From the NCBI RefSeq assembly GCF_020733635.1, contig NZ_JAJFZL010000001.1:5456001-5520000 (forward strand): 64,000 nt of DNA. Direction: 5' to 3'. The notes below the pieces were generated by a model. It saw nothing but the letters and a program-made list of their open reading frames with translations. It made no database searches and had not been told where the DNA came from. Below, piece by piece: positions 1 through 64,000 of the stretch. This DNA is from Nocardia spumae (GTDB lineage Bacteria; Actinomycetota; Actinomycetes; Mycobacteriales; Mycobacteriaceae). Both the position numbers and the translations under genes were made by a program. Within the stretch, counting starts at the first letter, position 1. Every line of letters begins with the position of its first letter.

Positions 1-500
1 TGCATCTTGGCGCCGGGTTTGGGTTCATAGAGCAGATCGAGGACTTCCGAGTGACGATCGAAAGCCGTCATGCGATGGAAGACCTCGGCGATCGACATGC
101 GGGGCACGTATTCCTGCACGTCCACACCCGGCAATCGGGTGATCCCGCTGGGCTGCTGCACGGTCTGGGAATCCAGATCCCAGATCGCGCCCACCGCGGG
201 ACGCGGCTCGGGGATCGCGGCCGCCGCCGGACCGAGCCACAACCGCAGCGCGTGCACATCACCGGCCGGACCGAAGACCGGCCGCAGTTTGAGTTCGTGA
301 TGCCCGGCCCGAGTCGGGATACGCATATCCACTTCCTCGGCCCGGCCCCGCGCCGACTGCAGCGCGTCGGCCAGCCGCGCGGTGGTGAGGCTGTCGTACA
401 CCGCGGGCATCTTCGTCAGCACCCGTTGCACAACTCGCTGCCAGCTCGCGAACTCACGCGGCGTCTCCCCCACCGATGCCACGGTCATCACATCAGGCAT
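1..500 (-). CDS. Unrecognised protein, N-terminal part, runs off the left edge
   Basis: A reading frame on the minus strand stays open from an ATG at 500 to the window edge, giving 166 visible codons. A second in-frame ATG at 488 is also possible. The visible part is soluble-looking. It has an alternating basic/hydrophobic N-terminus followed by a stretch with GDVHALRLWLG, which recalls the PAS-like DUF5593 proteins common in Nocardia. That family assignment is a guess from memory and no catalytic motif is visible. AT-rich sequence around 590-700 lies upstream and could hold the promoter. The 3' end is missing, so neither length nor function can be settled. Confidence 0.55.
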   Translation of the reverse strand, partial: MPDVMTVASVGETPREFASWQRVVQRVLTKMPAVYDSLTTARLADALQSARGRAEEVDMRIPTRAGHHELKLRPVFGPAGDVHALRLWLGPAAAAIPEPRPAVGAIWDLDSQTVQQPSGITRLPGVDVQEYVPRMSIAEVFHRMTAFDRHSEVLDLLYEPKPGAKM

Positions 501-703
501 CAACGTCTCAATGGTTATCCATGGGATTACTGCGTCGCTTCGCATCGCGCTCGCCCGTACCAGCCGTTCCTTCCGGGAACATGACTCAGATGAGCCAGTT
601 CGTTACCTGTTTAATGTACCGTTATGTAGCGGTTCAATCAACAGGGTTCGGCATTTTCGCAGGTAGAGGACGCGTCTACGGAAATATCGAACAGACCGGA
701 CGG

Positions 704-734
704 CGGGTTTCATCCCACCATAGGGCGAAACCCG
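704..734 (-). terminator. Hairpin downstream of the ROK gene
   Basis: Perfect 8-bp inverted repeat, CGGGTTTC (704-711) and GAAACCCG (727-734), with a 15-nt loop, starting 38 bases past the ROK stop codon. There is no clear T-tract, so termination is only inferred from position. Confidence 0.35.
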
Positions 735-771
735 TTACCGTACAGGCGATTATGCGGGCCGATTGTTACGG

Positions 772-1662
772 CTATGCGTCGGCCATGACGCCGAGTACAC
801 CGGCGCCGGCCAGCACCCCGATTTCGTCGACCTCCGACGGGATGACCCGCAGACCGGTCAGGAACCCGATCCGGGCATGGGTCGCGACCGCGGCATTCAG
901 CGGTTTCCACAGCACCGGACCGGCTTTGGCCACCGTGCCGCCCAGGACCACCAGGTCGAAGTCGAGCAGCGGCGCCACCGAAGCGATGGCCCGGCCCAGT
1001 GCCGTACCGGCACGCTGCAGAGCCTCGGTCGCCACGGTATCTCCCGCCGCGGCGGCCGCGATCAGTTCGGGCACCGTGGTGCCGCCGAAGCCCTGATTAC
1101 GCGTCCAGCGCAACAGCGCCCGGCCGCCGGCGACCGCTTCGAGGCAACCGCGACCACCGCATTCACACGGATCGTCGAAACCGGGAACGAGCACATGGCC
1201 GAAATGGCCCGCGTTACCGGTACGCCCGACGACGGAGAATCCGCCGACCGAGAGGCCGGCGGTGATGCGGTCGGAGACCAGCACCGACAGCGCGTCCATC
1301 ACCTCGGCGGTGGCCCCGAAGTTGCGTTCGGCCAGCGCCATGCACACACCGTCGAGACCGATCTGCACCTTCGCGGCCGGGAACAACTTGCTCACGGCAT
1401 CTTTCAGGGCGAACCCGGCATGCCATTCGGGTATCTCGACCGGGGCCACCACCCCGGCGGCCATATCGATCGGGCCCGGTGAACCGATTCCGACGGCGGT
1501 GATCTCATGACCTTCGGCGGCCGCGACGAGCAGGTCGCGGCAGACCTCCCAGGTCCCGGCCGCCGGTATCGGAACACGGCGGACATCGTCTTCCTCGACA
1601 TCCTCGGCCACCCGACACGCCGCGAAGCCGTCCACACCGATCTGCAGAGCCAGAACCGTCAT
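772..1662 (-). CDS. ROK family protein (glucokinase / sugar kinase-like)
   Basis: A 296-residue protein of the ROK family, which contains ATP-dependent hexose kinases and related repressors. It has no N-terminal helix-turn-helix, so a kinase is more likely than a regulator. The zinc-binding ROK signature is present as CECGGRGCLEA in the middle of the protein, preceded by a GHFGH segment matching the conserved ROK histidine region. A C-terminal VVLGG segment fits the second nucleotide-binding half. The N-terminal DxGxT phosphate loop is degenerate (LQIGVDG), which raises the possibility of weak or altered activity. It lies 45 bases downstream of the WhiB gene on the same strand. Substrate unknown. 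Confidence 0.75.
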   Translation of the reverse strand: MTVLALQIGVDGFAACRVAEDVEEDDVRRVPIPAAGTWEVCRDLLVAAAEGHEITAVGIGSPGPIDMAAGVVAPVEIPEWHAGFALKDAVSKLFPAAKVQIGLDGVCMALAERNFGATAEVMDALSVLVSDRITAGLSVGGFSVVGRTGNAGHFGHVLVPGFDDPCECGGRGCLEAVAGGRALLRWTRNQGFGGTTVPELIAAAAAGDTVATEALQRAGTALGRAIASVAPLLDFDLVVLGGTVAKAGPVLWKPLNAAVATHARIGFLTGLRVIPSEVDEIGVLAGAGVLGVMADA

Positions 1663-1707
1663 TCAGTCACCCACCGCCACAATTGTTTCCATCCGGCGGC
1701 GCGTCCG

Positions 1708-2163
1708 TTACGCACCGATACCGGTCGGCCGCAGCCGATGCCCGAGCACGATACGCCGCCGCGGAGTCGGGGGCGCGGGTTCGGTACAGACCGGTCGGGC
1801 GCTCGTCCGGATGATACGGAGCGGACGTTTGTGGTCGATCGGGGCGGTGCGGTGGCGGTCCAGGTTCTCCACGATCTTGCCCGCGCTGTCGTAGGCCACT
1901 CCCGCCCAGATCATGGCGCGGGGGCCGTCACCGCGCGCGATGAGAGTCTGTGCCAGCTGGGAACATTCACCCAGCAGCGGGCAGCCGGCGCAGATTCGCA
2001 CTGCCGCCCGCCAGGATTCGGGGTTGCCCACGTCGAGATCCCAGTCGTCGGGGCCGTCCGCGCAGGGTGGGCGATGGGTGCCGCGCGCCGGCGCGGGAAG
2101 AGGTGAAAGTGCTGTCGGCGCAGTGGATCCGAGGGATAGCCGACGCGGCTGGATTGTGCTCAT
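1708..2163 (-). CDS. WhiB-family iron-sulfur transcriptional regulator
   Basis: A 151-residue WhiB-like protein, an actinobacterial [4Fe-4S] regulator that normally binds the principal sigma factor and DNA. The four cluster cysteines are visible: one in PPCADG, then the CAGCPLLGEC block (C-x2-C-x5-C). The usual G-[VI]-W-G-G turn is modified to IWAG. A basic C-terminal tail with RRR fits the DNA-contacting segment. The ATG at 2163 was chosen because GGAGA sits 5 nt upstream; an upstream in-frame ATG at 2244 has no such site and would add 27 low-complexity residues. It is divergent from the MerR gene at 2446. The subclass (WhiB1-7) cannot be assigned from this sequence alone. Confidence 0.85.
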   Translation of the reverse strand: MSTIQPRRLSLGSTAPTALSPLPAPARGTHRPPCADGPDDWDLDVGNPESWRAAVRICAGCPLLGECSQLAQTLIARGDGPRAMIWAGVAYDSAGKIVENLDRHRTAPIDHKRPLRIIRTSARPVCTEPAPPTPRRRIVLGHRLRPTGIGA

Positions 2164-2445
2164 TTCCGTCTCCGGGGATGCCGAGGACACACGTGCAACA
2201 GCGGGATACGACTCGCAGACGTGGGCCCATGGTCGGGCGGGCATCGGGGCTGCTCGACAGTCCCCGGCAACCAGCAGCGAACTGCTGTACTCGGCACGTT
2301 AACGCACGATTCGGCGCGCGGCAACCGCTTCTGCCGCTATTTAACGGCACATTGACCAAGTCGTTGCACCGATGTATCGTCAATCAACGGGACGTTTTTG
2401 TACGGTCCGTTTGTTTATGGGGTAAGTTGTGATTTCCTAAGAGGT

Positions 2446-3156
2446 ATGGCTGTGCACTCGGAGTTCACGATCGACGAGCTGGCGCGGGCAGCAGACACCA
2501 CCGTGCGCAGCGTGCGTGTGTACCACGAACGTGGGTTGTTGCCGTCACCGGAGGTGCGCGGCCGTATCGGCTATTACGGCTCGGATCATCTGGAGCGGCT
2601 GCACACGATCAGCCGTCTCCTCAGCCGGGGCATGAAGCTCAACGGCATCCGGGAGTTGCTCGAGGCGTGGGACCGTGGCGACGGTCTCGCCGATGTGCTC
2701 GGCGTGAGCGACGCGCCCGCCGATCGTGAATCCGATGCGGCACAGGAGAAGCCGGACAACGAGGACCCGCTGGCCGATCTGCCCGATTACGTGAAGCAGG
2801 CGCTGGCCGGCAGCTCCGACCCGCTGGACGCCTATCGGCTCACCAACCCGCGCTGCAGCGACCTCGCGGCACGCCTGATGGACAGCGGCGTCCCGGACAC
2901 CACGGCCTTCCAGGTCGTCGAGCGGTTGCGCGCGGACTGCAATCAGATCGCCGATCGCTACGCCACCGAGATGTTCTACTGCCTCGCGGGACAGGCCTAC
3001 GAGCGCTCACCGCGCGAACCCAAGGATCGTGCGCGGCTGGAGAGCGAATTGGCGATCGCCCGGCTGATCGCCACCCGGGCCGCCTCCGAACTGATCGATC
3101 AAGCCTTCGCCCGCCACGCCGAGCTGCCCGCCCCACAGAGCGATACCGCGCACTGA
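2446..3156 (+). CDS. MerR-family transcriptional regulator
   Basis: A 236-residue regulator with an N-terminal MerR winged helix-turn-helix (about residues 5-75). It starts FTIDELARAADTTVRSVRVY and continues HERGLLP and a GYYGSDHLERL wing, followed by a dimerisation helix with GMKLNGIRELLEAWDRG. The C-terminal 120 residues are helical and do not resemble a known metal- or drug-binding domain. The start is either ATG 2446, one base after AAGAGG, or GTG 2452 with a better 7-nt spacing from the same site. Upstream, ACGGGACG and CGGTCCGT around 2390-2412 form an imperfect inverted repeat that could be its own operator. Ligand unknown. Confidence 0.85.
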   Translation: MAVHSEFTIDELARAADTTVRSVRVYHERGLLPSPEVRGRIGYYGSDHLERLHTISRLLSRGMKLNGIRELLEAWDRGDGLADVLGVSDAPADRESDAAQEKPDNEDPLADLPDYVKQALAGSSDPLDAYRLTNPRCSDLAARLMDSGVPDTTAFQVVERLRADCNQIADRYATEMFYCLAGQAYERSPREPKDRARLESELAIARLIATRAASELIDQAFARHAELPAPQSDTAH

Positions 3157-3268
3157 CCGCGGCGCCGCGCCGGTTTCGGACCGCGGATCCGGCGGCCGCG
3201 GACATGCGCCCGGTCGGGCCGACTTTTCACCCGACACGTCCATCGGCGCGCGCCGGTAGGCTACGTGG

Positions 3269-4765
3269 ATGCGACGGCCTCACCTCTTGTCCCGACGAAT
3301 TCGCGGCGTCAACGCCGTGGATCGACATCTGGTCGATCGGAGCGCGGCGCTGCGCCCCAGCGCGGCGGATAACGCGCTGCGCTCACTCACCATCGCGGCC
3401 AATGCGAACCGCCTGTGGATCGTGGCGGGGGCGGCGGCGATCGCCTTCGGCACCGGCCCGCAACGACGGGCCGGGGCGCGCGGACTGGTCGCGGCGGGAC
3501 TCGCCAGCGCAGTCGCCAACGGTGTTGCCAAACCGCTGTTTCCGCGACGACGCCCGCCCGCCGAGGCGGTGCCGCTGATGCGCCGGTTGATCTCGCCGCC
3601 GGTGTCCTCGTCGTTCCCCTCCGGCCACGCGGCCTCCGCCGCGGCCTTCGCGGTCGGCGTGGCCGTCGAATCCCCCGCGGCGGCGGTCGCGGTGGCGCCG
3701 GTGGCCGCCGCGGTGGCGTACTCCCGGATCCACGTGGGCGTGCACTGGCCCAGCGATGTGCTCGCCGGCATGGCGCTCGGAACGGCGATCGCGATCGGCA
3801 CCCGGCGGTGGTGGGCGGTGCGCCGCGACGAGCCGGCGGCCGTCGGGGCCGCCGAACGGATCGAGCCGCTGATCGCCGGGGCGGACCTGCTGCTGGTGGC
3901 CAACCCACAGTCCGGTAGCGGTGACGGCGCCACGCTGCTGTCCGATCTGACGCGCCATCTGCCGCAGGCCGTCGTGGTGGAACTCGGTGCGGATATCGAC
4001 CTCGACGCCGAAATCGACGCCCGGGTGCGCGACGGTTCCGTACGCGCACTGGGCGTACTCGGCGGCGACGGCACCGTCTCGGCCGTCGCCGAAGCCGCGG
4101 TGCGCCACGGACTTCCACTGGCGGTGTTTCCGGGTGGAACACTCAATCACTTCGCCCGCGATATCGGCGCCGACGACGCCGCCGCCACCATGACGGCGTT
4201 GACGTCCGGACGGATCGCCCGCGCCGATACCGCCCGAGTGCGCCTGGACGACGGCACCGAACGCATGGTGGTCAACACCGCCAGCCTCGGCGGCTATCCC
4301 GATTTCGTCCGGTTGCGCGAACGGTGGGAGCACCGAATCGGTAAATGGCCGGCCGCGGCGGTGGCCATGGTCTGTGTGCTGGCCCGGGCCCGGCCGCTGA
4401 ACACGACCATCGACGACGTACCGGCGGCGGTGTGGATGCTGTTCGTGGGCAACGGAACCTACCGTCCCGGCGACCAGGTCCCCACCGAGCGCACCGACCT
4501 GCACGGCGCCGGTCTCGACATCCGCTTCCTCCGCGCCGATCGCCGATTCTCGCGGCTGCGGCTGATCTGGGCCTCGATCACCGGAACCCTCGGCGTCTCC
4601 CCGACCTATGTGCACCGCCGTGCGGACAAACTGCGGGTGCGGATCTGGGGATCCCCGATCTCGCTGGCCACCGACGGCGAAGTCGACACGCGCAGCAGGA
4701 CTTTCGACTTCACGGGCGAACCCTCGTCGCTGGCGATCTTCCGGCGCGGCCACTCCGGCGCTTAG
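3269..4765 (+). CDS. PAP2 phosphatase-diacylglycerol kinase fusion protein
   Basis: A 498-residue two-domain protein. Residues about 25-190 are a membrane PAP2 phosphatase with its three signatures: KPLFPRRRP, the PSGH block (SFPSGHAASAAAF) and SRIHVGVHWPSD. From about residue 205 a diacylglycerol/sphingosine kinase catalytic domain follows, with LLVANPQSGSGDG, the GGDGT nucleotide loop and PGGTLNHFARDIG, ending with the typical TDGEV segment. The fusion joins a lipid-phosphate phosphatase to a lipid kinase, so it probably interconverts phosphorylated and non-phosphorylated lipids at the membrane. Such fusions are known in actinomycetes. No operon partner is evident. Confidence 0.85.
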   Translation: MRRPHLLSRRIRGVNAVDRHLVDRSAALRPSAADNALRSLTIAANANRLWIVAGAAAIAFGTGPQRRAGARGLVAAGLASAVANGVAKPLFPRRRPPAEAVPLMRRLISPPVSSSFPSGHAASAAAFAVGVAVESPAAAVAVAPVAAAVAYSRIHVGVHWPSDVLAGMALGTAIAIGTRRWWAVRRDEPAAVGAAERIEPLIAGADLLLVANPQSGSGDGATLLSDLTRHLPQAVVVELGADIDLDAEIDARVRDGSVRALGVLGGDGTVSAVAEAAVRHGLPLAVFPGGTLNHFARDIGADDAAATMTALTSGRIARADTARVRLDDGTERMVVNTASLGGYPDFVRLRERWEHRIGKWPAAAVAMVCVLARARPLNTTIDDVPAAVWMLFVGNGTYRPGDQVPTERTDLHGAGLDIRFLRADRRFSRLRLIWASITGTLGVSPTYVHRRADKLRVRIWGSPISLATDGEVDTRSRTFDFTGEPSSLAIFRRGHSGA

Positions 4766-4845
4766 TCCCCGCCGCGCTCGGGCGGCACAAGGACACACCC
4801 CGTGGTATGAAATGCGCAGTTTTCATATAACGGAGGTGTCGCTTC

Positions 4846-5307
4846 ATGACGCAGGCCGAATCCCTGTCGGCCGGCTCGGCCGACGCCGCGCTGGTGCGAT
4901 TGACCGCCCACGATCGCGGCGTCCTGACCGAGCTGGTCCGACGCGCCGACACCCACGAAGGGCCCTTCGGTGAGACGGTGACCAGTAACCCCGACGGCAC
5001 CCCGTGCCCGCCCCGGTCCCGCCACGCGGCGATCGTCGACGATGTCCGCCGCTACCTGATCGACCGGCAGCTATTGCTGACCCATTTCGACTGGGGCGCT
5101 TGGGCAGACGGCCATCGAACGATCCAGCGACGCGATCGGGCCACACTCGCGTCATGCACCGCCCAGCAGTGCCTGCAGTACCTGACGCTGCTGGTGCGCG
5201 CGGACCGATTCACCGAGGGCACCCTGCGTTCGGGCTTCGAGACCGGGCTGATGCAGGCGCTACTACACCGGCTGCATCAGCACACCTATCCCCGCGCGCC
5301 GCATTAG
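4846..5307 (+). CDS. Hypothetical protein, DUF6508-like
   Basis: A 153-residue cytoplasmic protein without membrane segments. The C-terminal part (LVRADRFTEGTLRSGFETGL) resembles DUF6508 proteins as I remember them; no function is established for that family. The ATG has ACGGAGG 10 bases upstream. Its stop codon overlaps the stop of the convergent dehydrogenase gene by 4 nt (5304-5307), so the two transcripts have overlapping 3' ends. Confidence 0.65.
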   Translation: MTQAESLSAGSADAALVRLTAHDRGVLTELVRRADTHEGPFGETVTSNPDGTPCPPRSRHAAIVDDVRRYLIDRQLLLTHFDWGAWADGHRTIQRRDRATLASCTAQQCLQYLTLLVRADRFTEGTLRSGFETGLMQALLHRLHQHTYPRAPH

Positions 5308-6065
5308 TCGCCCTGTAGCGCACGCACCCGCGCCAGGACATCCGGATACCGCTTGAGATGCGCCCCGCCGTTGAGGTCGATGGCCGCGCCGGTCATCCAG
5401 GAGCCGCGCTCGGAGGCCAGGAACGCCACCATCTCGGCGATCTCCTCCGGGCGGCCGCTGCGGCCCAGCGGCGTGTTCTCCAGGTACTCCTCGGTCAGGC
5501 CCGGAACGAAGGCGATGCCGGCGACCAGCGGGGTGTCGACCAGCCCGGGGCTGATCGCGTTGACCCGGATGCCGCGCTCGGCCAGTTCGAGCGCGGCGAC
5601 CTCCACCAGCATCAGCACCCCGGCCTTGGCGGCGCAGTAGCCGGCCATCCCCGTGCCGGGCTGGCGGCCGTTGAGGGAGGCGATGCAGGTGATGGAGCCG
5701 CCGTCGGCCAGCTGCCGGCCCGCGTACTTGATCACCAGGAACGATCCGGTCAGACAGACATCGACCGTCGTCTTCCACTGCGCCAGTTCGAGTTCGGTGA
5801 TCGGGCCGGGCAGCGACAGCCCCGCGCAGTTGACCACCGCGTGCAACTCCGGGGACGCGCCGAATCCGGCGGCGACCGAATCCTCGTCGGTGACGTCGAG
5901 GCGCAGCGCGGTGGCGGCATCGCCGATATCGGCCGCGACCGCCTGTGCCGCTTCCACATTCACATCGGCGACGACGATCCGGAAACCGTCGCGCGCCAGC
6001 GCGTGTGCGCTGGCACGTCCGATACCCGATCCGCCGCCGATCACCATCGCGGCCCGCGCGCTCAT
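5304..6065 (-). CDS. Short-chain dehydrogenase/reductase
   Basis: A 253-residue classical SDR that probably oxidises or reduces an alcohol/ketone with NAD(P). Visible elements are the GGGSGIG dinucleotide loop (residues 10-16), VNCAG, Ser130 and the catalytic YCAAK (Tyr143, Lys147). The C-terminal DLNGG is typical. An Asp (VVADVN) follows the second strand, which favours NAD over NADP. The start ATG overlaps the hydrolase stop as ATGA (6062-6065), making this the last gene of a coupled monooxygenase-hydrolase-dehydrogenase operon. Oxidation, ester hydrolysis and alcohol oxidation in one transcript suggest stepwise breakdown of one lipophilic compound. Confidence 0.88.
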   Translation of the reverse strand: MSARAAMVIGGGSGIGRASAHALARDGFRIVVADVNVEAAQAVAADIGDAATALRLDVTDEDSVAAGFGASPELHAVVNCAGLSLPGPITELELAQWKTTVDVCLTGSFLVIKYAGRQLADGGSITCIASLNGRQPGTGMAGYCAAKAGVLMLVEVAALELAERGIRVNAISPGLVDTPLVAGIAFVPGLTEEYLENTPLGRSGRPEEIAEMVAFLASERGSWMTGAAIDLNGGAHLKRYPDVLARVRALQGD

Positions 6066-7006
6066 CGCCGCGCTCCGGGAACCGCCGCGCGCTCGGCGCC
6101 GGCCAGATGACGGGTCAGGAAATGCACCTGATGGTCGAGGGCCGCATCGAACCAGTCGTTACCGGCGAACACATCGAAGTGATCGCACGGATAGTGGCGG
6201 ATTTCCGCACGCGCCGCGAATCCGGCCTTGGCCGCGGCATGGGCGGGCGCGGCCCGATCGAAGTCCGCGATCTGCATCAGCACGGGCGCGGTGATCCGCG
6301 CGGCGTGCCGGTCGGCGCGATAGTTGCCCAGTTCCAACCCGATCGCCGCGTCGACCTCGTTGCGCCAGGTCGGACCGGCCAGCGCCGTGTAGGACTCGTA
6401 ATAGCCGTCGGCGGTCAGCGCGGCATGCTCCCCCGGTTTGCCGACCAGCGGCATCATCACCGGGTTGCCGCCGAAGCGTCCGGCCAGGGCGCTGCGCACG
6501 CTCGAGACCGTGGACTTCGCGAGCGCCGCACCGCCGACCTGAGCGAAGGCCACCCGGCCCGCGGCCACTCCGTTCACCAGCGGGACCACCGCGACCACCG
6601 CGCAGATGTCGGGCCGATCGGCGGCGACCGTCAACGCGTGCCCGCCCGACAGCGATATGCCCCATGCCACCAGACGGTTCGGATCCACCCCGGGTTGCTG
6701 TGCCGCCGCGGACAGCGCGGCACGGTAGTCCTGAGCCTGCGCACTCATCGAGACCCGCTGGCGCGGCGCACCCGCGGAGGCGCCGAAACCTCGGTAGTCG
6801 AAGGCGAACACGGCCAATCCCGCCGCACTCAATCGCCGCGCGAACGGTTCCAAGCCGGAATCCTTGGTGCCGCCGAATCCGTGCGCCATCACCACGACCG
6901 GGCGACCCTGCGGCCCGTCGAACGGGCTCTCCGTCGCCCCTTCGAAAAACCAGGCGTCGCACCGTATTCCGCCGGAGCCGAACTGGATTTGCCGATACGT
7001 CGTCAC
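6062..7006 (-). CDS. Alpha/beta-fold hydrolase
   Basis: A 314-residue alpha/beta hydrolase with the oxyanion segment VVVMAHGFGGTKDSG, a DYRGFGAS strand-turn, the nucleophile elbow WGISLSGGH and a C-terminal DHFDVF histidine. The elbow reads G-x-S-x-S, with the final glycine of the canonical GxSxG replaced by serine. The GTG start at 7006 was chosen because it overlaps the upstream stop as GTGA (7003-7006). Upstream frame extension is low-complexity and lies inside the monooxygenase gene. It is the middle gene of the operon with the FMO and SDR; an ester or lactone substrate made by the monooxygenase is an inference. Confidence 0.82.
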   Translation of the reverse strand: MTTYRQIQFGSGGIRCDAWFFEGATESPFDGPQGRPVVVMAHGFGGTKDSGLEPFARRLSAAGLAVFAFDYRGFGASAGAPRQRVSMSAQAQDYRAALSAAAQQPGVDPNRLVAWGISLSGGHALTVAADRPDICAVVAVVPLVNGVAAGRVAFAQVGGAALAKSTVSSVRSALAGRFGGNPVMMPLVGKPGEHAALTADGYYESYTALAGPTWRNEVDAAIGLELGNYRADRHAARITAPVLMQIADFDRAAPAHAAAKAGFAARAEIRHYPCDHFDVFAGNDWFDAALDHQVHFLTRHLAGAERAAVPGARR

Positions 7007-8379
7007 TGCGCCACTCCTACCGTTCGATCCGTCTCGGTGACCCGTGCCCACGGCGGCGGTCCGGAGACCCGCGCGCGCTGCGCACCGGCGGGTATCTCGC
7101 GCGCCCGCATATCGTGTTCGTAGAGGAAGTAGTCGACCTGCTGGGTGTGCCGGGCACTGGGCACCATATGGCCGGTGTAGTGCTGCTGGTCGGCGACGAT
7201 CACGCGCCGCATCTCCTCCACCGCCGGCAGCCGGTAGCGGCCGACGGCGTACGCGCCGATCAGCCGCGCCTGGCATTCGACGAACGGGAACAGCGTCGGC
7301 GTGGACTGTGCGAATCCGGCGAAAACCAGGTCCTCGATCCCGGGCAGGAACATCCGCTTGTACAGATCGATCTTGTTGTCCGGTGCGCTGACGAATTCCG
7401 GGTCGAAGAACGGGAAGGTGATGTTGTATCCGGTGGCGTAGATGATGACATCGAAGTCGTCGGCCGTGCCGTCGGCGAAATGCACTGTGGCACCGTCGAA
7501 TCGATCGATATTCGGCTTCGGGATGACATCACCGGAGCCCAGGCGCAGCGGCAGCTCCACCGACTGCGTCGGATGGGCCTCGAAGAATTTGTGGTTCGGC
7601 TTGGGCAGGCCGTAGTTCTCCGGACGGCCCGCGGTGAGCGGCTGGCCCCACTGGGCGATCTTGCGCTGCCACGCGAACGGGATGTACGGGCTGGTGCGGT
7701 AGTACTTGTCGGCCGGGCGGCCGGCGATGTACTTGGGCACGATCCAGGCGCCGGAGCGCGTCGACAGCGTCAGTTTGTTGCCCAGCGCCTTGGACGACAG
7801 CTCGACGGCGATATCGGCCGCGCTGTTGCCGAGCCCGACCACCAGGATGCGCTGATCGGAGAAATCCATCGGGGTGCGCGGATCGATGTAGTGGTGGGCG
7901 TGCATGGTGCGCCCGGTGAATTCTCCGGGGAACTCCGGATACCGCGGGTCCCAGTGATGCCCGTTGGCGACGACGAGAAAGTCGAAGTGCCGCAACTCGT
8001 TTCGCTGCGTGCGCAATTCCCAGCCGCCGCCGGGAAGACGGCGCGCGTGTTCGACGCCGTTGCCGAATTCGATGGACCGGTACAGATCGAAGGCCGCGCA
8101 ATAGTCGTCGAGGTACTGCTTGATCTGGGTGTGGTGCGGGAAGTCGGGGAACTCCTCGGGCATCGGGAAGTCCCGGAACGACAGCTGATGTTTCGACGTG
8201 TCGATGTGCAGTGAGCGGTAGGCGCTGCTGTGCCCGTTCGGATTGCCGAAGGCCCAGTTGCCACCGACCCGATCCGACGATTCGAAACACACGTACGGGA
8301 TCCCGTAGTCGCCGAGCATCTTGCCGGCGGTCAACCCGCTGATTCCGGCGCCGATCACCGCGGTACGCGGTTGATACAT
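7003..8379 (-). CDS. Flavin-containing monooxygenase (group B)
   Basis: A 458-residue FAD/NADPH monooxygenase. The N-terminal VIGAGISGLTAG binds FAD and the central VVGLGNSAADIA binds NADPH. Between them the FMO fingerprint FTGRTMHAHHY is visible, with Tyr at the end rather than the Trp of Baeyer-Villiger enzymes. Expected chemistry is N- or S-oxygenation or BVMO-like oxygen insertion. The ATG at 8379 has the strong site AGGAGAGG immediately upstream; an in-frame ATG at 8460 would extend into the operator region. It leads the three-gene operon and is divergent from the TetR gene at 8530, which probably represses it. Confidence 0.88.
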   Translation of the reverse strand: MYQPRTAVIGAGISGLTAGKMLGDYGIPYVCFESSDRVGGNWAFGNPNGHSSAYRSLHIDTSKHQLSFRDFPMPEEFPDFPHHTQIKQYLDDYCAAFDLYRSIEFGNGVEHARRLPGGGWELRTQRNELRHFDFLVVANGHHWDPRYPEFPGEFTGRTMHAHHYIDPRTPMDFSDQRILVVGLGNSAADIAVELSSKALGNKLTLSTRSGAWIVPKYIAGRPADKYYRTSPYIPFAWQRKIAQWGQPLTAGRPENYGLPKPNHKFFEAHPTQSVELPLRLGSGDVIPKPNIDRFDGATVHFADGTADDFDVIIYATGYNITFPFFDPEFVSAPDNKIDLYKRMFLPGIEDLVFAGFAQSTPTLFPFVECQARLIGAYAVGRYRLPAVEEMRRVIVADQQHYTGHMVPSARHTQQVDYFLYEHDMRAREIPAGAQRARVSGPPPWARVTETDRTVGVAQ

Positions 8380-8404
8380 CACCTCTCCTTTCACACCGAT
8401 CCGT

Positions 8405-8460
8405 GAGTAGACAGATTTACAATTGTGTCTACGAGTAGACACATTCTCAGATGTGTCCAC
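8405..8460. promoter_or_regulatory. Repeated palindromic operator between FMO operon and tetR
   Basis: A 9-bp perfect inverted repeat, TGTGTCTAC (8424-8432) and GTAGACACA (8435-8443), is flanked by extra half-sites: GAGTAGACA at 8405-8413 and TGTGTCCAC at 8452-8460. Equivalent half-sites recur every 28 bp. The arrangement lies exactly between the divergent FMO and TetR genes, as expected for a TetR operator controlling both. Confidence 0.7.
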
Positions 8461-8529
8461 AGATTGCTAGGGTTTTCTGGAAACCGGGCGCGGACGATCC
8501 GGAAGGGCACGCGGTGAAAGGGGCGGCGA

Positions 8530-9159
8530 ATGACCGAAACGACGACCACGACGGTGGCCGACCGTCTCCTGGGGGCCACTCAGAAGCTGCTGGCCGCCAA
8601 GGGAATTCGCGCCACTACCATGATGGAGGTAGCCGAGGAGGCAGGAGTCTCCCGAGCCTGGCTGTACCGCCATTTCGCGGATAAACAAGCCCTGATCGGC
8701 GCGGCGATCGTGCGCCTGACCGACACCTGGTGGAACGACGCCCGCACCGAACTCGACACCATCGACAGCTTCGCCGACCAGCTCACCGTCGGCGTGCGGA
8801 TCGGCCGCGGCGCCTACGACGATCCGGGCGCGCTGCTCATGCGGCTGCGCACCGTCGAACCGGAGGAATTCAGCGCGTGCGCGGGCGCCGGCGTCGCCGC
8901 GCTGGTCCCCGCACTGGCCGCCTTCTGGCGCCCCTACGTCGATCGCGCCGCCGCGCGCGGCGAGATCCATCCCGGCCACGACCGCGCCGAAGTGGCGGAA
9001 TGGGTGGCCCGGATCCTGATCAGCCTCGGCACCGTCTCCGGCGACACGATCGACCCCGACGACGGCGCGACGGTCGGCCGTCAACTGCGCACCTATCTGC
9101 TGCCCGCCTTGCGCAGCGCCCCCGCCGGCGCCGACGATCCGGGCCGTTCCGCCCGATAA
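8530..9159 (+). CDS. TetR-family transcriptional regulator
   Basis: A 209-residue TetR repressor. The N-terminal helix-turn-helix (about residues 10-60) has ATTMMEVAEEAGVSRAWLYR followed by HFADKQAL. The C-terminal ligand domain is not diagnostic. AAAGG lies 10 bases upstream of the ATG. The gene diverges from the FMO-hydrolase-SDR operon across the palindromic region 8405-8460. Its ligand is therefore likely to be the substrate or product of that operon (inference). Confidence 0.88.
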   Translation: MTETTTTTVADRLLGATQKLLAAKGIRATTMMEVAEEAGVSRAWLYRHFADKQALIGAAIVRLTDTWWNDARTELDTIDSFADQLTVGVRIGRGAYDDPGALLMRLRTVEPEEFSACAGAGVAALVPALAAFWRPYVDRAAARGEIHPGHDRAEVAEWVARILISLGTVSGDTIDPDDGATVGRQLRTYLLPALRSAPAGADDPGRSAR

Positions 9160-9256
9160 CCAGACCCGGCCGGGCTGCCACACCACCCGATCGACACCGC
9201 TTGCCCCGCACGTGGGGGCACGTATTCGGCTGTCCATCTCTCAGCCAAATGGAAAA

Positions 9257-9271
9257 TGGAAATCATTTCCG
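9257..9271. promoter_or_regulatory. Candidate Zur (zinc) box
   Basis: TGGAAATCATTTCCG contains the perfect palindrome GGAAAT-c-ATTTCC and matches 12 of 15 positions of the actinobacterial Zur consensus TGAAAATCATTTTCA as I know it. It sits about 60 bases upstream of the secreted-protein start at 9331. Confidence 0.5.
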
Positions 9272-9330
9272 TTAGTCTCTGATCTCGCTCCATCGGGGCC
9301 GCACAGGCCGCAGCACAGAACAGGGATTCC

Positions 9331-10032
9331 ATGAACAAGATCACCCGCATGACCGTCACGGCGATGACGGTGGTGGGCGCGTTGGGCGCCGGTTCGACCT
9401 ACGCATCGGCTACGCCCGCAACCGCGGCGGGCCACGTCCTGAGCACCGAGATCATGCCGGGAGTGCACTACACCAGCTCCACCGCGGACCAGTCCGTCGT
9501 CATCGAGACCGGCACCGCCACACTCGTCACCGCGGGCGGACAATTTCAGGTGCGCGACGCCTCGGGTGCCACGGTAGCGGGAGTCGCGGACTTCGCCACC
9601 GAGCCCAAGGCGCTGGAGGCTGTTCACGCCGCACCCGAAGTACAGGCGGCGGCACGCGCGGCGACGCCAGATCTCCACCTCGACAACATCGACGGCGATC
9701 CGCAGACCGAACGATTCGACACCGCGATTCAGGCCGCTATCAACGAGTTCGGGCTGGCCACCTCCGTCGGAACCATGAGCGGTGGCCTCATCGGCGCCGC
9801 GGTCGGCTGCGGCGTCGGCGCCGTAGCGGGCGCGGTCTTCGGCGCGCCCGTCCTCGACGCCGCCGGACTCACCCTCATCGCGGGCTGCCTCGCCGGTGCG
9901 GGCGTCCTGGGCGGTCTGGGCGCCATCGTCGGTGCCGCGATCCTCGGCGTCCCCGTCGGCATCGCGTCCGCGATCAAGTTCCAGCACACCATGAATCAGC
10001 CGTACGAACAGCACGACGGCGACAGCCACTGA
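9331..10032 (+). CDS. Secreted protein with glycine-zipper C-terminus
   Basis: A 233-residue exported protein of unknown function. Residues 1-28 form a signal peptide (basic start, hydrophobic core, ATA-type cleavage region). The middle part is hydrophilic. From about residue 145 onward a long Gly/Ala-rich hydrophobic stretch (GGLIGAAVGCGVGAVAGAVF, then GAGVLGGLGAIVGAAILG) forms glycine-zipper helices, suggesting membrane or cell-envelope insertion. Proteins of this layout are numerous in Nocardia. The ATG has ACAGGGA 6 bases upstream. A Zur-like palindrome at 9257-9271 suggests expression under zinc limitation. No enzymatic motif is seen. Confidence 0.75.
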   Translation: MNKITRMTVTAMTVVGALGAGSTYASATPATAAGHVLSTEIMPGVHYTSSTADQSVVIETGTATLVTAGGQFQVRDASGATVAGVADFATEPKALEAVHAAPEVQAAARAATPDLHLDNIDGDPQTERFDTAIQAAINEFGLATSVGTMSGGLIGAAVGCGVGAVAGAVFGAPVLDAAGLTLIAGCLAGAGVLGGLGAIVGAAILGVPVGIASAIKFQHTMNQPYEQHDGDSH

Positions 10033-10040
10033 GATCGGCT

Positions 10041-10074
10041 CGGGTGCGCGGGCGAATCCCTCGCCGCGCACCCG
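10041..10074. terminator. Bidirectional hairpin terminator
   Basis: Long GC stem with one bulged base (CGGGTGCGCG-GGCGA against TCGCC-GCGCACCCG, loop of about 5 nt) between the convergent secreted-protein and Smr genes. Confidence 0.6.
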
Positions 10075-10086
10075 GCACCGGACCTC

Positions 10087-10335
10087 TCAGAAGTACACCA
10101 GGATCCGGCCCTCGTTGCTCGCGTCCACGTCCACCCGGCGATAAAGGGTGCTCAGATGTGGCTGGTTCAACCGCGCCAGCACGCGCCGTCGCAGGGTGCC
10201 GGACCCCTTGCCCGGGATGATCTCCAGCACGTCGGCCTTACCGGCCGCCGCCCGGAACAATGCCGAGCGGATCGCCTTGTCGATATCACGATCACTGCGG
10301 AAGACCGGATGCAGATCCACCGTCACGGTTTTCAT
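10087..10335 (-). CDS. Small Smr-domain protein
   Basis: An 82-residue protein that is almost entirely an Smr (small MutS-related) domain. It shows the DLHP motif near the N-terminus (VTVDLHPVF) and the central glycine loop IIPGKGSGTLRRRV, and ends in RILVYF. Smr domains can be DNA- or RNA-nicking endonucleases. In this stand-alone form the substrate is unknown. The ATG at 10335 was preferred because AGGGG lies 8 nt upstream; a GTG at 10344 in the same frame is possible. A 25-bp perfect palindrome (10336-10360) covers the ribosome binding site and may control expression. Confidence 0.75.
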   Translation of the reverse strand: MKTVTVDLHPVFRSDRDIDKAIRSALFRAAAGKADVLEIIPGKGSGTLRRRVLARLNQPHLSTLYRRVDVDASNEGRILVYF

Positions 10336-10360
10336 CGCCCGCACCCCTGGGGTGCGGGCG
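10336..10360. promoter_or_regulatory. Perfect 25-bp palindrome covering the smr ribosome binding site
   Basis: CGCCCGCACCCC (10336-10347) and GGGGTGCGGGCG (10349-10360) are exact inverted repeats separated by one base and directly abut the start codon. This is either a protein operator or an RNA structure that hides the AGGGG translation site. Confidence 0.5.
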
Positions 10361-10567
10361 GGTCGGTGCGGGACAACGCCACGGGTCGACGATACCGACC
10401 TCGCCGGCCGGGTCCCCAGATGTGGGAGGTTGCCGGGACGCAGCCGGCGGTCGCTGCCCTAGGTTCGGGCGAGGGGGTCGGTACAGCAGCACCCTGGTTC
10501 GGGTGCCGGGCGTTCGGGTAACCAGCACAACGCTCGATGTCACAGCAGAAGAGGAAAAGGGTCCAGA

Positions 10568-10972
10568 TTGCTCAACGTCACAAAGTCGATCGCCGTATGC
10601 GCGGCCGCCCTCGGGATCACGGCCGCAGCGGCGGTGCTGCTGCCCGCTACCGCGTCCGCGGCGTCCTACCACGGACAGTGCGGTGACGGCTTCACTGTGA
10701 TCGACAAGCACGAATTGAAGGGGGGCACCGTCTTTCTGACCTACAACGGCCGGACCAATTGCGTGGTCACCGTGCGGGACAAGCCGGGCGAACCGATCTC
10801 GATGGGCGCCGCGGTGCGGCAGTCCAAGGACCACTCCGCGGTGGTCATCAACGACGATCGCAAGTTCAGCGAATTCGCCTACGCGAAGGTCGAGGCCGAG
10901 GGCAAGTGCATCGACTGGGGCGGCCGCATCCAGGACGATCTGTGGCAGACCTTCGGGGTGCACTGCGGCTGA
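10568..10972 (+). CDS. Secreted protein, spore-associated protein A-like
   Basis: A 134-residue exported protein starting at TTG 10568, with AAGGG 6 bases upstream. Residues 1-31 are a signal peptide ending in ATASAAS. The mature part has four cysteines (CGDGF, NCVV, KCIDWGG, HCG), presumably two disulfides. Its layout (QCGDGFTVID, GGTVFLTYNG, CVVTVRD, CIDWGG, final VHCG) resembles the Streptomyces spore-associated protein A family as I recall it. That family has no established biochemical role. It is followed directly by a strong terminator. Confidence 0.75.
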   Translation: MLNVTKSIAVCAAALGITAAAAVLLPATASAASYHGQCGDGFTVIDKHELKGGTVFLTYNGRTNCVVTVRDKPGEPISMGAAVRQSKDHSAVVINDDRKFSEFAYAKVEAEGKCIDWGGRIQDDLWQTFGVHCG

Positions 10973-10986
10973 CGCCCACGGACGCG

Positions 10987-11030
10987 ACCGGGCCCGGACG
11001 AGTGGCGTAACGCACTCGTCCGGGCCCGGT
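10987..11030. terminator. Strong bidirectional terminator
   Basis: Perfect 18-bp stem (10987-11004 with 11013-11030, running CCGGGCCCGGACGAGTG outward) and an 8-nt loop, followed by TTTCGG, between the convergent genes ending at 10972 and 11057. Confidence 0.8.
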
Positions 11031-11056
11031 TTCGGCGACGGGGTCACCCCGCACGA

Positions 11057-13129
11057 TCACCCGGTGATCGGACTGGTCAGGTCGTAGACGGTGGTCCCGC
11101 CGACCGTGATGGCCGAATAGTGGGATTCGACCCACGAGGTGATCTCACTCGCGCTTCCCGAGCCACCACCCGGACCCCCGCCACCGGGACCACCGCCGGC
11201 GAAGAAGTAGTGGATCTCGCCGCTACGCACGTACTGCTGGAACTGCGCGAGGGTCGGCGAGTTGTCACTGCCGGTGAAGCCGCCGATCGCCATGATCGAT
11301 GCGCCCGTGGACAATTCGAGGCCGCCCGCCGATTGTGAACCCACCGTGGCCGCGGCCCAGCGGTTGTTCGCGCTCTTCACCAGTTCGCGCAGTGCGGTGT
11401 TGTCGGAGTTGCCACCACCCGGGCCGCCGGTGTGCGCCCCGGAATGCGAGGCGCTGTCCGCGCCCGGTGCGTTATCACCCGACGGGACGGCGGCGCTGCC
11501 GGACGGCGGCGTCGCGTTCGCGCCGCTCGCGGTACCCGAACCCTGTGCGCCGCCGGCTTGTCCACCCGGCATCGTGCCACCGGCATTCCCGCCCGGACCG
11601 CCCATTCCGCGTCCGGTGTTCGGCCCGGAGGTCGGAATGGATCCGGAATGCGGTATCGCGGCGGTCTCCAGCGCGTAGGCGGTGGTGCCGGCGAAACCGA
11701 ACAGCAGTCCGGCCGCGGCCACGATGACGGTGAGGCGGCCCAGCGCATGGGCGCCGACGATCAGCACGGCCGCGATCGCGATGGATCCGATCAGCAGCAC
11801 CCAGCGCAGCCACGGGTACCAGTCCGGCGTGCGATCGAGCAGGACGAAATTCCAGATACCGGTCAGGGCCAGCATGGCGCCGAGCGCGATCCGCGCCGAA
11901 CGAAATCGCCGGCCACGCCACAACTCGACCGTCGCGATACCCACCAGCGCCGCGATGGCGGGCGCCAGCGCCACCGTGTAGTACGGGTGAATCGTGCCCT
12001 GCATGAAACTGAACACCACGCCGGTCACCAGCAGCCATCCGCCCCACAGCAGCAGGCTCGCGCGGGTACGACCGGTCCGGGGCGTGCGGCGGGTGAACCA
12101 CAGTCCGGCCACCAGGCCGATCAGGGCCGCGGGCAGCAGCCAGGAGATCTCGGTACCCATCGAATCGCCGAACAGCCGGGTGAGGCCGGTGCTACCGCCG
12201 AACGCGGTGTTGCCGCCGCCACCGCCGGGCCCGCCGCCGTTGCCCTCACCGCCGACCACCCGGCCCAGACCGTTGTAGCCGAGAGCGAGTTCGAGCAGAC
12301 TGTTGTTCGTCGATCCGCCGATGTAGGGACGGGAATCCGCGGGCCACAGGCTGACCAGCGCGACGAACCAGCCGCCGGAGATCACCAGCGCCACAACGGC
12401 ACCCAGCAGGCGCACGATCCGGCCGCGCAGGTCGATCGGCGCCGCGATCAGGAACACCGATCCCAGCGCCGGCAGCACCAGGAATGCCTGCAGCATCTTG
12501 GTGAGGAAGCCGAAACCGACCGCCACCCCGGCCAGCGCGAGCCAGCCGCCGCCGCCCTTCTCGGTGGCCCGCACCGTGCAGTACGCGGCGGCCACGAGCA
12601 GCAACACGAGCAGCGCGTCGGGGTTGTCGAACCGGAACATCAGGGCCGCGACGGGTGTCAACGCGAGCGCCGCACCGGCGATCAGTCCCGCGGCCGGGCC
12701 GGCCCACCGCCGCACCGCAGCGTGGAGCAACCCCACCGAGGCCACTTCCATCAACGCCTGTGGCAGCAGCAGCGAGAAGGAACCGAATCCGAGCAGCCGC
12801 CCCGACAGCCCCATCACCCACAGCGCGGCCGGGGGTTTGTCGACGGTGATGGCATTTCCCGAATCCAGTGACCCGAACAGCAACGCCTTCCAGCTCTGGG
12901 TACCGGCCTGCACCGCGGCGGCATAGAAATCATTGGCCCAGCCCGACGCCGACAGGCCCCACAGATACAGCACCGCCGTAGCGATGAGCAGCAAGAACAG
13001 GCCGGGGCGCGCCCAGCGAGGCTGATCCGCCGCGCCGGACAGCAACGAGCGCCGACGGGCCGACCGCGGTGGCGAACCGGTGGATTCGCTGAATTCGGCC
13101 CGGCGTCGCGACACCTCTGTGATCGTCAT
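11057..13129 (-). CDS. GT39-type polytopic membrane glycosyltransferase (paralogue 1)
   Basis: A 690-residue ArnT/PMT-like membrane glycosyltransferase that would use a polyprenyl-phosphate sugar and act on the outer face. About ten or more hydrophobic helices occupy residues 40-480. Family landmarks are ANDFYAAAVQAG, TVDKPPAALWVMG, RFDNPDALLVLLL, FLTKMLQAF and HPYYTVALAPA. Two glycine-rich insertions occur: one around residue 300 and a long Gly/Ser-rich linker before a C-terminal soluble domain with IMAIGGFTGSDNSPTLAQF. The closest relative is the adjacent gene 13266-15188, which implies tandem duplication. Upstream, GCTATGT and ACTGTGC at 13218-13235 are a degenerate copy of the PhoP-like box seen before the other paralogue. 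Confidence 0.8.
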   Translation of the reverse strand: MTITEVSRRRAEFSESTGSPPRSARRRSLLSGAADQPRWARPGLFLLLIATAVLYLWGLSASGWANDFYAAAVQAGTQSWKALLFGSLDSGNAITVDKPPAALWVMGLSGRLLGFGSFSLLLPQALMEVASVGLLHAAVRRWAGPAAGLIAGAALALTPVAALMFRFDNPDALLVLLLVAAAYCTVRATEKGGGGWLALAGVAVGFGFLTKMLQAFLVLPALGSVFLIAAPIDLRGRIVRLLGAVVALVISGGWFVALVSLWPADSRPYIGGSTNNSLLELALGYNGLGRVVGGEGNGGGPGGGGGNTAFGGSTGLTRLFGDSMGTEISWLLPAALIGLVAGLWFTRRTPRTGRTRASLLLWGGWLLVTGVVFSFMQGTIHPYYTVALAPAIAALVGIATVELWRGRRFRSARIALGAMLALTGIWNFVLLDRTPDWYPWLRWVLLIGSIAIAAVLIVGAHALGRLTVIVAAAGLLFGFAGTTAYALETAAIPHSGSIPTSGPNTGRGMGGPGGNAGGTMPGGQAGGAQGSGTASGANATPPSGSAAVPSGDNAPGADSASHSGAHTGGPGGGNSDNTALRELVKSANNRWAAATVGSQSAGGLELSTGASIMAIGGFTGSDNSPTLAQFQQYVRSGEIHYFFAGGGPGGGGPGGGSGSASEITSWVESHYSAITVGGTTVYDLTSPITG

Positions 13130-13217
13130 CGGCTTCCTCTCCTCCGCCTCGCCCCGGCTGTCGCCGAGGCTGTCGAACCGATGATCACGCGCGGAGGTGG
13201 GTCGAATCTTTGCCGAT

Positions 13218-13235
13218 GCTATGTGCCGACTGTGC
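13218..13235 (-). promoter_or_regulatory. Degenerate PhoP-like direct repeat
   Basis: Two heptamers, GCTATGT (13218-13224) and ACTGTGC (13229-13235) on the plus strand, spaced by 4 nt. They resemble GCTGTGA, the complement of the PhoP half-site TCACAGC. Located 89 bp upstream of the GT39 start at 13129. Each half has two mismatches, so support is weak. Confidence 0.3.
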
Positions 13236-13265
13236 GCACGAGATCGCGGCCGCCGGCCATTCGGC

Positions 13266-15188
13266 TCACGCGCTCAGGTCGTAGACCGTCACCCCGTCGA
13301 TGGTGCGGGCGGTGAAGGTGTTCGCGACCCATTCGGCGATAGCGGCAGCTTCCCGGCTGCCGCCGCTGTCGGCGCCGCGCATACCGGCCATGCCCGCGCC
13401 ACCGATGAAGTAGTGGATCTTGTGCTGGGCCACGTACTCCTCGAACTGTGCCAGGGTCGGCGCGGGGTCGGTGCCGTTGAAGCCGCCGACCGCCATCACC
13501 GGGTTACCGGTGGCGAGCTGGTAGGCGGCGGCGCTGTTGGAGCCGACCGCGGCCGCGACCCAGGTGTAACCGGACGCGTTGTCGTTCAGTGCCGCGACGG
13601 TATTCGAGCTCACCGTGATGCCGCCGAGCAGTCCGCCCATCGGGCCGCCCATCCGTCCCGGACCGTCCGCCGCGGCGGACCCTCCACCGGCGGTCGACCC
13701 ACCGGCCATCCGCATCCCGCCGGGGAAATGCCCGCTGGAGGGACCCGCGGAGGGGATCGCACCGGTGTGCGGGGTCGACGCGGTCGCCAGGGCGTAGGCG
13801 GTGGGACCGGCCAGGCCCGCCGCCAGCGCGACCGCCACCACCCCGGCGGCAAGAGCGCGGGGCAACCTCCCCACGACCAGCAGCAGGGCCGCGGCTCCCA
13901 CGCCCGCGACCGCGACCACCGGCCGCAGCCAGGGCATCCAGTCGCCGGTGCGCGCGAGCAGCAGGCAGGCCAGCACAGTGGTCACCACCAGTGCTCCGGA
14001 AAGGACCGCCGTCGCGCGAATATCGTCGCGCCGCCGCCACAGTTGGGCCGCACCGATCGCCACGCTGCCGGCGATCGCGGGTGCCAGCGCCACGGTGTAG
14101 TACGGATGCAGGATGCCGCCGGCGAAACTGAAGATCGCGCCGGTGAGGACCAGCCAGCCCAGCCACAGCAGCAGCGATGCGCGTACCGGGTCCGTGCGCG
14201 GCGCACGCCGGGTGAGCCACAGCCCGGCCGCGCCGAGGATCAGCGCCGCGGGGATCAGCCAGGCGATCTGACCACCCATCTCCGATCCGAACAGTCGCGC
14301 CCAGCCGACGTCGTAGTTCATATTGCCCAGCCCGCCGACCTCGTCGCCGGTGAGGCGGCCGAAACCGTTGTAGCCCAGGGTCAATTCGAGCACGCTGTTG
14401 TGCTGCGAACCGCCGATGTAGGGCCGATCGGCGGCCGGCCACAACGCCACTACCGCCAGATACCAGCCCGCGGACACCACCACCGCCACCACGGCCGACA
14501 CCGAGCGGATCAGCCGCGTGCGCCAAGGCGCGTGCGCGGCAAGCAGATACACCACCGCGAAGACCGGCAGCACGACGAACGCCTGCATCATCTTGGCCAG
14601 GAACCCGAATCCCACCGCGACACCGGCCAGCGGCAACCACCATGCGGCGCTGTCCTTTTCGATCGCGCGCAGCACACCGTAAGCCGCCACGGTGAGCAGC
14701 AGGACCAGCATGGAATCGGGATTGTCGAAGCGGAACATCAAGGCCGCGACCGGAGTCAGGGCGAGCACCGCACCGGCCAATATTCCCGGCCGGTGGCCGG
14801 CGACCCGCCGGACCCCGGCATACAGTGCCGCGACCGCGAGTACGCCCTCGACGGCCTGCGGTACGAGCAGACTCCACGAATTGAACCCGAAGACGCGCGC
14901 GGACAGGTCCATGACCCACAGCGCACCGGGTGTCTTGTCCACGGTGATCGCGTTGGCGGCGTCGCTGGATCCGAACAGCATCGCCTTCCAGCTCTGTGAT
15001 CCGGCCTGCACCGCCGCGGCGTAGAACTCGTTGGCCCAGCCACCGGCACCCAGGTCCCACGAATACAGCAGCGCGGTCCCCGCGAGTAACGCCACCAGCG
15101 ACAGCCGCCGCCACATCGGGTTCGGTGCGCGGGACGGGCGCGCGGCGGTCACGGGGACCGGGGGTGTATCGAGGACGGTCGTGGTCAT
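13266..15188 (-). CDS. GT39-type polytopic membrane glycosyltransferase (paralogue 2)
   Basis: A 640-residue homologue of the downstream gene, with the same landmarks (ANEFYAAAVQAG, TVDKTPGALWVMDL, RFDNPDSMLVLLL, FLAKMMQAF, HPYYTVALAPA). It has a Gly/Met-rich linker and a C-terminal domain with VMAVGGFNGTDPAPTLAQF and IHYFIGG. It is predicted to transfer a sugar from a lipid carrier to an envelope acceptor; the substrate is unknown. The start at ATG 15188 leaves a 10-base gap to the histidine kinase stop, so the gene probably follows the two-component genes in one transcript. An exact PhoP-type box at 15232-15249 may give it an additional internal promoter. Confidence 0.8.
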   Translation of the reverse strand: MTTTVLDTPPVPVTAARPSRAPNPMWRRLSLVALLAGTALLYSWDLGAGGWANEFYAAAVQAGSQSWKAMLFGSSDAANAITVDKTPGALWVMDLSARVFGFNSWSLLVPQAVEGVLAVAALYAGVRRVAGHRPGILAGAVLALTPVAALMFRFDNPDSMLVLLLTVAAYGVLRAIEKDSAAWWLPLAGVAVGFGFLAKMMQAFVVLPVFAVVYLLAAHAPWRTRLIRSVSAVVAVVVSAGWYLAVVALWPAADRPYIGGSQHNSVLELTLGYNGFGRLTGDEVGGLGNMNYDVGWARLFGSEMGGQIAWLIPAALILGAAGLWLTRRAPRTDPVRASLLLWLGWLVLTGAIFSFAGGILHPYYTVALAPAIAGSVAIGAAQLWRRRDDIRATAVLSGALVVTTVLACLLLARTGDWMPWLRPVVAVAGVGAAALLLVVGRLPRALAAGVVAVALAAGLAGPTAYALATASTPHTGAIPSAGPSSGHFPGGMRMAGGSTAGGGSAAADGPGRMGGPMGGLLGGITVSSNTVAALNDNASGYTWVAAAVGSNSAAAYQLATGNPVMAVGGFNGTDPAPTLAQFEEYVAQHKIHYFIGGAGMAGMRGADSGGSREAAAIAEWVANTFTARTIDGVTVYDLSA

Positions 15189-15198
15189 GATTCGATCG

Positions 15199-16815
15199 TT
15201 ATCGACCGAGGTGGTTGGCATCTTCGGCCTGGCTGTGAGCTCGCTGTGAGGAATCCGGTTCGCCTGTCCCGCGCTCACCGGGCAGCCGGACGGTGAACAC
15301 GGTCCGGCCGTGCGCACTGTCCACGCCGATCTCACCGCCGTGCGATTTCACCACCGCCGCCACGATCGCCAATCCCAGACCGCTGCTGCCGGCCCGGCGC
15401 GACCGCGAGGAATCCCCGCGCGCGAATCGTTCGAACACCTCGGGCCGCAGGTGCGCCGGGATACCGGGACCGTCGTCGGTGACCCGCCAGATCGCCGCAC
15501 CGTCGCCGTCTCGATCGAGCGCGACCGTCACGGTGGTGCCCGGGCCGGTGTGCACCCGCGCGTTCGCGAGCAGATTGGCCAGCACCTGGTGCAGGCGTGC
15601 CCCGTCGCCGGTGATCACCACCGGTTCATCGGGCAGGTCCAGATTCCACCGATGGTCCGGGCCCGCGATATGGGCGTCACTGACGGCGTCGACGGTGAGT
15701 CTGGTCAGGTCCACCGGTTCGTGCTCGAGTCCGCGCCCGGAGTCCAGCCGGGCCAGCAGCAACATATCCTCGACCAGCGCCGTCATCCGCCGCGATTCCG
15801 AATCCACCCGGCTCATCGCATTGGCGACATCGCCGGGCACCTCGGCCCGTTTCCGTTGCGCCAGTTCGGCATAGCCGCGAATCGCCGCGAGCGGCGTGCG
15901 CAGTTCGTGGCTGGCGTCGGCGAGGAACTGCCGCACCCTGGTCTCACTGGCATGGCGGGCCGACAACGCGCCGTCGATGTGATCGAGCATGCGATTGACC
16001 GCCGATCCGAGCTGACCGACCTCGGTGCCCGGATCGGCGTCGGCGGCCGGCACCCGGACCGGCAGCACGACCTCACCGCGGTCGAGTTGCAGATCGGCGA
16101 CCCGCGCCGCGGTGGCGGCGACCCGGTCCAGCGGAGTCAGCGCCCGGCGGATCACCCAGATGCCCACCGTGATCGCGATGACCAGTACCACCGCGGTCAC
16201 CACCACCAGAATCAGCAGCACCCGCATCAATGTCGCGTGCACGGCGGTGAGCGGCATACCCGTCACCACGGTGGCCCCCGACCAGGTCGAATTCGCGACC
16301 ACGCGATAGGAGCCCTGTCCGTCGAGGTCGACGGTGATCGGATCGCCGTCGGACGACACCCGGGCCAGCTGATCCCGCGCGGTCGCCGACAGCGCGGTCT
16401 GGGTGCCGTCGGCGTCGATCTTGGCGGCGGTGATCACCGATCCGTCGATACTCGCGCCGACGGTATCGGCCTGTATTCCGCGCCGGTCCAGGAAGTCGGG
16501 GCCCGGACCGGAATTGGCCGGTGGCGGCGGAGGCGGCCGATGGCCCTGGTCCCGGATCCCCGGCGGGGGCCCCAGGCTCGGACCACCGCCGGCCTCGCCG
16601 AGCGAGCGCTTCTGCACATCGACCAGTTCGGTGTCGAGCTGATGGACCAGGAACTGCTGCAGCGCGAACTCGGTCGCCGCGCCGATACCGACGACCACGA
16701 CCACCAGCAGCAGCACCTGACCGACGAGCAATCGTGCCCGCAGCGACCACCCGCGCGGCGACCAGCGGCGCCGCACCGGGCCGTCAGCCGGCGGGTTTGA
16801 GGACATATCCGGCAC
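15199..16815 (-). CDS. Sensor histidine kinase of a PhoR/MprB-like two-component system
   Basis: A 538-residue membrane kinase. TM1 lies at about residues 27-50 and TM2 at about 215-240. They enclose an extracytoplasmic sensor loop of about 165 residues with a Pro-rich stretch. A HAMP linker follows. The DHp helix carries the phospho-acceptor His303 in ASHELRTPLAAIRGYAEL. The ATPase domain shows the N box (HQVLANLLANARVH), the G1 box (VTDDGPGIP), the F box (FERFARGD) and the G2 box (GSSGLGLAIV). The gene overlaps the response regulator stop by 32 bases (ATG 16815; ATG 16806 possible), so the two are translationally coupled. Signal unknown. Confidence 0.9.
   Translation of the reverse strand: MPDMSSNPPADGPVRRRWSPRGWSLRARLLVGQVLLLVVVVVGIGAATEFALQQFLVHQLDTELVDVQKRSLGEAGGGPSLGPPPGIRDQGHRPPPPPPANSGPGPDFLDRRGIQADTVGASIDGSVITAAKIDADGTQTALSATARDQLARVSSDGDPITVDLDGQGSYRVVANSTWSGATVVTGMPLTAVHATLMRVLLILVVVTAVVLVIAITVGIWVIRRALTPLDRVAATAARVADLQLDRGEVVLPVRVPAADADPGTEVGQLGSAVNRMLDHIDGALSARHASETRVRQFLADASHELRTPLAAIRGYAELAQRKRAEVPGDVANAMSRVDSESRRMTALVEDMLLLARLDSGRGLEHEPVDLTRLTVDAVSDAHIAGPDHRWNLDLPDEPVVITGDGARLHQVLANLLANARVHTGPGTTVTVALDRDGDGAAIWRVTDDGPGIPAHLRPEVFERFARGDSSRSRRAGSSGLGLAIVAAVVKSHGGEIGVDSAHGRTVFTVRLPGERGTGEPDSSQRAHSQAEDANHLGR
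15232..15249 (-). promoter_or_regulatory. PhoP-type direct repeat upstream of the GT39 gene
   Basis: On the minus strand the site reads TCACAGC, 4 bases, TCACAGC, an exact match to the two-heptamer PhoP consensus described in mycobacteria. It lies 43 bp upstream of the ATG at 15188, inside the 3' end of the kinase gene. Confidence 0.6.
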
Positions 16816-17524
16816 CGCGCAGCGTGTGGATCATCGGCTCGCGCCCGTTGTCGATCTTCTTGCGCAGGTAGGAGACATAGAGCTCGACGATATTGGAGCG
16901 GCCGCCGAAGTCGTAGCTCCAGACGCGATCGAGGATCTGCGCCTTGCTCAGCACGCGGCGGGGGTTGCGCATGAAGTAGCGCAGCAGTTCGAATTCGGTG
17001 GAGGTCAGCGTGATGGGCTCACCCGCGCGGGTGACCTCGTGGCTGTCCTCGTCGAGCATGAGATCGCCGACCACGATCTGCGCGTCGTTGTCGACGGCGG
17101 TGATCCCGGTGCGGCGCAGCAGTGCGCGCAGGCGCAGCACGACCTCCTCGATACTGAACGGCTTGGTGACGTAGTCGTCGCCGCCGGCGGTCAGGCCCGC
17201 GATGCGATCCTCGACCGAATCCTTGGCGGTCAGCAGCAGCACCGGCAGATACGGCAGATCGCGGCGCAGTTTGGCGAGCACCTCGAGGCCGGTCATATCG
17301 GGCAGCATCACATCGAGGACCACGACGTCGGGGCGGGATTCACGGGCCGCGGTCACCGCGGTGCGCCCGTCGCCGGCGGTCACCACGTTCCAGCCCTCGT
17401 AGCGCAGAGCCATCGACACCATCTCGGCCAGGACCGGTTCGTCGTCGACGACCAGGACCGTGACGGGACTGCCGTCGGGGTGGCGCATCACAACGCGGTC
17501 GGCGGGGGTGTTCGCGATGGTCAT
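16784..17524 (-). CDS. OmpR/PhoP-family response regulator
   Basis: A 246-residue regulator. Its receiver domain (about residues 20-135) has the acidic pair VVDDEP, phospho-acceptor Asp71 in VVLDVMLPDM, LLTAKDS and the KPFS lysine. The C-terminal winged helix (about 150-245) includes LTSTEFELLRYFMRNPRRVL, VWSYDFGGRSNIVELYVSYL and LRGAGYVL. The DNA-binding wing is close to that of mycobacterial PhoP. The ATG at 17524 starts a typical N-terminus; no strong ribosome site is visible, so a leaderless transcript is possible. Four 11-bp-phased heptamers related to TCACAGC (17546-17585) start 22 bp upstream, indicating autoregulation. Confidence 0.9.
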   Translation of the reverse strand: MTIANTPADRVVMRHPDGSPVTVLVVDDEPVLAEMVSMALRYEGWNVVTAGDGRTAVTAARESRPDVVVLDVMLPDMTGLEVLAKLRRDLPYLPVLLLTAKDSVEDRIAGLTAGGDDYVTKPFSIEEVVLRLRALLRRTGITAVDNDAQIVVGDLMLDEDSHEVTRAGEPITLTSTEFELLRYFMRNPRRVLSKAQILDRVWSYDFGGRSNIVELYVSYLRKKIDNGREPMIHTLRGAGYVLKPAG

Positions 17525-17545
17525 GGGTCCATCGTGAACGGCGTC

Positions 17546-17585
17546 GCTATGCGTTCGCTGTGCCGGATCTGGGGGTCGGCTGTGA
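17546..17585 (-). promoter_or_regulatory. Four phased PhoP-like heptamers upstream of the response regulator
   Basis: On the minus strand, reading toward the gene: TCACAGC, CCCCAGA, GCACAGC, GCATAGC, each separated by exactly 4 bases (11-bp period). The first is a perfect PhoP half-site and the third and fourth differ at one and two positions. The site lies between the regulator and the divergent DUF5666-like gene and could serve both. Confidence 0.6.
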
Positions 17586-17731
17586 GGGCATCCGCGGGGC
17601 GATCCGGCACAGCGGCTACCGAAGCGGTCCACAGCGCATACCCAGCTTCGCGCCGCATGGTTGACCGAGCAACGGCGCGATCGCGGTCACGACGACCGGC
17701 GATCGCATTCGACGAACAAGGAGTTGTGCCG

Positions 17732-18391
17732 ATGACCGAGCCCACCCCGCAACCCCCGGCCGGGCCCGAACACACCTGGGGCGGGCCGCAGACCGCACCG
17801 CCGGCCACGTGGTCGACCAAGAAGTCGCTGGCCGCGGTCGGAATCGCCGCGGTGATCGCGGCGGCCGGCGGCGGCATCGTCTACGCGGCCACGCATTCCG
17901 GTGGCAGCGAGCACGGTGGTCCGGGCGGCGGCCCGGGAATGAGTATGAGCGGCGGCCACAACGGCTTCGGTCCCGGCGGGATGGACGCCACCGGGCCCAG
18001 CCTGCACGGTCAGTTCGTGGTCTCCGACGGTAAGGGCGGCTATACCACCGAGCTCACCCAGACCGGTACGGTCACCGCGGTATCGGACACCTCGATCACC
18101 GCCAAGAGTGCCGACGATTTCAGCCGGACCTACACCATCTCCGACCGCACCCAGCGCGCGGAGGTGAAAGTCGGTGACACCGTGCGTATTCAGGGGACAG
18201 AGGCCAACGGCACCGCCACCGCGGTGGCGATCACCAGCGGCACCGGGTCCGCGCAGGCGGGCGACGGGCGCGGCGGCCGGTTCGGACGCGGCCCCGGCGG
18301 GATGGGCGCGCCCGGGGCCGACCCCGGACAAGGCGGCGGTCCCGGTGCGGCGCCGCCGATGGACGGTGCGCCGAACCAGCCGAACGGGTGA
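17732..18391 (+). CDS. Membrane-anchored DUF5666-like protein
   Basis: A 219-residue protein with a Pro-rich cytoplasmic N-terminus and a single membrane helix or signal anchor (about residues 33-54). Next come a Gly/Met/His-rich segment (GPGGGPGMSMSGGH) and a small beta-rich domain of DUF5666 type (TQTGTVTAVSDTSITAKSA, VKVGDTVRIQGT). The C-terminus is again Gly/Pro-rich. Met/His-rich flanks could bind copper, but that is speculation. The ATG was chosen because AAGGAG lies 8 bases upstream. The gene diverges from the two-component operon across the phased repeats at 17546-17585 and is a likely member of that regulon. Confidence 0.72.
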   Translation: MTEPTPQPPAGPEHTWGGPQTAPPATWSTKKSLAAVGIAAVIAAAGGGIVYAATHSGGSEHGGPGGGPGMSMSGGHNGFGPGGMDATGPSLHGQFVVSDGKGGYTTELTQTGTVTAVSDTSITAKSADDFSRTYTISDRTQRAEVKVGDTVRIQGTEANGTATAVAITSGTGSAQAGDGRGGRFGRGPGGMGAPGADPGQGGGPGAAPPMDGAPNQPNG

Positions 18392-18520
18392 TCTTCACAG
18401 CTCGCGCCTAATCCACACCCACCACCGCCCCACGTCGGCATTCGAGAGTAGGTCTGTCGCCGGGGCCGCGCCTCGCCGACACCATTGTCCCGGAACAATT
18501 TCCGAACAGATAGGAATCCC

Positions 18521-18781
18521 ATGACGATCACGTCGAAGTTCGCCCGGACCGCCGCCGCCGGCGCCCTGGCGGCGGGCGTCATCGGCGCCGGCGCCGGTAT
18601 CGCCGGCGCCCAGCCCGTTCAGCAGCAGCCGAATCCGGCTCCGCAGCAACAACAGCAGCACGATCCGGCCCCGCAGCAGCGGAACAACCCCGATCGCCAC
18701 GATCAGGACCACCGGGACCAGGACCGCCTGCCCGCCGGCCACGGCTTCTGGTTCTTCGGCACCTGGATCCCCCTGCCCTGA
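18521..18781 (+). CDS. Small secreted Gln/Pro/His-rich protein
   Basis: An 86-residue protein with a clear signal peptide (residues 1-30, Ala/Gly-rich core ending in AGAQP). A low-complexity segment of Gln, Pro, Asp and His follows (PAPQQQQQHDPAPQQ), then an aromatic C-terminus FWFFGTWIPLP. AGGA precedes the ATG. No family is recognised. The short Trp/Phe-rich end may associate with the envelope. The stop codon lies inside the first unit of a 13-bp tandem repeat. Confidence 0.65.
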   Translation: MTITSKFARTAAAGALAAGVIGAGAGIAGAQPVQQQPNPAPQQQQQHDPAPQQRNNPDRHDQDHRDQDRLPAGHGFWFFGTWIPLP

Positions 18782-18811
18782 TCCCCTGCCCTGATCGCCT
18801 GCCCTGATCCC
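18773..18811. repeat. 13-bp tandem repeat, three units
   Basis: The unit CTGCCCTGATCCC is repeated three times (18773-18785, 18786-18798 with one substitution, 18799-18811). The first unit contains the stop codon of the preceding gene, so slippage here would change only the 3' untranslated region. Confidence 0.8.
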
Positions 18812-18906
18812 CTCGGGTAGTGAGCGGGTGCGTCGCGTTGCGCGGCGCGACGCGCCCCGATCTCGAGCCGCCACGCCGCCTCGCACATCTCTGGCAAACT
18901 GAGGAC

Positions 18907-19461
18907 ATGGCCGGCGATGTGGCGATCGTTCCGATGGGGTTGGGTCATCTGCGACAGGTACTGGACCTGGGCTACGAGGTGTTCGACACCGCGGCCAAGC
19001 CCTACACCTCCTGGTCGCTCACCTCGGTGGCCGAACATCTCGATTCCGCGGACGAGGCGTGCTGGGTGGCCTTGGATTCCGACCGGGTGGTGGGCTTCGT
19101 ACTCGGGTCGATGGAATTCGAATTGCGGGACGACTGGGGCTATCTCGAGTGGATCGCGGTGGCGTCGGATATGCGGGGACGGGGGCTGGCGCGGCGCTTG
19201 GTCGACATCTGCTCGCAGGCGTTGTTCGCGCGCGGGGCCCGGCGCATCGTCACCGATGTGGAGCAGAGCAATACCGCCTCGGCCACCCTGATGACCCGCA
19301 GCGGATTCACCACCGCGACCTCGGTGACCCTGTTCGTGCGGCCGAATCCCGATGAGCCGGAAGCCGATTCGGATGCCCCACTGCCACCGGTCACCCCCGG
19401 CGCCAAACGCGCCCTGATCCGGCGCGGCCGACTCGCGGGAGACAACCGCCCCATCCGCTGA
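18907..19461 (+). CDS. GNAT-family N-acetyltransferase
   Basis: A 184-residue GNAT protein. The acetyl-CoA binding motif A is visible as WIAVASDMRGRGLARRLVD (R/Q-x-x-G-x-G/A), preceded by a VVGFVLGS strand. SNTASATLMTRSGF follows and fits motif B. The C-terminal 45 residues are a basic, Pro-rich tail outside the domain. The ATG at 18907 has GAGG 2-6 bases upstream. Substrate unknown; the general form resembles RimI-like or small-molecule acetyltransferases. Confidence 0.8.
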   Translation: MAGDVAIVPMGLGHLRQVLDLGYEVFDTAAKPYTSWSLTSVAEHLDSADEACWVALDSDRVVGFVLGSMEFELRDDWGYLEWIAVASDMRGRGLARRLVDICSQALFARGARRIVTDVEQSNTASATLMTRSGFTTATSVTLFVRPNPDEPEADSDAPLPPVTPGAKRALIRRGRLAGDNRPIR

Positions 19462-19497
19462 CCTCCCGCGGCGCGGCACCCGGCAGGTCGGTCCGGC

Positions 19498-19932
19498 TCA
19501 GCTCGCCGACGGATGCGGCACCGCGACGGCCGCCGGGCGCGCGGCCCGGTCCCCGCTCTCGTTGCACACCGCCCGCACCAGCAGATAGTTGACGACCGGA
19601 ACCACCAGCTCCACCGGCGTCATCAGCACGTAGAACCAGTTCGGTGTCCCGCTCGCCGCCCAGGCGATCGACCGGGCCAGGCCGCCGGCGAAGAAGATCG
19701 CGCCGAGCAGGTTGATCGCCACCGCCTTGCGCTCCACATCGCGCGCGCACCAGGCCACCGCCAGACCGTAGGCCCCGAACAGCACCGCGTAGAAGCGCAG
19801 ATCGGAATCGATGGTGGCGTTGACCGATCCCCCGCCGATGATGCTCGCGGTGCCGGAGAACAGATGCGCCACCGCGATTCCCACGCACACCAGCCCGAAG
19901 ACCACCAGCCAGATCTGCAGAACTCGTCGCAT
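19498..19932 (-). CDS. DUF4345-like membrane protein
   Basis: A 144-residue protein with four predicted membrane helices. The pattern VCVGIAVAHLFSG, SDLRFYAVLFGAYGLAVAWCARD, FFAGGLARSIAW and TPVELVVP corresponds to DUF4345, a small family of unknown function often found beside TetR genes. AGGGG lies 5 bases upstream of the ATG. It diverges from the TetR gene at 20023. Confidence 0.75.
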   Translation of the reverse strand: MRRVLQIWLVVFGLVCVGIAVAHLFSGTASIIGGGSVNATIDSDLRFYAVLFGAYGLAVAWCARDVERKAVAINLLGAIFFAGGLARSIAWAASGTPNWFYVLMTPVELVVPVVNYLLVRAVCNESGDRAARPAAVAVPHPSAS

Positions 19933-19947
19933 ACCGACCCCTATTAG

Positions 19948-19973
19948 ACGGTTGTTGAATAAGATCCAACGGT
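19948..19973. promoter_or_regulatory. Candidate TetR operator
   Basis: Imperfect inverted repeat ACGGTTGTTG and CCAACGGT (6 of 8 outer positions pair) midway between the divergent DUF4345 and TetR genes. Supported mainly by position. Confidence 0.35.
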
Positions 19974-20022
19974 AGGCCGCCACCCGGACCCGCGTCAACC
20001 ACAGCGCGCCTACGATGACCAG

Positions 20023-20622
20023 ATGCCGAGCCGACGCCGTTTGACCCCCGAACAGCGCCGCGACGAACTGCTCGACATCGGCGTGCGACTGTTCGGCGAA
20101 CGCGCCTACGACGAGATCGCGATGGCGGAGATCGCCGCGTACGCGCAGGTCTCGCGCGCGCTGATGTACCACTACTTCCCCACCAAGGCACATTTCTTCG
20201 CCGCGATCTGGCAGCGCGCCCACGAACGGCTCTCCGCCGAACTGCGGATGGCCCCGGACGAGCCGGTTCGCACCGCGGTCTACACGGCACTGGCGGCCCA
20301 TCTGGACTTCTATCGGGCCAATCTGCCGCTGGCGCTGATCGCCAATCGCAGTGCGCTGGCCACCGATCCGGTCGTGCGCGATCCGGTCGTCGCGGATCTG
20401 CACGCCCTGTGCGAGCGCGTCCTCGACGCCTGCGGCGCCACCGGCCACTCCCGGGAGCAGGCCGGAACCGCCCTGCGCGGCTGGATCGCGTTCATCCGCG
20501 AGGTCACCGTCGAATGGCTCGCCCACGAACGTATTTCACGGGACGAGGTGCTGCGGATGTGCATGGCGGCACTGGATGCCACCGCGGGCGCGCAGCTGGA
20601 CCTGACCGCACCACCACGGTGA
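20023..20622 (+). CDS. TetR-family transcriptional regulator
   Basis: A 199-residue TetR protein with an N-terminal helix-turn-helix (ERAYDEIAMAEIAAYAQVSR, then ALMYHYFPTKAHFF). The helical ligand domain starts near residue 75. It diverges from the DUF4345 membrane protein gene and is the probable regulator of it. Its stop lies 7 bases from the stop of the convergent permease gene. Ligand unknown. Confidence 0.86.
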   Translation: MPSRRRLTPEQRRDELLDIGVRLFGERAYDEIAMAEIAAYAQVSRALMYHYFPTKAHFFAAIWQRAHERLSAELRMAPDEPVRTAVYTALAAHLDFYRANLPLALIANRSALATDPVVRDPVVADLHALCERVLDACGATGHSREQAGTALRGWIAFIREVTVEWLAHERISRDEVLRMCMAALDATAGAQLDLTAPPR

Positions 20623-20628
20623 TCCGGG

Positions 20629-21381
20629 CTACCGCCGCGAGAGCCGATCGAACACCACACTCGCCACCCCGAATCCGAGTGCGGCCAGGCCCGCGCACCA
20701 CAGCACGGCGAGCCCGGCGCCGGTCCCGATCCCGGTCGAATTCAGCAGGCCACGCACCGTGTCGACCACCGGTGTCGCGGGCTGGTAGTCGGCGAAACCG
20801 CGCAGCCAGCCGGGCATCGTCTCGGTGCGCACGAAAGCGCTGCTGATATACGGGACGAACATGATCGCGTAGGTCATCCCACCGGCCGCCTCCGGATTCT
20901 TGGCCACCAACCCGAGGGCGACCGCGATCCACGAGATCGCCACCACGAACAGCACGATCATGGCCAGCGCACCCAGCCAGCCCAGCACATCCGCCTGCGG
21001 GCGATAACCCAGCACCACCGCCACCGCGACCGCGACCGCGATGGCGCCGAGATTGCGGGCCACCCCCTCCGCCACATGTCCCGCCAGAATCGCCTGCCGG
21101 AACATCGGCAGCGTGCGGAACCGGTCGATACTGCCCTTGGTCATATCGGCCGAGACCGCCGTCGCCGTGATCGACGCACCGAATCCGGTGCACAGCAACA
21201 TGATTCCGGGAACCACATAGTCCAGGTAGGATCCGCCCACCTCGATCGCGCCGCCGAAGACGTAGGTGAACAGCATCATCACCAGGATCGGCATCAGCAA
21301 CGAGATGATCAGGGTGTCCGGACTGCGCAGGGTGTGCCGGGCGCAGCGCCGGAACATGACCGCCGAATCGGCGGCGATCAT
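20629..21381 (-). CDS. ABC-2 type transporter permease (DrrB-like) without adjacent ATPase
   Basis: A 250-residue membrane protein with about six helices and the ABC-2/DrrB pattern: SLLMPILVMMLFTYVFGG, YVVPGIMLL, DMTKGSIDRFRTLPM and AITYAIMF-like helices near the C-terminus. Such permeases export antibiotics or glycolipids together with a DrrA ATPase, but none is encoded nearby. Start choice: a GTG at 21387 overlaps the glycosyltransferase stop as GTGA, and ATG 21381 lies two codons further; the ATG is given. Coupling to a GT1 glycosyltransferase suggests that a glycosylated compound is exported. Confidence 0.82.
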   Translation of the reverse strand: MIAADSAVMFRRCARHTLRSPDTLIISLLMPILVMMLFTYVFGGAIEVGGSYLDYVVPGIMLLCTGFGASITATAVSADMTKGSIDRFRTLPMFRQAILAGHVAEGVARNLGAIAVAVAVAVVLGYRPQADVLGWLGALAMIVLFVVAISWIAVALGLVAKNPEAAGGMTYAIMFVPYISSAFVRTETMPGWLRGFADYQPATPVVDTVRGLLNSTGIGTGAGLAVLWCAGLAALGFGVASVVFDRLSRR

Positions 21382-21383
21382 CC

Positions 21384-22661
21384 TCACCGGGCGGCCGCCT
21401 CGACGATGTCGGCGGTCCGGACCGCGGCGCCCTCGGTACGCAGGGTGGTCGCGAACCGCGCCGCGCGTTCCCGTCGCCCGGGATCGAGCAGCGTCGACAC
21501 CCCGCGCTCCAGGCGGTCGGTCGTGAGCTCGGTGAACCGCATATGCGCACCCAGGCCGAGGCGTTCGACCTGACCGCCCCACATCGGCTGCTCGAACGAC
21601 ACCGAGCACACCAGCGTCGGCAATCCGGCGCGCAAACCTTCGAAGAGGGTGCCGATCCCGCCGTGGTGCACCGCGGCCGCGCAGTGCGGCAACACCAGAT
21701 CGAAGGCGAACGGGCCGACCACCCGCACCGGCGAATCCGGCTGTGCCCCGGCCGCTTCCATACCGCTCCAGCCGGCGCCGACCAGGGCGCGGATGCCGAG
21801 CCGGCGCGAGACCTCGTGCACCATCGCCACGACGGCGGCCGGATCGGCGATCGGCATACTGCCGAATCCGAAGAACACCGGCGCGTCCCCCGCCTCGATC
21901 CAGGCCAGGATGTTGGTGTGGGCATCGCCCAGTTCGCCGATCGCCTGTCGGGTGGCCTGATCGAGGGTGAGGAATCCGGTGAAGGGCCGGCGGTCGTCCC
22001 ACTGCTCGGGCAAGCCGGGTACCAGCGCCGGATCGTAGATCTGTATCTCCGGCACCCGGCGCCGCGCCATGACGGCGGCGATACCCGCGCGCGACTTCGG
22101 CAGGCCGAGGGTGGCACGCAGGTCGTTGAGATAGCGCATGAACACGACGCGGCGCAGATTCTCCGCCACCGTCCACGTGGCGCGGTTGACCGCGGCGGGC
22201 GGGACCCAGCTCGGCGGCAGCGCGCCGGGGAACGGATAGGCGCCGTTGGCCCGCGCCGGGTAGTAGTGCAGGCTGACCAGGGGAACGTCCATCGCCTCGG
22301 CGACCGAGGTCGCCCGGTCCTCGGTGACCGTACTGGCCACGATCAGCTCGGCGCCCGCGCACACCTCGACCACCTCGCGGTTCATCCGGTCGGCGTACTC
22401 GGCCATCTGCCGCGCGACCAGCTGCATCAGCCGCAGCGTATTGCCCGCCGCGAGTGCGCGCTGCCCCTCCTCGGAGCTGTAGAGCTGCTGCACATCGGGC
22501 CCGCAGGCCTGTGCGGACAGGCCCGCCGAGGCCGCGAACTCGACCAGATTCGGCGGTGCCCCGAGCACCACGTCGTGGCCGCGGCGCCGCAACTCCAGCC
22601 CCAGGGCGAGCACCGGTTGCACATCACCGCGGGTGCCGGTCAGCGGGATCGCGATTCTCAC
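21384..22661 (-). CDS. GT1-family glycosyltransferase (MGT/UGT-like)
   Basis: A 425-residue GT-B glycosyltransferase. The N-terminal Rossmann half begins IAIPLTGTRGDVQPVLALGL, typical of enzymes that glycosylate lipids, polyketides or glycopeptides. The C-terminal donor-binding half contains FGFGSMP, LPHCAAAVHHGGIGTLFEGL with the HHGGIGT nucleotide-sugar loop, and PTLVCSVSFEQPMWG. The general base His near the N-terminus is not obvious; the segment after GDVQP has no H-x-x-P. It overlaps the permease gene by a GTGA junction and diverges from the GT4-P450 fusion. It probably decorates a hydrophobic natural product. Confidence 0.87.
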   Translation of the reverse strand: MRIAIPLTGTRGDVQPVLALGLELRRRGHDVVLGAPPNLVEFAASAGLSAQACGPDVQQLYSSEEGQRALAAGNTLRLMQLVARQMAEYADRMNREVVEVCAGAELIVASTVTEDRATSVAEAMDVPLVSLHYYPARANGAYPFPGALPPSWVPPAAVNRATWTVAENLRRVVFMRYLNDLRATLGLPKSRAGIAAVMARRRVPEIQIYDPALVPGLPEQWDDRRPFTGFLTLDQATRQAIGELGDAHTNILAWIEAGDAPVFFGFGSMPIADPAAVVAMVHEVSRRLGIRALVGAGWSGMEAAGAQPDSPVRVVGPFAFDLVLPHCAAAVHHGGIGTLFEGLRAGLPTLVCSVSFEQPMWGGQVERLGLGAHMRFTELTTDRLERGVSTLLDPGRRERAARFATTLRTEGAAVRTADIVEAAAR

Positions 22662-22770
22662 CGCGCCACCTCCGCCGGGCGAACAGTCGATACCGGGAAC
22701 GTCATGTCGAGTTATCTCCCCTTTCGCCGTGAGCGCAACACTTTCGGGCGAGAAACCCGATGACGCGAAT

Positions 22771-25377
22771 ATGAGCTCTCAATCAACCGGGCACGTAGGT
22801 ATCGTGCCGAGCGTGCACATAGCCATGTTCATGGACTATCACCCGACGACACTCGGCGGGGTGCAAACCGCGGTCGCGGCACTGCGCCGGGGACTCGAAC
22901 GTGCCGGGCACCGGGTGACGCTGTTCGCCGCGCCGCTGCCGGGCGCCGCGGCGGAGCCGGACGACGATGTCGTCGAACTCGCGCCACTGGCCGGTGCGGT
23001 GGTGAACGGATTCCCGATGGTGCTGCCCACCGCGCGCAACGCCGCCCTGATCGATGCCGCCTTCGCCGCCCGCGGACCGATCGATATCGTGCACACCCAC
23101 ACCACCTACGGGGTGGCCATCTCGGGTATGAAAGCCGCCCGCAGGCATCGCATTCCGCTGATCCACACCGCGCAGAGCCGCGACGACGCCTTCATCGAGA
23201 ACACCGCGCCGGCGCCGTATCTATCGGCGCTGGCGCTGCGTACCCTGCACGGCCGCTTCGTCGACCATCCCGCGGACAGGCCGCGGCGCCCGGAGAGCCG
23301 GGCGGCACGCCACGCCTGGCACACCATCGTGGGCCAGGGCCAGGCGGCCGATCGGGTGATCGCACCGACCCGGCATTTCGCGGATCTGATGCTCGCGCAC
23401 GGACTCTCCACCCCGATCGAGGTGGTATCCAACGGTGTCGACGACGCGCTGCTCGATCGCGCCGACCGCGACGGGGACCACGAGCGGCGCGGTCCGCTGC
23501 GGCTGATCTGGTGCGGACGGCTGTCGGCGGAGAAACGCCTGCTCGAATCCATCGAAGCCGTGCGGCGCAGTCCGGGATGCACGCTCGACGTCTACGGTGA
23601 CGGCGATCTGTCCGGCCGGGCGGCCGCCGCCGTCGCCGACCACGGTCTCGGGCAGCGGGTCACGCTGCACGGCCGAGTCTCCCAGCGGGAATGCCTCGAC
23701 GCGATGGCGGACGCCGACGCTCTGCTGTTCCCGTCCTGGGGTTTCGACACCCAGGGCATGGTGCTGCTCGAGGCCATCGCGGTGGGCCTGCCCGTCGTGT
23801 ATTGCGATCCCGATCTCGCCGAATCGGTTCCGGTGGCGGCCAGTGTGCGGGCCGGCGACGCCTCACCGGCGGCCATCGCGGCCGCCATCGACGCACTGGC
23901 CGGCGATCGTGAGCGGCTGGCGGCGCTGCGCGCCGAGATGAACCGGCACCGGGATTCGGTGCGGCAGTCGCATCGCGTCGAGGAGATCGCCGAGATCTAC
24001 CGGCGGGCCGGTACCGATTCCGAGCCCGCGCCCCATCCCGCCGTCCCGGCGCGGCTGTCGGATGTCCCGACCGCACCGGGCGCCCTGCCGCTGATCGGGC
24101 ACAGTCTGCGGGCACTGCGTGACGCGCCCGGATTCGTCACCTCGCTCGCCGATCTGGGCCCGATCGTGCGGATCCGGTTCGGCCGCAAGACCGGCTACGT
24201 GCTGACGACCCCGGAATTGGTGCGTGAGGTCGGTCTCGGCGAGGCCGAATTGAATCGCGACGACCTGCGCGAGGCGATCGCCGATGTGGCGGGCGGCTCG
24301 GTCAATGTGCTGCGCGGTACCGAGCACAAACTGCGCCGCCGGATGATCGCGCCGGCGCTGCGCCAGACCCGGCTGGCGGATTACGCGGTGACCGCGGCCG
24401 ACTTGGCCGACAGCTGGTCGGCCGGCCTTCCGTCCGGCACCCGGGTCGATCTCATGGACGAGGCGCACGGCCTGGTCCTCGACACCGTGTCCTCGACGCT
24501 GTTCACCGCCGAATTCAGCGCCGCGGCGCGCCTGCAGATCCGCGACAACGTGCCGTGGCTACTCAGCCAGGTCATCCTGCGCACCGCGCTGCCGCCTCAG
24601 CTCCGGCGAGTTCGACTGGTCGCGAATGCGCGGTGGCGGTACAAGGCCCGGCAACTGCGGTCCTCGATCGGCGCGGCCATCACCGAATATCGCCGCCGCG
24701 ACGAGGATTTCAACGATGTGGTCTCCGCGCTGATCCGGCACACCGATCCGGAGACCGGGGCACGGCTGTCGGACGAGCACATCATCGACGAGGCCATTCT
24801 CATGCTGGCCGGCGGTGTGGGGTCGATGGCCTCGCTGACGGGCTGGCTGTGGCACGAGGTGATGCGCAGGCCCGCGGTCGCCGAACGCCTCCGCGCCGAA
24901 CTCGACGATGTGGTCGGCCCGGGCCCGGTTCGCGCCGATCACCTCGGCAAACTCTCCTACCTGAAACAGGTTGTCTCGGAGACACTTCGGTTCTGGGGCC
25001 CGTGGATCAGCGCCGGCAACGCCTCGGGCCCGGTCACCGTCGGCGGACTCACCATTCCCGACGGCACCGCCATCATGTTCAGCCCGTACCTGGTACAGCA
25101 CGACAAACGGCACTTCCCCAATCCGGAGGCGTTCGATCCCGACCGCTGGTCACCCGATCGCGCCGACGATATCGACAAGAAGGCCAACCTGTCCTTCGGT
25201 GTCGGGCGCCGGCGGTGCCTCGGCGATCACTTCGCACTGCTCGAGATCACCCTCGCCTCGGCGGCCCTGCTGGCCCGCTGGCGTCCGGTGCCCGATCCGA
25301 ATTACGTCGTGCGGGCCTCCAACCGGGACTTCGTGTTGTCGCCGTCCGCGATTCCGGCGACACTGCACCCCAGGTAA
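22771..25377 (+). CDS. GT4 glycosyltransferase-cytochrome P450 fusion protein
   Basis: One uninterrupted frame of 868 codons carries two enzymes. Residues about 15-410 are a GT4 GT-B glycosyltransferase: FMDYHPTTLGGVQTAV, DIVHTHTTYG, VVSNGVDD, WCGRLSAEKRLLESI and the EX7E region (FDTQGMVLLEAIAVGLPVVY). After a Pro-rich linker (about 412-430), residues 430-868 are a P450 with APGALPLIGHSL, ETLR (Glu737-Arg740) and the heme loop FGVGRRRCLG (Cys816). The I-helix reads AGGVGS at 680-685 where AG-x-(D/E)-T-T is normal, so the usual acid-alcohol pair is missing. The start is ATG 22771, with no strong ribosome site; a later GTG or ATG is possible. It is divergent from the GT1-permease pair. Confidence 0.85.
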   Translation: MSSQSTGHVGIVPSVHIAMFMDYHPTTLGGVQTAVAALRRGLERAGHRVTLFAAPLPGAAAEPDDDVVELAPLAGAVVNGFPMVLPTARNAALIDAAFAARGPIDIVHTHTTYGVAISGMKAARRHRIPLIHTAQSRDDAFIENTAPAPYLSALALRTLHGRFVDHPADRPRRPESRAARHAWHTIVGQGQAADRVIAPTRHFADLMLAHGLSTPIEVVSNGVDDALLDRADRDGDHERRGPLRLIWCGRLSAEKRLLESIEAVRRSPGCTLDVYGDGDLSGRAAAAVADHGLGQRVTLHGRVSQRECLDAMADADALLFPSWGFDTQGMVLLEAIAVGLPVVYCDPDLAESVPVAASVRAGDASPAAIAAAIDALAGDRERLAALRAEMNRHRDSVRQSHRVEEIAEIYRRAGTDSEPAPHPAVPARLSDVPTAPGALPLIGHSLRALRDAPGFVTSLADLGPIVRIRFGRKTGYVLTTPELVREVGLGEAELNRDDLREAIADVAGGSVNVLRGTEHKLRRRMIAPALRQTRLADYAVTAADLADSWSAGLPSGTRVDLMDEAHGLVLDTVSSTLFTAEFSAAARLQIRDNVPWLLSQVILRTALPPQLRRVRLVANARWRYKARQLRSSIGAAITEYRRRDEDFNDVVSALIRHTDPETGARLSDEHIIDEAILMLAGGVGSMASLTGWLWHEVMRRPAVAERLRAELDDVVGPGPVRADHLGKLSYLKQVVSETLRFWGPWISAGNASGPVTVGGLTIPDGTAIMFSPYLVQHDKRHFPNPEAFDPDRWSPDRADDIDKKANLSFGVGRRRCLGDHFALLEITLASAALLARWRPVPDPNYVVRASNRDFVLSPSAIPATLHPR

Positions 25378-25397
25378 GGCGGCACCGCGGGGAGGAA

Positions 25398-25910
25398 CTA
25401 ACGACGCCGCAACAGCACTCCGCGCACGAACGCCGCCTGCCCGGAGTGCTGGATGTCGTCGTCGACCACGCTGATCAGCCGCACGCCCAGGGTGACCGGC
25501 GGATCCCAGCGGGTGTCGACGATGCGGGGCAGATCGGCGTCGGTGAGACCGCGGACGTAGTCGACGGTGCGGTCGTGGACGGCGTCGTGATAGCCCAGCA
25601 GCAGTTCGGCCGGGACGCCGTCGAGCGCCGCCACCTCCTGCGGACCGTCGCCGTACCCGGTGGCGGCGTCGTCGAAGGGCAGTTCGAAGCGGCGCGCCCA
25701 CCCGGCCGCGGTCCACACCTGTTCGGTACCCGCGACATCGGCGATGTGGTCGTCCTGCACACGGGTCAGATGCCAGATCAGCCACGCGATGGAGTTGGCG
25801 CCGGATTCCAGCGGCGTGGCCAACTCCTCCCGGGTCAGCCCGGCGACCGCGCCGTGCACGTTCTCCTTGATGCGCCCGAAGGCGTCCTCCAGCAGATCGG
25901 TGCTCGTCAT
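25398..25910 (-). CDS. DinB-family protein (mycothiol-transferase-like, DUF664)
   Basis: A 170-residue four-helix-bundle protein of the DinB superfamily. The N-terminal helix pair includes SIAWLIWHLTRVQDDHIADV with a metal-ligand His. The C-terminal DDDIQHSGQAAFVRG supplies another His at the expected place. Members with this pattern are thiol transferases that use mycothiol in actinomycetes, often in detoxification or natural-product tailoring. ATG 25910 was chosen as the first codon of the domain; longer in-frame extension would run into the intergenic region. Its stop is 20 bases from the convergent fusion gene. Confidence 0.78.
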   Translation of the reverse strand: MTSTDLLEDAFGRIKENVHGAVAGLTREELATPLESGANSIAWLIWHLTRVQDDHIADVAGTEQVWTAAGWARRFELPFDDAATGYGDGPQEVAALDGVPAELLLGYHDAVHDRTVDYVRGLTDADLPRIVDTRWDPPVTLGVRLISVVDDDIQHSGQAAFVRGVLLRRR

Positions 25911-26072
25911 ACCGCTATGCAACACCCGTTCACCGGGTATGTCATCCCTGCGGCGCGCGGGTCGCCCACCATGATCGAATCGGATGCGAGACCGCCGGAG
26001 AGATTCGGCCATTGCTGCTACCCTGGTCGACGGTCCGGTTACGGATACCCGGCCGGCGGCTCTCGAAGCCTC

Positions 26073-26110
26073 TTGTCCTACAACCGATGTGAGGTGACGC
26101 TGTAGGACAA
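26073..26110. promoter_or_regulatory. 10-bp perfect inverted repeat upstream of CYP157
   Basis: TTGTCCTACA (26073-26082) and TGTAGGACAA (26101-26110) are exact inverted repeats separated by 18 nt, so equivalent half-sites are 28 bp apart. Located 54 bp upstream of the CYP157 start, in the divergent spacer. A dimeric regulator site is likely; an RNA hairpin is an alternative. Confidence 0.55.
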
Positions 26111-26164
26111 CCCGCAGCGGAAACCTTCGTCGTGCTCGACGGTTCATTCTCTGGAGTCACATCT

Positions 26165-27445
26165 TTGACCACGCCACGCACCGCACTGTCCTCAGTTCCC
26201 GGCGGGGGCGGCCCCGCCACCTGCCCCGTTCAGCACATGGGATCCCCGGTCGATTCCGACGAGGTCCGAATCCTGCTGGACACAGCGGAATTCGCCGCAG
26301 ACCCACACGGTACCTATCGCGAGATGCGGCGTCGTTACGGTTCGCTGGTGCCGATCGAACTGTCGCCCGGAGTGCCGGCGACGCTGGTGATCGGCTACCA
26401 CACCGCGCTGCGAATCCTCAACGACCCGGAGCACTTTCCCGCCGACCCGCGGTCCTGGCAGGATTCCGTTCCCGAGGACTGCCCGGTGCGGCCGATGATG
26501 CAGTGGTATCCGAACGCCCTGCGCAACTCCGGGAATACGCACCTGCGCTACCGGCAGGCCTATACGGCCGCCGTCGACGGTATCGATCTGCACGCACTGC
26601 ACACCACGGTCGAGAAGATCGCCGTCCCGCTGATCAACGGATTCTGTGAGTCCGGATCGGCGGATCTGGTATCCCAGTACGCGTTTCCGCTGGTCTTCGA
26701 GGCTCTGAACCGGATGGTCGGATGCTCCGCGGAACTGGGCCAGCGCGTCGCCACCGGTATGGCCGCACTGTTCGACACCGTCAACGCGGCCTGGGGGATG
26801 GAACATCTGAGCCAGGCGCTGATGGAGCTGATCCATCTGCGCCGCGCCGAACCGGGCGACGACGTCACCTCGCGGCTGGCCCACCATCCGGCCAACCTCA
26901 GTGATGAGGAGATGCTCTACAACCTGATCAGCTTCTACGGCGCGGGCATCGAACCGCAGCAGAATCTGATCGCCAACACCCTGCTGCTGATGATCAGCGA
27001 CGACCGCTTCGGCGGCGGCATGCTCGGCGGCAGCCTGTCCACCCGCGACGCGCTGGACGAGGTGTTGTTCAAGGATCCGCCGATGGCCAACTTCTCCATC
27101 AGCTACCCGCGTCAGCCCATCCTGATCGACAACGCCTGGCTGCCGGCCCATCAGCCGGTGGTCATCAGTCTGGCCGCCTGTAACAACGATCCGGTGATCG
27201 CGGGCGGCGACCGCACCGGTAATCGCTCCCATCTGGCGTGGAGTGCCGGGCCACATGCCTGTCCGGCCCGTTCGGTGGCCTATCTGGTGGTGCAGGACGC
27301 CATCGATCAGCTGCTCGACGCCCTTCCGGAGCTCCGGCTCGCGGTCGAGCCGAGCGAACTGAGCTGGCGCCCCGGGCCGTTCCACCGTGCGATGGCGGCG
27401 CTACCGGTCGTCTTCCCCCCATCACCTCCGTTGAATCTGGTCTGA
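26165..27445 (+). CDS. CYP157-family cytochrome P450 lacking the ExxR motif
   Basis: A 426-residue P450-fold protein. The heme ligand is Cys366 in SAGPHACPARS. The I-helix reads FYGAGIEPQQN, as in CYP157 proteins. The K-helix ExxR is replaced by Glu299-Val-Leu-Phe302, so the otherwise nearly invariant Arg is absent. CYP157 members are known to lack ExxR and to sit next to CYP154 genes in Streptomyces conservons. TTG 26165 was chosen because TGGAG lies 8 bases upstream; GTG 26132 in the same frame is possible. The CYP154 start follows 26 bases after the stop. Whether it is a catalyst or a partner protein is unknown. Confidence 0.82.
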   Translation: MTTPRTALSSVPGGGGPATCPVQHMGSPVDSDEVRILLDTAEFAADPHGTYREMRRRYGSLVPIELSPGVPATLVIGYHTALRILNDPEHFPADPRSWQDSVPEDCPVRPMMQWYPNALRNSGNTHLRYRQAYTAAVDGIDLHALHTTVEKIAVPLINGFCESGSADLVSQYAFPLVFEALNRMVGCSAELGQRVATGMAALFDTVNAAWGMEHLSQALMELIHLRRAEPGDDVTSRLAHHPANLSDEEMLYNLISFYGAGIEPQQNLIANTLLLMISDDRFGGGMLGGSLSTRDALDEVLFKDPPMANFSISYPRQPILIDNAWLPAHQPVVISLAACNNDPVIAGGDRTGNRSHLAWSAGPHACPARSVAYLVVQDAIDQLLDALPELRLAVEPSELSWRPGPFHRAMAALPVVFPPSPPLNLV

Positions 27446-27471
27446 CGAGCAACGAATACAGGAGCTTTCCG

Positions 27472-28686
27472 ATGACAACCGAACCACTGGTGCTCGATCT
27501 GACCGGTGCCGACATCCAGGCCGAGAACGAGCGCATCCGCGAGCGCGGTCCCGTCGCGCTGGTGGAACTTCCGGGTGGGGTTCCGGCCTGGTCGGTCACC
27601 GATGCCGTGGTGTTGAAGAGTCTGCTGTCCGATGCCCGGGTCTCCAAGGATCCGCGTCAGCACTGGTCGGCCTACATGAACGGCGATATCAACGAATCGT
27701 GGCCGCTGCAGCCGTGGGTCGCGGCGCAGAACATGTTCACCGCCTACGGTCCCGACCATCGGCGGCTGCGCAAACTGGTCGCACCGGCCTTCACCCATCG
27801 CCGCACGACCGATATGCGGCCGCGGATCGAGGCGATCGTCGAAGATCTGCTGACCCGTCTCGGCGCGACGGCTCCCGGCGAGGTCGTGGACCTGCGCCCG
27901 AACTACGCCTATCCGGTGCCGATCCGGGTCATCAGTGAACTGCTGGGGGTGCCCGAGCACCTGGACGCCGATATCCACGCGTGCGTCGACGGATTCTTCG
28001 ACACCTCGTTCACCCCGGAGCAGGCGCAGGCCAACTTCATCGAAATGGGCCGGCTCATCGGCGAACTGGTGGCGTACCGGCGGGACAACCCCGGTGACGA
28101 CATCACCAGCGTGCTGATCGCCACCCGCGACGAGGACGGTTCCCGGCTGTCGGAGACCGAACTCGTCGACACCCTCATGCTGGTGATCAACGCCGGTCAC
28201 GAGACCACGCTGAATCTGATCGACCAGGCGATCGTCGCGATGCTCACCCATCCGCAGCAGCGTGCCGATGTCGTCGAGGGCCGGGTGCCGTGGGCGGAGC
28301 TGATCGAGGAGACCCTGCGCTACCAGGCGCCGGTGGCTCATCTGCCGCTGCGCTACGCGGTCGAGGACATCACGATCGGCGAAATCCTCATCCCCAAGGG
28401 CGAGGCGATCCTGGCCTCCTACGCCGCCGCCTGCCGGGACCCGCAGTTGCACGGCGCCACCAACGCCGAGTTCGACGTGCACCGGGAGAACAAGGAACAC
28501 CTGGCCTTCGGCCACGGCGCGCACCACTGCCTGGGCGCGCCGCTGGCCCGCATGGAAGCCGCGATCGCCCTGCCGGCGATCTTCGAGCGCTTCCCGACCA
28601 TGCGACTGGCAGTGCAGCCGTCGGAGCTGGCGCCACTGGGCAGTTTCATCTCCAACGGGCACCTCTCGGTACCGGTATACCTGTAG
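27472..28686 (+). CDS. CYP154-family cytochrome P450
   Basis: A 404-residue bacterial class I P450 with all standard signatures: I-helix VINAGHETTLNL, K-helix EETLRYQAP, heme loop AFGHGAHHCLGAPLAR. AGGAG is 7 bases before the ATG. Tandem arrangement directly behind a CYP157 gene is the conserved CYP157-CYP154 pairing known from streptomycetes, which supports the subfamily call. Members hydroxylate steroids, macrolactones or terpenoids. No ferredoxin or reductase gene is adjacent. Transcription probably ends at the hairpin 28701-28752. Confidence 0.87.
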   Translation: MTTEPLVLDLTGADIQAENERIRERGPVALVELPGGVPAWSVTDAVVLKSLLSDARVSKDPRQHWSAYMNGDINESWPLQPWVAAQNMFTAYGPDHRRLRKLVAPAFTHRRTTDMRPRIEAIVEDLLTRLGATAPGEVVDLRPNYAYPVPIRVISELLGVPEHLDADIHACVDGFFDTSFTPEQAQANFIEMGRLIGELVAYRRDNPGDDITSVLIATRDEDGSRLSETELVDTLMLVINAGHETTLNLIDQAIVAMLTHPQQRADVVEGRVPWAELIEETLRYQAPVAHLPLRYAVEDITIGEILIPKGEAILASYAAACRDPQLHGATNAEFDVHRENKEHLAFGHGAHHCLGAPLARMEAAIALPAIFERFPTMRLAVQPSELAPLGSFISNGHLSVPVYL

Positions 28687-28700
28687 GTCCGAACGGATTC

Positions 28701-28752
28701 GAACCACCGCCGCGCCCAGTGTCCACGCCGACACCGGGCGCGGCGGTGGTTC
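28701..28752. terminator. Long hairpin terminator after the P450 pair
   Basis: 23-bp stem with a single mismatch (GAACCACCGCCGCGCCC outer arm, GTGTC inner arm, 6-nt loop), starting 15 bases after the CYP154 stop. No T-tract. Confidence 0.7.
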
Positions 28753-28809
28753 ATCGGCGGCTCCGGTATGGCAGGGTGAGCGAATCCGGATGCGAGAGGG
28801 GCGAAGCCG

Positions 28810-29523
28810 ATGGGGTCGTGGCCGGTGTACAACCTGTCCCATCCCCTGTCGGCGACGGCGATCTCGGTCTTCCCCGGTGATCCCGCACCGCGGATAGACA
28901 CCATCCGCACCATCGACGAGCACGGATTCCACCTCAACACCGTCACCGTCGGTGAGCACACCGGAACCCATTGGGGCGCACCGGCGCATTTCACCACCGA
29001 CGGTGCCACGGCCGACCAGCTCGATGCCGAGGATTTCGTCCTGCCCGGGGTACTGATCGATATCGGCGACCGCACCGAACGAGATCGCGACTACGCCCTG
29101 ACCGTGGCCGATCTGCTGTCTTGGCGGGATCGCCACGGCCCCTTCCCCACCGAGGCCGCGGTCCTGCTGCGAACCGGCTGGGACCGATACTGGGGCACAG
29201 CAGATTTCGCGGGCGTCGACGCCGAGGGCCGGATGCATCACCCGGGTTTCTCGGTGGCCGCGGTGCGATGGTTGCTCGACGAGGGTGTGCTGGGATATCG
29301 CGGCGCGCTCGGCACCGACGCGTTCGGTCCGGATGTCGGCGTCGACGACAGCTTCGAGGTGTCGAAACTGCTCTATCGCGAACACCGGCTCAGCCTGGAG
29401 ATCCTCACCCGGCTCGGGAATCTGCCCGCGCGCGACTTCACCGTCGTGGTCGGCGGATTCATCACCGAACACGGCTCCGGATCACCGGCGACGATCTACG
29501 CGCTGCTCGGTTCCCCACCGTAG
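28810..29523 (+). CDS. Cyclase-family (kynurenine formamidase-like) metal hydrolase
   Basis: A 237-residue cyclase-superfamily protein. The metal motif normally HxGTHxDxPxH appears here as HTGTHWGAPAHF, so the Asp is replaced by Gly. This may change metal binding. Other landmarks are NLSHPLSATAISVFPGDPAP near the start, VLLRTGWDRYWG, and VGGFITEHGSGSPATIYAL at the C-terminus. Relatives hydrolyse N-formylkynurenine, isatin or act in polyketide ring closure. The GC-rich spacer from the P450 pair contains a terminator, so it probably has its own promoter. Confidence 0.78.
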   Translation: MGSWPVYNLSHPLSATAISVFPGDPAPRIDTIRTIDEHGFHLNTVTVGEHTGTHWGAPAHFTTDGATADQLDAEDFVLPGVLIDIGDRTERDRDYALTVADLLSWRDRHGPFPTEAAVLLRTGWDRYWGTADFAGVDAEGRMHHPGFSVAAVRWLLDEGVLGYRGALGTDAFGPDVGVDDSFEVSKLLYREHRLSLEILTRLGNLPARDFTVVVGGFITEHGSGSPATIYALLGSPP

Positions 29524-29623
29524 TTTCGCCGCGGCCAACAGCACCGGGAACAGCGGAACTCCGGGAACAAAGGCGCGCTGTCCCGCCTTGTCACCGGGAG
29601 AACAGACGAGAGAAGGGAATACG

Positions 29624-30247
29624 GTGACCGACCTGCTGCCGCTCACTCCGGACGAACTGCTGACCACGACCCGCGCCGTCCGGCGCCGCCTCGACCTGTC
29701 CCGGCCGGTGCCGCTGGAGGTGATCCGGGAGGCCCTGGAGGTGGCGCTGCAGGCGCCGTCGGGAGGCAATCGCCAGCACTGGCATTGGATCATCGTCACC
29801 GATCCGGAGGTCAAGGCCCGGGTCGCGGAGTACTACCGCCGATCGCATCTGGCCTACCGCGAGGCCGGTGGCGAACCGGCCGATCCGGCCGCCGCCCGGG
29901 TCGCCACCAGCTCCGACCATCTGCGTGAGGTGATGGCCGAGGTCCCGGTGCTGATCATCGGCGCGATCCGGGTCGGTGGCCCCGACCTCGGCGACAACCA
30001 GGCGGGACTGTGGGGCTCGCTGCTGCCCGCGGCGTGGAATCTGGCGCTGGCGCTGCGGGCTCGGGGTCTGGGCACCACCTGGACCACACTGCATCTGCAG
30101 TACGAGCGCGAGGTCGCCGAGATACTCGGTATTCCCGACGATGTGCGCCAGGGGGTACTGCTGCCGGTCGCCTACACCCTCGGCACCGATTTCCGCCCCG
30201 GGCCGCGCGCGGATCTGGACTCGGTGGTGCACATCAACCACTGGTGA
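29624..30247 (+). CDS. Nitroreductase-family flavoprotein
   Basis: A 207-residue FMN-dependent nitroreductase-fold enzyme. It shows the FMN-phosphate binding start TTRAVRRRLD, then EVALQAPSGGNRQHWHWIIV, WGSLLPAAWNLALALRARGLG and TLGTDFRPGPR. Start is GTG 29624 with AAGGG 6-10 bases upstream. Family members reduce nitro groups, quinones or enones with NAD(P)H. It lies 100 bases after the cyclase gene on the same strand and may be cotranscribed. Substrate unknown. Confidence 0.82.
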   Translation: MTDLLPLTPDELLTTTRAVRRRLDLSRPVPLEVIREALEVALQAPSGGNRQHWHWIIVTDPEVKARVAEYYRRSHLAYREAGGEPADPAAARVATSSDHLREVMAEVPVLIIGAIRVGGPDLGDNQAGLWGSLLPAAWNLALALRARGLGTTWTTLHLQYEREVAEILGIPDDVRQGVLLPVAYTLGTDFRPGPRADLDSVVHINHW

Positions 30248-30479
30248 CGCCCCGGCCCACAAGGCAGTCACCATGTCGTTTCGGCCGCGGCGCCCGGTGT
30301 TCCCCGTGCCCGTCGGCCACCGCGCGATCGCCGGCCGACCGGCACGGCCGGGAAGTCGTAGCGACGCTTCGTCTTTGCGCCTGAGAGCAACGTCGGTTCG
30401 CGTCGGGACAACCGGCGCGAAACCGGCTTGGCTACTTTCGCTTTGCTCACCGTGAAACGGTGGATCGCAAGGAGGAACA

Positions 30480-30530
30480 GTGCGCGATTGTGTTGCTTCG
30501 ATGTGGTGCACGCCGTGGCGATCGCGGTAA
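30480..30530 (+). CDS. Possible 16-codon leader peptide
   Basis: A GTG at 30480 lies 4 bases after the strongest Shine-Dalgarno sequence of the region (AAGGAGG, 30469-30475). It opens a 16-codon frame with Cys at positions 4 and 10 and Trp at 9 and 13, ending at TAA 30528-30530. It overlaps the beginning of the MFS frame in another register. It could be a regulatory leader, a tiny precursor peptide, or simply a misplaced signal belonging to the MFS gene. Confidence 0.3.
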   Translation: MRDCVASMWCTPWRSR

Positions 30531-31744
30531 CCGGCAGGCTGCGAACGAGCGCGTTTCCCGCTGAGGTATGGATCGTTTCGATCTCCACATTTCTCAGCAG
30601 GTCGGTCGGATTTCTCGCACTTTTCTCGACCGCTTTCTACAAGTCGATCGGACTCGGCGCCGCCACACTGACTCTCGCCTTGTTCACCGCCGGTTTCGCG
30701 GGCGTTCTCGGATCCCTCGCCGGCGGGTGGGCAGCCACCCGCTTCGGGTCGACCGATGTGTTGATCGCGGGCTCCGTACTCAACATTCCCCTGTTGTTCC
30801 TCCTCGGTCCGCTGTCCGCTCGGCCCGCCGCGGCTATCGTGGTGGCCTCGGTGAGCGTGGCGGTGACCCAATCGTTCGCCGGGCCGGCCGCGGCCCTGGT
30901 CACCGGCTCCGGCTACGAGGGCAACACCGTGACGATCGTCGCCTTCCACCGAATTTTCCTCAGCACCGGCGTCACGGTGGCTCCCATCGTCGTCGCGCTG
31001 GTCGGTGCGGACAATTTCTCGGCCCTGTTCTATTTGTCCTCGTCGGGTTCGCTGATGACCGCCGTACTGCTGCTGCGCGAACGCGCGCGGCTCCGGGCGG
31101 CGGAGGGGCGAGCGGCCGTGCGGGAGCACCCGGCGGACGTCGTATCCCGGCCTCCCGCCATTGCCGGTCCCGGAGTACACAAGACGCGCCTGTGGGCGGT
31201 GATCCTGGTGTTCGGAACGGCGATGGCGGTCTATTCCCAGAGCCTGAGCGGAATACCGTTGTCCGTCGAGCGGATATCCGGCGGCGCCCACCTGTACGGC
31301 GTGCTGATCGTCGTCAATTCCGTCTTCATCATCGCCTTCGAGATGCCGTTGAGTTACCTGACATCCACACTGAGATGGAACTACGCGCTCGGACTCGGCA
31401 TCTTCCTCGCCGGAGCCGGCCTCGCCATCTGCGGAGTCGGCGCCAGCTGGCCCGTATGTATTTCCGGATTCGCGCTGTTCTCCCTGGGCGAGGCAATTTT
31501 CATCCCGCAGGCCGGCGCGGCGATAGCGAAGCTTTCGACCGCCTCCGAGAACCCTCGATATCAAGGTTGCCTGTCTGCGGCCCAAGCCCTCGGCTTCGCG
31601 GTGGGGCCGGGGATCGGAGCCTTCGGGGTGCTCCACGATCGTGCCGTGTTCTGGGCGGCGGTCGTCCAGATTTCACTGGCCGCGGGGGCGATAGCCGCAG
31701 TAGCGGGCATCAATGAGAACAGGAGCCCACATCGTGTCGGGTAA
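30488..31744 (+). CDS. MFS transporter
   Basis: A protein of about 418 residues with twelve predicted helices, the MFS loop GGWAATRFGS between helices 2 and 3, and a central cytoplasmic loop rich in Arg/Ala. The first helix starts at VWIVSISTFLSRSVGFLALF. The start is uncertain: TTG 30488 is 12 bases from AAGGAGG, longer than usual; GTG codons at 30503 and 30506 are in frame. There is no in-frame ATG before the first helix. The stop overlaps the start of the ATP-grasp gene by 11 bases, so the pair is coupled. Export of the peptide made by that ligase is the simplest reading. Confidence 0.78.
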   Translation: MCCFDVVHAVAIAVTGRLRTSAFPAEVWIVSISTFLSRSVGFLALFSTAFYKSIGLGAATLTLALFTAGFAGVLGSLAGGWAATRFGSTDVLIAGSVLNIPLLFLLGPLSARPAAAIVVASVSVAVTQSFAGPAAALVTGSGYEGNTVTIVAFHRIFLSTGVTVAPIVVALVGADNFSALFYLSSSGSLMTAVLLLRERARLRAAEGRAAVREHPADVVSRPPAIAGPGVHKTRLWAVILVFGTAMAVYSQSLSGIPLSVERISGGAHLYGVLIVVNSVFIIAFEMPLSYLTSTLRWNYALGLGIFLAGAGLAICGVGASWPVCISGFALFSLGEAIFIPQAGAAIAKLSTASENPRYQGCLSAAQALGFAVGPGIGAFGVLHDRAVFWAAVVQISLAAGAIAAVAGINENRSPHRVG

Positions 31745-33005
31745 TTCGGTTTTGGTCGTCGATCCGGTGAGTTCGGGGCGGTTGTATCCCGCCTTGCTCG
31801 AGGAGTACGGGATCAAGAAGATTCTGCTGGATACCGAACGCGCATCGGTGTCGGGTTTCCGCACCTCGCCGACCCCGGGCGCGGTGAATTTCGAGGCGGA
31901 CCTCGGCTCCTCGTATGAGCTGCTGCTTCGAATGTGTGTGGAGCACTCGGTGAAATACGTCATCGCCGGATCGGAACCCGGTGTCGAACTGTGTGAGCGG
32001 TTACGTGGCGATCTGGCGGACTGTCCCACCGGCGATACCGCGTCGCCGATGCGGCGATGGGACAAGCAGCACATGTTCGAAGCGCTCGCTGCCGCTGGAG
32101 TTCCCGGTCTCACCACACTGTCGGTCACCGCCGACCGTCACACCGTTCCAGCCGAGGCCCTCGCGGAGCTGGCGGCGGGCCGGAAGCTGGTGGTGAAGCC
32201 GGCGCGCGGCGCCGCGTCCGTGGATGTCCGGATGGTGGAGACTCGCACACAATTGATCGAGGCCGTCACCGCGATCACCGGCAGTTCGGGGCTTTTCGGG
32301 GGTAACCCGGCCGCCTTGATCCAGGAGATGTATCCGGCTCCCCGGGTGGAATACGCCGTGGACACCTTCTCCACGCCGCGGGGCCACGAACTCCTGTGCG
32401 TGAGCGTCTACGACAAGCGGGTGTCGGGCTCGGGCGATTTCCTCTACGAGCGGGGTCGGTGGCTCGAACATGACGACCCGGCGGTGGGTGAGCTGACCGA
32501 TTACGCGTGGCGCGTACTCGATGCCTTGGGCGTGCGGACGGGGCCGGCGCATATGGAGATCATGGCCGGTCCGCTGGGACCCCGTCTGATCGATTTCGGC
32601 GCACGCGCGCACGGAATCGGCCATCCGCTCCATACTCACCTGCTGACCGGGAACTCGCAGATCCACCGCGAATGTGACTACATCGCAGAGCTTTTCGGAG
32701 TTCGCACACCGGCCGTGCGAAGCAGTGCCGGCTATGTGTTGTCGCGGCGTGGCGCGCTCGTCCTCTTCAGCATCGATCAGCCCGCGCGTTACCTCGGCGC
32801 AGCCGAAGCCGATCTAGCCGGGCTCGCGGGCGTCATGGATGTTCGGATTTCGGCCCAGCCCGGGCAGATCTACCCGGCGACCAGATCGATGATGGATTCG
32901 GTGGCGCTGGGGCTGGTGTTCGTCGTCGCCGACAGCGCCGACGAACTGGATTTCCGATGCGCGGAGGTCCGTAAGCGAGTCGGCGACTTCTTCGTCGCCG
33001 TCTGA
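31734..33005 (+). CDS. ATP-grasp ligase (L-amino-acid ligase-like)
   Basis: A 423-residue ATP-grasp enzyme expected to join a carboxylate to an amine through an acyl phosphate. Visible are the pre-ATP-grasp domain (about 1-110), the ATP-binding lysine segment KLVVKPARGAASVDV, ALIQEMYPAPRVEYAVD and the metal/phosphate region GPAHMEIM followed by PRLIDFGARAHG. This combination is close to dipeptide-forming ligases (carnosine synthase, DabC, BL00235 type). GTG 31734 is preferred because ACAGGAG lies 8 bases upstream; ATG 31713 has none. Coupling to an MFS exporter is typical for dipeptide antibiotic or osmolyte loci. Confidence 0.82.
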   Translation: MSGNSVLVVDPVSSGRLYPALLEEYGIKKILLDTERASVSGFRTSPTPGAVNFEADLGSSYELLLRMCVEHSVKYVIAGSEPGVELCERLRGDLADCPTGDTASPMRRWDKQHMFEALAAAGVPGLTTLSVTADRHTVPAEALAELAAGRKLVVKPARGAASVDVRMVETRTQLIEAVTAITGSSGLFGGNPAALIQEMYPAPRVEYAVDTFSTPRGHELLCVSVYDKRVSGSGDFLYERGRWLEHDDPAVGELTDYAWRVLDALGVRTGPAHMEIMAGPLGPRLIDFGARAHGIGHPLHTHLLTGNSQIHRECDYIAELFGVRTPAVRSSAGYVLSRRGALVLFSIDQPARYLGAAEADLAGLAGVMDVRISAQPGQIYPATRSMMDSVALGLVFVVADSADELDFRCAEVRKRVGDFFVAV

Positions 33006-33114
33006 GTGGGCCGACCGGCCGGATGCTGTTCGGCGATCTCCACTTCCCGGCCGGCGGCGCGGCGGACGTCGGACGCCACGGCGCCGACCGGCCCGGAAGC
33101 TCCGCGTGCACGAA

Positions 33115-33594
33115 TCATGATGTCCGCTGCCGGATTTCGAGGTATCGACGAAAGGGCGCCAGTGCTTCGTCATCCAGATGCGGGCCCGAGACCGTGACCG
33201 GCACGTCAGCGGCGCCGACCACCTCGGCGCAGCGCAGGGTGAAGCGCGGATATCCGCCGATGACGGCGTGGAAGTCCGGTTCCGCCGCGGCGAAGACGAT
33301 CCGGGTGACGCCTGCCCACACCATCGCCGCGGCGCACATGGGGCAGGGCTCACCGCTGGCGTAGACGGTGGCACCGGCCAGGTCCGCCGTCCGTCCGGCC
33401 GCGGTCGCCGCGGTGAGAGCCGTGAGTTCGGCGTGCGCGGTGACCACCCCGGACTCGGCGACCTCATTGCGTCCCTCGGCGATCACCGCCCCGGCAGCGG
33501 TGACGGCAACGGCGCCGAACGGCCGGTTCCCGCGGTCGGCTGCCTCCTCGGCGAGCGAGATCGCCCGGCGCAGCAGATCGATATCGTGGCTCAT
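33115..33594 (-). CDS. CMP/dCMP-type zinc deaminase (guanine/cytosine deaminase-like)
   Basis: A 159-residue deaminase with the zinc signature His54-Ala-Glu56 and Pro-Cys84-Pro-Met-Cys87 (GEPCPMCAAAMVWAG). The extended C-terminus fits guanine deaminase or tRNA adenosine deaminase-like small-molecule enzymes rather than dCMP deaminase. The ATG at 33594 is followed by a typical first helix; the region upstream is the cynR promoter. It is divergent from cynR, and a second, only distantly similar deaminase ends the cyn operon. Substrate unknown. Confidence 0.8.
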   Translation of the reverse strand: MSHDIDLLRRAISLAEEAADRGNRPFGAVAVTAAGAVIAEGRNEVAESGVVTAHAELTALTAATAAGRTADLAGATVYASGEPCPMCAAAMVWAGVTRIVFAAAEPDFHAVIGGYPRFTLRCAEVVGAADVPVTVSGPHLDDEALAPFRRYLEIRQRTS

Positions 33595-33663
33595 CACAAC
33601 TGCGACGATAGTGTTCAAGTCGCGGTTTCCATAACACCGATCGACCTGACCTATGGTTTGGCA

Positions 33664-34548
33664 ATGGAGTTGCGCCACATCAAATATCTGCTCGCCGTCG
33701 CCGATCACGGCAACTTCACCCGCGCGGCCGAATCCCTGCACATCTCGCAGCCGACGCTGTCCCAGCAGATCAAGCAGCTCGAGCGCACCCTGGGCGTCAT
33801 ACTCCTGGACCGGTCCGGCCGGACGGTCCGGCTCACCGACGCCGGGCAGGCCTACGCCGCGCACGCCCGCCTCGCCCTGCGCGATCTCGACGCCGGTGAG
33901 CGCGCGGTCCACGACGTACAGGATCTGTCCCGTGGACATCTGCGCGTCGCGATGACCCCCACCTTCACCGCCTATCTGATCGGACCGCTGGTCCATCGCT
34001 TCCGCGACGCGCATCCGGGCATCACGCTGGCCGTGCGGGAGACGACCCAGGATCGGATCGAAGCGGATCTGGCCGCCGACCGGCTCGACCTCGGCATCGC
34101 CTTCGCGGGCGCACATGCCGCCGGGATCGAGCACACCGCGCTGTTCACCGAGAGGCTCAGCCTGGTCGTCGGTTCGGATCACCCGTTCGCCGCGACCCCG
34201 CGGGCCCTGCCGGTCCAGCGCCTCACCACCGCGCCACTGGGTCTGCTCAGCGGAGATTTCGCGACACGCGTACACATCGATCGGTACTTCGAGGACAGCG
34301 GGGTGGTCCCGGATATCGCGGTCGAGGCCAACTCGATCAGCGCCCTGCTGGAATTCGTCCGCCGGGGCTCACTGGCCACCGTGCTCCCGGACGCGATCAC
34401 CCGCGCGCACCCGGACCTGCACCCGATACCGCTGGACCCGCCGCTGCCCATTCGCACGGTCGAACTACTCCGGCGGCACAGCGCGTACCACTCGGCCGCG
34501 GCCCGCGCCTTCATCACAGTGCTCCAAGACATCGCCCGCGAGTATTGA
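33664..34548 (+). CDS. cynR: LysR-type regulator, CynR-like
   Basis: A 294-residue LysR regulator. The N-terminal winged helix (residues 1-60) includes MELRHIKYLLAVADHGNFTR and SLHISQPTLSQQIKQLE. The effector domain follows from about residue 90. The overall sequence pattern and its position 68 bases upstream of carbonic anhydrase and cyanase genes support a CynR role, activating cynTS in response to cyanate. Unlike Escherichia coli, where cynR is divergent, here it lies in the same orientation as cynTS and is instead divergent from a deaminase gene. GTGTT and AACAC around 33611-33637 are weak inverted half-sites. Confidence 0.78.
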   Translation: MELRHIKYLLAVADHGNFTRAAESLHISQPTLSQQIKQLERTLGVILLDRSGRTVRLTDAGQAYAAHARLALRDLDAGERAVHDVQDLSRGHLRVAMTPTFTAYLIGPLVHRFRDAHPGITLAVRETTQDRIEADLAADRLDLGIAFAGAHAAGIEHTALFTERLSLVVGSDHPFAATPRALPVQRLTTAPLGLLSGDFATRVHIDRYFEDSGVVPDIAVEANSISALLEFVRRGSLATVLPDAITRAHPDLHPIPLDPPLPIRTVELLRRHSAYHSAAARAFITVLQDIAREY

Positions 34549-34616
34549 TGGGATCTATTATCGCCATCAAAGACAAGTATTGGACGCTATAACAGCTGGT
34601 GGTGCAGGCTGGTGTC

Positions 34617-35207
34617 ATGAACGATCTCACCGCCGGCGTCACGCACTTCCATACCGCGGTATTCCCCGCCAACGCTGAGCTGTTCGCCCGCCTGGCCACC
34701 AGCCACACCCCCGACACCCTGTTCGTCGGATGCTCCGACGCGCGCGTCGTCCCCGAGCTGATCACCAGCAGCCGCCCCGGCGACCTGTTCGTCATCCGCA
34801 CCGCGGGCAACCTCGTTCCCGCCTACGCTCCCGGCGCGGACGGTGTCGCGGCGAGTATCGAATACGCCGTCACCGTACTGGGCGTCGGCCGCATCGTGGT
34901 GTGCGGACATTCGGGCTGCGGCGCGATGACCGCACTCGCCGAGGGACACGACCTCGATGCCGCACCGGCGGTCGCGGCCTGGCTCCGGCACGCCGACGCC
35001 GCCGCCGCCCGCTGCGACGACATCTCGGCCGATGCGTTGATCCGTTCGAATGTCATTGCCCAGCAAGCGAATCTGGCCACTCACCCCTCGGTCGCACGAG
35101 CACTGGCGGCCGGGACCGTGAGCGTCGAGGGCTGGGTTTTCGATATCGGCAGCGGGGCGGTCACCGTGATCGACGCCGCCGGCTCCGACCATCCGGTCGC
35201 CGCCTGA
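34617..35207 (+). CDS. cynT: Beta-carbonic anhydrase, CynT-like
   Basis: A 196-residue beta-class carbonic anhydrase. Zinc ligands are Cys39 (in GCSDARV, with the Asp-Arg pair), His98 and Cys101 (in CGHSGCGAM). It interconverts CO2 and bicarbonate. Next to cyanase its role is to retain bicarbonate, the cosubstrate of cyanate decomposition, against CO2 loss. The ATG at 34617 was chosen over an upstream GTG at 34599. It is followed by cyanase after 64 bases in one operon. Confidence 0.88.
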
Positions 35208-35271
35208 CCCCGAGTCCCACCACATCACCAAACCCGCCCGCGCGGCGGCAACGAGAAAAGGAACCGACCCC

Positions 35272-35742
35272 ATGGCGCACGCACAATTCGACCCCACCGC
35301 TCGTCAGGCTCTCGCCGTGTCCGCCGTCGAAGCCAAGATCGCCAAGGACCTCACCTGGGAGCAGATCGCCGAGACGGCAGGCTATTCCACGGCTTTCGTC
35401 ACCGCCGCGGTCCTCGGCCAGCACGCACTGCCGGAGCAGTCCGCCCGCGCCGTCGCCGAACTACTCGGTCTCGGCGACGGCGCGGCCACGCTGCTGCAGA
35501 CCATCCCGACTCGCGGATCGATTCCGGGCGGCGTACCGACCGATCCGACGATCTACCGGTTCTACGAGATGCTGCAGGTGTACGGCACGACGCTCAAGGC
35601 GCTCGTCCACGAGCAGTTCGGCGACGGCATCATCAGCGCGATCAACTTCACCCTCGACGTGCGCAAGGTCCCCGATCCCGAGGGCGGCGAGCGCGCCGTG
35701 ATCACCCTCGACGGCAAATACCTGCCGACCCGGCCCTTCTGA
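35272..35742 (+). CDS. cynS: Cyanate hydratase (cyanase)
   Basis: A 156-residue cyanase, full length for the family. It catalyses bicarbonate-dependent conversion of cyanate to CO2 and carbamate, which decays to ammonia. The three catalytic residues are at canonical numbers: Arg96, Glu99 and Ser122, within [12 protein letters not shown] and [10 protein letters not shown]. The N-terminal helical domain ([14 protein letters not shown]) is also typical. AAAAGGA precedes the ATG. Second gene of the cynT-cynS-deaminase operon. Confidence 0.95.
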
Positions 35743-35782
35743 CGGCAGCCTTCCACCCGAAGACCGATTCGTAAGGAGCACT

Positions 35783-36283
35783 ATGGATTTCGCGCAGCAC
35801 ACCATCGATCTCGCCCGCCGCAACGTCGAGGAGGGCGGGCGGCCGTTCGCGACGGTGATCGCGTCCGGCGGCGAAATTCTCGCCGAAAGCCCGAATCTGG
35901 TCGCGCAGACCAGCGATCCGACGGCCCACGCCGAGATTCTCGCCATCCGGGCGGCCTGCACCGCACTGGGCACCGAACATCTCACCGACGCCACCATCTA
36001 CATCCTGGCGCTGCCCTGCCCGATGTGCCTGGGCGCGCTGTACTACTGCTCACCCGCCGAGGTGGTCTTCCTGACCACCCGCGAGGCCTACGCCCCGCAC
36101 TATGTGGACGATCGGAAGTACTTCGAACTCAACACCTTCTACGACGAATTCGCCAAGCCGTGGGATCAGCGCCGGTTGCCGATGCGGCACGAGTCCCGCG
36201 CCGAGGCCGTCGACGTCTACCGCCGCTGGCAGGAGCGCAACAACGGCGAACGACGCGTTCCCGGCGTTCCGACCGCCGGGTAG
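35783..36283 (+). CDS. Nucleoside/guanine deaminase-family protein
   Basis: A 166-residue zinc deaminase with His49-Ala-Glu51 and Pro-Cys79-Pro-Met-Cys82 (LPCPMCLGALYYC). The C-terminal part (DDRKYFELNTFYDEF) differs from the deaminase at 33115 and from tRNA adenosine deaminase. It resembles small-base deaminases such as guanine or isocytosine deaminase. TAAGGAG lies 7 bases upstream and the gene is 40 bases behind cynS, so it is part of the cyn operon. A substrate related to cyanate metabolism is an inference. Confidence 0.8.
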   Translation: MDFAQHTIDLARRNVEEGGRPFATVIASGGEILAESPNLVAQTSDPTAHAEILAIRAACTALGTEHLTDATIYILALPCPMCLGALYYCSPAEVVFLTTREAYAPHYVDDRKYFELNTFYDEFAKPWDQRRLPMRHESRAEAVDVYRRWQERNNGERRVPGVPTAG

Positions 36284-36430
36284 TCCGGCCGGCGCGCGTG
36301 CGAACGCGGGATGAACATCCGACATCACATTCCGAACGAGAAACCAACGGGTTCAGCGATTTTGGCCCATTGCAGTTCACCATCACGGAAATCTCCGTTC
36401 ACGGCGGCGGATTAGCGTTCTCGGGTGTTC

Positions 36431-36452
36431 CGGGGACTGTCGAACAGCCCCG
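36431..36452. terminator. Short hairpin after the cyn operon
   Basis: CGGGG-a-CTGT and ACAG-CCCCG pair with one bulged A and a 3-nt loop. It lies about 150 bases after the last cyn gene and upstream of the next gene; terminator or attenuator, weakly supported. Confidence 0.3.
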
Positions 36453-36478
36453 ATGATGTGCTGCGACGCACCGCCGGC

Positions 36479-36509
36479 GTGGTCACGTTCCCTTGTGGTG
36501 GTCACGTTC
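36479..36509. promoter_or_regulatory. 12-bp direct repeat upstream of the VirB6-like gene
   Basis: GTGGTCACGTTC occurs at 36479-36490 and again at 36498-36509, a 19-bp period (nearly two helical turns), 40 bp before the probable start codon at 36549. Likely regulator binding site. Confidence 0.4.
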
Positions 36510-36548
36510 GGTGCGCGCACCGGCGCGCAAACGAAACAGGATGCGGTG

Positions 36549-38936
36549 GTGGACATCTGGTTCCCGGCTCGACACGTCTGCACACGCCCGCTCTCGACCC
36601 GGCGTCGCCGCCGGCTCGCGGCGGTGCTGTCCGTCGTTTTCGCCATGTTCGTCTTCCCGGGTCTGCTCGGCGCGGCGGCCGTGGCCGACAGCGGCGGTCA
36701 CACGACCGGCTCCTCGGTCGGCAGCTCACTGGAGTGGACACATCTGACGGACTCGTCGAACGTCCCGCTCTCCAGCTATCTGTTCGCGACCGACCACGGC
36801 GGCCTCCTGCACCCGGGCAATACCGCGGTGTCGACGGTGCTGGGACTCGAGTTCGCGGGCTGGAAGATCCTGGTGATCACGGCGATCTGGCTGATCGGAT
36901 ACACGCTGAGTTTCCGGTGGCTCGATATCTTCGCCAAGGCGCTGAACGGTGTGGCACACAGCCTTTCCGGGCAAATCGCCACACCGATGATGCTGGTCAC
37001 GGCCGCGGCGATCGGGGCCTTCTGTGTCGCCTGGTTCGTCGTGCGCGGCTTTCATTCCAAGGCCACGGTGCAAGTGGTGACAATGCTGGCCGTGGCGGTG
37101 ATCGGCCCGTTCTTTCTCGCCGAACCGCTGGCGGATGTGTTGTCACAGGACGGATTGCTCGCGAAGGGACGCGATCTCGGCATCTCGGTCGCGGCCGGGC
37201 TGGACGGACAGCCCGGCGCCGACCCGGACCACATGGTGGCGTCGATGCAGACGACACTGGCCGACAACTTCGCGCGTCGTCCGCTGCAGGTGTGGAATTT
37301 CGGGCATATCGTCGACGAGCGCGCCGCCTGCCGGACCGCATGGTCGACGGCGGTCTCCTCCGGTAGTGAGGATCGGGTCAAACGCGGGATCGCCGGGTGC
37401 GGCGATCGGGCCGCACACGAGTCGGTCGACAATCCGAGCTTCGAACAGGTAGGCACCGGGTTGTTGCTGCTGATATCCGGGACGATCCTGCTGGCTTTCG
37501 GCGCCGTGCTGGCACTCAAGGTATTACGGGCCGCGCTCGACACGGTCTACCACGGGTTGATGTCGATCTTCGGTTTCGCGGCCGGTGGGTTCATCTACGG
37601 GCCGACCCAAACATTCCTGATCCGCAACCTGGTCGACGGATTCGTCGCCGCGGCGCGGATGACCGCCTTCACGATCTTCCTGGGCGTCTACGTACTGATC
37701 CTGCACGATCTGTTCCGGCTGGCGGGCGGCCAGGTGACGATCGTATTCCTGCTCGGCGCGCTGGTGGAGATCATCGCGATCCTGCAACTGCGCAAGCTCG
37801 GCGCCGCTTTCGATCGTGGCAACGAGTGGATCGCCAACCGGTTCGCATTGACCGTGCAGGGCCAGGGCGGCCGCGCCGCGAGTTCCGGCGGCGGGCACGC
37901 ACTCGGTATGGGCGAGATGAGCGCCAAGCACACGGTGCACACGAGTCTGCTGCCCGCGCTCGCCGCGGTGAGCACTGTCAGCAATTCACCTGTGACGGAA
38001 TGGTTGTGGGGCCGGACCCGGTCACCGCTGCGTCCGTTCTCGCGCACAGAGCGCGCGGCGCAGCTGGCGCAGTGGCGGTTCTGGGGCACACCCGGTGTCG
38101 GCGGCGAGTTCGGATCCTATGCCCAGTCCTATATGCATCGCCGGCTGTACACGGTGGCCGCCCGTCGCGCGGCCGAGGCCGCCGGCGGGGTGAACACCGT
38201 ACGCGGCGCCGCCGCCGCACTACAGGGATTGGAGGACGTCGGCGGTAAGACCTCGGATGCGTGGGCGGCACTCACCGCCGCGGGGTTCCGCGACGAGGAC
38301 ATCAAATTCAATGCCATTCGCTCGTGGAGCATCGTCGACGGGAACGCCGACGACTGGACCCTCGCGGACAAGCACCTCGGCCATGTGGTGGCGGCGGTGC
38401 AGCGCGCCCAGGACTCGTCGTCGCGTCTCATCGGCGGCGGAGGCGATCCTACGGAGGTCGCCGCGGATCTGGCCACCCTGCAGGCGGCGGCGTTCCGCTA
38501 TCAGCGCGCCAATCCGGCCGTCACCCTCGACGGCGGGCCGGGCGGCGCGCAGCACCGGTTCGTCACCGATTACCTGAACGCTCCGACCGAGGCGAAAATT
38601 CAAGCACTGCAACGACTCAACAACGGCGACCTGTCCGCAGCCACCGGAACGCTGACCGGAATGACCCAGACCGAGGCCGCCCGGATGATGCAATGGATCG
38701 GCAACGAACACGCCCAGCGCGCCCTCACGGCCGTGGACGCGGTCCTGGCCGACCCGTCGGAACCGGAACTACTGCGCACTGCCCGCCGGGTGATCTCGGA
38801 TGCGGCGAATACCGATCAGTGGGCGGCCGGCTCCAAGCGCACTCCGTGGAATTCGCTCTCCCCGCCCAGGCGCAATCAGCCCCGCGCGCGCCGACGGCCG
38901 GAGTTCGCCCCGGTGGGTTCGTTGTTGAACAGCTGA
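36549..38936 (+). CDS. Large polytopic membrane protein, VirB6/TrbL-like
   Basis: A 795-residue protein. An Arg-rich signal peptide (RRRRLAAVLSVVFAMFVFPG) is followed by an exported loop. A hydrophobic core of about six to eight helices spans roughly residues 110-430, including WKILVITAIWLIGYTLSFRW, a conserved-looking FGFAAGGFIYGP segment and VTIVFLLGALVEIIAI. A cytoplasmic Gln/Ala-rich C-terminus of about 360 residues follows. Topology and size resemble VirB6/TrbL components of type IV secretion or integrative elements, but no coupling ATPase, relaxase or other transfer gene is adjacent. GTG 36549 was chosen because AGGA lies 7 bases upstream. Confidence 0.6.
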   Translation: MDIWFPARHVCTRPLSTRRRRRLAAVLSVVFAMFVFPGLLGAAAVADSGGHTTGSSVGSSLEWTHLTDSSNVPLSSYLFATDHGGLLHPGNTAVSTVLGLEFAGWKILVITAIWLIGYTLSFRWLDIFAKALNGVAHSLSGQIATPMMLVTAAAIGAFCVAWFVVRGFHSKATVQVVTMLAVAVIGPFFLAEPLADVLSQDGLLAKGRDLGISVAAGLDGQPGADPDHMVASMQTTLADNFARRPLQVWNFGHIVDERAACRTAWSTAVSSGSEDRVKRGIAGCGDRAAHESVDNPSFEQVGTGLLLLISGTILLAFGAVLALKVLRAALDTVYHGLMSIFGFAAGGFIYGPTQTFLIRNLVDGFVAAARMTAFTIFLGVYVLILHDLFRLAGGQVTIVFLLGALVEIIAILQLRKLGAAFDRGNEWIANRFALTVQGQGGRAASSGGGHALGMGEMSAKHTVHTSLLPALAAVSTVSNSPVTEWLWGRTRSPLRPFSRTERAAQLAQWRFWGTPGVGGEFGSYAQSYMHRRLYTVAARRAAEAAGGVNTVRGAAAALQGLEDVGGKTSDAWAALTAAGFRDEDIKFNAIRSWSIVDGNADDWTLADKHLGHVVAAVQRAQDSSSRLIGGGGDPTEVAADLATLQAAAFRYQRANPAVTLDGGPGGAQHRFVTDYLNAPTEAKIQALQRLNNGDLSAATGTLTGMTQTEAARMMQWIGNEHAQRALTAVDAVLADPSEPELLRTARRVISDAANTDQWAAGSKRTPWNSLSPPRRNQPRARRRPEFAPVGSLLNS

Positions 38937-39088
38937 CAGCAACCGACTCGGCCGCTCCCCGGCTCCTGTCGGCGCGCAACGGATCCCGTCGCACACCGGT
39001 GCGGCCCACCGCTCGTTCCGGCGCGGCGACGGTCGTCGTCGACAGCCCCGAACGGCAGTGTCGTACGTCACTTCGACGGCACTTGCAG

Positions 39089-39105
39089 ATACCCCCAGGG
39101 GGTAT
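39089..39105. promoter_or_regulatory. CsoR-type copper operator
   Basis: ATACCCCC (39089-39096) and GGGGGTAT (39098-39105) form a perfect palindrome with one central base, matching the known CsoR operator form (TACCCC-GGGGTA). It lies 47 bp upstream of the histidine-rich protein start. Confidence 0.75.
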
Positions 39106-39151
39106 TAGTTTCTTGGGTGTCGAAGCACAGCAGGATCGGAAGGCCCCAGCG

Positions 39152-40018
39152 ATGACCACCCAGACCCATACCAATCACCATGGCGCACACGGAGATAACG
39201 CCGGTCGCCAGCACCACACCGGACACGGCGAGCACATCGCACCCGAGGCGCACGCCGGTCACGGAGACCACGGCGCGCACGGAGACCACGGCGCGCACGG
39301 CGGCGGGCTGCCGGGCGGCCTGCAGATCACCCAGGACGGCTACACACTCGCCCTCGCGGAGCCGGTCGTCACCCCGGGTGAGATCGACTTCCGGTTCCGG
39401 ATTCTCGGCCCCGACGGCGCGCCGGTGACCGACTACACCGCCATCCACGATCGCCGGCTACATCTGATCGTGGCGCGACGGGAACTGACCGGGTTCTGGC
39501 ATGTGCACCCCGAACTCGCCGCCGACGGCACCTGGGCCGTCCGGCTGAATCTCCCGGAAGCGGGCGCCTACCGGGTCTTCACCGATATCGCCCCGCGCGC
39601 ACTCGGCGCGACCATCACCCTCGGCGCGGATCTCGCCGTGGCGGGCGCGTACGAACCCCGGCCGGTCCCGGCCGCCGAACGCACCGCGACCGTGGACGGA
39701 TACACCGTGACCCTCGACGGCGATCTCGTTCCCGGTGAGGGCAGACTGCTGACCCTCACCGTCCACAAGGACGGCCGGCCGGTGACCGACCTGCAGCCCT
39801 ATCTCGCGGCCTACGGCCATCTGGTGATCCTGCGGGCAGGCGATCTGGCCTATGTGCACGTTCATCCGAACGGCGAACCGGGCGACGGCGTCACCGCCCC
39901 CGGCCCGGAGGTCACCTTCCACACCGCGGTCCCCGGCCCCGGAACCTACCGCCTGTTCCTCGATTTCCAGCACGCCGACGTCGTCCGCACCGCCGCGTTC
40001 ACCCTGGCCACCGTCTGA
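39152..40018 (+). CDS. Histidine-rich, probably copper-binding protein
   Basis: A 288-residue protein. The first 50 residues hold about fifteen histidines in HG/HGD repeats (GHGDHGAHGDHGAHGGG), partly from an 18-bp tandem duplication. The rest is made of two beta-rich halves containing VARRELTGFWHVHPELAADG and LAYVHVHPNGEPG, each with an HVHP pair that could bind metal. There is no signal peptide, so it is probably cytoplasmic or its export signal is unusual. GGAAGG lies 8 bases before the ATG. The CsoR palindrome upstream strongly suggests copper-induced expression. Role in copper sequestration or delivery is an inference; the fold is not recognised. Confidence 0.72.
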   Translation: MTTQTHTNHHGAHGDNAGRQHHTGHGEHIAPEAHAGHGDHGAHGDHGAHGGGLPGGLQITQDGYTLALAEPVVTPGEIDFRFRILGPDGAPVTDYTAIHDRRLHLIVARRELTGFWHVHPELAADGTWAVRLNLPEAGAYRVFTDIAPRALGATITLGADLAVAGAYEPRPVPAAERTATVDGYTVTLDGDLVPGEGRLLTLTVHKDGRPVTDLQPYLAAYGHLVILRAGDLAYVHVHPNGEPGDGVTAPGPEVTFHTAVPGPGTYRLFLDFQHADVVRTAAFTLATV

Positions 40019-40104
40019 TCGGGCCGGCCGGGAGACGGACGGGGAACCACGGTTCGGATACGGTGGTCGGCGGCTCACCGCATCCGAGGAAAGGCACTCC
40101 ACCC

Positions 40105-40866
40105 ATGGGCACCAGCTGGCTTCGTCGCCTCTCCCCCGCCTCGGAGAGCGCGGCTCATACCCTGGTGTGCTTTCCGCACGCCGGCGGCTCCGCGATCTCG
40201 ATGGGCGCACTGGCCAGAAGTCTGGGGCCGGAGTACGAGGTTTTCGCCGTCCAGTACCCGGGACGACAGGACCGCAGGCACGAACCGCTCGTGCACACCA
40301 TCGCCGGTCTCGTCGACGGCCTGTTTCCCGAATTGCTGGACACCATCCGGGCGGCGGACGAATTCTCCCTCTTCGGTCACAGCATGGGTTCGGTCGTGGC
40401 GTTCGAGGCGTGCCGGCGGCTCGAACGGGAATCGGCGCCGGCCGCGACGACACTTTTCGCCTCCGGCCGGCGTGCGCCGTCGTGGCGGCGGCCGGCGGAC
40501 CGGACGGCCGTCCACACCCTCGGCGATCGCGAACTGTGTGACCATCTGCTGAGCTTCGGCGGCACCCCGGCGGCATTGCTCGACGATCCGGAATTCCGGG
40601 CGCTGATCCTCTCGGTCACCAGGAACGACTATCGCGCGATCGAGACCTACGAATGCACGTCCGATGCCGTCGTGGCATGCCCGCTGGTCGCCCTGACGGG
40701 TGATCGCGACCCCGACGCGAGTCCCACCGATATCGAGGCGTGGCACGCGCACACCGCCGGGAACTTCGCCGCGACATCCTTTCCGGGCGGTCACTTCTTC
40801 ATCGACGCGAACGCGCGCGCCGTCGCGGAGCTGATCCGCGAACACAGCTCGGCGCTGTCGAGATAG
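40105..40866 (+). CDS. Type II thioesterase
   Basis: A 253-residue alpha/beta hydrolase of the type II thioesterase family that removes wrong or stalled acyl groups from carrier proteins of PKS or NRPS. It has the N-terminal CFPHAGGSA oxyanion loop, nucleophile Ser93 in FGHSMGSVVA and catalytic His230 in FPGGHFFID. AGGAAAGG lies 10 bases upstream of the ATG. It converges on the oxoamine synthase gene of the PKS locus across a strong hairpin, and probably serves these synthases. Because no PKS here has an integrated thioesterase, it might also release product. Confidence 0.9.
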   Translation: MGTSWLRRLSPASESAAHTLVCFPHAGGSAISMGALARSLGPEYEVFAVQYPGRQDRRHEPLVHTIAGLVDGLFPELLDTIRAADEFSLFGHSMGSVVAFEACRRLERESAPAATTLFASGRRAPSWRRPADRTAVHTLGDRELCDHLLSFGGTPAALLDDPEFRALILSVTRNDYRAIETYECTSDAVVACPLVALTGDRDPDASPTDIEAWHAHTAGNFAATSFPGGHFFIDANARAVAELIREHSSALSR

Positions 40867-40878
40867 CCGGAACCACCA

Positions 40879-40909
40879 CCGGCCCTGTCGCGGTGGCGAA
40901 CAGGGCCGG
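40879..40909. terminator. Bidirectional terminator at the PKS locus boundary
   Basis: Perfect 10-bp stem, CCGGCCCTGT (40879-40888) with ACAGGGCCGG (40900-40909), 11-nt loop, between the convergent thioesterase and oxoamine synthase genes. Confidence 0.7.
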
Positions 40910-40934
40910 GAGGCGGCGGACGGTACCGACAGGC

Positions 40935-42335
40935 TCAGCCCGCCGCGCTGAGCCGGTCCAGCGTGGCCGCGGTCTCGGCGATCAGCTCGACCGTCGAATC
41001 CAGTTGCCGCTCGGTATGTTCCGAGGTGAGGAAGAAGCGCAGGCGCTCCTTGCCCACCGGGACGGTCGGGGCCACGATGGCGCCGGCGTAGATGCCCTCC
41101 CGGAGCAGGGTGGCGGAGACGAAACCGGCGTGCGTCTCGCCCGGGATGATGACCGGGCAGATCGGTGTCCGCTGGGAATCACCGAGGTCCATACCGCGCT
41201 CGCGCAGGGCCCCGTGGAAACGTCTCGTATTGTCCCACAGGCGAGTCAGCCGATCCGGCTCATCGGCCAGCACATCCAGGCCCGCCAGGGCCGCCGCGAT
41301 CGCCGACGGTGCGGGCGCGCCGGTGAGCATCGCGATCCCCGGGGCGCTCGACTTCATCGCCCCGATCAGATCGGCGTCACCGGCGAGGAAACCGCCGCAA
41401 CTGCCCAGGGCCTTGGACAGCGTGCCCATCCAGATGTCGACATCGGCGCCCGCCATCGCGTAGTGCTCGCGGATACCGTGACCGCCCGCGCCGAACACAC
41501 CGAACGAATGCGCCTCGTCGACCATGACCGCGCAGTCGTACTCCCTGGCGACAGCGGCCAGTTCGGCGACGCGACCGACGGTGCCGTCCATGCTGTAGTG
41601 GCCCTCGAGCACCACCAGCGCGCGGTCGAATCCCGATCGTGACGTGCGCAGTACCGCGCGCAGCGATTCCGGATCGTTGTGCCGGAAGTTGATCCGGCGG
41701 CACCCCGCCCACTGCGTGCCCGAGACCACGCTGCCGTGAATCAGCGTGTCGCAGAACGCGACATCACCCGCGCCGAGCAGATATCCGATGACACCCGCAT
41801 TGGTGAGGTAGCCGCTGGTGGTGACCATCGCATCACCGACATCGTAGATCCCGGCCAGACGCTGTTCGATTTCCTGGTAGAGCGGGATCTCGCCGCCGAC
41901 GATCCGGCTCGCCGACGCGGAGGCGCCGTACTCGTCCAATGCCGCGGTGGCGGCCGCCACCACCCGGGGATGGCTGGCCAGCCCCAGATAGTTGTAGGCG
42001 CTGAAGTTGATCAGTTCACCGGCGGCGGACCGAATGACGTGGTCGTTCGGGCTGCTTCGCGGCAGGAAGTACGGACTGGGCAGGCCGGACTGCTCGGTCA
42101 GCGCGGCGATCGTCGCGCGCTGCGCCGCGGCCGCGACCACCCCGGGATGATCGGCGAACTGTTTACCGGGGCCGCGCACGGCGCGATCCGGCCGCGGTGC
42201 GGTGGCAGCGCGCGCGGCAGTGGGGGCGGCACCTGTGCCGACCGCGCCGCGGCCCCGGGCCCCGTTGCCCTCGCCGGCCGGACTCTCGGTGCTGGACAGC
42301 AGTTTCCGGGCCAGGTCCCGAGCCGACTCGCTCAT
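40935..42335 (-). CDS. PLP-dependent alpha-oxoamine synthase
   Basis: A 466-residue fold-type I PLP enzyme of the alpha-oxoamine synthase family (KBL, AONS, ALAS, serine palmitoyltransferase). These enzymes condense an amino acid with an acyl thioester and lose CO2. The PLP lysine is Lys308 in MGTLSKALGSCGG. Other landmarks are FSAYNYLGLASHPRV, VTTSGYLTNAG, the PLP aspartate in MVDEAHSFGVFG and GHYSMDG. An extra N-terminal 90 residues are Ala/Gly-rich. Its ATG overlaps the PKS stop as ATGA (42332-42335). This tight coupling suggests the acyl donor is the chain on the preceding ACP. Confidence 0.88.
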   Translation of the reverse strand: MSESARDLARKLLSSTESPAGEGNGARGRGAVGTGAAPTAARAATAPRPDRAVRGPGKQFADHPGVVAAAAQRATIAALTEQSGLPSPYFLPRSSPNDHVIRSAAGELINFSAYNYLGLASHPRVVAAATAALDEYGASASASRIVGGEIPLYQEIEQRLAGIYDVGDAMVTTSGYLTNAGVIGYLLGAGDVAFCDTLIHGSVVSGTQWAGCRRINFRHNDPESLRAVLRTSRSGFDRALVVLEGHYSMDGTVGRVAELAAVAREYDCAVMVDEAHSFGVFGAGGHGIREHYAMAGADVDIWMGTLSKALGSCGGFLAGDADLIGAMKSSAPGIAMLTGAPAPSAIAAALAGLDVLADEPDRLTRLWDNTRRFHGALRERGMDLGDSQRTPICPVIIPGETHAGFVSATLLREGIYAGAIVAPTVPVGKERLRFFLTSEHTERQLDSTVELIAETAATLDRLSAAG

Positions 42336-45300
42336 GCCACCACCTCGGCCACCGATTCCACCCCGTCCTCGCCGACCAGCGCCGCGGCGACCTTCGCCCC
42401 GGCCTGCTGCAGGGTGAACGTACGGCCGAGCTGTACCGAGGTCAGGTCGACGCCCAGATTCTTGGTGACCAACGCGGAGAATTCCACGGTCATCAGCGAA
42501 TCGAGACCGATCTCCGGCACCGGCACCGTCAGGTCGATCGACTCCGCGGCCACGCCCATCACCGTCGCCAACTGCTCGGCGAGCATGTGCGCCACGACCT
42601 CGTTGCGCTTGCCCACCTCCAATTCCCGCAGGGCCGCGGCCAATTGGGCCGATGCCGAATCGTCCTGGGCGGAAGCGGCGATGACCGCCTCGACCCGTCC
42701 GGTCGCGGCGAACAGGCCGTTGGCCGAGACGACCTTGTTCCAGTCGATCGGAACGATGTCGACATGGTGGTGCAGGCCGAGTCGCAGTGCGGCTTCGAGA
42801 TACTCGGGCCCCTCGTCCATCTCGATGGTGTCGAAACCGGTATTGAGCAGATAGCGGGTCATGGTGTCGGTGCCGATCATTCCCGCGCCGTGCATATGGC
42901 CCCAGCCGATGGCCAGCGCGGTGCCGCCCGAGCGCACGATCTCGTCGGCCAGCACATTGAGCGTCAGATTCGCCGCGGTGTAGGTGTACTGTCCGGGGCC
43001 GCCGAAGATCGCACTGCCGGAGGAGAACAGCACGAGCATATCCGGGGTGGCGCCGGCCGCCGCGAGGCCGCCGACCAGTGCGCGAGCACCGGCCACCTTG
43101 GGGGTGACGACCTTGACGAGGCTGTCGTAGTCGAAGACGCTGACGAGTTTGTCGTCGAGGACGCCCGCGGCGTGGAACACCCCGCGCAGCGGATGGTCGG
43201 CGGTATGCGCCCGCGCGATCATCGCGGTGACGGCCTCCTGGTCCGCGATGTCGACCCGTTCGGCGACGACGTCGATGCCCATGTCCTGCCAGGCCCGCAA
43301 CTGTGCCCGGGCCGCTTCGGTTTTCGCTCCGCCGCGGCCCACCAGGGTCAGCCGGCGCGCGCCCTTGCCAACCAGCCAGCGTCCGACGGCCAGACCGAAG
43401 CCACCGAAACCACCGGTGATGAGGTACCGAGCCTCCGGCACGACCGTGACCTCGCCGAGCGCGGGCCGGACCAGCGGTGCCGCCTCGGTGAAGTCCAGGA
43501 CCACGCGCCCGATCTTGGTGGAGCGCGCGACCTCCTCGAAGGCCTTCCCCACCTCGGCGGTACCGTAGCGCTCGTACGGCAGTGCGGTGTATTCGCCCGC
43601 GTACACCTTGTGGGTGATGCTCTCCAGCGCCTTCATCGATTCGGCGGTCTTCTTCGCCAGCATCCGGTCCATGTCGATGGAGTGATACGACACGTTCTTC
43701 TCGAAGTGCCGAAGGTCCAGGACCCCGCCGGAGTAGCTGTCGGTCTTGCCGACCTCCACGATCCGTCCGAATTCGGCGACGGCGTCGAAGTTCTTGCGCA
43801 GCAGATCACCCGGGGTCGTGCTGATCACGACGTCCGCCCCGCGCCCGCCGGTGAGCGCCAGCACCTCCTCCGCGAAGTTCAGCGACCGCGAGTTCAGCGC
43901 ATGGTCGGCGCCCTGGGCGAGCACGTAGTCGCGGCGCTCGGCCGTGCCGGCGGTCCCGATGACGGTGGCGCCGTGGAGTTTCGCGATCTGCACGGCGGCC
44001 GAGCCGACACCGCCGGCCGCGCCGTGCACCAGCACCGTCTCGCCCGCGCGCACCCGGACCAGTTCCAGCAGCGAGTGCTCGGCGCTGAAGAAGGCCGTCG
44101 CGTTGCTGCAGATTCCGATATCACTGTCGGCGGGGATACCGAACGCCATGGCGGCGTCCACGGTGTTGTAGCGCCGGATCATCCCGCGCGTGCAGATGTT
44201 CACCCTGTCACCGACCGCGAAGCTCTCCACGCCCGGTCCGACCCGCACCACTTCACCGAGGCCCTCCATACCCGGTTCGAGGCCGTAGTAGGTTTCGCCC
44301 AATTCCCGCTCGGTGAGCACACCCATGACCTTCATCGGGTCCTTGAAGTTCAGGGCGATCGAGATGGTGCGGATCTCGATCTCGCCGGGGCCGGGTTCCC
44401 GCCGCGCGCAACGCCGCCAGGCGAGCTGTGAGAGCACCCGGGTCTTGGGGATCTCCAGCGCGAAGTTGGCTTCCGGATCCTCCAGCGGCGCGGCCTGGTC
44501 GAGGGCGTCGAGGCGGCCCTCGAGGGTTCTGCCGACCACCGGCACCCAGCGCAGGCCGTCGCGCAGGTACACCTCGTCGGCATGGTCGTAGGTGAACGCG
44601 CCCGGGATGGCGAGTTCCGCGGCCAGGTCGGCGAGTTCGGTCCGCGGGTCGATATCGACCAGACGCCAGCGGAGCACGGACTGTTCGTTGAGCAGGACCC
44701 GTCGCGCACCGGCCAGCGGGGTGTGCCGCGAGTTCGGCAGCTGATCGCCGTCCGGATGCGCGAAGGCCCGTTCGGTGATGACGGTGGCGTGGATGCTGCC
44801 GTCTCCGGTCATCGCGCGTTCGCCGGTCTCGCCGTGCCGTTCATCGTCGTATTCGTGCAGTGTCAGTGCCAGCCTGCGCAGGGTCCACAGGTTGGTCAGG
44901 TCATCGTATTCGTCGCCGGCGACGATCACGACCTGCAGCCGGTCGGTATGCGGGTCGGTGCCGCGAAGCTGTTGCGCGAAAGCGGCTTCCAGATCGGCAC
45001 GGGACGGGTCGCCCACGGCGAAGCTGGAGTTCGAGGGTGTCAGCGCGGCGATGGCGGCTGCCCGCGCACTCGGCTCCGAGCCGAGGGTGACGACCAGGGT
45101 GTGGACATCGTCGGCCGGTGGCAGCGCCGTGGTGTCCACGGGATCGCGCAGTTCCCAGGTGGTTTCGTAGAAGAAGTCGGTCATCCGTTGCAGCGCACTG
45201 CGACCCGGGTCGATCGCGCCCAGCCGTAGGCCCACGATCTGCATGAGCACCTGCCCGTGCGCGTCGAGCAGGTCGTAATCGATGATCAGCGCGTCCGGAT

Positions 45301-48300
45301 CCTTCATGCGAGTCACGACGGTCACCGCGGCGGGCAGCGGCGCGAACACCCGCACCCCGTCGACCGCGACCGGCACCATCGCGCTGCCGTTGCGGCCGAC
45401 ACCCATCCGCAGGGCCGCGACGCTCTGCAGCGCGGCGTCCACGACACCCGGGTGCACGAGGTGTCCGGACCCGGCGGCGATCGACCCGTCCAGGACACCC
45501 ACCACGGTGCTGCCGGATACCCGCAACGAGGTGAACCGCCGGAAGGCGGGACCGTACCGCAGTCCGCTCTCCTCCAGTGCGGTGTACACCGATTCGGCGT
45601 CCACGGGGAGCGATTCGCCGGCGGGGGGCATCGTCACCCGCTCCGGCGGATCGTAGACCCCGTCCACCAGGCGGCCGGTGGCGTTGACGGTCCACAGGTC
45701 CGAGTCGGCCGGCCGGGAGCGAATGGTGAACCGCCGGGTCGACTCCTCGACCCGCAGCTCGACCACCGGTACGTCACCGTCCGCGATGACGAGCGGGGCC
45801 AGGAAGCGCACGTCCTCCACCGCCACCCGCGCGGTTCCCCACTGATCGGTGCGCGCCGCGGCGGCGCTGAGTGCCGCGTCCAGATACGCGGCGCCGGGCA
45901 GGATCCGGGCGCCGCCCACCACGTGGTCGTCGAGCCACGGCAACGCCGCGACACTCAGCTGTGTCCGCCACACGTGCTGGGGTTCGGCCAGATCGGGGTC
46001 GCCGAGCATCGCGTAGGAGCCGTCCGTACCGTGGCGGGCCTGCGCGAACGCGGGCCGCACCGTGCGCAGCCGGCTGCGCTGCCACGGATAGCGGGGCAGC
46101 GGAATATGGGGTGTGGGCCCGGCGTGCGCGGAGGCGAACAGCGCGGCGATGTCGAGTACGCCCGCGGTATAGAGTCCGGCGATCAACTGCCGCACGCTCA
46201 CACTGTCGTCCTGTTTGCGGTTGAGGGTGGCGATCGTGGCGCCGGTCTCCCCCGCGCCGATCAGGATCTCGCGAATGTTGGCGCCCAGCACCGGATGCGG
46301 GCCGACCTCGACGAAGATGCGGCTGCCCGCGCCGATCAGTGCGGCGGTGGCGTCGGCGAACCGCACCGGCCGCCGGACGTTGCGGCACCAGTATTCGGCA
46401 TCCCAATCCGGGCCGGTCACCTCGGCGCCGGTCACGGTCGAGAACAGTGGAACGGCCGGCTCGACCGGCTTCAGATCGGCCAGGGCGGAACGCAATTCAT
46501 CGAGAATCGGCTCCATCAGGTAGCTGTGGTAGGGCACCTCGACCTGCAGTCGCCGGGCGAAAATGCCCTCGGTGGCCAGCTTTTCGGCGATCTCGTCGAG
46601 CCGCCGCTCCTCGCCCGCGAGGGTCACCCCGCTCGGACTGTTGATCGCGGCGATGTCGACCAGCTCGTCACCGGACAGCAGTTCCCGCGCCGCCTGCTCG
46701 GAGACGCCGACGGCCAGCATTCCGCCGGAACCCGCCGTGGTGGCCTGCAATCGGGCCCGGTGGTAGGCGACGGTGAGGGCGTCGCGCAGCGACAGCATCC
46801 CGGTGACGTAGGCGGCGGCGACCTCGCCGACACTGTGCCCGACCACCGCGGCCGGCTCGATGCCGTACTCGGTCAGCAAGGCGTACAGCGCCACCTGCAC
46901 CAGGAAGTTGGCGGGCTGCGCCACCGCGGTGGTGGTGACCCGGGACTCCTCCTCGGGTTTCAGTAGTTCCTCGATGATGGACCAGCCGGCGATCTCGGTG
47001 AACACCGTGTCGATCTTCTTCGCCTCGGCGGCGAAAGCGCCGTCGACGCTGAGCAATTCGCGGCCCATCGCCCAGTGCTGGGGTCCCATACCGGTGAACA
47101 CGAACACCGGCTCGGCGACCTCACGCGGAATCACCTTGCCCGTCCGGCCGTCACCGTTCGCGAAGTCGACCAGGCCGCGGACCAATTCGACCTCGTCGCC
47201 GAAGGTGATCCCGGCGCGGACCGTACTGTGCTGACGCCGCGTCCAGGCCGCCTCGGCCAGCAGTGCGGGGTCCGCGCCGTCGGCGATCCGCTCGGCGAAC
47301 CGCTGTGCCAGCTCACGCACGGCCGTCTCGGTCCGGCCCGACAACGGCAGCACTCCGAAATGCGCCGCCGTATGCGGGGCGCCGGTGGCGGAGCGGTGTT
47401 CGGTGAGGATCGCGTGAGCGTTCGTCCCGCCGAATCCGAATCCGTTCACCGCGATCGTCATACGCTCCTCGGGCGGTACGGGACGCGCTTCGAGCTGTAG
47501 TACCAGGTTGAATTCGGCGAACGGGATATCCGGATTGGGGGTGTCCAGCCACCCCTGCGGGGCGATGGTCCGATGCGAGATGGCCAGCGCCGACTTGATG
47601 ACGCTCGCGATGCCCGACGCGGCCTCGGTGTGCCCGATCTGCGCCTTCACCGACCCGACCCCCAGCGGTTCGGTACGCCCGTCGACCGCGCCGTAGGCCC
47701 GGCCGATCGCCCGCAGTTCCAGGGGGTCGCCGACCGGAGTGCCGGTGCCGTGCGCCTCCACGTAGGTCACTTCGTGCGCCGCGATGCCCGCCCGCGCGGT
47801 GACCGATTTGGCCAAGGCCTCCTGCAGATCCGCGTTCGGCACGGTGATGGCGGTGGTGCGACCGTCCTGATTCGATCCGGTCCCCTTCACCACCGCGTAG
47901 ACGCGGTCGCCGTCGCGTTCGGCATCGGCCAGCTTCTTCAGTACCACGACGCCCGCGCCCTCGCCGCGCCCGTATCCGTCGGCGGCCGCGTCGAACGGTT
48001 TGCTGCGCCCGTCGGCGGACAGGAAGCCGCCCTTGCACATGGAGACGAAGGATTCCGGCGCGGTCATCACCGTGACGCCGCCGGCCAGGGCCATCTCGCA
48101 GTCGCCGTCGACGATCGCGCGGCAGGCCAGGTGAAAGGCCACCAGCGACGAGGAGCACGCCGTGTCGACGGTGATCGCGGGCCCGACCATATTGAGCGCG
48201 TAGGCGATTCGGTTGGAGATCATCGTGTAGGAGGCGCCCGCGGCGCTGTGCATGTCCACATGGGCCAGCGCCGCCGCACCCTCCGGGTTGATCCCGTGGT

Positions 48301-48679
48301 CCATGGTGAACACGCCCATGTAGACGCCGACCGGCGCACCGCCGACCCGGCCTCCGACTCCCGCGTCGTCCAGCGCCTCCCACGACACCTCGAGCGCGAG
48401 GCGCTGCTGCGGATCCAGCGTGGCGGCCTCGCGCGGGGAAATGCCGAAGAAGTCGGGATCGAATTCCCAGGGGTCGCCCGTCATGAACGCGGCTCGCTTG
48501 GTGTACGCGCGGCCCGGCGCGCGGCGATCCGGGTCGTAGTAACGGCGGTGGTCCCACCGATCGGCGGGGATATCGACGACCCCGTCCCGCTTGTTCAGCA
48601 CGAACTCCCAAAAGGATTCGGGGGATTCGATACCGCCCGCATAACGGCAGCCGATACCGACGATGGCAATGTCAGACAC
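42332..48679 (-). CDS. Highly reducing type I PKS: KS-AT-DH-ER-KR-ACP
   Basis: A 2115-residue single-module PKS. KS about 1-430 (Cys175 in DTACSSS, EAHGTGT, GHTEAASG); AT about 535-840 (Ser616 in GHSVGEVAAAY; specificity region VPYHSYLMEP, neither HAFH nor YASH); DH about 880-1160 (His919 in DHVVGGARILPG); ER about 1410-1710 (VHGAAGGVGSAAVQIAK); KR about 1745-1940 (LITGGFGGFG, GQYTYTAANL); ACP about 2030-2095 (Ser2061 in GLDSLM). All reductive domains look active, so it can make a saturated chain, probably iteratively. No docking domain and no thioesterase. Start GTG 48679 with GAGGAG upstream. ATGA coupling to the oxoamine synthase indicates release by that enzyme. Confidence 0.92.
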   Translation of the reverse strand: MSDIAIVGIGCRYAGGIESPESFWEFVLNKRDGVVDIPADRWDHRRYYDPDRRAPGRAYTKRAAFMTGDPWEFDPDFFGISPREAATLDPQQRLALEVSWEALDDAGVGGRVGGAPVGVYMGVFTMDHGINPEGAAALAHVDMHSAAGASYTMISNRIAYALNMVGPAITVDTACSSSLVAFHLACRAIVDGDCEMALAGGVTVMTAPESFVSMCKGGFLSADGRSKPFDAAADGYGRGEGAGVVVLKKLADAERDGDRVYAVVKGTGSNQDGRTTAITVPNADLQEALAKSVTARAGIAAHEVTYVEAHGTGTPVGDPLELRAIGRAYGAVDGRTEPLGVGSVKAQIGHTEAASGIASVIKSALAISHRTIAPQGWLDTPNPDIPFAEFNLVLQLEARPVPPEERMTIAVNGFGFGGTNAHAILTEHRSATGAPHTAAHFGVLPLSGRTETAVRELAQRFAERIADGADPALLAEAAWTRRQHSTVRAGITFGDEVELVRGLVDFANGDGRTGKVIPREVAEPVFVFTGMGPQHWAMGRELLSVDGAFAAEAKKIDTVFTEIAGWSIIEELLKPEEESRVTTTAVAQPANFLVQVALYALLTEYGIEPAAVVGHSVGEVAAAYVTGMLSLRDALTVAYHRARLQATTAGSGGMLAVGVSEQAARELLSGDELVDIAAINSPSGVTLAGEERRLDEIAEKLATEGIFARRLQVEVPYHSYLMEPILDELRSALADLKPVEPAVPLFSTVTGAEVTGPDWDAEYWCRNVRRPVRFADATAALIGAGSRIFVEVGPHPVLGANIREILIGAGETGATIATLNRKQDDSVSVRQLIAGLYTAGVLDIAALFASAHAGPTPHIPLPRYPWQRSRLRTVRPAFAQARHGTDGSYAMLGDPDLAEPQHVWRTQLSVAALPWLDDHVVGGARILPGAAYLDAALSAAAARTDQWGTARVAVEDVRFLAPLVIADGDVPVVELRVEESTRRFTIRSRPADSDLWTVNATGRLVDGVYDPPERVTMPPAGESLPVDAESVYTALEESGLRYGPAFRRFTSLRVSGSTVVGVLDGSIAAGSGHLVHPGVVDAALQSVAALRMGVGRNGSAMVPVAVDGVRVFAPLPAAVTVVTRMKDPDALIIDYDLLDAHGQVLMQIVGLRLGAIDPGRSALQRMTDFFYETTWELRDPVDTTALPPADDVHTLVVTLGSEPSARAAAIAALTPSNSSFAVGDPSRADLEAAFAQQLRGTDPHTDRLQVVIVAGDEYDDLTNLWTLRRLALTLHEYDDERHGETGERAMTGDGSIHATVITERAFAHPDGDQLPNSRHTPLAGARRVLLNEQSVLRWRLVDIDPRTELADLAAELAIPGAFTYDHADEVYLRDGLRWVPVVGRTLEGRLDALDQAAPLEDPEANFALEIPKTRVLSQLAWRRCARREPGPGEIEIRTISIALNFKDPMKVMGVLTERELGETYYGLEPGMEGLGEVVRVGPGVESFAVGDRVNICTRGMIRRYNTVDAAMAFGIPADSDIGICSNATAFFSAEHSLLELVRVRAGETVLVHGAAGGVGSAAVQIAKLHGATVIGTAGTAERRDYVLAQGADHALNSRSLNFAEEVLALTGGRGADVVISTTPGDLLRKNFDAVAEFGRIVEVGKTDSYSGGVLDLRHFEKNVSYHSIDMDRMLAKKTAESMKALESITHKVYAGEYTALPYERYGTAEVGKAFEEVARSTKIGRVVLDFTEAAPLVRPALGEVTVVPEARYLITGGFGGFGLAVGRWLVGKGARRLTLVGRGGAKTEAARAQLRAWQDMGIDVVAERVDIADQEAVTAMIARAHTADHPLRGVFHAAGVLDDKLVSVFDYDSLVKVVTPKVAGARALVGGLAAAGATPDMLVLFSSGSAIFGGPGQYTYTAANLTLNVLADEIVRSGGTALAIGWGHMHGAGMIGTDTMTRYLLNTGFDTIEMDEGPEYLEAALRLGLHHHVDIVPIDWNKVVSANGLFAATGRVEAVIAASAQDDSASAQLAAALRELEVGKRNEVVAHMLAEQLATVMGVAAESIDLTVPVPEIGLDSLMTVEFSALVTKNLGVDLTSVQLGRTFTLQQAGAKVAAALVGEDGVESVAEVVA

Positions 48680-48792
48680 TGGTACTCCTCGGAAACTCTG
48701 ATCGAACTGTGGCCTTCCGGAGAAGGACCGTGCGCGACAACGGAATCCACCCGCTGCCCGCGGTGCGCACTGATTAGGGTGCGCTGAATGTC

Positions 48793-49422
48793 TCAGGTGG
48801 CGTCGGCGGTAACCGCCGGGCGCAGGACGAAATTCACCTCGGGTCCTTTGCGGCCGAGCCTGGTCTTGGTGACGAATTCGCCGCCGAACGCCTCGTAGAA
48901 GGGCAGGTTGGCGTCCTTGCAGATACCGCCGACCGTGGCGCCGTGTTCGTCGGCGTCCGCGACCGCCCAGGACGCGAGGGTCATCCCCACCCCCGAGGTC
49001 TGCCATTCCGGCTCACAGGCGAGATAGACCAGCATGCTGTGCGGCTGCGGCGGGGATACCCGGGCGATGGCGGCGTCGACGTCCATGCCGCGACGCGTCG
49101 CGCTGCCCATGGCCTTCAGCAGCAGCGGACCAGAAATCATCTCCCGCCACAGCGACGTCCGATAGCCGGGCGGATACCACAGCAGCGCGGCGACGATCCG
49201 GTCGTCGACGGTGGCCACTGCCGCACCGTCGGCGGGCAGGAACCGGTACTTGATCATGAGGCGCACCATCTCCGGGGCCCGCCGATGGCGCTCCGCGGGA
49301 TCCGGGAAGATGTATTCCTCGATCGGGTCGTCGACGTCGAACGCCCGCGCGACGACCAGGGCCATTTCCTCGATATCGTGCTCGGTAGCCCGGCGGACAA
49401 CCGGTGTGGCCGACTGATTCAA
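48793..49422 (-). CDS. GNAT-family acetyltransferase within the PKS locus
   Basis: A 209-residue GNAT protein. The acetyl-CoA loop is divergent but positioned as YLACEPEWQTSGVGMTLASW, after a VAALLWYPPG strand. The C-terminal FYEAFGGEFVTKT fits the last GNAT strand. TTG 49422 was chosen because AGGG lies 8 bases upstream; there is no in-frame ATG or GTG near the conserved start VRRATEHDIEEMALV. It lies between two PKS genes on the same strand. It may acylate the free amine produced by the oxoamine synthase; this is inferred from position only. Confidence 0.75.
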   Translation of the reverse strand: MNQSATPVVRRATEHDIEEMALVVARAFDVDDPIEEYIFPDPAERHRRAPEMVRLMIKYRFLPADGAAVATVDDRIVAALLWYPPGYRTSLWREMISGPLLLKAMGSATRRGMDVDAAIARVSPPQPHSMLVYLACEPEWQTSGVGMTLASWAVADADEHGATVGGICKDANLPFYEAFGGEFVTKTRLGRKGPEVNFVLRPAVTADAT

Positions 49423-49546
49423 CGCTCGTACCCTAACGCTCTCTCGTGCCCCTGCCACCGATTCGGCAGGCTGTCCAATATTGCGGGGAAGGCCACCGAA
49501 AACTCGGTGGCGGAAGATAATTCGCGTGGTCGGTGACAGCGGAGAT

Positions 49547-52500
49547 TCATCGTGCGGCCTTCCCGGATCGCGAAATGAGCTTCCGCCATCGGCTCGACGG
49601 TGTCCGCGCGCCCCCGCTGTCGCTGTCACCGCCATTCACGCGATCCGTCCAACCGGTCGTCATGGATTGCAACCGAGTCACGATTCGCCGCTTTTCCGGA
49701 TCATCCCAATCCCCGGCCCCGAGCGCGGCTTCCAATTCGTCGAATACCGCATCGATCGACCGCACCTGGATTTCCCGGTCTTTCTCACCGAGTTTTTCGT
49801 GGAGATGGTCGGCGAGCGCGGTGGGAGTGGGGTATTGGAAGGCGACCGCGGGCGGCAGCGACAGACCGGTGGCGGTCTGGAGCCGGTTGCGCAACTCCAC
49901 CGCGCCCAGGGAATCGAACCCCTGCTCGGTGAACGCGCGATCGGGATCGACGACGGCGGCGCCGGAGTGACCGAGCACGGCGGCCAGATGGTGCAGCACC
50001 GTGTCGATGACAGCTTGCCGCTGCCGCAGATCCGGCGTCACCGCCGAACTCGCCGCCGCACGCCGCGAGGCCGCCGGGCGTCGGCGCGGCGCCAGCTCTC
50101 GCAGCAGCGGGGGCAGCAGTCCGGCGTCGGCCCGTTCGCGGATCGCGCCGGTATCCACCGCGGCGATCACCGCGTGCGCCGCATCTCGTTCGAGGGCCGC
50201 GCGCCAACCGGCGAACGCCTGCTCATCCGGCATCGCGGCGAAGCCGTCGCGACCGATGCGGGCCATATCGGCCGCGCCGAGACCTCCGGTCATGGCGCCC
50301 GAACGTGCCCACAGACCCCACGCCAGTGACTGACCGGCCAGCCCGCGTGCCCGGCGGTGCGCCACCAGGGCGTCGAGGAAGGTGTTCGCGGCCGCGTAGT
50401 TGGCCTGTCCGGGACCGCCGATCGTGCCCGACACCGACGAGAACACCACGAATGCGGCGAGATTCAGATCCGCGGTCGCCTCGTGCAGATACCAGGCGGC
50501 GTCGGCCTTCGGCGCCAGGACCGCATCCACCCGGTCGGCGGACAGCGATGCGATGGTCCCGTCGTCGAGCACTCCGGCGGCGTGGATCACGCCGGTCAAC
50601 GGCCGCTGCGCCGGGATGCCGGCCAGCAGTCCGGCCACCGCGTCGGGATCGGTGACATCGCGGGCCGCCACCCGCACCCGCGCGCCCAGTCGCTCCAACT
50701 CGGCGGTCAGTGCCGCCGCACCTTCGGCCTCGGGGCCGCTACGGCTGACCAGCAGCAGCGAGTCCACACCGTGCTCGACGACCACGTGCCGGGCCACGGC
50801 CGCGCCCAGACCGCCCGTGCCGCCGGTGATCAGCACCGTCCCGGTGCCGAAAGCGGGCGCCTCGCTCACCTTTCCGGACGATGCCGCGGGCCGGATGAGC
50901 CGAGCGGTGTGAGTGATACCGGCGCGCACGACCACCTGGGGTTCGCCCACGGCCAGCACGGTGGCGGCGAGCCGCTCGTCGACGCGAGTGTCCGTGTCCG
51001 CCACAACGATCCGGCCCGGATCCTCCGCCTGCGCCGACCGCACCAGACCCCACACCGCGGCGCCGGCCAGATCGGTGACATCCTCGCCGGACAGCGCGAC
51101 CGCGCCACGTGTGGCGACCAGCAAGGTACTCGCGGCGAACCGGTCATCGGCCAGCCACGCCTGCAGCACCGCGAGAATCCGTGCGACCTCGGCGTGGGTG
51201 GCTCCGATCAGGCCGGCTCCGCGGTGCTCGTGCGATCCTGCCCCGGCCTCGACCACCACCAGCGGAGGCACCGGGGCTTCCGGATCCAGCCGATCCCACC
51301 GGCCCACGACCGAATCCCCGGCCGGGGTGGCGGATTCGGCCGGGGACCAGACGAGTTCCAGCAGGGAATTCGCCGCCCGGCCGCCACCGGCCGCGGCGAG
51401 TTGCTCGACCGGCATCGGCCGGCTCGTCACCGACCCCGACAACACCGGCTGTCCCTTCTCGTCGGTGACCCACAGCGACGCCGACGAGCCGTTCACGGTC
51501 AGCCGCGCACGCAAGACCGACGCTTCGGTGGCATACAGCGACACCGACTCCCACGAGAACGGCAACACCACGTGGCCCGCCGGGATGTCGAACGCGCCGG
51601 CCAGTAGTCCCGACTGGATGACCGCGTCCAGCAGCGCCGGATGGATCCCGAATCCGGTACCGCTCACGCCCGTCTCCGCGTCGACCGCGATCTCGGCGAA
51701 AACGTCCTCGCCCCGGCGCCACAGCTCCCGTACAGCCTGGAAGGCGGGGCCCATCTCGTAATCGCCCGGCAGGATCGCGTGGGCGATATCGACGGCGGTC
51801 GCCGCGGCGGGCGGCCATGCCTGCGGTTCGGGCTCGGCCGTATCGACGCCAGTGCTCAGCAGGCCGCGCGCATGCGCCACCCACGGTCCGTCGTGATCGT
51901 GTTCGCCACGGGAGTGGATCGATATCGTCCGTCGCCCGGACTCCTGCTCGGGCTCGACCACGATCTGAATCCGCACCCCGCCGGCGGCCGGAAATACCAG
52001 CGGCGCCTGCACTGTCAGTTCCTCGATCACCGGGCTTCCGGCTTCGGCGCCGGCGCACAGCGCCAACTCCACGAACCCGGTGCCGGGCAACAGTACGACC
52101 CCGCCGATGGCATGGTCGGCCAGCCAGGGCTGCGACAGCGGCGACAGCCGCCCGGTCAGGACGATCCCGCCCTCGGCCAGCGGCAGGACCGCGTCCAGCA
52201 TGGGATGCCCGATCACCCCCACACCGGCGGCTTCGACACCGGCGACGCCGTGCGAGGGGGCGAGCCAGTAGCGTCGGCGCTGGAAAGCGTAGGTGGGCAA
52301 CGGCACTCGCGAGACCGCGCGGGCGGTGAAGAACTCTCGCCAGTCGACGTCGACACCGGCCGCGTACGCCTGTGCCAGGCACTGCGCGAACTGCTCGACC
52401 TCGCCGCGCCCTCGGCGTGCCCCGGCGACCACCAGCGACTGCGCGGCGATCTCCGTGGGCAGGCACTGCTGGGTCATCGCCGTCAGCACCGCGTCCGGGC

Positions 52501-55066
52501 CGATCTCCAGGAATCGGCGCGCACCCGACGCCACCAGGGTGTCCACGCCACGGGCGAATTGGACCGTCTCCCGGATGTGGCGCACCCAGTACTCGGGCTC
52601 GAGCACCTCATCGCCCGCCCTCGCACCGGAGATGTTCGACACCAGCGGAATCCGCGGGCGATGGTAGGTCATCTGTCTCGCGACCGCCGCGAACTCGGCC
52701 AGCATCGGATCCATGCGGTGGGAATGGGAGGCAATGGATATCCGCAACCGCGAGGTCTCGCGACCGCGCTCGCCGAACCACCGCTCGACCGCCGACACCG
52801 CGTCCTCGTCGCCGGAAACCACCACGGCGTCGGGTGAATTCACGGCGGCGACGGACACTCGATCCGCCCGGCCGGCGAGCGCCTCCGACACCTCCCGCTC
52901 GGTCGCCGCGACGGCCAGCATCGCGCCGCCGTCGGGCAATTGCCCCATGAGGCGGCCGCGGGCCTCGACCAACCGGCACGCATCGGCCAGCGACCACACC
53001 CCGGCCAGGTACGCGGCGGCCGGCTCGCCGGTCGAATGTCCCACCAGGACATCGGGTGTGACGCCGAACGACTCCAGGAGCCGGGCGAACGCGACCTCGT
53101 ACGCGAACAGCGCGGGCTGGGTGTACTCGATGCGATGCAGCACACTGGCATCGGCGTCGGCAGGGTCGCTGTCGGACAGCCGGCCGGTGAACATCAACTG
53201 CTTCAGCGATCCGCCCAGCAGGGGATCGAACTGCTCGCAGATCTCGTCCAACGCGGCGGCGAACACCGGGAACGCCTGGTACAGCTCACGTCCCATACCG
53301 ACCCGCTGCGCACCGCCGCCGGTGCACAGGAACGCCGCCTTGCGCGTCACCGCGTGCCCCGCCGCCACATCGGCGGAGTCGTCGTATTCGGCCAGCGCCG
53401 TGAGTCCGGCGAGCAGCGTGTCCCGGTCCCCGCCCACCACCGCGCCCCGCCACTCCAGCCGGGCGCGCGTCGTCAGCAGCGAGTAGCCGATATCGTCGAC
53501 GGTCAGGTCGGGGTTCTCGCTCACCCAGTTCCGCAGTGCGACGGCCTGTGCGCGCAGGCCGTCTTCGGTCTTCGCCGAAATCAGCCACGGGGTGATACCG
53601 GAGGCCACCGCACTGCCGCCGCCCGCGGTGTCGTCCGCCGGCTCCGCGGGAGCCCGGTCCGGCGCGGGGGCCTCCTCCAGGATGACGTGCGCGTTGGTGC
53701 CGCTGGCGCCGAACGACGACACCCCGGCACGCCGGATCCGCTCCCCCGCCGCCCAGGACTCGGCCTCGGTGAGCAGCCGCACCGTGCCCGCCGACCAGTC
53801 GACATGCGGGGTCGGAGCATCGACGTGCAGTGTCGCGGGCAGTACTTCGTGCCGCAACGCCTGCACCATCTTGATCACGCCGCCGACGCCGGCCGCGGCG
53901 GAGGTATGTCCGATATTCGATTTGATCGAACCGATGCGCAGCGGCTCTCCGGCGCGATCGCGACCGTAGGCGGAGATCAGCGCCTGCGCTTCGATCGGAT
54001 CGCCGAGGGTGGTGCCGGTGCCGTGCGCCTCGACCGCGTCGACATCGGCCGGGGCCAGACCGGCATCGGCGAGGGCCTGGGCGATCACCTTCTCCTGCGA
54101 CGGACCGTTCGGCGCGGTCAGCCGGTTGCTGGCGCCGTCCTGGTTGACCGCGCTGCCGCGGATCACCGCGAGCACCCGGTGGCCGAGACGACGGGCGTCC
54201 GAGAGCCGCTCGACCGCGAGCATGCCGAGACCCTCGGAGAATCCGGTCCCGTTCGCCCCCGCCGCGAAGGCCCGGCACCGCGCATCGGCGGACAGTGCGC
54301 GCTGCCGACCGAAGGCGATCAGCAGGGTGGGGTCGGACATGACGGTGACACCGCCGACCAGAGCCAGCGAGGTCTCGCCCCGACGCAATGCCTGACAGGC
54401 CAGGTGCAGGGCGACCAGCGATGACGAACACGCGGTGTCCACCGAGATCGCCGGACCTTTGAAACCGAAGGTGAACGACACCCGGCCGGCCAGCACACTG
54501 GCCGAAACACCGGGGTAGGCATGGCCTTCCGCCTCGGCGCTCAGCCCCGGTGAGCCGACGCGGGGGCCGTAATCCTGGTGGATGACGCCGGCGTACACAC
54601 CGGTGTCACCGCCGCGCAGGGCCGTCGGATCGATGCCGGCGTCCTCGAGCGCCTCCCATACCGCCTCGAGGAACAGGCGCTGCTGCGGATCCATCGCCTC
54701 GGCCACACTGGGCGGGATCGTGAAGAATTCCGCGTCGAAATCGCCTGCGGCATCGAGGAATCCACCCTCTCGGGTGTAGATGGTCCCCGGCGTGTCGGGG
54801 TCGCTGTCGTACAGCCGCTCGAGGTCCCAGCCGCGGTCGGCCGGAAAGGGACCGACGGCGTCGGTACCGGAGGCGACCAGTTCCCACAGCCGCTGCGGGG
54901 TGTCGGCGCCGCCGGGGTAGCGACAGCTCATCCCGACGATCGCGATCGGTTCGGCGGCGCGATCTTCCAGCTCGCCGATGCGCTTCCTGGCGGCGCGCAG
55001 ATCCGCGGTGACTTTGCGGAGATACCGGCTGAGCCGTTCCTCGTTGCTGGCGTCCGGGTTGCTCAT
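49547..55066 (-). CDS. Modular type I PKS, one module: KS-AT-DH-KR-ACP
   Basis: An 1839-residue PKS. Residues 1-38 are a class 1 docking coiled coil. KS about 38-460 (Cys213, [17 protein letters not shown]); AT about 570-880 (Ser678 in [11 protein letters not shown]; specificity motif IASH, closer to methylmalonyl YASH than malonyl HAFH; the GQGAQ loop reads GGGAQ); DH about 950-1230 (His985 in [11 protein letters not shown]); KR about 1400-1590 ([13 protein letters not shown] motif of B-type, Tyr in NYAAAN); ACP with Ser1719 in GFDSLG. No ER or thioesterase. The C-terminus is not a class 1 docking helix. The ATG overlaps the upstream PKS stop as ATGA. Product step: one added double bond, probably with a methyl branch. 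Confidence 0.92.
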
Positions 55067-58000
55067 GCTGGACCAAACTCCTCGTCGATCAGATCCAAAA
55101 GTTCGTTGTCGGAATGGAATTCGAGATCGTCGTAGTCGCCGTCGGACCACGTGCCGCCCAGGTAGGCGCGGAGGCGTTCGCTGACGCCCCGCAATCCCGC
55201 GACGGTCTCGGCGTCGTCACCGCCGTCGGCGATGATCCGCTCGAGCATGGCTTCGAGCCGCGCGATATCGCCGGATCCCGGCGCGGTGGCCGGTGCGGCC
55301 CGGGCGACCACGGTCTGTGCCAGCAGGTAGTCGGCGATATCCGCCGCGGTCGGGTAGTCGAATACCAGGGTCGAGGGCAGCGTCAGGCCCGTCACCTTCG
55401 ACAGCCGGTTCCGGAACTCCACTCCGCCGAGCGAATCGAAGCCGAGTTCGTCGAAACCACGATCCGGCCGGATATCGTCGGCCGACTCGTACCCCAGCAC
55501 CGTCGCCACATGGTGGCGCACCAGGTCCAGGACGACCCCGCGGCGCTTCGCCTCGGCCACGCCCCGCAGTCGCTGCGCCAGCGACGGTTCGGCGGTCGCC
55601 GTCGTCGCCGAACGGCCGCGGGCGGAGACGAATCCGCGCAAGACCGCCGGTACCAGACCGCCGTGCGCGTGCAGCCGCAGCGCGTCCCTGTCCAGGTGCA
55701 GCAGCGCGGATACCGGTGCCGCCCTGGTCAGCGCCTCGTCGAACAATCGCATGCCGTCGGCGCGCTCCAGCGGGGCCAGCCCCAGCCGCTGCAGTCGGCC
55801 GATGGCGCTACTGTCCAGCGCCCCGGTCATGCCGATGTCGGGCCGCCAGGGGCCCCAGGCGAGCGCATGCGCCGGCAATCCCTCGGCACGCCGCCGTATC
55901 GCGAGGGCGTCCAGGAAGCTGTTCGCGGCGGCGTAATTCGCCTGTCCCGCCGAGCCGATCATCCCGGCGATCGACGAGAACAGCACGAACGCCGACAGAT
56001 TCTCGTCCCGGGTGAGTTCGTGCAGATGCCAGGCCGCCTCGGCCTTGGCAGCGAATACCCGCTCGACCCGGTCGCCGGTGAGGGTGTGGACGGTGGCATC
56101 GTCGAGTACGCCCGCGGCGTGCACCACACCGGTGAGCGGCTGTTCGGCGTCGATATCGGACAGTAGATCCGCCAGCGCCGCGCGGTCGGCGACATCGCAG
56201 GCCGCGATGCGCACCACCGCGCCCAGTCCGCACAGCTCCGCCGCGAGTTCCGCTGCGCCGTCGGCACGCTCGCCACGGCGGGAGACGAGCAGCAGCCGTC
56301 GCACGCCGTACGCGGTGACCAGGTGGCGAGCCAGCAGCGCGCCCAGTCCACCGGTCCCGCCGGTGATCAGAACGGTCCCGGAGCCGAACGAAACCCGCTC
56401 CTCCGCGACGGATGTCACCGCCTCCAGGCGCGGCGTCAGAACACGAGCGCCGCGCACCGCCAGCTGCGGCTCCCCGGTCCGGACCGCGGCTCGGATCGTC
56501 TCGGCCGAAATAGGCTGCGCACCGGTGGATTCGTCGGTGTCGAGCAGCACGATCCGGTCCGGATACTCGGTCTGAGCGCTCCGGATCAGGCCCTGCACCG
56601 CCGCCGCGGCGGGATCCGGCGCCGCATCGGCCACGGCGGCGGCGCGGTCGGTCAGCACCACCAGCCGCGAGCGCGCGAAGCGGTCGTCGGCCAGCCATCC
56701 GTTCACCAGGTGCAGCGCGGCCTTGACCCGGTCCACCGCACCGGCTGCCGGCCGCGCAGCATCGTGCGGTGCCCGAGATTCGGACCACACGACCACCTCC
56801 GGAAGGATCGCGGCCGTGGCGAGCGCCGCCAGATCCGGATATCGCTCGTCGATTCCGGGCACGCGCCCGGAGCCGAGCACGGCCGCCGTCTCGCTGCGCG
56901 TGGACCCCTCGGAGGTATCGATCACGTTCCAGCGCAACCCGTATCCGGCCGCGCCTCCACCCGGCAGCGCGGCCCGGAACCGCTGGACGTCGTAAGAACG
57001 CATGACCACTTCGTCGACGGAGACCACCGGACTACCGTCCCGGTCGACGGCCACGACGGTGATCGACTCGTCGCTGCGCAGGATTGCCAGCACGCGCAGG
57101 GTCCTCACCTGGGCGGTGGTGTGCAATCGCGTCGCGCCCCAGCGGAACAGGAGTTTGCCCGCGGTGGGATCCGCCTCGTCGTCCGACCAGATCAGACCCA
57201 CGAGCCCGGCATGCAGCGCCATGTCGAACAGCGCCGGATGTAACCGGTAGCCGTCGGCCGGCACTTCCGGATTCAGGGTGACCTCGGAGTACATCGTGTC
57301 ACCACTGCGCCAGGCGGCGTCGATGCCGAGGAACGACGTGCCGTATTCCAGTCCGGCGACCCGCGCCACCTGGTCGGGAATCCATTCCGCGGCCACCGGT
57401 TCGGCACCGATCGGCGGCCATGGCTCGTCACGCAGCCGCGCCAGTGCCTCGGCGGACGCGGTGGACGGACCGCGGCTCAGCACGCCGCTGGCGTTACGCG
57501 CCCACTCGCTGTCGCCGGCGTGGCGGTAGTGGACGGTGAACGACCGCCGTTCCGAGTTGTCCTGGCTGTCCGAGGCGTCCGGCGCCCGCACCAGCACTTG
57601 CAGTTCGACCGCACCGTCGGCGGTCGGGAGGATCGGCGTCTCGAGGGTGAGCTCGCCGACGGTGTCGTATCCGATTCGCCGGCCCGCCACCAGCAGCATC
57701 TCCATGAGTGCGGCACTCGGGACGAGCACCACACCGTAGGTGGTGTGGTCGGCGATCCACGGATGGGTGCGCAGGGAGAGCCGCCCGGTGAACAGCCACT
57801 CGTCGCGCTCGGCCACGCGCATCACCTCGGTGAGCACCGGATGCTCCCGCGTGTTCCGGGATTCGGCGTGGCGCGGTTCGAGCCAGTAGCGCCGATGCTC
57901 GAAGGCGTAGGTGGGCAGGCTGATTCGCGCCGGCCGGCGGTCGCCGAACCACCGATTCCAGTCGACGGCCGTCCCGGCGACATGCGCCCGGCCGAGCATC

Positions 58001-61000
58001 GTCACGAACTGCTCGACCTCGTCGTGCTCCCGGCGGGCCGCCGCGGCGACCACCGAGCGGGCGTCGATATCCGCGGGCAGCGTCTGCCGGGTCATCGCCG
58101 CCAGCACCGCATCGGGCCCGATCTCGAGGAACCGGCGCACTCCGGACGCCACCAGCGCGCGGACACCGGGTGCGAAGCGCACCGCGGCGCGTACCTGCGA
58201 CACCCAGTACTCCGGCGCCAGGATCTCGGCGCCCGCCATTTCCCCGGATATGCCGGACACCAGCGGAATCCGCGGGGCGTGGTAGGTCACGCCCGCCGCC
58301 ACGGTCGCGAACTCGGCCAGCATCGGTTCCATCCGATGGGAGTGGAACGCATGTGACACCGGCAACCGGCTCGTCTTGCGGCCCAGCTCGGTGAACTGGC
58401 GCTCGAGCTCGTCGACGGCGTCCTCGTCACCCGAGACGACCACCGCCGCGGGCGCGTTCACCGCCGCGACCGACACCCGACCATCGAATCTCGCGATCGC
58501 CTCGGCGGCCTCGGCCTCGGTCGCCGCCACCGCGAGCATCGCGCCACCCTCCGGCAGCGCCCCCATCAGCCGCCCGCGCGCCGTGACCAGCGCGCACGCG
58601 TCCTCCAGCGACCACACCCCGGCCACATACGCCGCGGCCAGTTCCCCGATCGAATGTCCGATCAGCACATCCGGCACGATGCCGAACGACTCCAGGAGCC
58701 GGTGCAGCGCGACCTCGAAAGCGAACAACGCCGGCTGGGTGAACTCCGTCCGGTCCAGTACACCGTCGGAGAACCCGCCTCCGAGCGCGCCGATATCACC
58801 GGCGGAATCGCCCTCGTCGAGCCGGGCATCGGCAGGACCGGCCGCCTCACCGGTCAGCATCGCCTGCTTCAGCGAACCACCCAGTAGTGGATCGAACTGC
58901 TCGCAGATCTCGTCCAGCGCCGCGGCGAACACTCCGAACGCGGCGTACAGCCCCGCGCCCATACCGATACGCTGCGCACCCTGGCCGGTGAACAGATAGG
59001 CGGTCTTTCCCGAGCCGACGGTGCCGGAAATCACTGCGGCAGCATCGGATCCGGCGGCCAGCTGCGCCAGCCGCGCCAGGAGCTCGTCACGATCACCGCC
59101 CAGGACCACCGCCCGTGATTCGTGCTGCGCCCGCGTCGTCGCGAGCGCATACGCCACCTCGGCCGGATCCGCGCCGGGGTGATCGATCACCCAGTGCCGG
59201 AGTTTCGCCGCCTGCGCCCGGAGGGCGGTCTCGTTCTTGGCCGACAGCAGCCACGGCGCCACGGCGCGGACACGGTCGCCGGCGGTTCCCGCCGTCGTCC
59301 CGGCCCGCGTTTCCGACGCGGGAGCTTCCTCGAGGATCGCGTGTGCGTTGGTGCCGCTGACGCCGAACGACGACACGCCCGCGCGTCGCACTCGCCCCCC
59401 GGCCGGCCACGGCTGCGCCTCGGTCAGCAGCTCCACATCGCCCGCGGACCAGTCCACGTGCGGGCTCGGTTCCTCCGCATGCAGTGTCCGCGGCAGGGTT
59501 TCGTGCCGCAGCGCCTGCACCATCTTGATCACGCCGCCGACGCCCGCCGCGGCGACCGTGTGGCCGATATTCGATTTGATCGATCCGACGCGCAGTGGCC
59601 GTTCCGCGCGATTCTGCCCGTACACCGCCATCAGCGCCTGGGCCTCGATCGGATCGCCCAGTGTGGTGCCGGTGCCGTGCGCCTCCACCGCGTCGATATC
59701 CGACGGCCCGAGTCCGGCATTCGCCAGCGCCGCCGCGATCACCCGCTCCTGCGAGGGACCGTTCGGCGCGGTCAGGCCGTTGCTCGCGCCGTCGGAGTTC
59801 ACCGCGGTTCCGCGCACCAGCGCCAGTACCTCGTGTCCGTGCCGCCGGGCATCGGAGAGCCGCTCGAGCGCCAGCACACCCACCCCTTCGGCGAAGGCGA
59901 CACCGTCGGCGGAGGCCGAGAACGCCTTGCACCGTCCGTCGGGCGACAGTCCGCGCTGCCGCGCGAAATCGACGTAGAGGTACGGGCTGGCCGCGACCGT
60001 CACACCGCTCGCCAGCGCCAGCGAGCTCTCCCCCTGGCGCAGCGCCTGACAGGCCAGGTGCAGGGAGACCAGCGACGACGAACACGCGGTGTCCACGGTG
60101 ACCGCCGGGCCTTCCAGACCCAGCACGTAGGCCACGCGTCCCGACATCACACTGCTCGTGGTGCCGGTGAGCCGGTAGCCCTCCAGGTCGCCGCCCACCC
60201 GTTCCACGTAGCCCGAGTAGCCCGCTCCGACGTAGACGCCGGTATCGCTGCCCCGCAACGAGTTCGGGTCGATGCCCGCGTTCTCCAGCGCCTCCCAGGA
60301 CACCTCCAGCAGCAGCCGCTGCTGCGGATCCATCGCGGCGGCCTCACGTGGTGCGATCCCGAAGAATCCGGGGTCGAAATCTCCCGCGTCGTAGAGGAAT
60401 CCACCGCGCCGGGTGTAGACGGTTCCGGGCTTGTCGGGATCGGTGTCGAACAACCGCTCCAGATCCCAGCCACGATCGGTCGGAAACTCACCCGTCGCGT
60501 CGGTTCCGGAAGCGACGAGATCCCAGAGCTGATCCGCTGATTCGACACCGCCGGGGAATTTGCAGGCCATACCCACGATCGCGATCGGCTCGTCCGCCCG
60601 GACGCGGCGCGCGGCCTTCGTACCGGGGCCGGACACGGTCGGCTCGATACGAGAGTGCACCAGCTTCGCCACCGCCGCCGGAGTCGGATGATCGAACACC
60701 AGTGTCGACGGCAGTTGCAGGCCGGTGGCCTTGCCGAGCCGGTTGCGGAACTCCACGCCGCCGAGTGAATCGAAACCGATCTCGTCGAAGCGCCGGCCGG
60801 GCACGATATCGGCGGCCGAATCATGTCCCAGTACCGCCGCCGCCTCGGTCAGCACGACCTCCAGCACCACCTCGCCGCGCCGCGCCCGCGGCGCCTCCGC
60901 CAGCCGGGAGGCCAGTGCGCCCGCAGTGGCCGCCGGTTGCGCCGGGCGCGTCGAACGCCGCACGAATCCGCGGAGCACCGCCGGAACCGCGTCCGCGTCG

Positions 61001-64000
61001 GTCTCGCGACGCAAGGCGCCGGCGTCGAACCGGATCGGGGCCGGACACGCCTGCCGGTGTCCGAGCGACTCGTCGAAAAGCCGTATCCCTTCGGCAGTGT
61101 CGAGCGGGCTCAGCCCCAGACGTTCCCACCGCGCCAGGGCCGCGCGGTCCGAGCCACCGGTCATACCGCTGCGTCGATTCCACGGCCCCCATGCCAGCGA
61201 GGTGGCGGCCAGCCCCGCACCGCGCCGTCGCCGTGCCAGCGCGTCCAGGAAACCGTTCGCCGCCGCGTAACCGCCCTGCCCGGACGATCCCAGCGCCGTC
61301 GCGATCGACGAGAAGAGCACGAACGCGGACAGATTCAGGTCGCGGGTCAGCGCGTCCAGGTTCCAGGCCCCGTCGACCTTCGGCGCCAGCACCCGATCCA
61401 CCTGGTCCGCGGTCAGCGACGCGACGGTGCCGTCGTCCAGAATTCCCGCGGTGTGCACGATCGCGGTCGGCCGAGGAGCCATCGTGTCCAGCAGGTCGCG
61501 CACCGCATCGCGGTCGGCGACATCGCATGCGACGACTCGTGTCTCGGCCCCGGCCCCGGCCAGCTCGGCGACCAGTTCCGCCGCGCCGGGCGCGTCGGCT
61601 CCACGCCGCGAGGCGAGCACCAGATGGCGCACCCCGTGCTCGGCGACGAGGTGGCGGGCGAACAGCGCACCGAGTCCGCCGGTGCCGCCGGTGATCAGCA
61701 CGGTCCCGTCCCCGAACGAGGAACGCGCACTCGGGTTCTCGGCGGCGCGTGTCAGTCGTGGTACCAGGATCCGGTCACCGCGGACCGCCGCCTGCGGTTC
61801 GCCCGACCGCACGACCCCCGCGATCCGGTTCGCGTCGAGCGGCCGGCCCGGATCCTCGTCGACGAGCACGAACCGGTGCGGATGTTCCGACTGCGCACTG
61901 CGGACCAATCCCCACACCGCCGCGGCGGCCGGATCCGCAGCCTCATCGGGCAACCCGGCCGCACCGGTCGTCACCACGACCAGCCGGGCCTCGGACAGAC
62001 GGTGCTCGGCGAGTAGCGACCGCACCGTCGCCAAGGCGTCGTGGACGCCGGCCCGCACCGCTTCGGGACCGTCGACGGAATCCGCCGCGGAGCCCGTTGA
62101 CCGCCACACGATCACATTCGGAACATCCTCGGCCGCACCGATTTCGGCGATCGACGCGTACTCGGCGCCGATCCCCGCGACCGTCGTGTCCCCGAACACG
62201 GCCATCGAGACGGCGGTGCGGTCGGCTCCCGTCGACGGCGCGGCGGGCTCCCAGCGCACCTCGTACAGCCCCGCCTCGTCACCGGCGACGCCACGCCGGA
62301 ACTCCCGCACGTCGTAGGAACGCATCACGACCGCATCCACCGACACGATCGGATTGCCGCCGGGATCGACGGCCGCGACCGAGAGGGTCTCGGGCCCGGC
62401 CGCGACCGCGATGACCCGCAGCGCTGTCACTTCGGCCGGCCACTGCCCGCTGTCGGTGTGGAATCGGGCCCCACCCCACCGGAACAGCAGCCGGCCGGTA
62501 TCGGGGTCGACATCCTCATCGCGCCACAGCAATCCGGCGAATCCGGCGTGCATGACCATATCCAGCAGCGCGGGGTGCAGATCGTGGCGACCGGGTTCCG
62601 GCGCCGCCGCGGTGTCCAGCACGATCTCGGAGAAAGCCGTGCCGGCGCGGTGCCATACGCCACGCACACCGACGAACGCGGGCCCGTACTCGAGCCCGGC
62701 GAGCTTCCCGATCCGTCCGGCGAGTCCCTCACTGTCCACGACCTCGGCATCCACCGGCGGCCACTGCTCGGCCCGCAACCGCGACAGCAACGCCGAATCC
62801 TCATCGAGCTCCGCGCGGTCGCGCTCGCCCCCGAGCGCACCGGTGGCGTTGTGGACCCATTCGGCATCGGCGGACGTGCGGACGTAGAACTCGAACGGCC
62901 GGCGCCCGGACCGGTCCGCCGCCTGCACCAGCACCTGTACCTCGACCTCACCGTCGGGGTCCGGCAGAACCGGTGCCTGGAGGGTGAGCTCCTCCACCAC
63001 CGCGCAACCGATCCGGCGCCCCGCGACGAGCAGGAATTCGATGAACGTCGCGCTCGGCACCACCACCGCGCCGTAGGTCATGTGATCGGCGATCCACGGA
63101 TGGGTGCGCAACGAGAACCGGCCGGTCAGCAGCCACTCATCGGAACCGGCCAGCCCGACCACACCCGTCAGGATCGGGTGATCGGCCGCGGCGGGCGAGG
63201 CGTCGGCAGTGCTCGACAGCCAGAAGCGGCGATGCTGGAAAGCATAGGAAGGCAAGGCGATTCGGCGCACCGCGCGTCCCGTGAACCACGTCTGCCAGTC
63301 GACCCGGGCGCCCGCGACATGCACCCGCGCCAATGCGGTGACGAACTGCTCCACCTCGTCGGCCGATCGCCGCGCCGCCGCCACCACCGACGACGCCGAC
63401 TCGAGTTCCGGGGACTCGGCCAGGCAACCGCGAGTCATCGCCGCCAGCACCGCATCGGGGCCCACCTCGACGAACCGTCGCACATCCTCGGCGACCAGGG
63501 TGTCCACCCCCGGCGCGAATCGCACGCCGCCCCGCAGCTGCCGCACCCAGTACTCCGGATCGGTCACCGCGTCCCCGGCGAGCTCACCGGTCACGTTCGA
63601 CACGATCGGCCGACGCGGCGAACGATATTCGACGCCCGCGGCCACCGCGCGGAACTCGGCCAGCATCGGATCCATGCGCGCCGAATGGAACGCGTGGCTG
63701 ACCCGCAACCGATTCGTCCGCACCCCCTCGGCGGACAGCACCCGCTCGATCTCGTCGATGGCATCGGCGTCACCGGACAACACCGTCGCCGCCGGACCGT
63801 TCGCCGCGGCGATCGACACGCCCTCGCCGAAGCCGGTGACGATATCGACCGCGCGCTGCTCATCGATCGCCACCGCGAGCATCGCGCCGCCGGCGGGCAG
63901 GGCGCCCATCAACCGTCCCCGGGCCGCCACCAGGGTGCAGGCATCCGGTAGCGACCACACCCCCGCGACGTAGGCCGCCGCCAGCTCGCCGATCGAATGA
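55063..64000 (-). CDS. Multimodular type I PKS, C-terminal part (runs off the right edge)
   Basis: 2978 codons are visible; the N-terminus lies beyond 64000. The frame enters inside an AT at the catalytic motif [10 protein letters not shown] (Ser at 63994-63996). Order in view: AT (HAFH, malonyl), DH ([10 protein letters not shown] near 63084), KR (near 61700-61200, LDD, YAAAN), ACP (GFDSLGG near 60768). The second module follows: KS (near 60590-59310), AT (GHSIGEL, HAFH, near 59000-58000), DH ([10 protein letters not shown] near 57750), KR (near 56400-55850, LDD), ACP (GFDSLGG near 55440). The C-terminal helix [14 protein letters not shown] is a class 1 docking element matching the coiled coil of the next protein. 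Both complete reductive sets predict enoyl units, that is a conjugated polyene. Confidence 0.92.

Follow-up and report, generated by a model that had tools for sequence, protein, structure and literature searches.

A GT4 glycosyltransferase–cytochrome P450 fusion of Nocardia and related genera, co-inherited in Nocardia with an AfsA/UbiA gene cluster

Does a gene of Nocardia spumae truly join a sugar transferase and a cytochrome P450 in one chain, and if so, what could such an enzyme do? The question arises from a preliminary description of the window, that is, the whole stretch of 64,000 nucleotides that was analysed, in which one uninterrupted frame was said to hold a complete GT4 domain of about 400 residues and a complete P450 of about 440. 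Open reading frame and Pfam analyses confirmed this layout. The frame has no internal stops between positions 22771 and 25377 of the forward strand, and a single polypeptide comprises both the GT4 and the P450 domain. The exact start codon is uncertain, since the mechanically called frame begins at an in-frame GTG at 22633 and not at the ATG at 22771. The features of the gene are given below; the 132 fused rows to which they refer are different sequences, with close relatives and the window's own protein included.

22771..25377, + strand: GT4-P450 fusion gene, one uninterrupted frame (868 aa) with an ATG start
22771..24000, + strand: GT4 glycosyltransferase half, residues 1-410 (Pfam, AlphaFold2 model)
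23518..23535, + strand: donor-site Arg250 and Lys255 (in WCGRLSAEKR), R and K in 129/132 fused rows
23746..23772, + strand: D/E-x7-E motif, Asp326 to Glu334 (DTQGMVLLE), 129/132 fused rows
24001..24066, + strand: interdomain linker, residues 411-432 (alignment of 40 fusions)
24067..25374, + strand: cytochrome P450 half, residues 433-868 (Pfam)
24802..24837, + strand: I-helix segment MLAGGVGSMASL, with Gly684 in place of the usual acid, then Ser685
24979..24990, + strand: ExxR motif, Glu737 to Arg740, 132/132 fused rows
25195..25230, + strand: haem-thiolate loop FGVGRRRCLGDH with Cys816; Cys in 132/132 fused and 19/19 P450-only rows

The linker consists of 22 residues between the last conserved residue of the GT4 half, Y410, and the first conserved residue of the P450 half, P433, which opens a PxxPG segment. 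Across 40 aligned fusions this spacing ranges from 10 to 24 residues; in the lineage of genome G132, judged from match coordinates, about 90 additional residues lie around the junction. The linker had been described as proline-rich. It does contain proline (12% across 40 homologues), but it is not strongly enriched in it. An AlphaFold2 model built with the 40 fusions as input reached a mean pLDDT of 84.3 and a pTM of 0.59. The two domains are thus confidently modelled, while at this pTM their predicted placement relative to each other is uncertain; the haem loop at residues 811–816 has a pLDDT below 50.

A single frame of this kind might be produced by a sequencing or assembly error. Nothing in the window's genome points that way, and the only observation in favour of an artefact is a Tsukamurella relative (L081/L072) in which two overlapping frames replace one. 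Against it stands recurrence. A protein homologue search was evaluated for the best 120 of 131 sequences above the cut (the window's own protein, P0002, among them), and all four tested motif patterns were present in 113 of these, so the homologues are not consistently two separate genes, the outcome that would have spoken against a fusion. One pattern was missed by substitution in each of P0035, P0085, P0093, P0099 and P0104, and P0115 and P0116 have a large deletion in the GT4 half with an intact P450.

Fused relatives were also found in other Nocardia, where the preliminary description had proposed to look for them. Matches at 1e-100 occur in 99 of the 150 genomes searched, and 69 of the 150 carry the fusion, counted as an open frame of at least 854 aa (G045 was included although it is cut by a contig end). 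The remaining 30 matching genomes have a GT4-type match alone at this threshold. Eight of the 69 gave partial matches; when fetched, all eight held both motif sets in one frame. Beyond Nocardia, the fusion was found in Gordonia and Tsukamurella. A family-wide search at 1e-60 matched 58/401 genomes in 7/31 genera, with fused, P450-only and GT4-only matches mixed, and wider searches of the order (11/397 genomes at 1e-100) and of the phylum (5/396 at 1e-80) matched members of the same family exclusively. The fusions of Nocardia and of the other genera keep the reading frame through the junction. We therefore consider an artefact to be vanishingly improbable, and recurrence in the homologue, genus and family searches rules out both a sequencing error and consistently separate genes.

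P450s and GT4 enzymes are known families. We class their fusion as a probable multidomain P450 tailoring enzyme, of an architecture that we did not find described, as the preliminary description had supposed: full-text searches of an open-access library yielded no account of it. P450 fusions are known mainly with redox partners of the haem domain and, in a few cases, with further oxidative or terpene enzymes. CYP102A1 (BM3) and the CYP51-ferredoxin of Methylococcus capsulatus resemble the present protein in having a P450 of similar fold and a second domain in one chain; their partner is a redox protein, whereas here it is an N-terminal sugar transferase, so that electrons presumably have to come from elsewhere. 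The pairing of a P450 with a sugar transferase is thus a different one, and it offers a natural test case for the hand-over of a substrate from oxidation to glycosylation.

As regards database names, nearly all of the relatives listed are called 'cytochrome P450' at NCBI, which hides the sugar-transferase half. The JGI protein name of one relative (P0023) already mentions both domains.

The first half belongs to the GT4 family by its N- and C-terminal Pfam domains (Glyco_transf_4 at residues 29-225, 83.5 bits; Glyco_trans_1_4 at 244-378, 62.7 bits; both above the curated cut-off), together with the donor-site Arg/Lys and the D/E-x7-E motif. The donor-site role of Arg250 and Lys255 is one that we presume from known GT4 enzymes. 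Position 326 is D or E, and position 334 is E, in 129/132 fused rows each; the three rows gapped at the GT4 motifs are P0115, P0116 and L039. Comparison with PDB sequences gave weak matches to PimA and others. In the AlphaFold2 model, helices and strands alternate in the GT4 half, and the structure matches shown concern the P450 half alone. Among NCBIfam models, the exopolysaccharide model EpsE came first (63.0 bits), followed by glycolipid synthases (54.6, 44.1 and 42.4 bits), all far below their cut-offs.

The second half is a member of the P450 superfamily, with a Pfam p450 match at residues 434-856 (186.1 bits against a cut-off of 22.8), the haem-thiolate Cys motif and ExxR. Judged by these motifs, both halves look catalytic. 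One position departs from the common pattern. Most P450s, though not all, activate O2 with the help of an acid-alcohol pair in the I-helix; here the pair is absent, G684 is found in 132/132 fused rows, and G684-S685 aligns to the E-T pair of CYP170A1. Because the acid is a glycine in every fused row, normal monooxygenation is not assured, and the substitution may reflect substrate-assisted or otherwise unusual oxygen activation. The same glycine is present in 17 of the 19 P450-only rows (14 of the 19 being different), and L088 and L089 alone retain Glu. Hence the change from acid to glycine seems, on this sequence comparison, to be older than the fusion.

The P450 fold is closest to lipid, terpene and sterol P450s among the matches shown (Foldseek, VIA-align). 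CYP170A1, an albaflavenone synthase of the same superfamily (PDB 3dbg/3el3), provides the best PDB sequence match (3dbg, E 3.4e-52). The scores against NCBIfam equivalog models fall well short of an assignment: 248.3 bits for albaflavenone synthase, with a cut-off of 700, and 272.7 bits for pentalenene oxygenase, with a cut-off of 800. The fusion differs from both enzymes in its I-helix glycine and in the attached GT4. Moreover, no terpene synthase was found among the scanned genes neighbouring the fusion, unlike the setting of CYP170A1 and pentalenene oxygenase.

How the two halves came together can be read in part from their trees. In the P450 tree, unfused P450s of Rhodococcus, Antrihabitans, Mycobacterium (the latter two labels being putative genus assignments) and one more genus lie basal. 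The fused proteins form one group together with nested unfused exceptions, with an SH-aLRT of 90, where the program flags values above 95, and with a support of 1.0 in a larger FastTree tree. Forcing all fused rows of the P450-half tree together was rejected (p-AU 0.00025), as expected if the nested unfused copies are later losses. In the GT4 tree, a single clade of fused sequences is not the best tree and is not rejected (p-AU 0.49).

The nested exceptions include the P450-only copies L036, L040 and L041 (N. brasiliensis group) and L038, upstream of which tblastn found no GT4 remnant. The others are the split pair L081, P0253-P0255 and the shortened P0249 (647 aa, GT4 partly retained); the last four may be gene-calling truncations. 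The simplest reading of these sequences would be that the P450 came first, that the GT4 joined it once and that the GT4 later disappeared or degenerated on several occasions. Paralogues with an intact P450 and a secondarily lost or decayed GT4 speak against a strict dependence of the P450 on the GT4 half. The single-domain outgroups, the GT4-only relatives and the GT4-less paralogues are ready natural controls.

Such losses raise the possibility that the P450 alone matters, with the GT4 half as a passenger in decay. The GT4 does evolve faster: for 15 loci compared with the window, dN/dS was 0.22-0.47 in the GT4 half and 0.11-0.25 in the P450 half. The deletions in P0115 and P0116 and the missing GT4 of L036, L038, L040 and L041 point in the same direction. 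However, the GT4 values are well below 1, and in the 15 loci the GT4 portion and the P450 portion are both under purifying selection. The donor-site residues and the D/E-x7-E motif are, in addition, intact in all but three of the 132 fused rows. We consider a passenger GT4 improbable.

Two genes that diverge from the fusion had been taken to strengthen a natural-product or glycolipid role:

21384..22661, - strand: GT1 glycosyltransferase, divergent, with an EryCIII-like C-terminal domain (Pfam)
20629..21387, - strand: ABC-2 permease, DrrB-like (TIGR00025, 68.3 bits, below the cut-off of 146.9)

The comparison of loci indicates that both belong with the fusion. Each gene lies divergently within 4 kb of it in 28 of 30 main-set fused loci. 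The GT1 is missing from L030, where the contig breaks off, and from L039, which has a degenerate GT4. In eight further fused loci, the GT1 was present in six and the permease in three.

The neighbouring GT1 also bears on the nature of the P450 half. P450-derived helpers of glycosyltransferases, of the DesVIII/EryCII type, are separate proteins without the haem Cys that pair with a GT1-type transferase, and the P450 half could be such a helper and not a monooxygenase. The EryCIII-like C-terminal domain of the GT1, its weak match to the activator-dependent transferase model TIGR04516 (70.6 bits, with a cut-off of 440) and the loss of the I-helix acid are all consistent with that role. The likeness to DesVII/DesVIII and EryCIII/EryCII is that of a glycosyltransferase paired with a protein of P450 fold. 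Here, however, the haem Cys is invariant and, like ExxR, found in every fused row, the attached transferase is a GT4, and the 25 families listed at E 0.001 for the fusion protein do not include TIGR04515, the model of such helpers. A helper function is accordingly very improbable in our view.

Further evidence on function comes from a second set of genes. In many lineages, the fusion adjoins a block with the order PEP-synthase-like – FAAL – SDR – NDK-like – AfsA – (nitroreductase) – UbiA, in which Pfam identifies FAAL as a fatty-acyl-AMP ligase and SDR as thioester-reductase-like. The genome of the window carries the block at C1:2.06 Mb, 3.4 Mb from the fusion, with an O-methyltransferase nearby, likewise seen in L114; the preliminary description did not include it.

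Presence of the block follows presence of the fusion. The NDK-like gene was detected in 69/69 fusion-carrying Nocardia genomes and 11/81 others; in the stretches fetched around these genes, a PEP-synthase gene is paired with NDK, and AfsA gave no match (the eleventh genome, G107, being represented by a 4 kb contig only). An AfsA-like gene of at least 127 bits, a line set after the scores were seen, is found in 68/69 fusion genomes and 0/81 others (Fisher p 1.4e-42, shared ancestry ignored). With a looser cut of E 1e-20, the counts are 68/69 and 16/81. The lone miss, G045, comes from a fragmented assembly, in which the NDK match, too, spans residues 3-106 only. The fusion lies within 15 kb of the cluster in 39 of the 69 genomes, far from it on the same contig in 7 and on a different contig in 23. 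As the two are thus separated in 30 of 69 genomes, the association is not one of linkage alone. Judged by this co-inheritance, nearly half of the searched Nocardia genomes would possess an AfsA/UbiA pathway.

The cluster is also found beside unfused P450s. P450-only relatives from other genera adjoin UbiA and AfsA in L067/L075 (one genome), L084, L085, L088 and L089, and in the short locus L069 the P450-only relative adjoins UbiA. In L073, L074 and L076, also from other genera, the AfsA cluster was absent within the 19.5 kb fetched around the P450. Since the P450 of outgroup genera adjoins this cluster but has no GT4, the P450 step appears to be older than the GT4 step.

The AfsA protein links this cluster to the gamma-butyrolactone pathways of ScbA, BarX and AfsA. 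It exceeds the cut-off of 200 of the ScbA/BarX equivalog NF041195 in the window's genome (224.9), in L116 (216.4) and in L077 (201.3), and falls below it in L084 (166.9). No TetR-type receptor (ArpA/GblR) was detected among the six flanking ORFs scanned at the cluster of the window's genome (L102), and L114 gave a weak TetR_N match. In Rhodococcus jostii RHA1, the gamma-butyrolactone cluster has been described as gblA-gblR-gblE, with no conservation of its flanks; the paper's main text mentions no P450, UbiA or glycosyltransferase (PMC5735094). Unlike at RHA1 gblA, the co-inherited neighbours here are FAAL, SDR, NDK-like, UbiA and PEP-synthase-like enzymes. We found no published description of the AfsA/UbiA pathway.

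Taken with these genes, the reading that we prefer is that the fusion is bifunctional, its P450 oxidising and its GT4 glycosylating what is made by a butyrolactone-like lipid pathway of AfsA/ScbA type, predicted from the cluster elsewhere in the genome. We give it roughly an even chance. The tailoring or glycolipid role suggested beforehand fits the co-inherited genes. The data show the architecture, its conservation and the co-inheritance; the substrate, the order of steps, the sugar, the hand-over and the export are what we infer. Action of both domains on one substrate without release, or control of sugar transfer by the haem domain, as put forward in the preliminary description, are conjectures. 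The AfsA, FAAL, SDR and UbiA enzymes would make a hydrophobic lipid containing a lactone or prenyl group, on which the P450 half would install an oxygen function. The tethered GT4 would then place a sugar on the new hydroxyl, and the separate GT1 would glycosylate either another site or the same chain, after which the DrrB-like permease would export the glycoside. With so short a tether, the stoichiometry of the two active sites would be fixed, and a poorly soluble intermediate may be handed over between them.

The main alternative is that both halves are active in one pathway without acting one after the other. Here the GT4 would add a second sugar onto the one placed by the GT1, the P450 would oxidise the molecule elsewhere, and the fusion would ensure co-expression and not channelling. 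The loci L090 and L092 each have a GT4-only relative directly next to a GT1 that is 32% identical to that of the window, within a PKS/NRPS plus reductase cluster without a fusion-type P450. Because of this arrangement, the GT4 may extend a GT1 sugar and not act on a P450-made hydroxyl; the adjacency of the GT1 in nearly all main-set fused loci agrees with it. On the other hand, L068, L069, L075, L084 and L085 have the GT1 and the P450 without a GT4, which shows the GT1 to be independent of the GT4, and the wide retention of the fusion suggests that P450 and GT4 are more closely connected. We consider such an extension of the GT1 sugar unlikely, while still a serious contender.

A stricter form of the bifunctional reading is a relay within one chain, in which the haem domain would hydroxylate a butyrolactone- or prenyl-lipid and pass it directly to the GT4. 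This is rather improbable on present evidence. If true, it would mean that Nocardia, Gordonia and Tsukamurella share oxidised and glycosylated butyrolactone lipids of a class so far unrecognised, serving as a signal or an envelope glycolipid.

Several genes also lie downstream of the fusion in the window:

26132-33005: two P450-family genes, a cyclase, a nitroreductase, a possible MFS transporter and an ATP-grasp gene

They were left out as members of the system, as their conservation beside the fusion is too narrow among the loci examined. PADLOC detected no defence family. Of the loci examined, only those of the N. nova-like clade have DinB and the first downstream P450 beside the fusion; a distant relative (35-38%) of the second downstream P450 flanks it in L042, L054 and L082 too.

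The GT4 partner of the fusion is decaying in two of its relatives, locus L039 (9791-12190) and the protein-search homologue P0116, since donor-binding motifs are missing from their GT4 half while the P450 is intact.

Homologues of the GT4 half that lack a P450 are found in other settings. In other Nocardia, one such gene lies within a separate PKS/NRPS plus reductase cluster (loci L083, L090 and L092), and in L090 and L092 it adjoins a GT1. This use of a GT4-only relative in a separate cluster, twice beside a GT1, suggests another glycolipid pathway. A further GT4-only relative (L086, 8843-10087), from a genome that groups with Mycobacterium by tree, is adjoined by MmpL- and MmpS-type genes.

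A different single frame, joining the NDK-like and AfsA proteins, was observed in one outgroup genus carrying the same P450 without GT4 (L088, 11149-13029; L089, 11151-13316).

Around the fusion, the window contains the following features:

11057-15335, tandem pair of YkcB-like membrane mannosyltransferases
26132-28686, two adjacent P450-family genes downstream of the fusion
28810-33005, one run of a putative cyclase, a nitroreductase, a gene of 382-438 aa and an ATP-grasp gene
42332-63960, minus strand, very long frames

Of the loci examined, those of the N. nova-like clade alone have the first of the downstream P450-family genes beside the fusion. This gene matches TIGR04515, a model of P450-derived glycosyltransferase activators, only weakly (52.1 bits; cut-off 343). 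The run beyond this pair is perhaps a separate small biosynthetic cluster; MFS transporter models match its 382-438 aa gene weakly.

The very long frames are likely type I PKS. In the scanned portion (42332-49006), we observed ketosynthase, acyltransferase, dehydratase, enoylreductase-like, ketoreductase and carrier domains. An aminotransferase and a thioesterase lie close to these frames, and a two-component system adjoins the YkcB-like pair.
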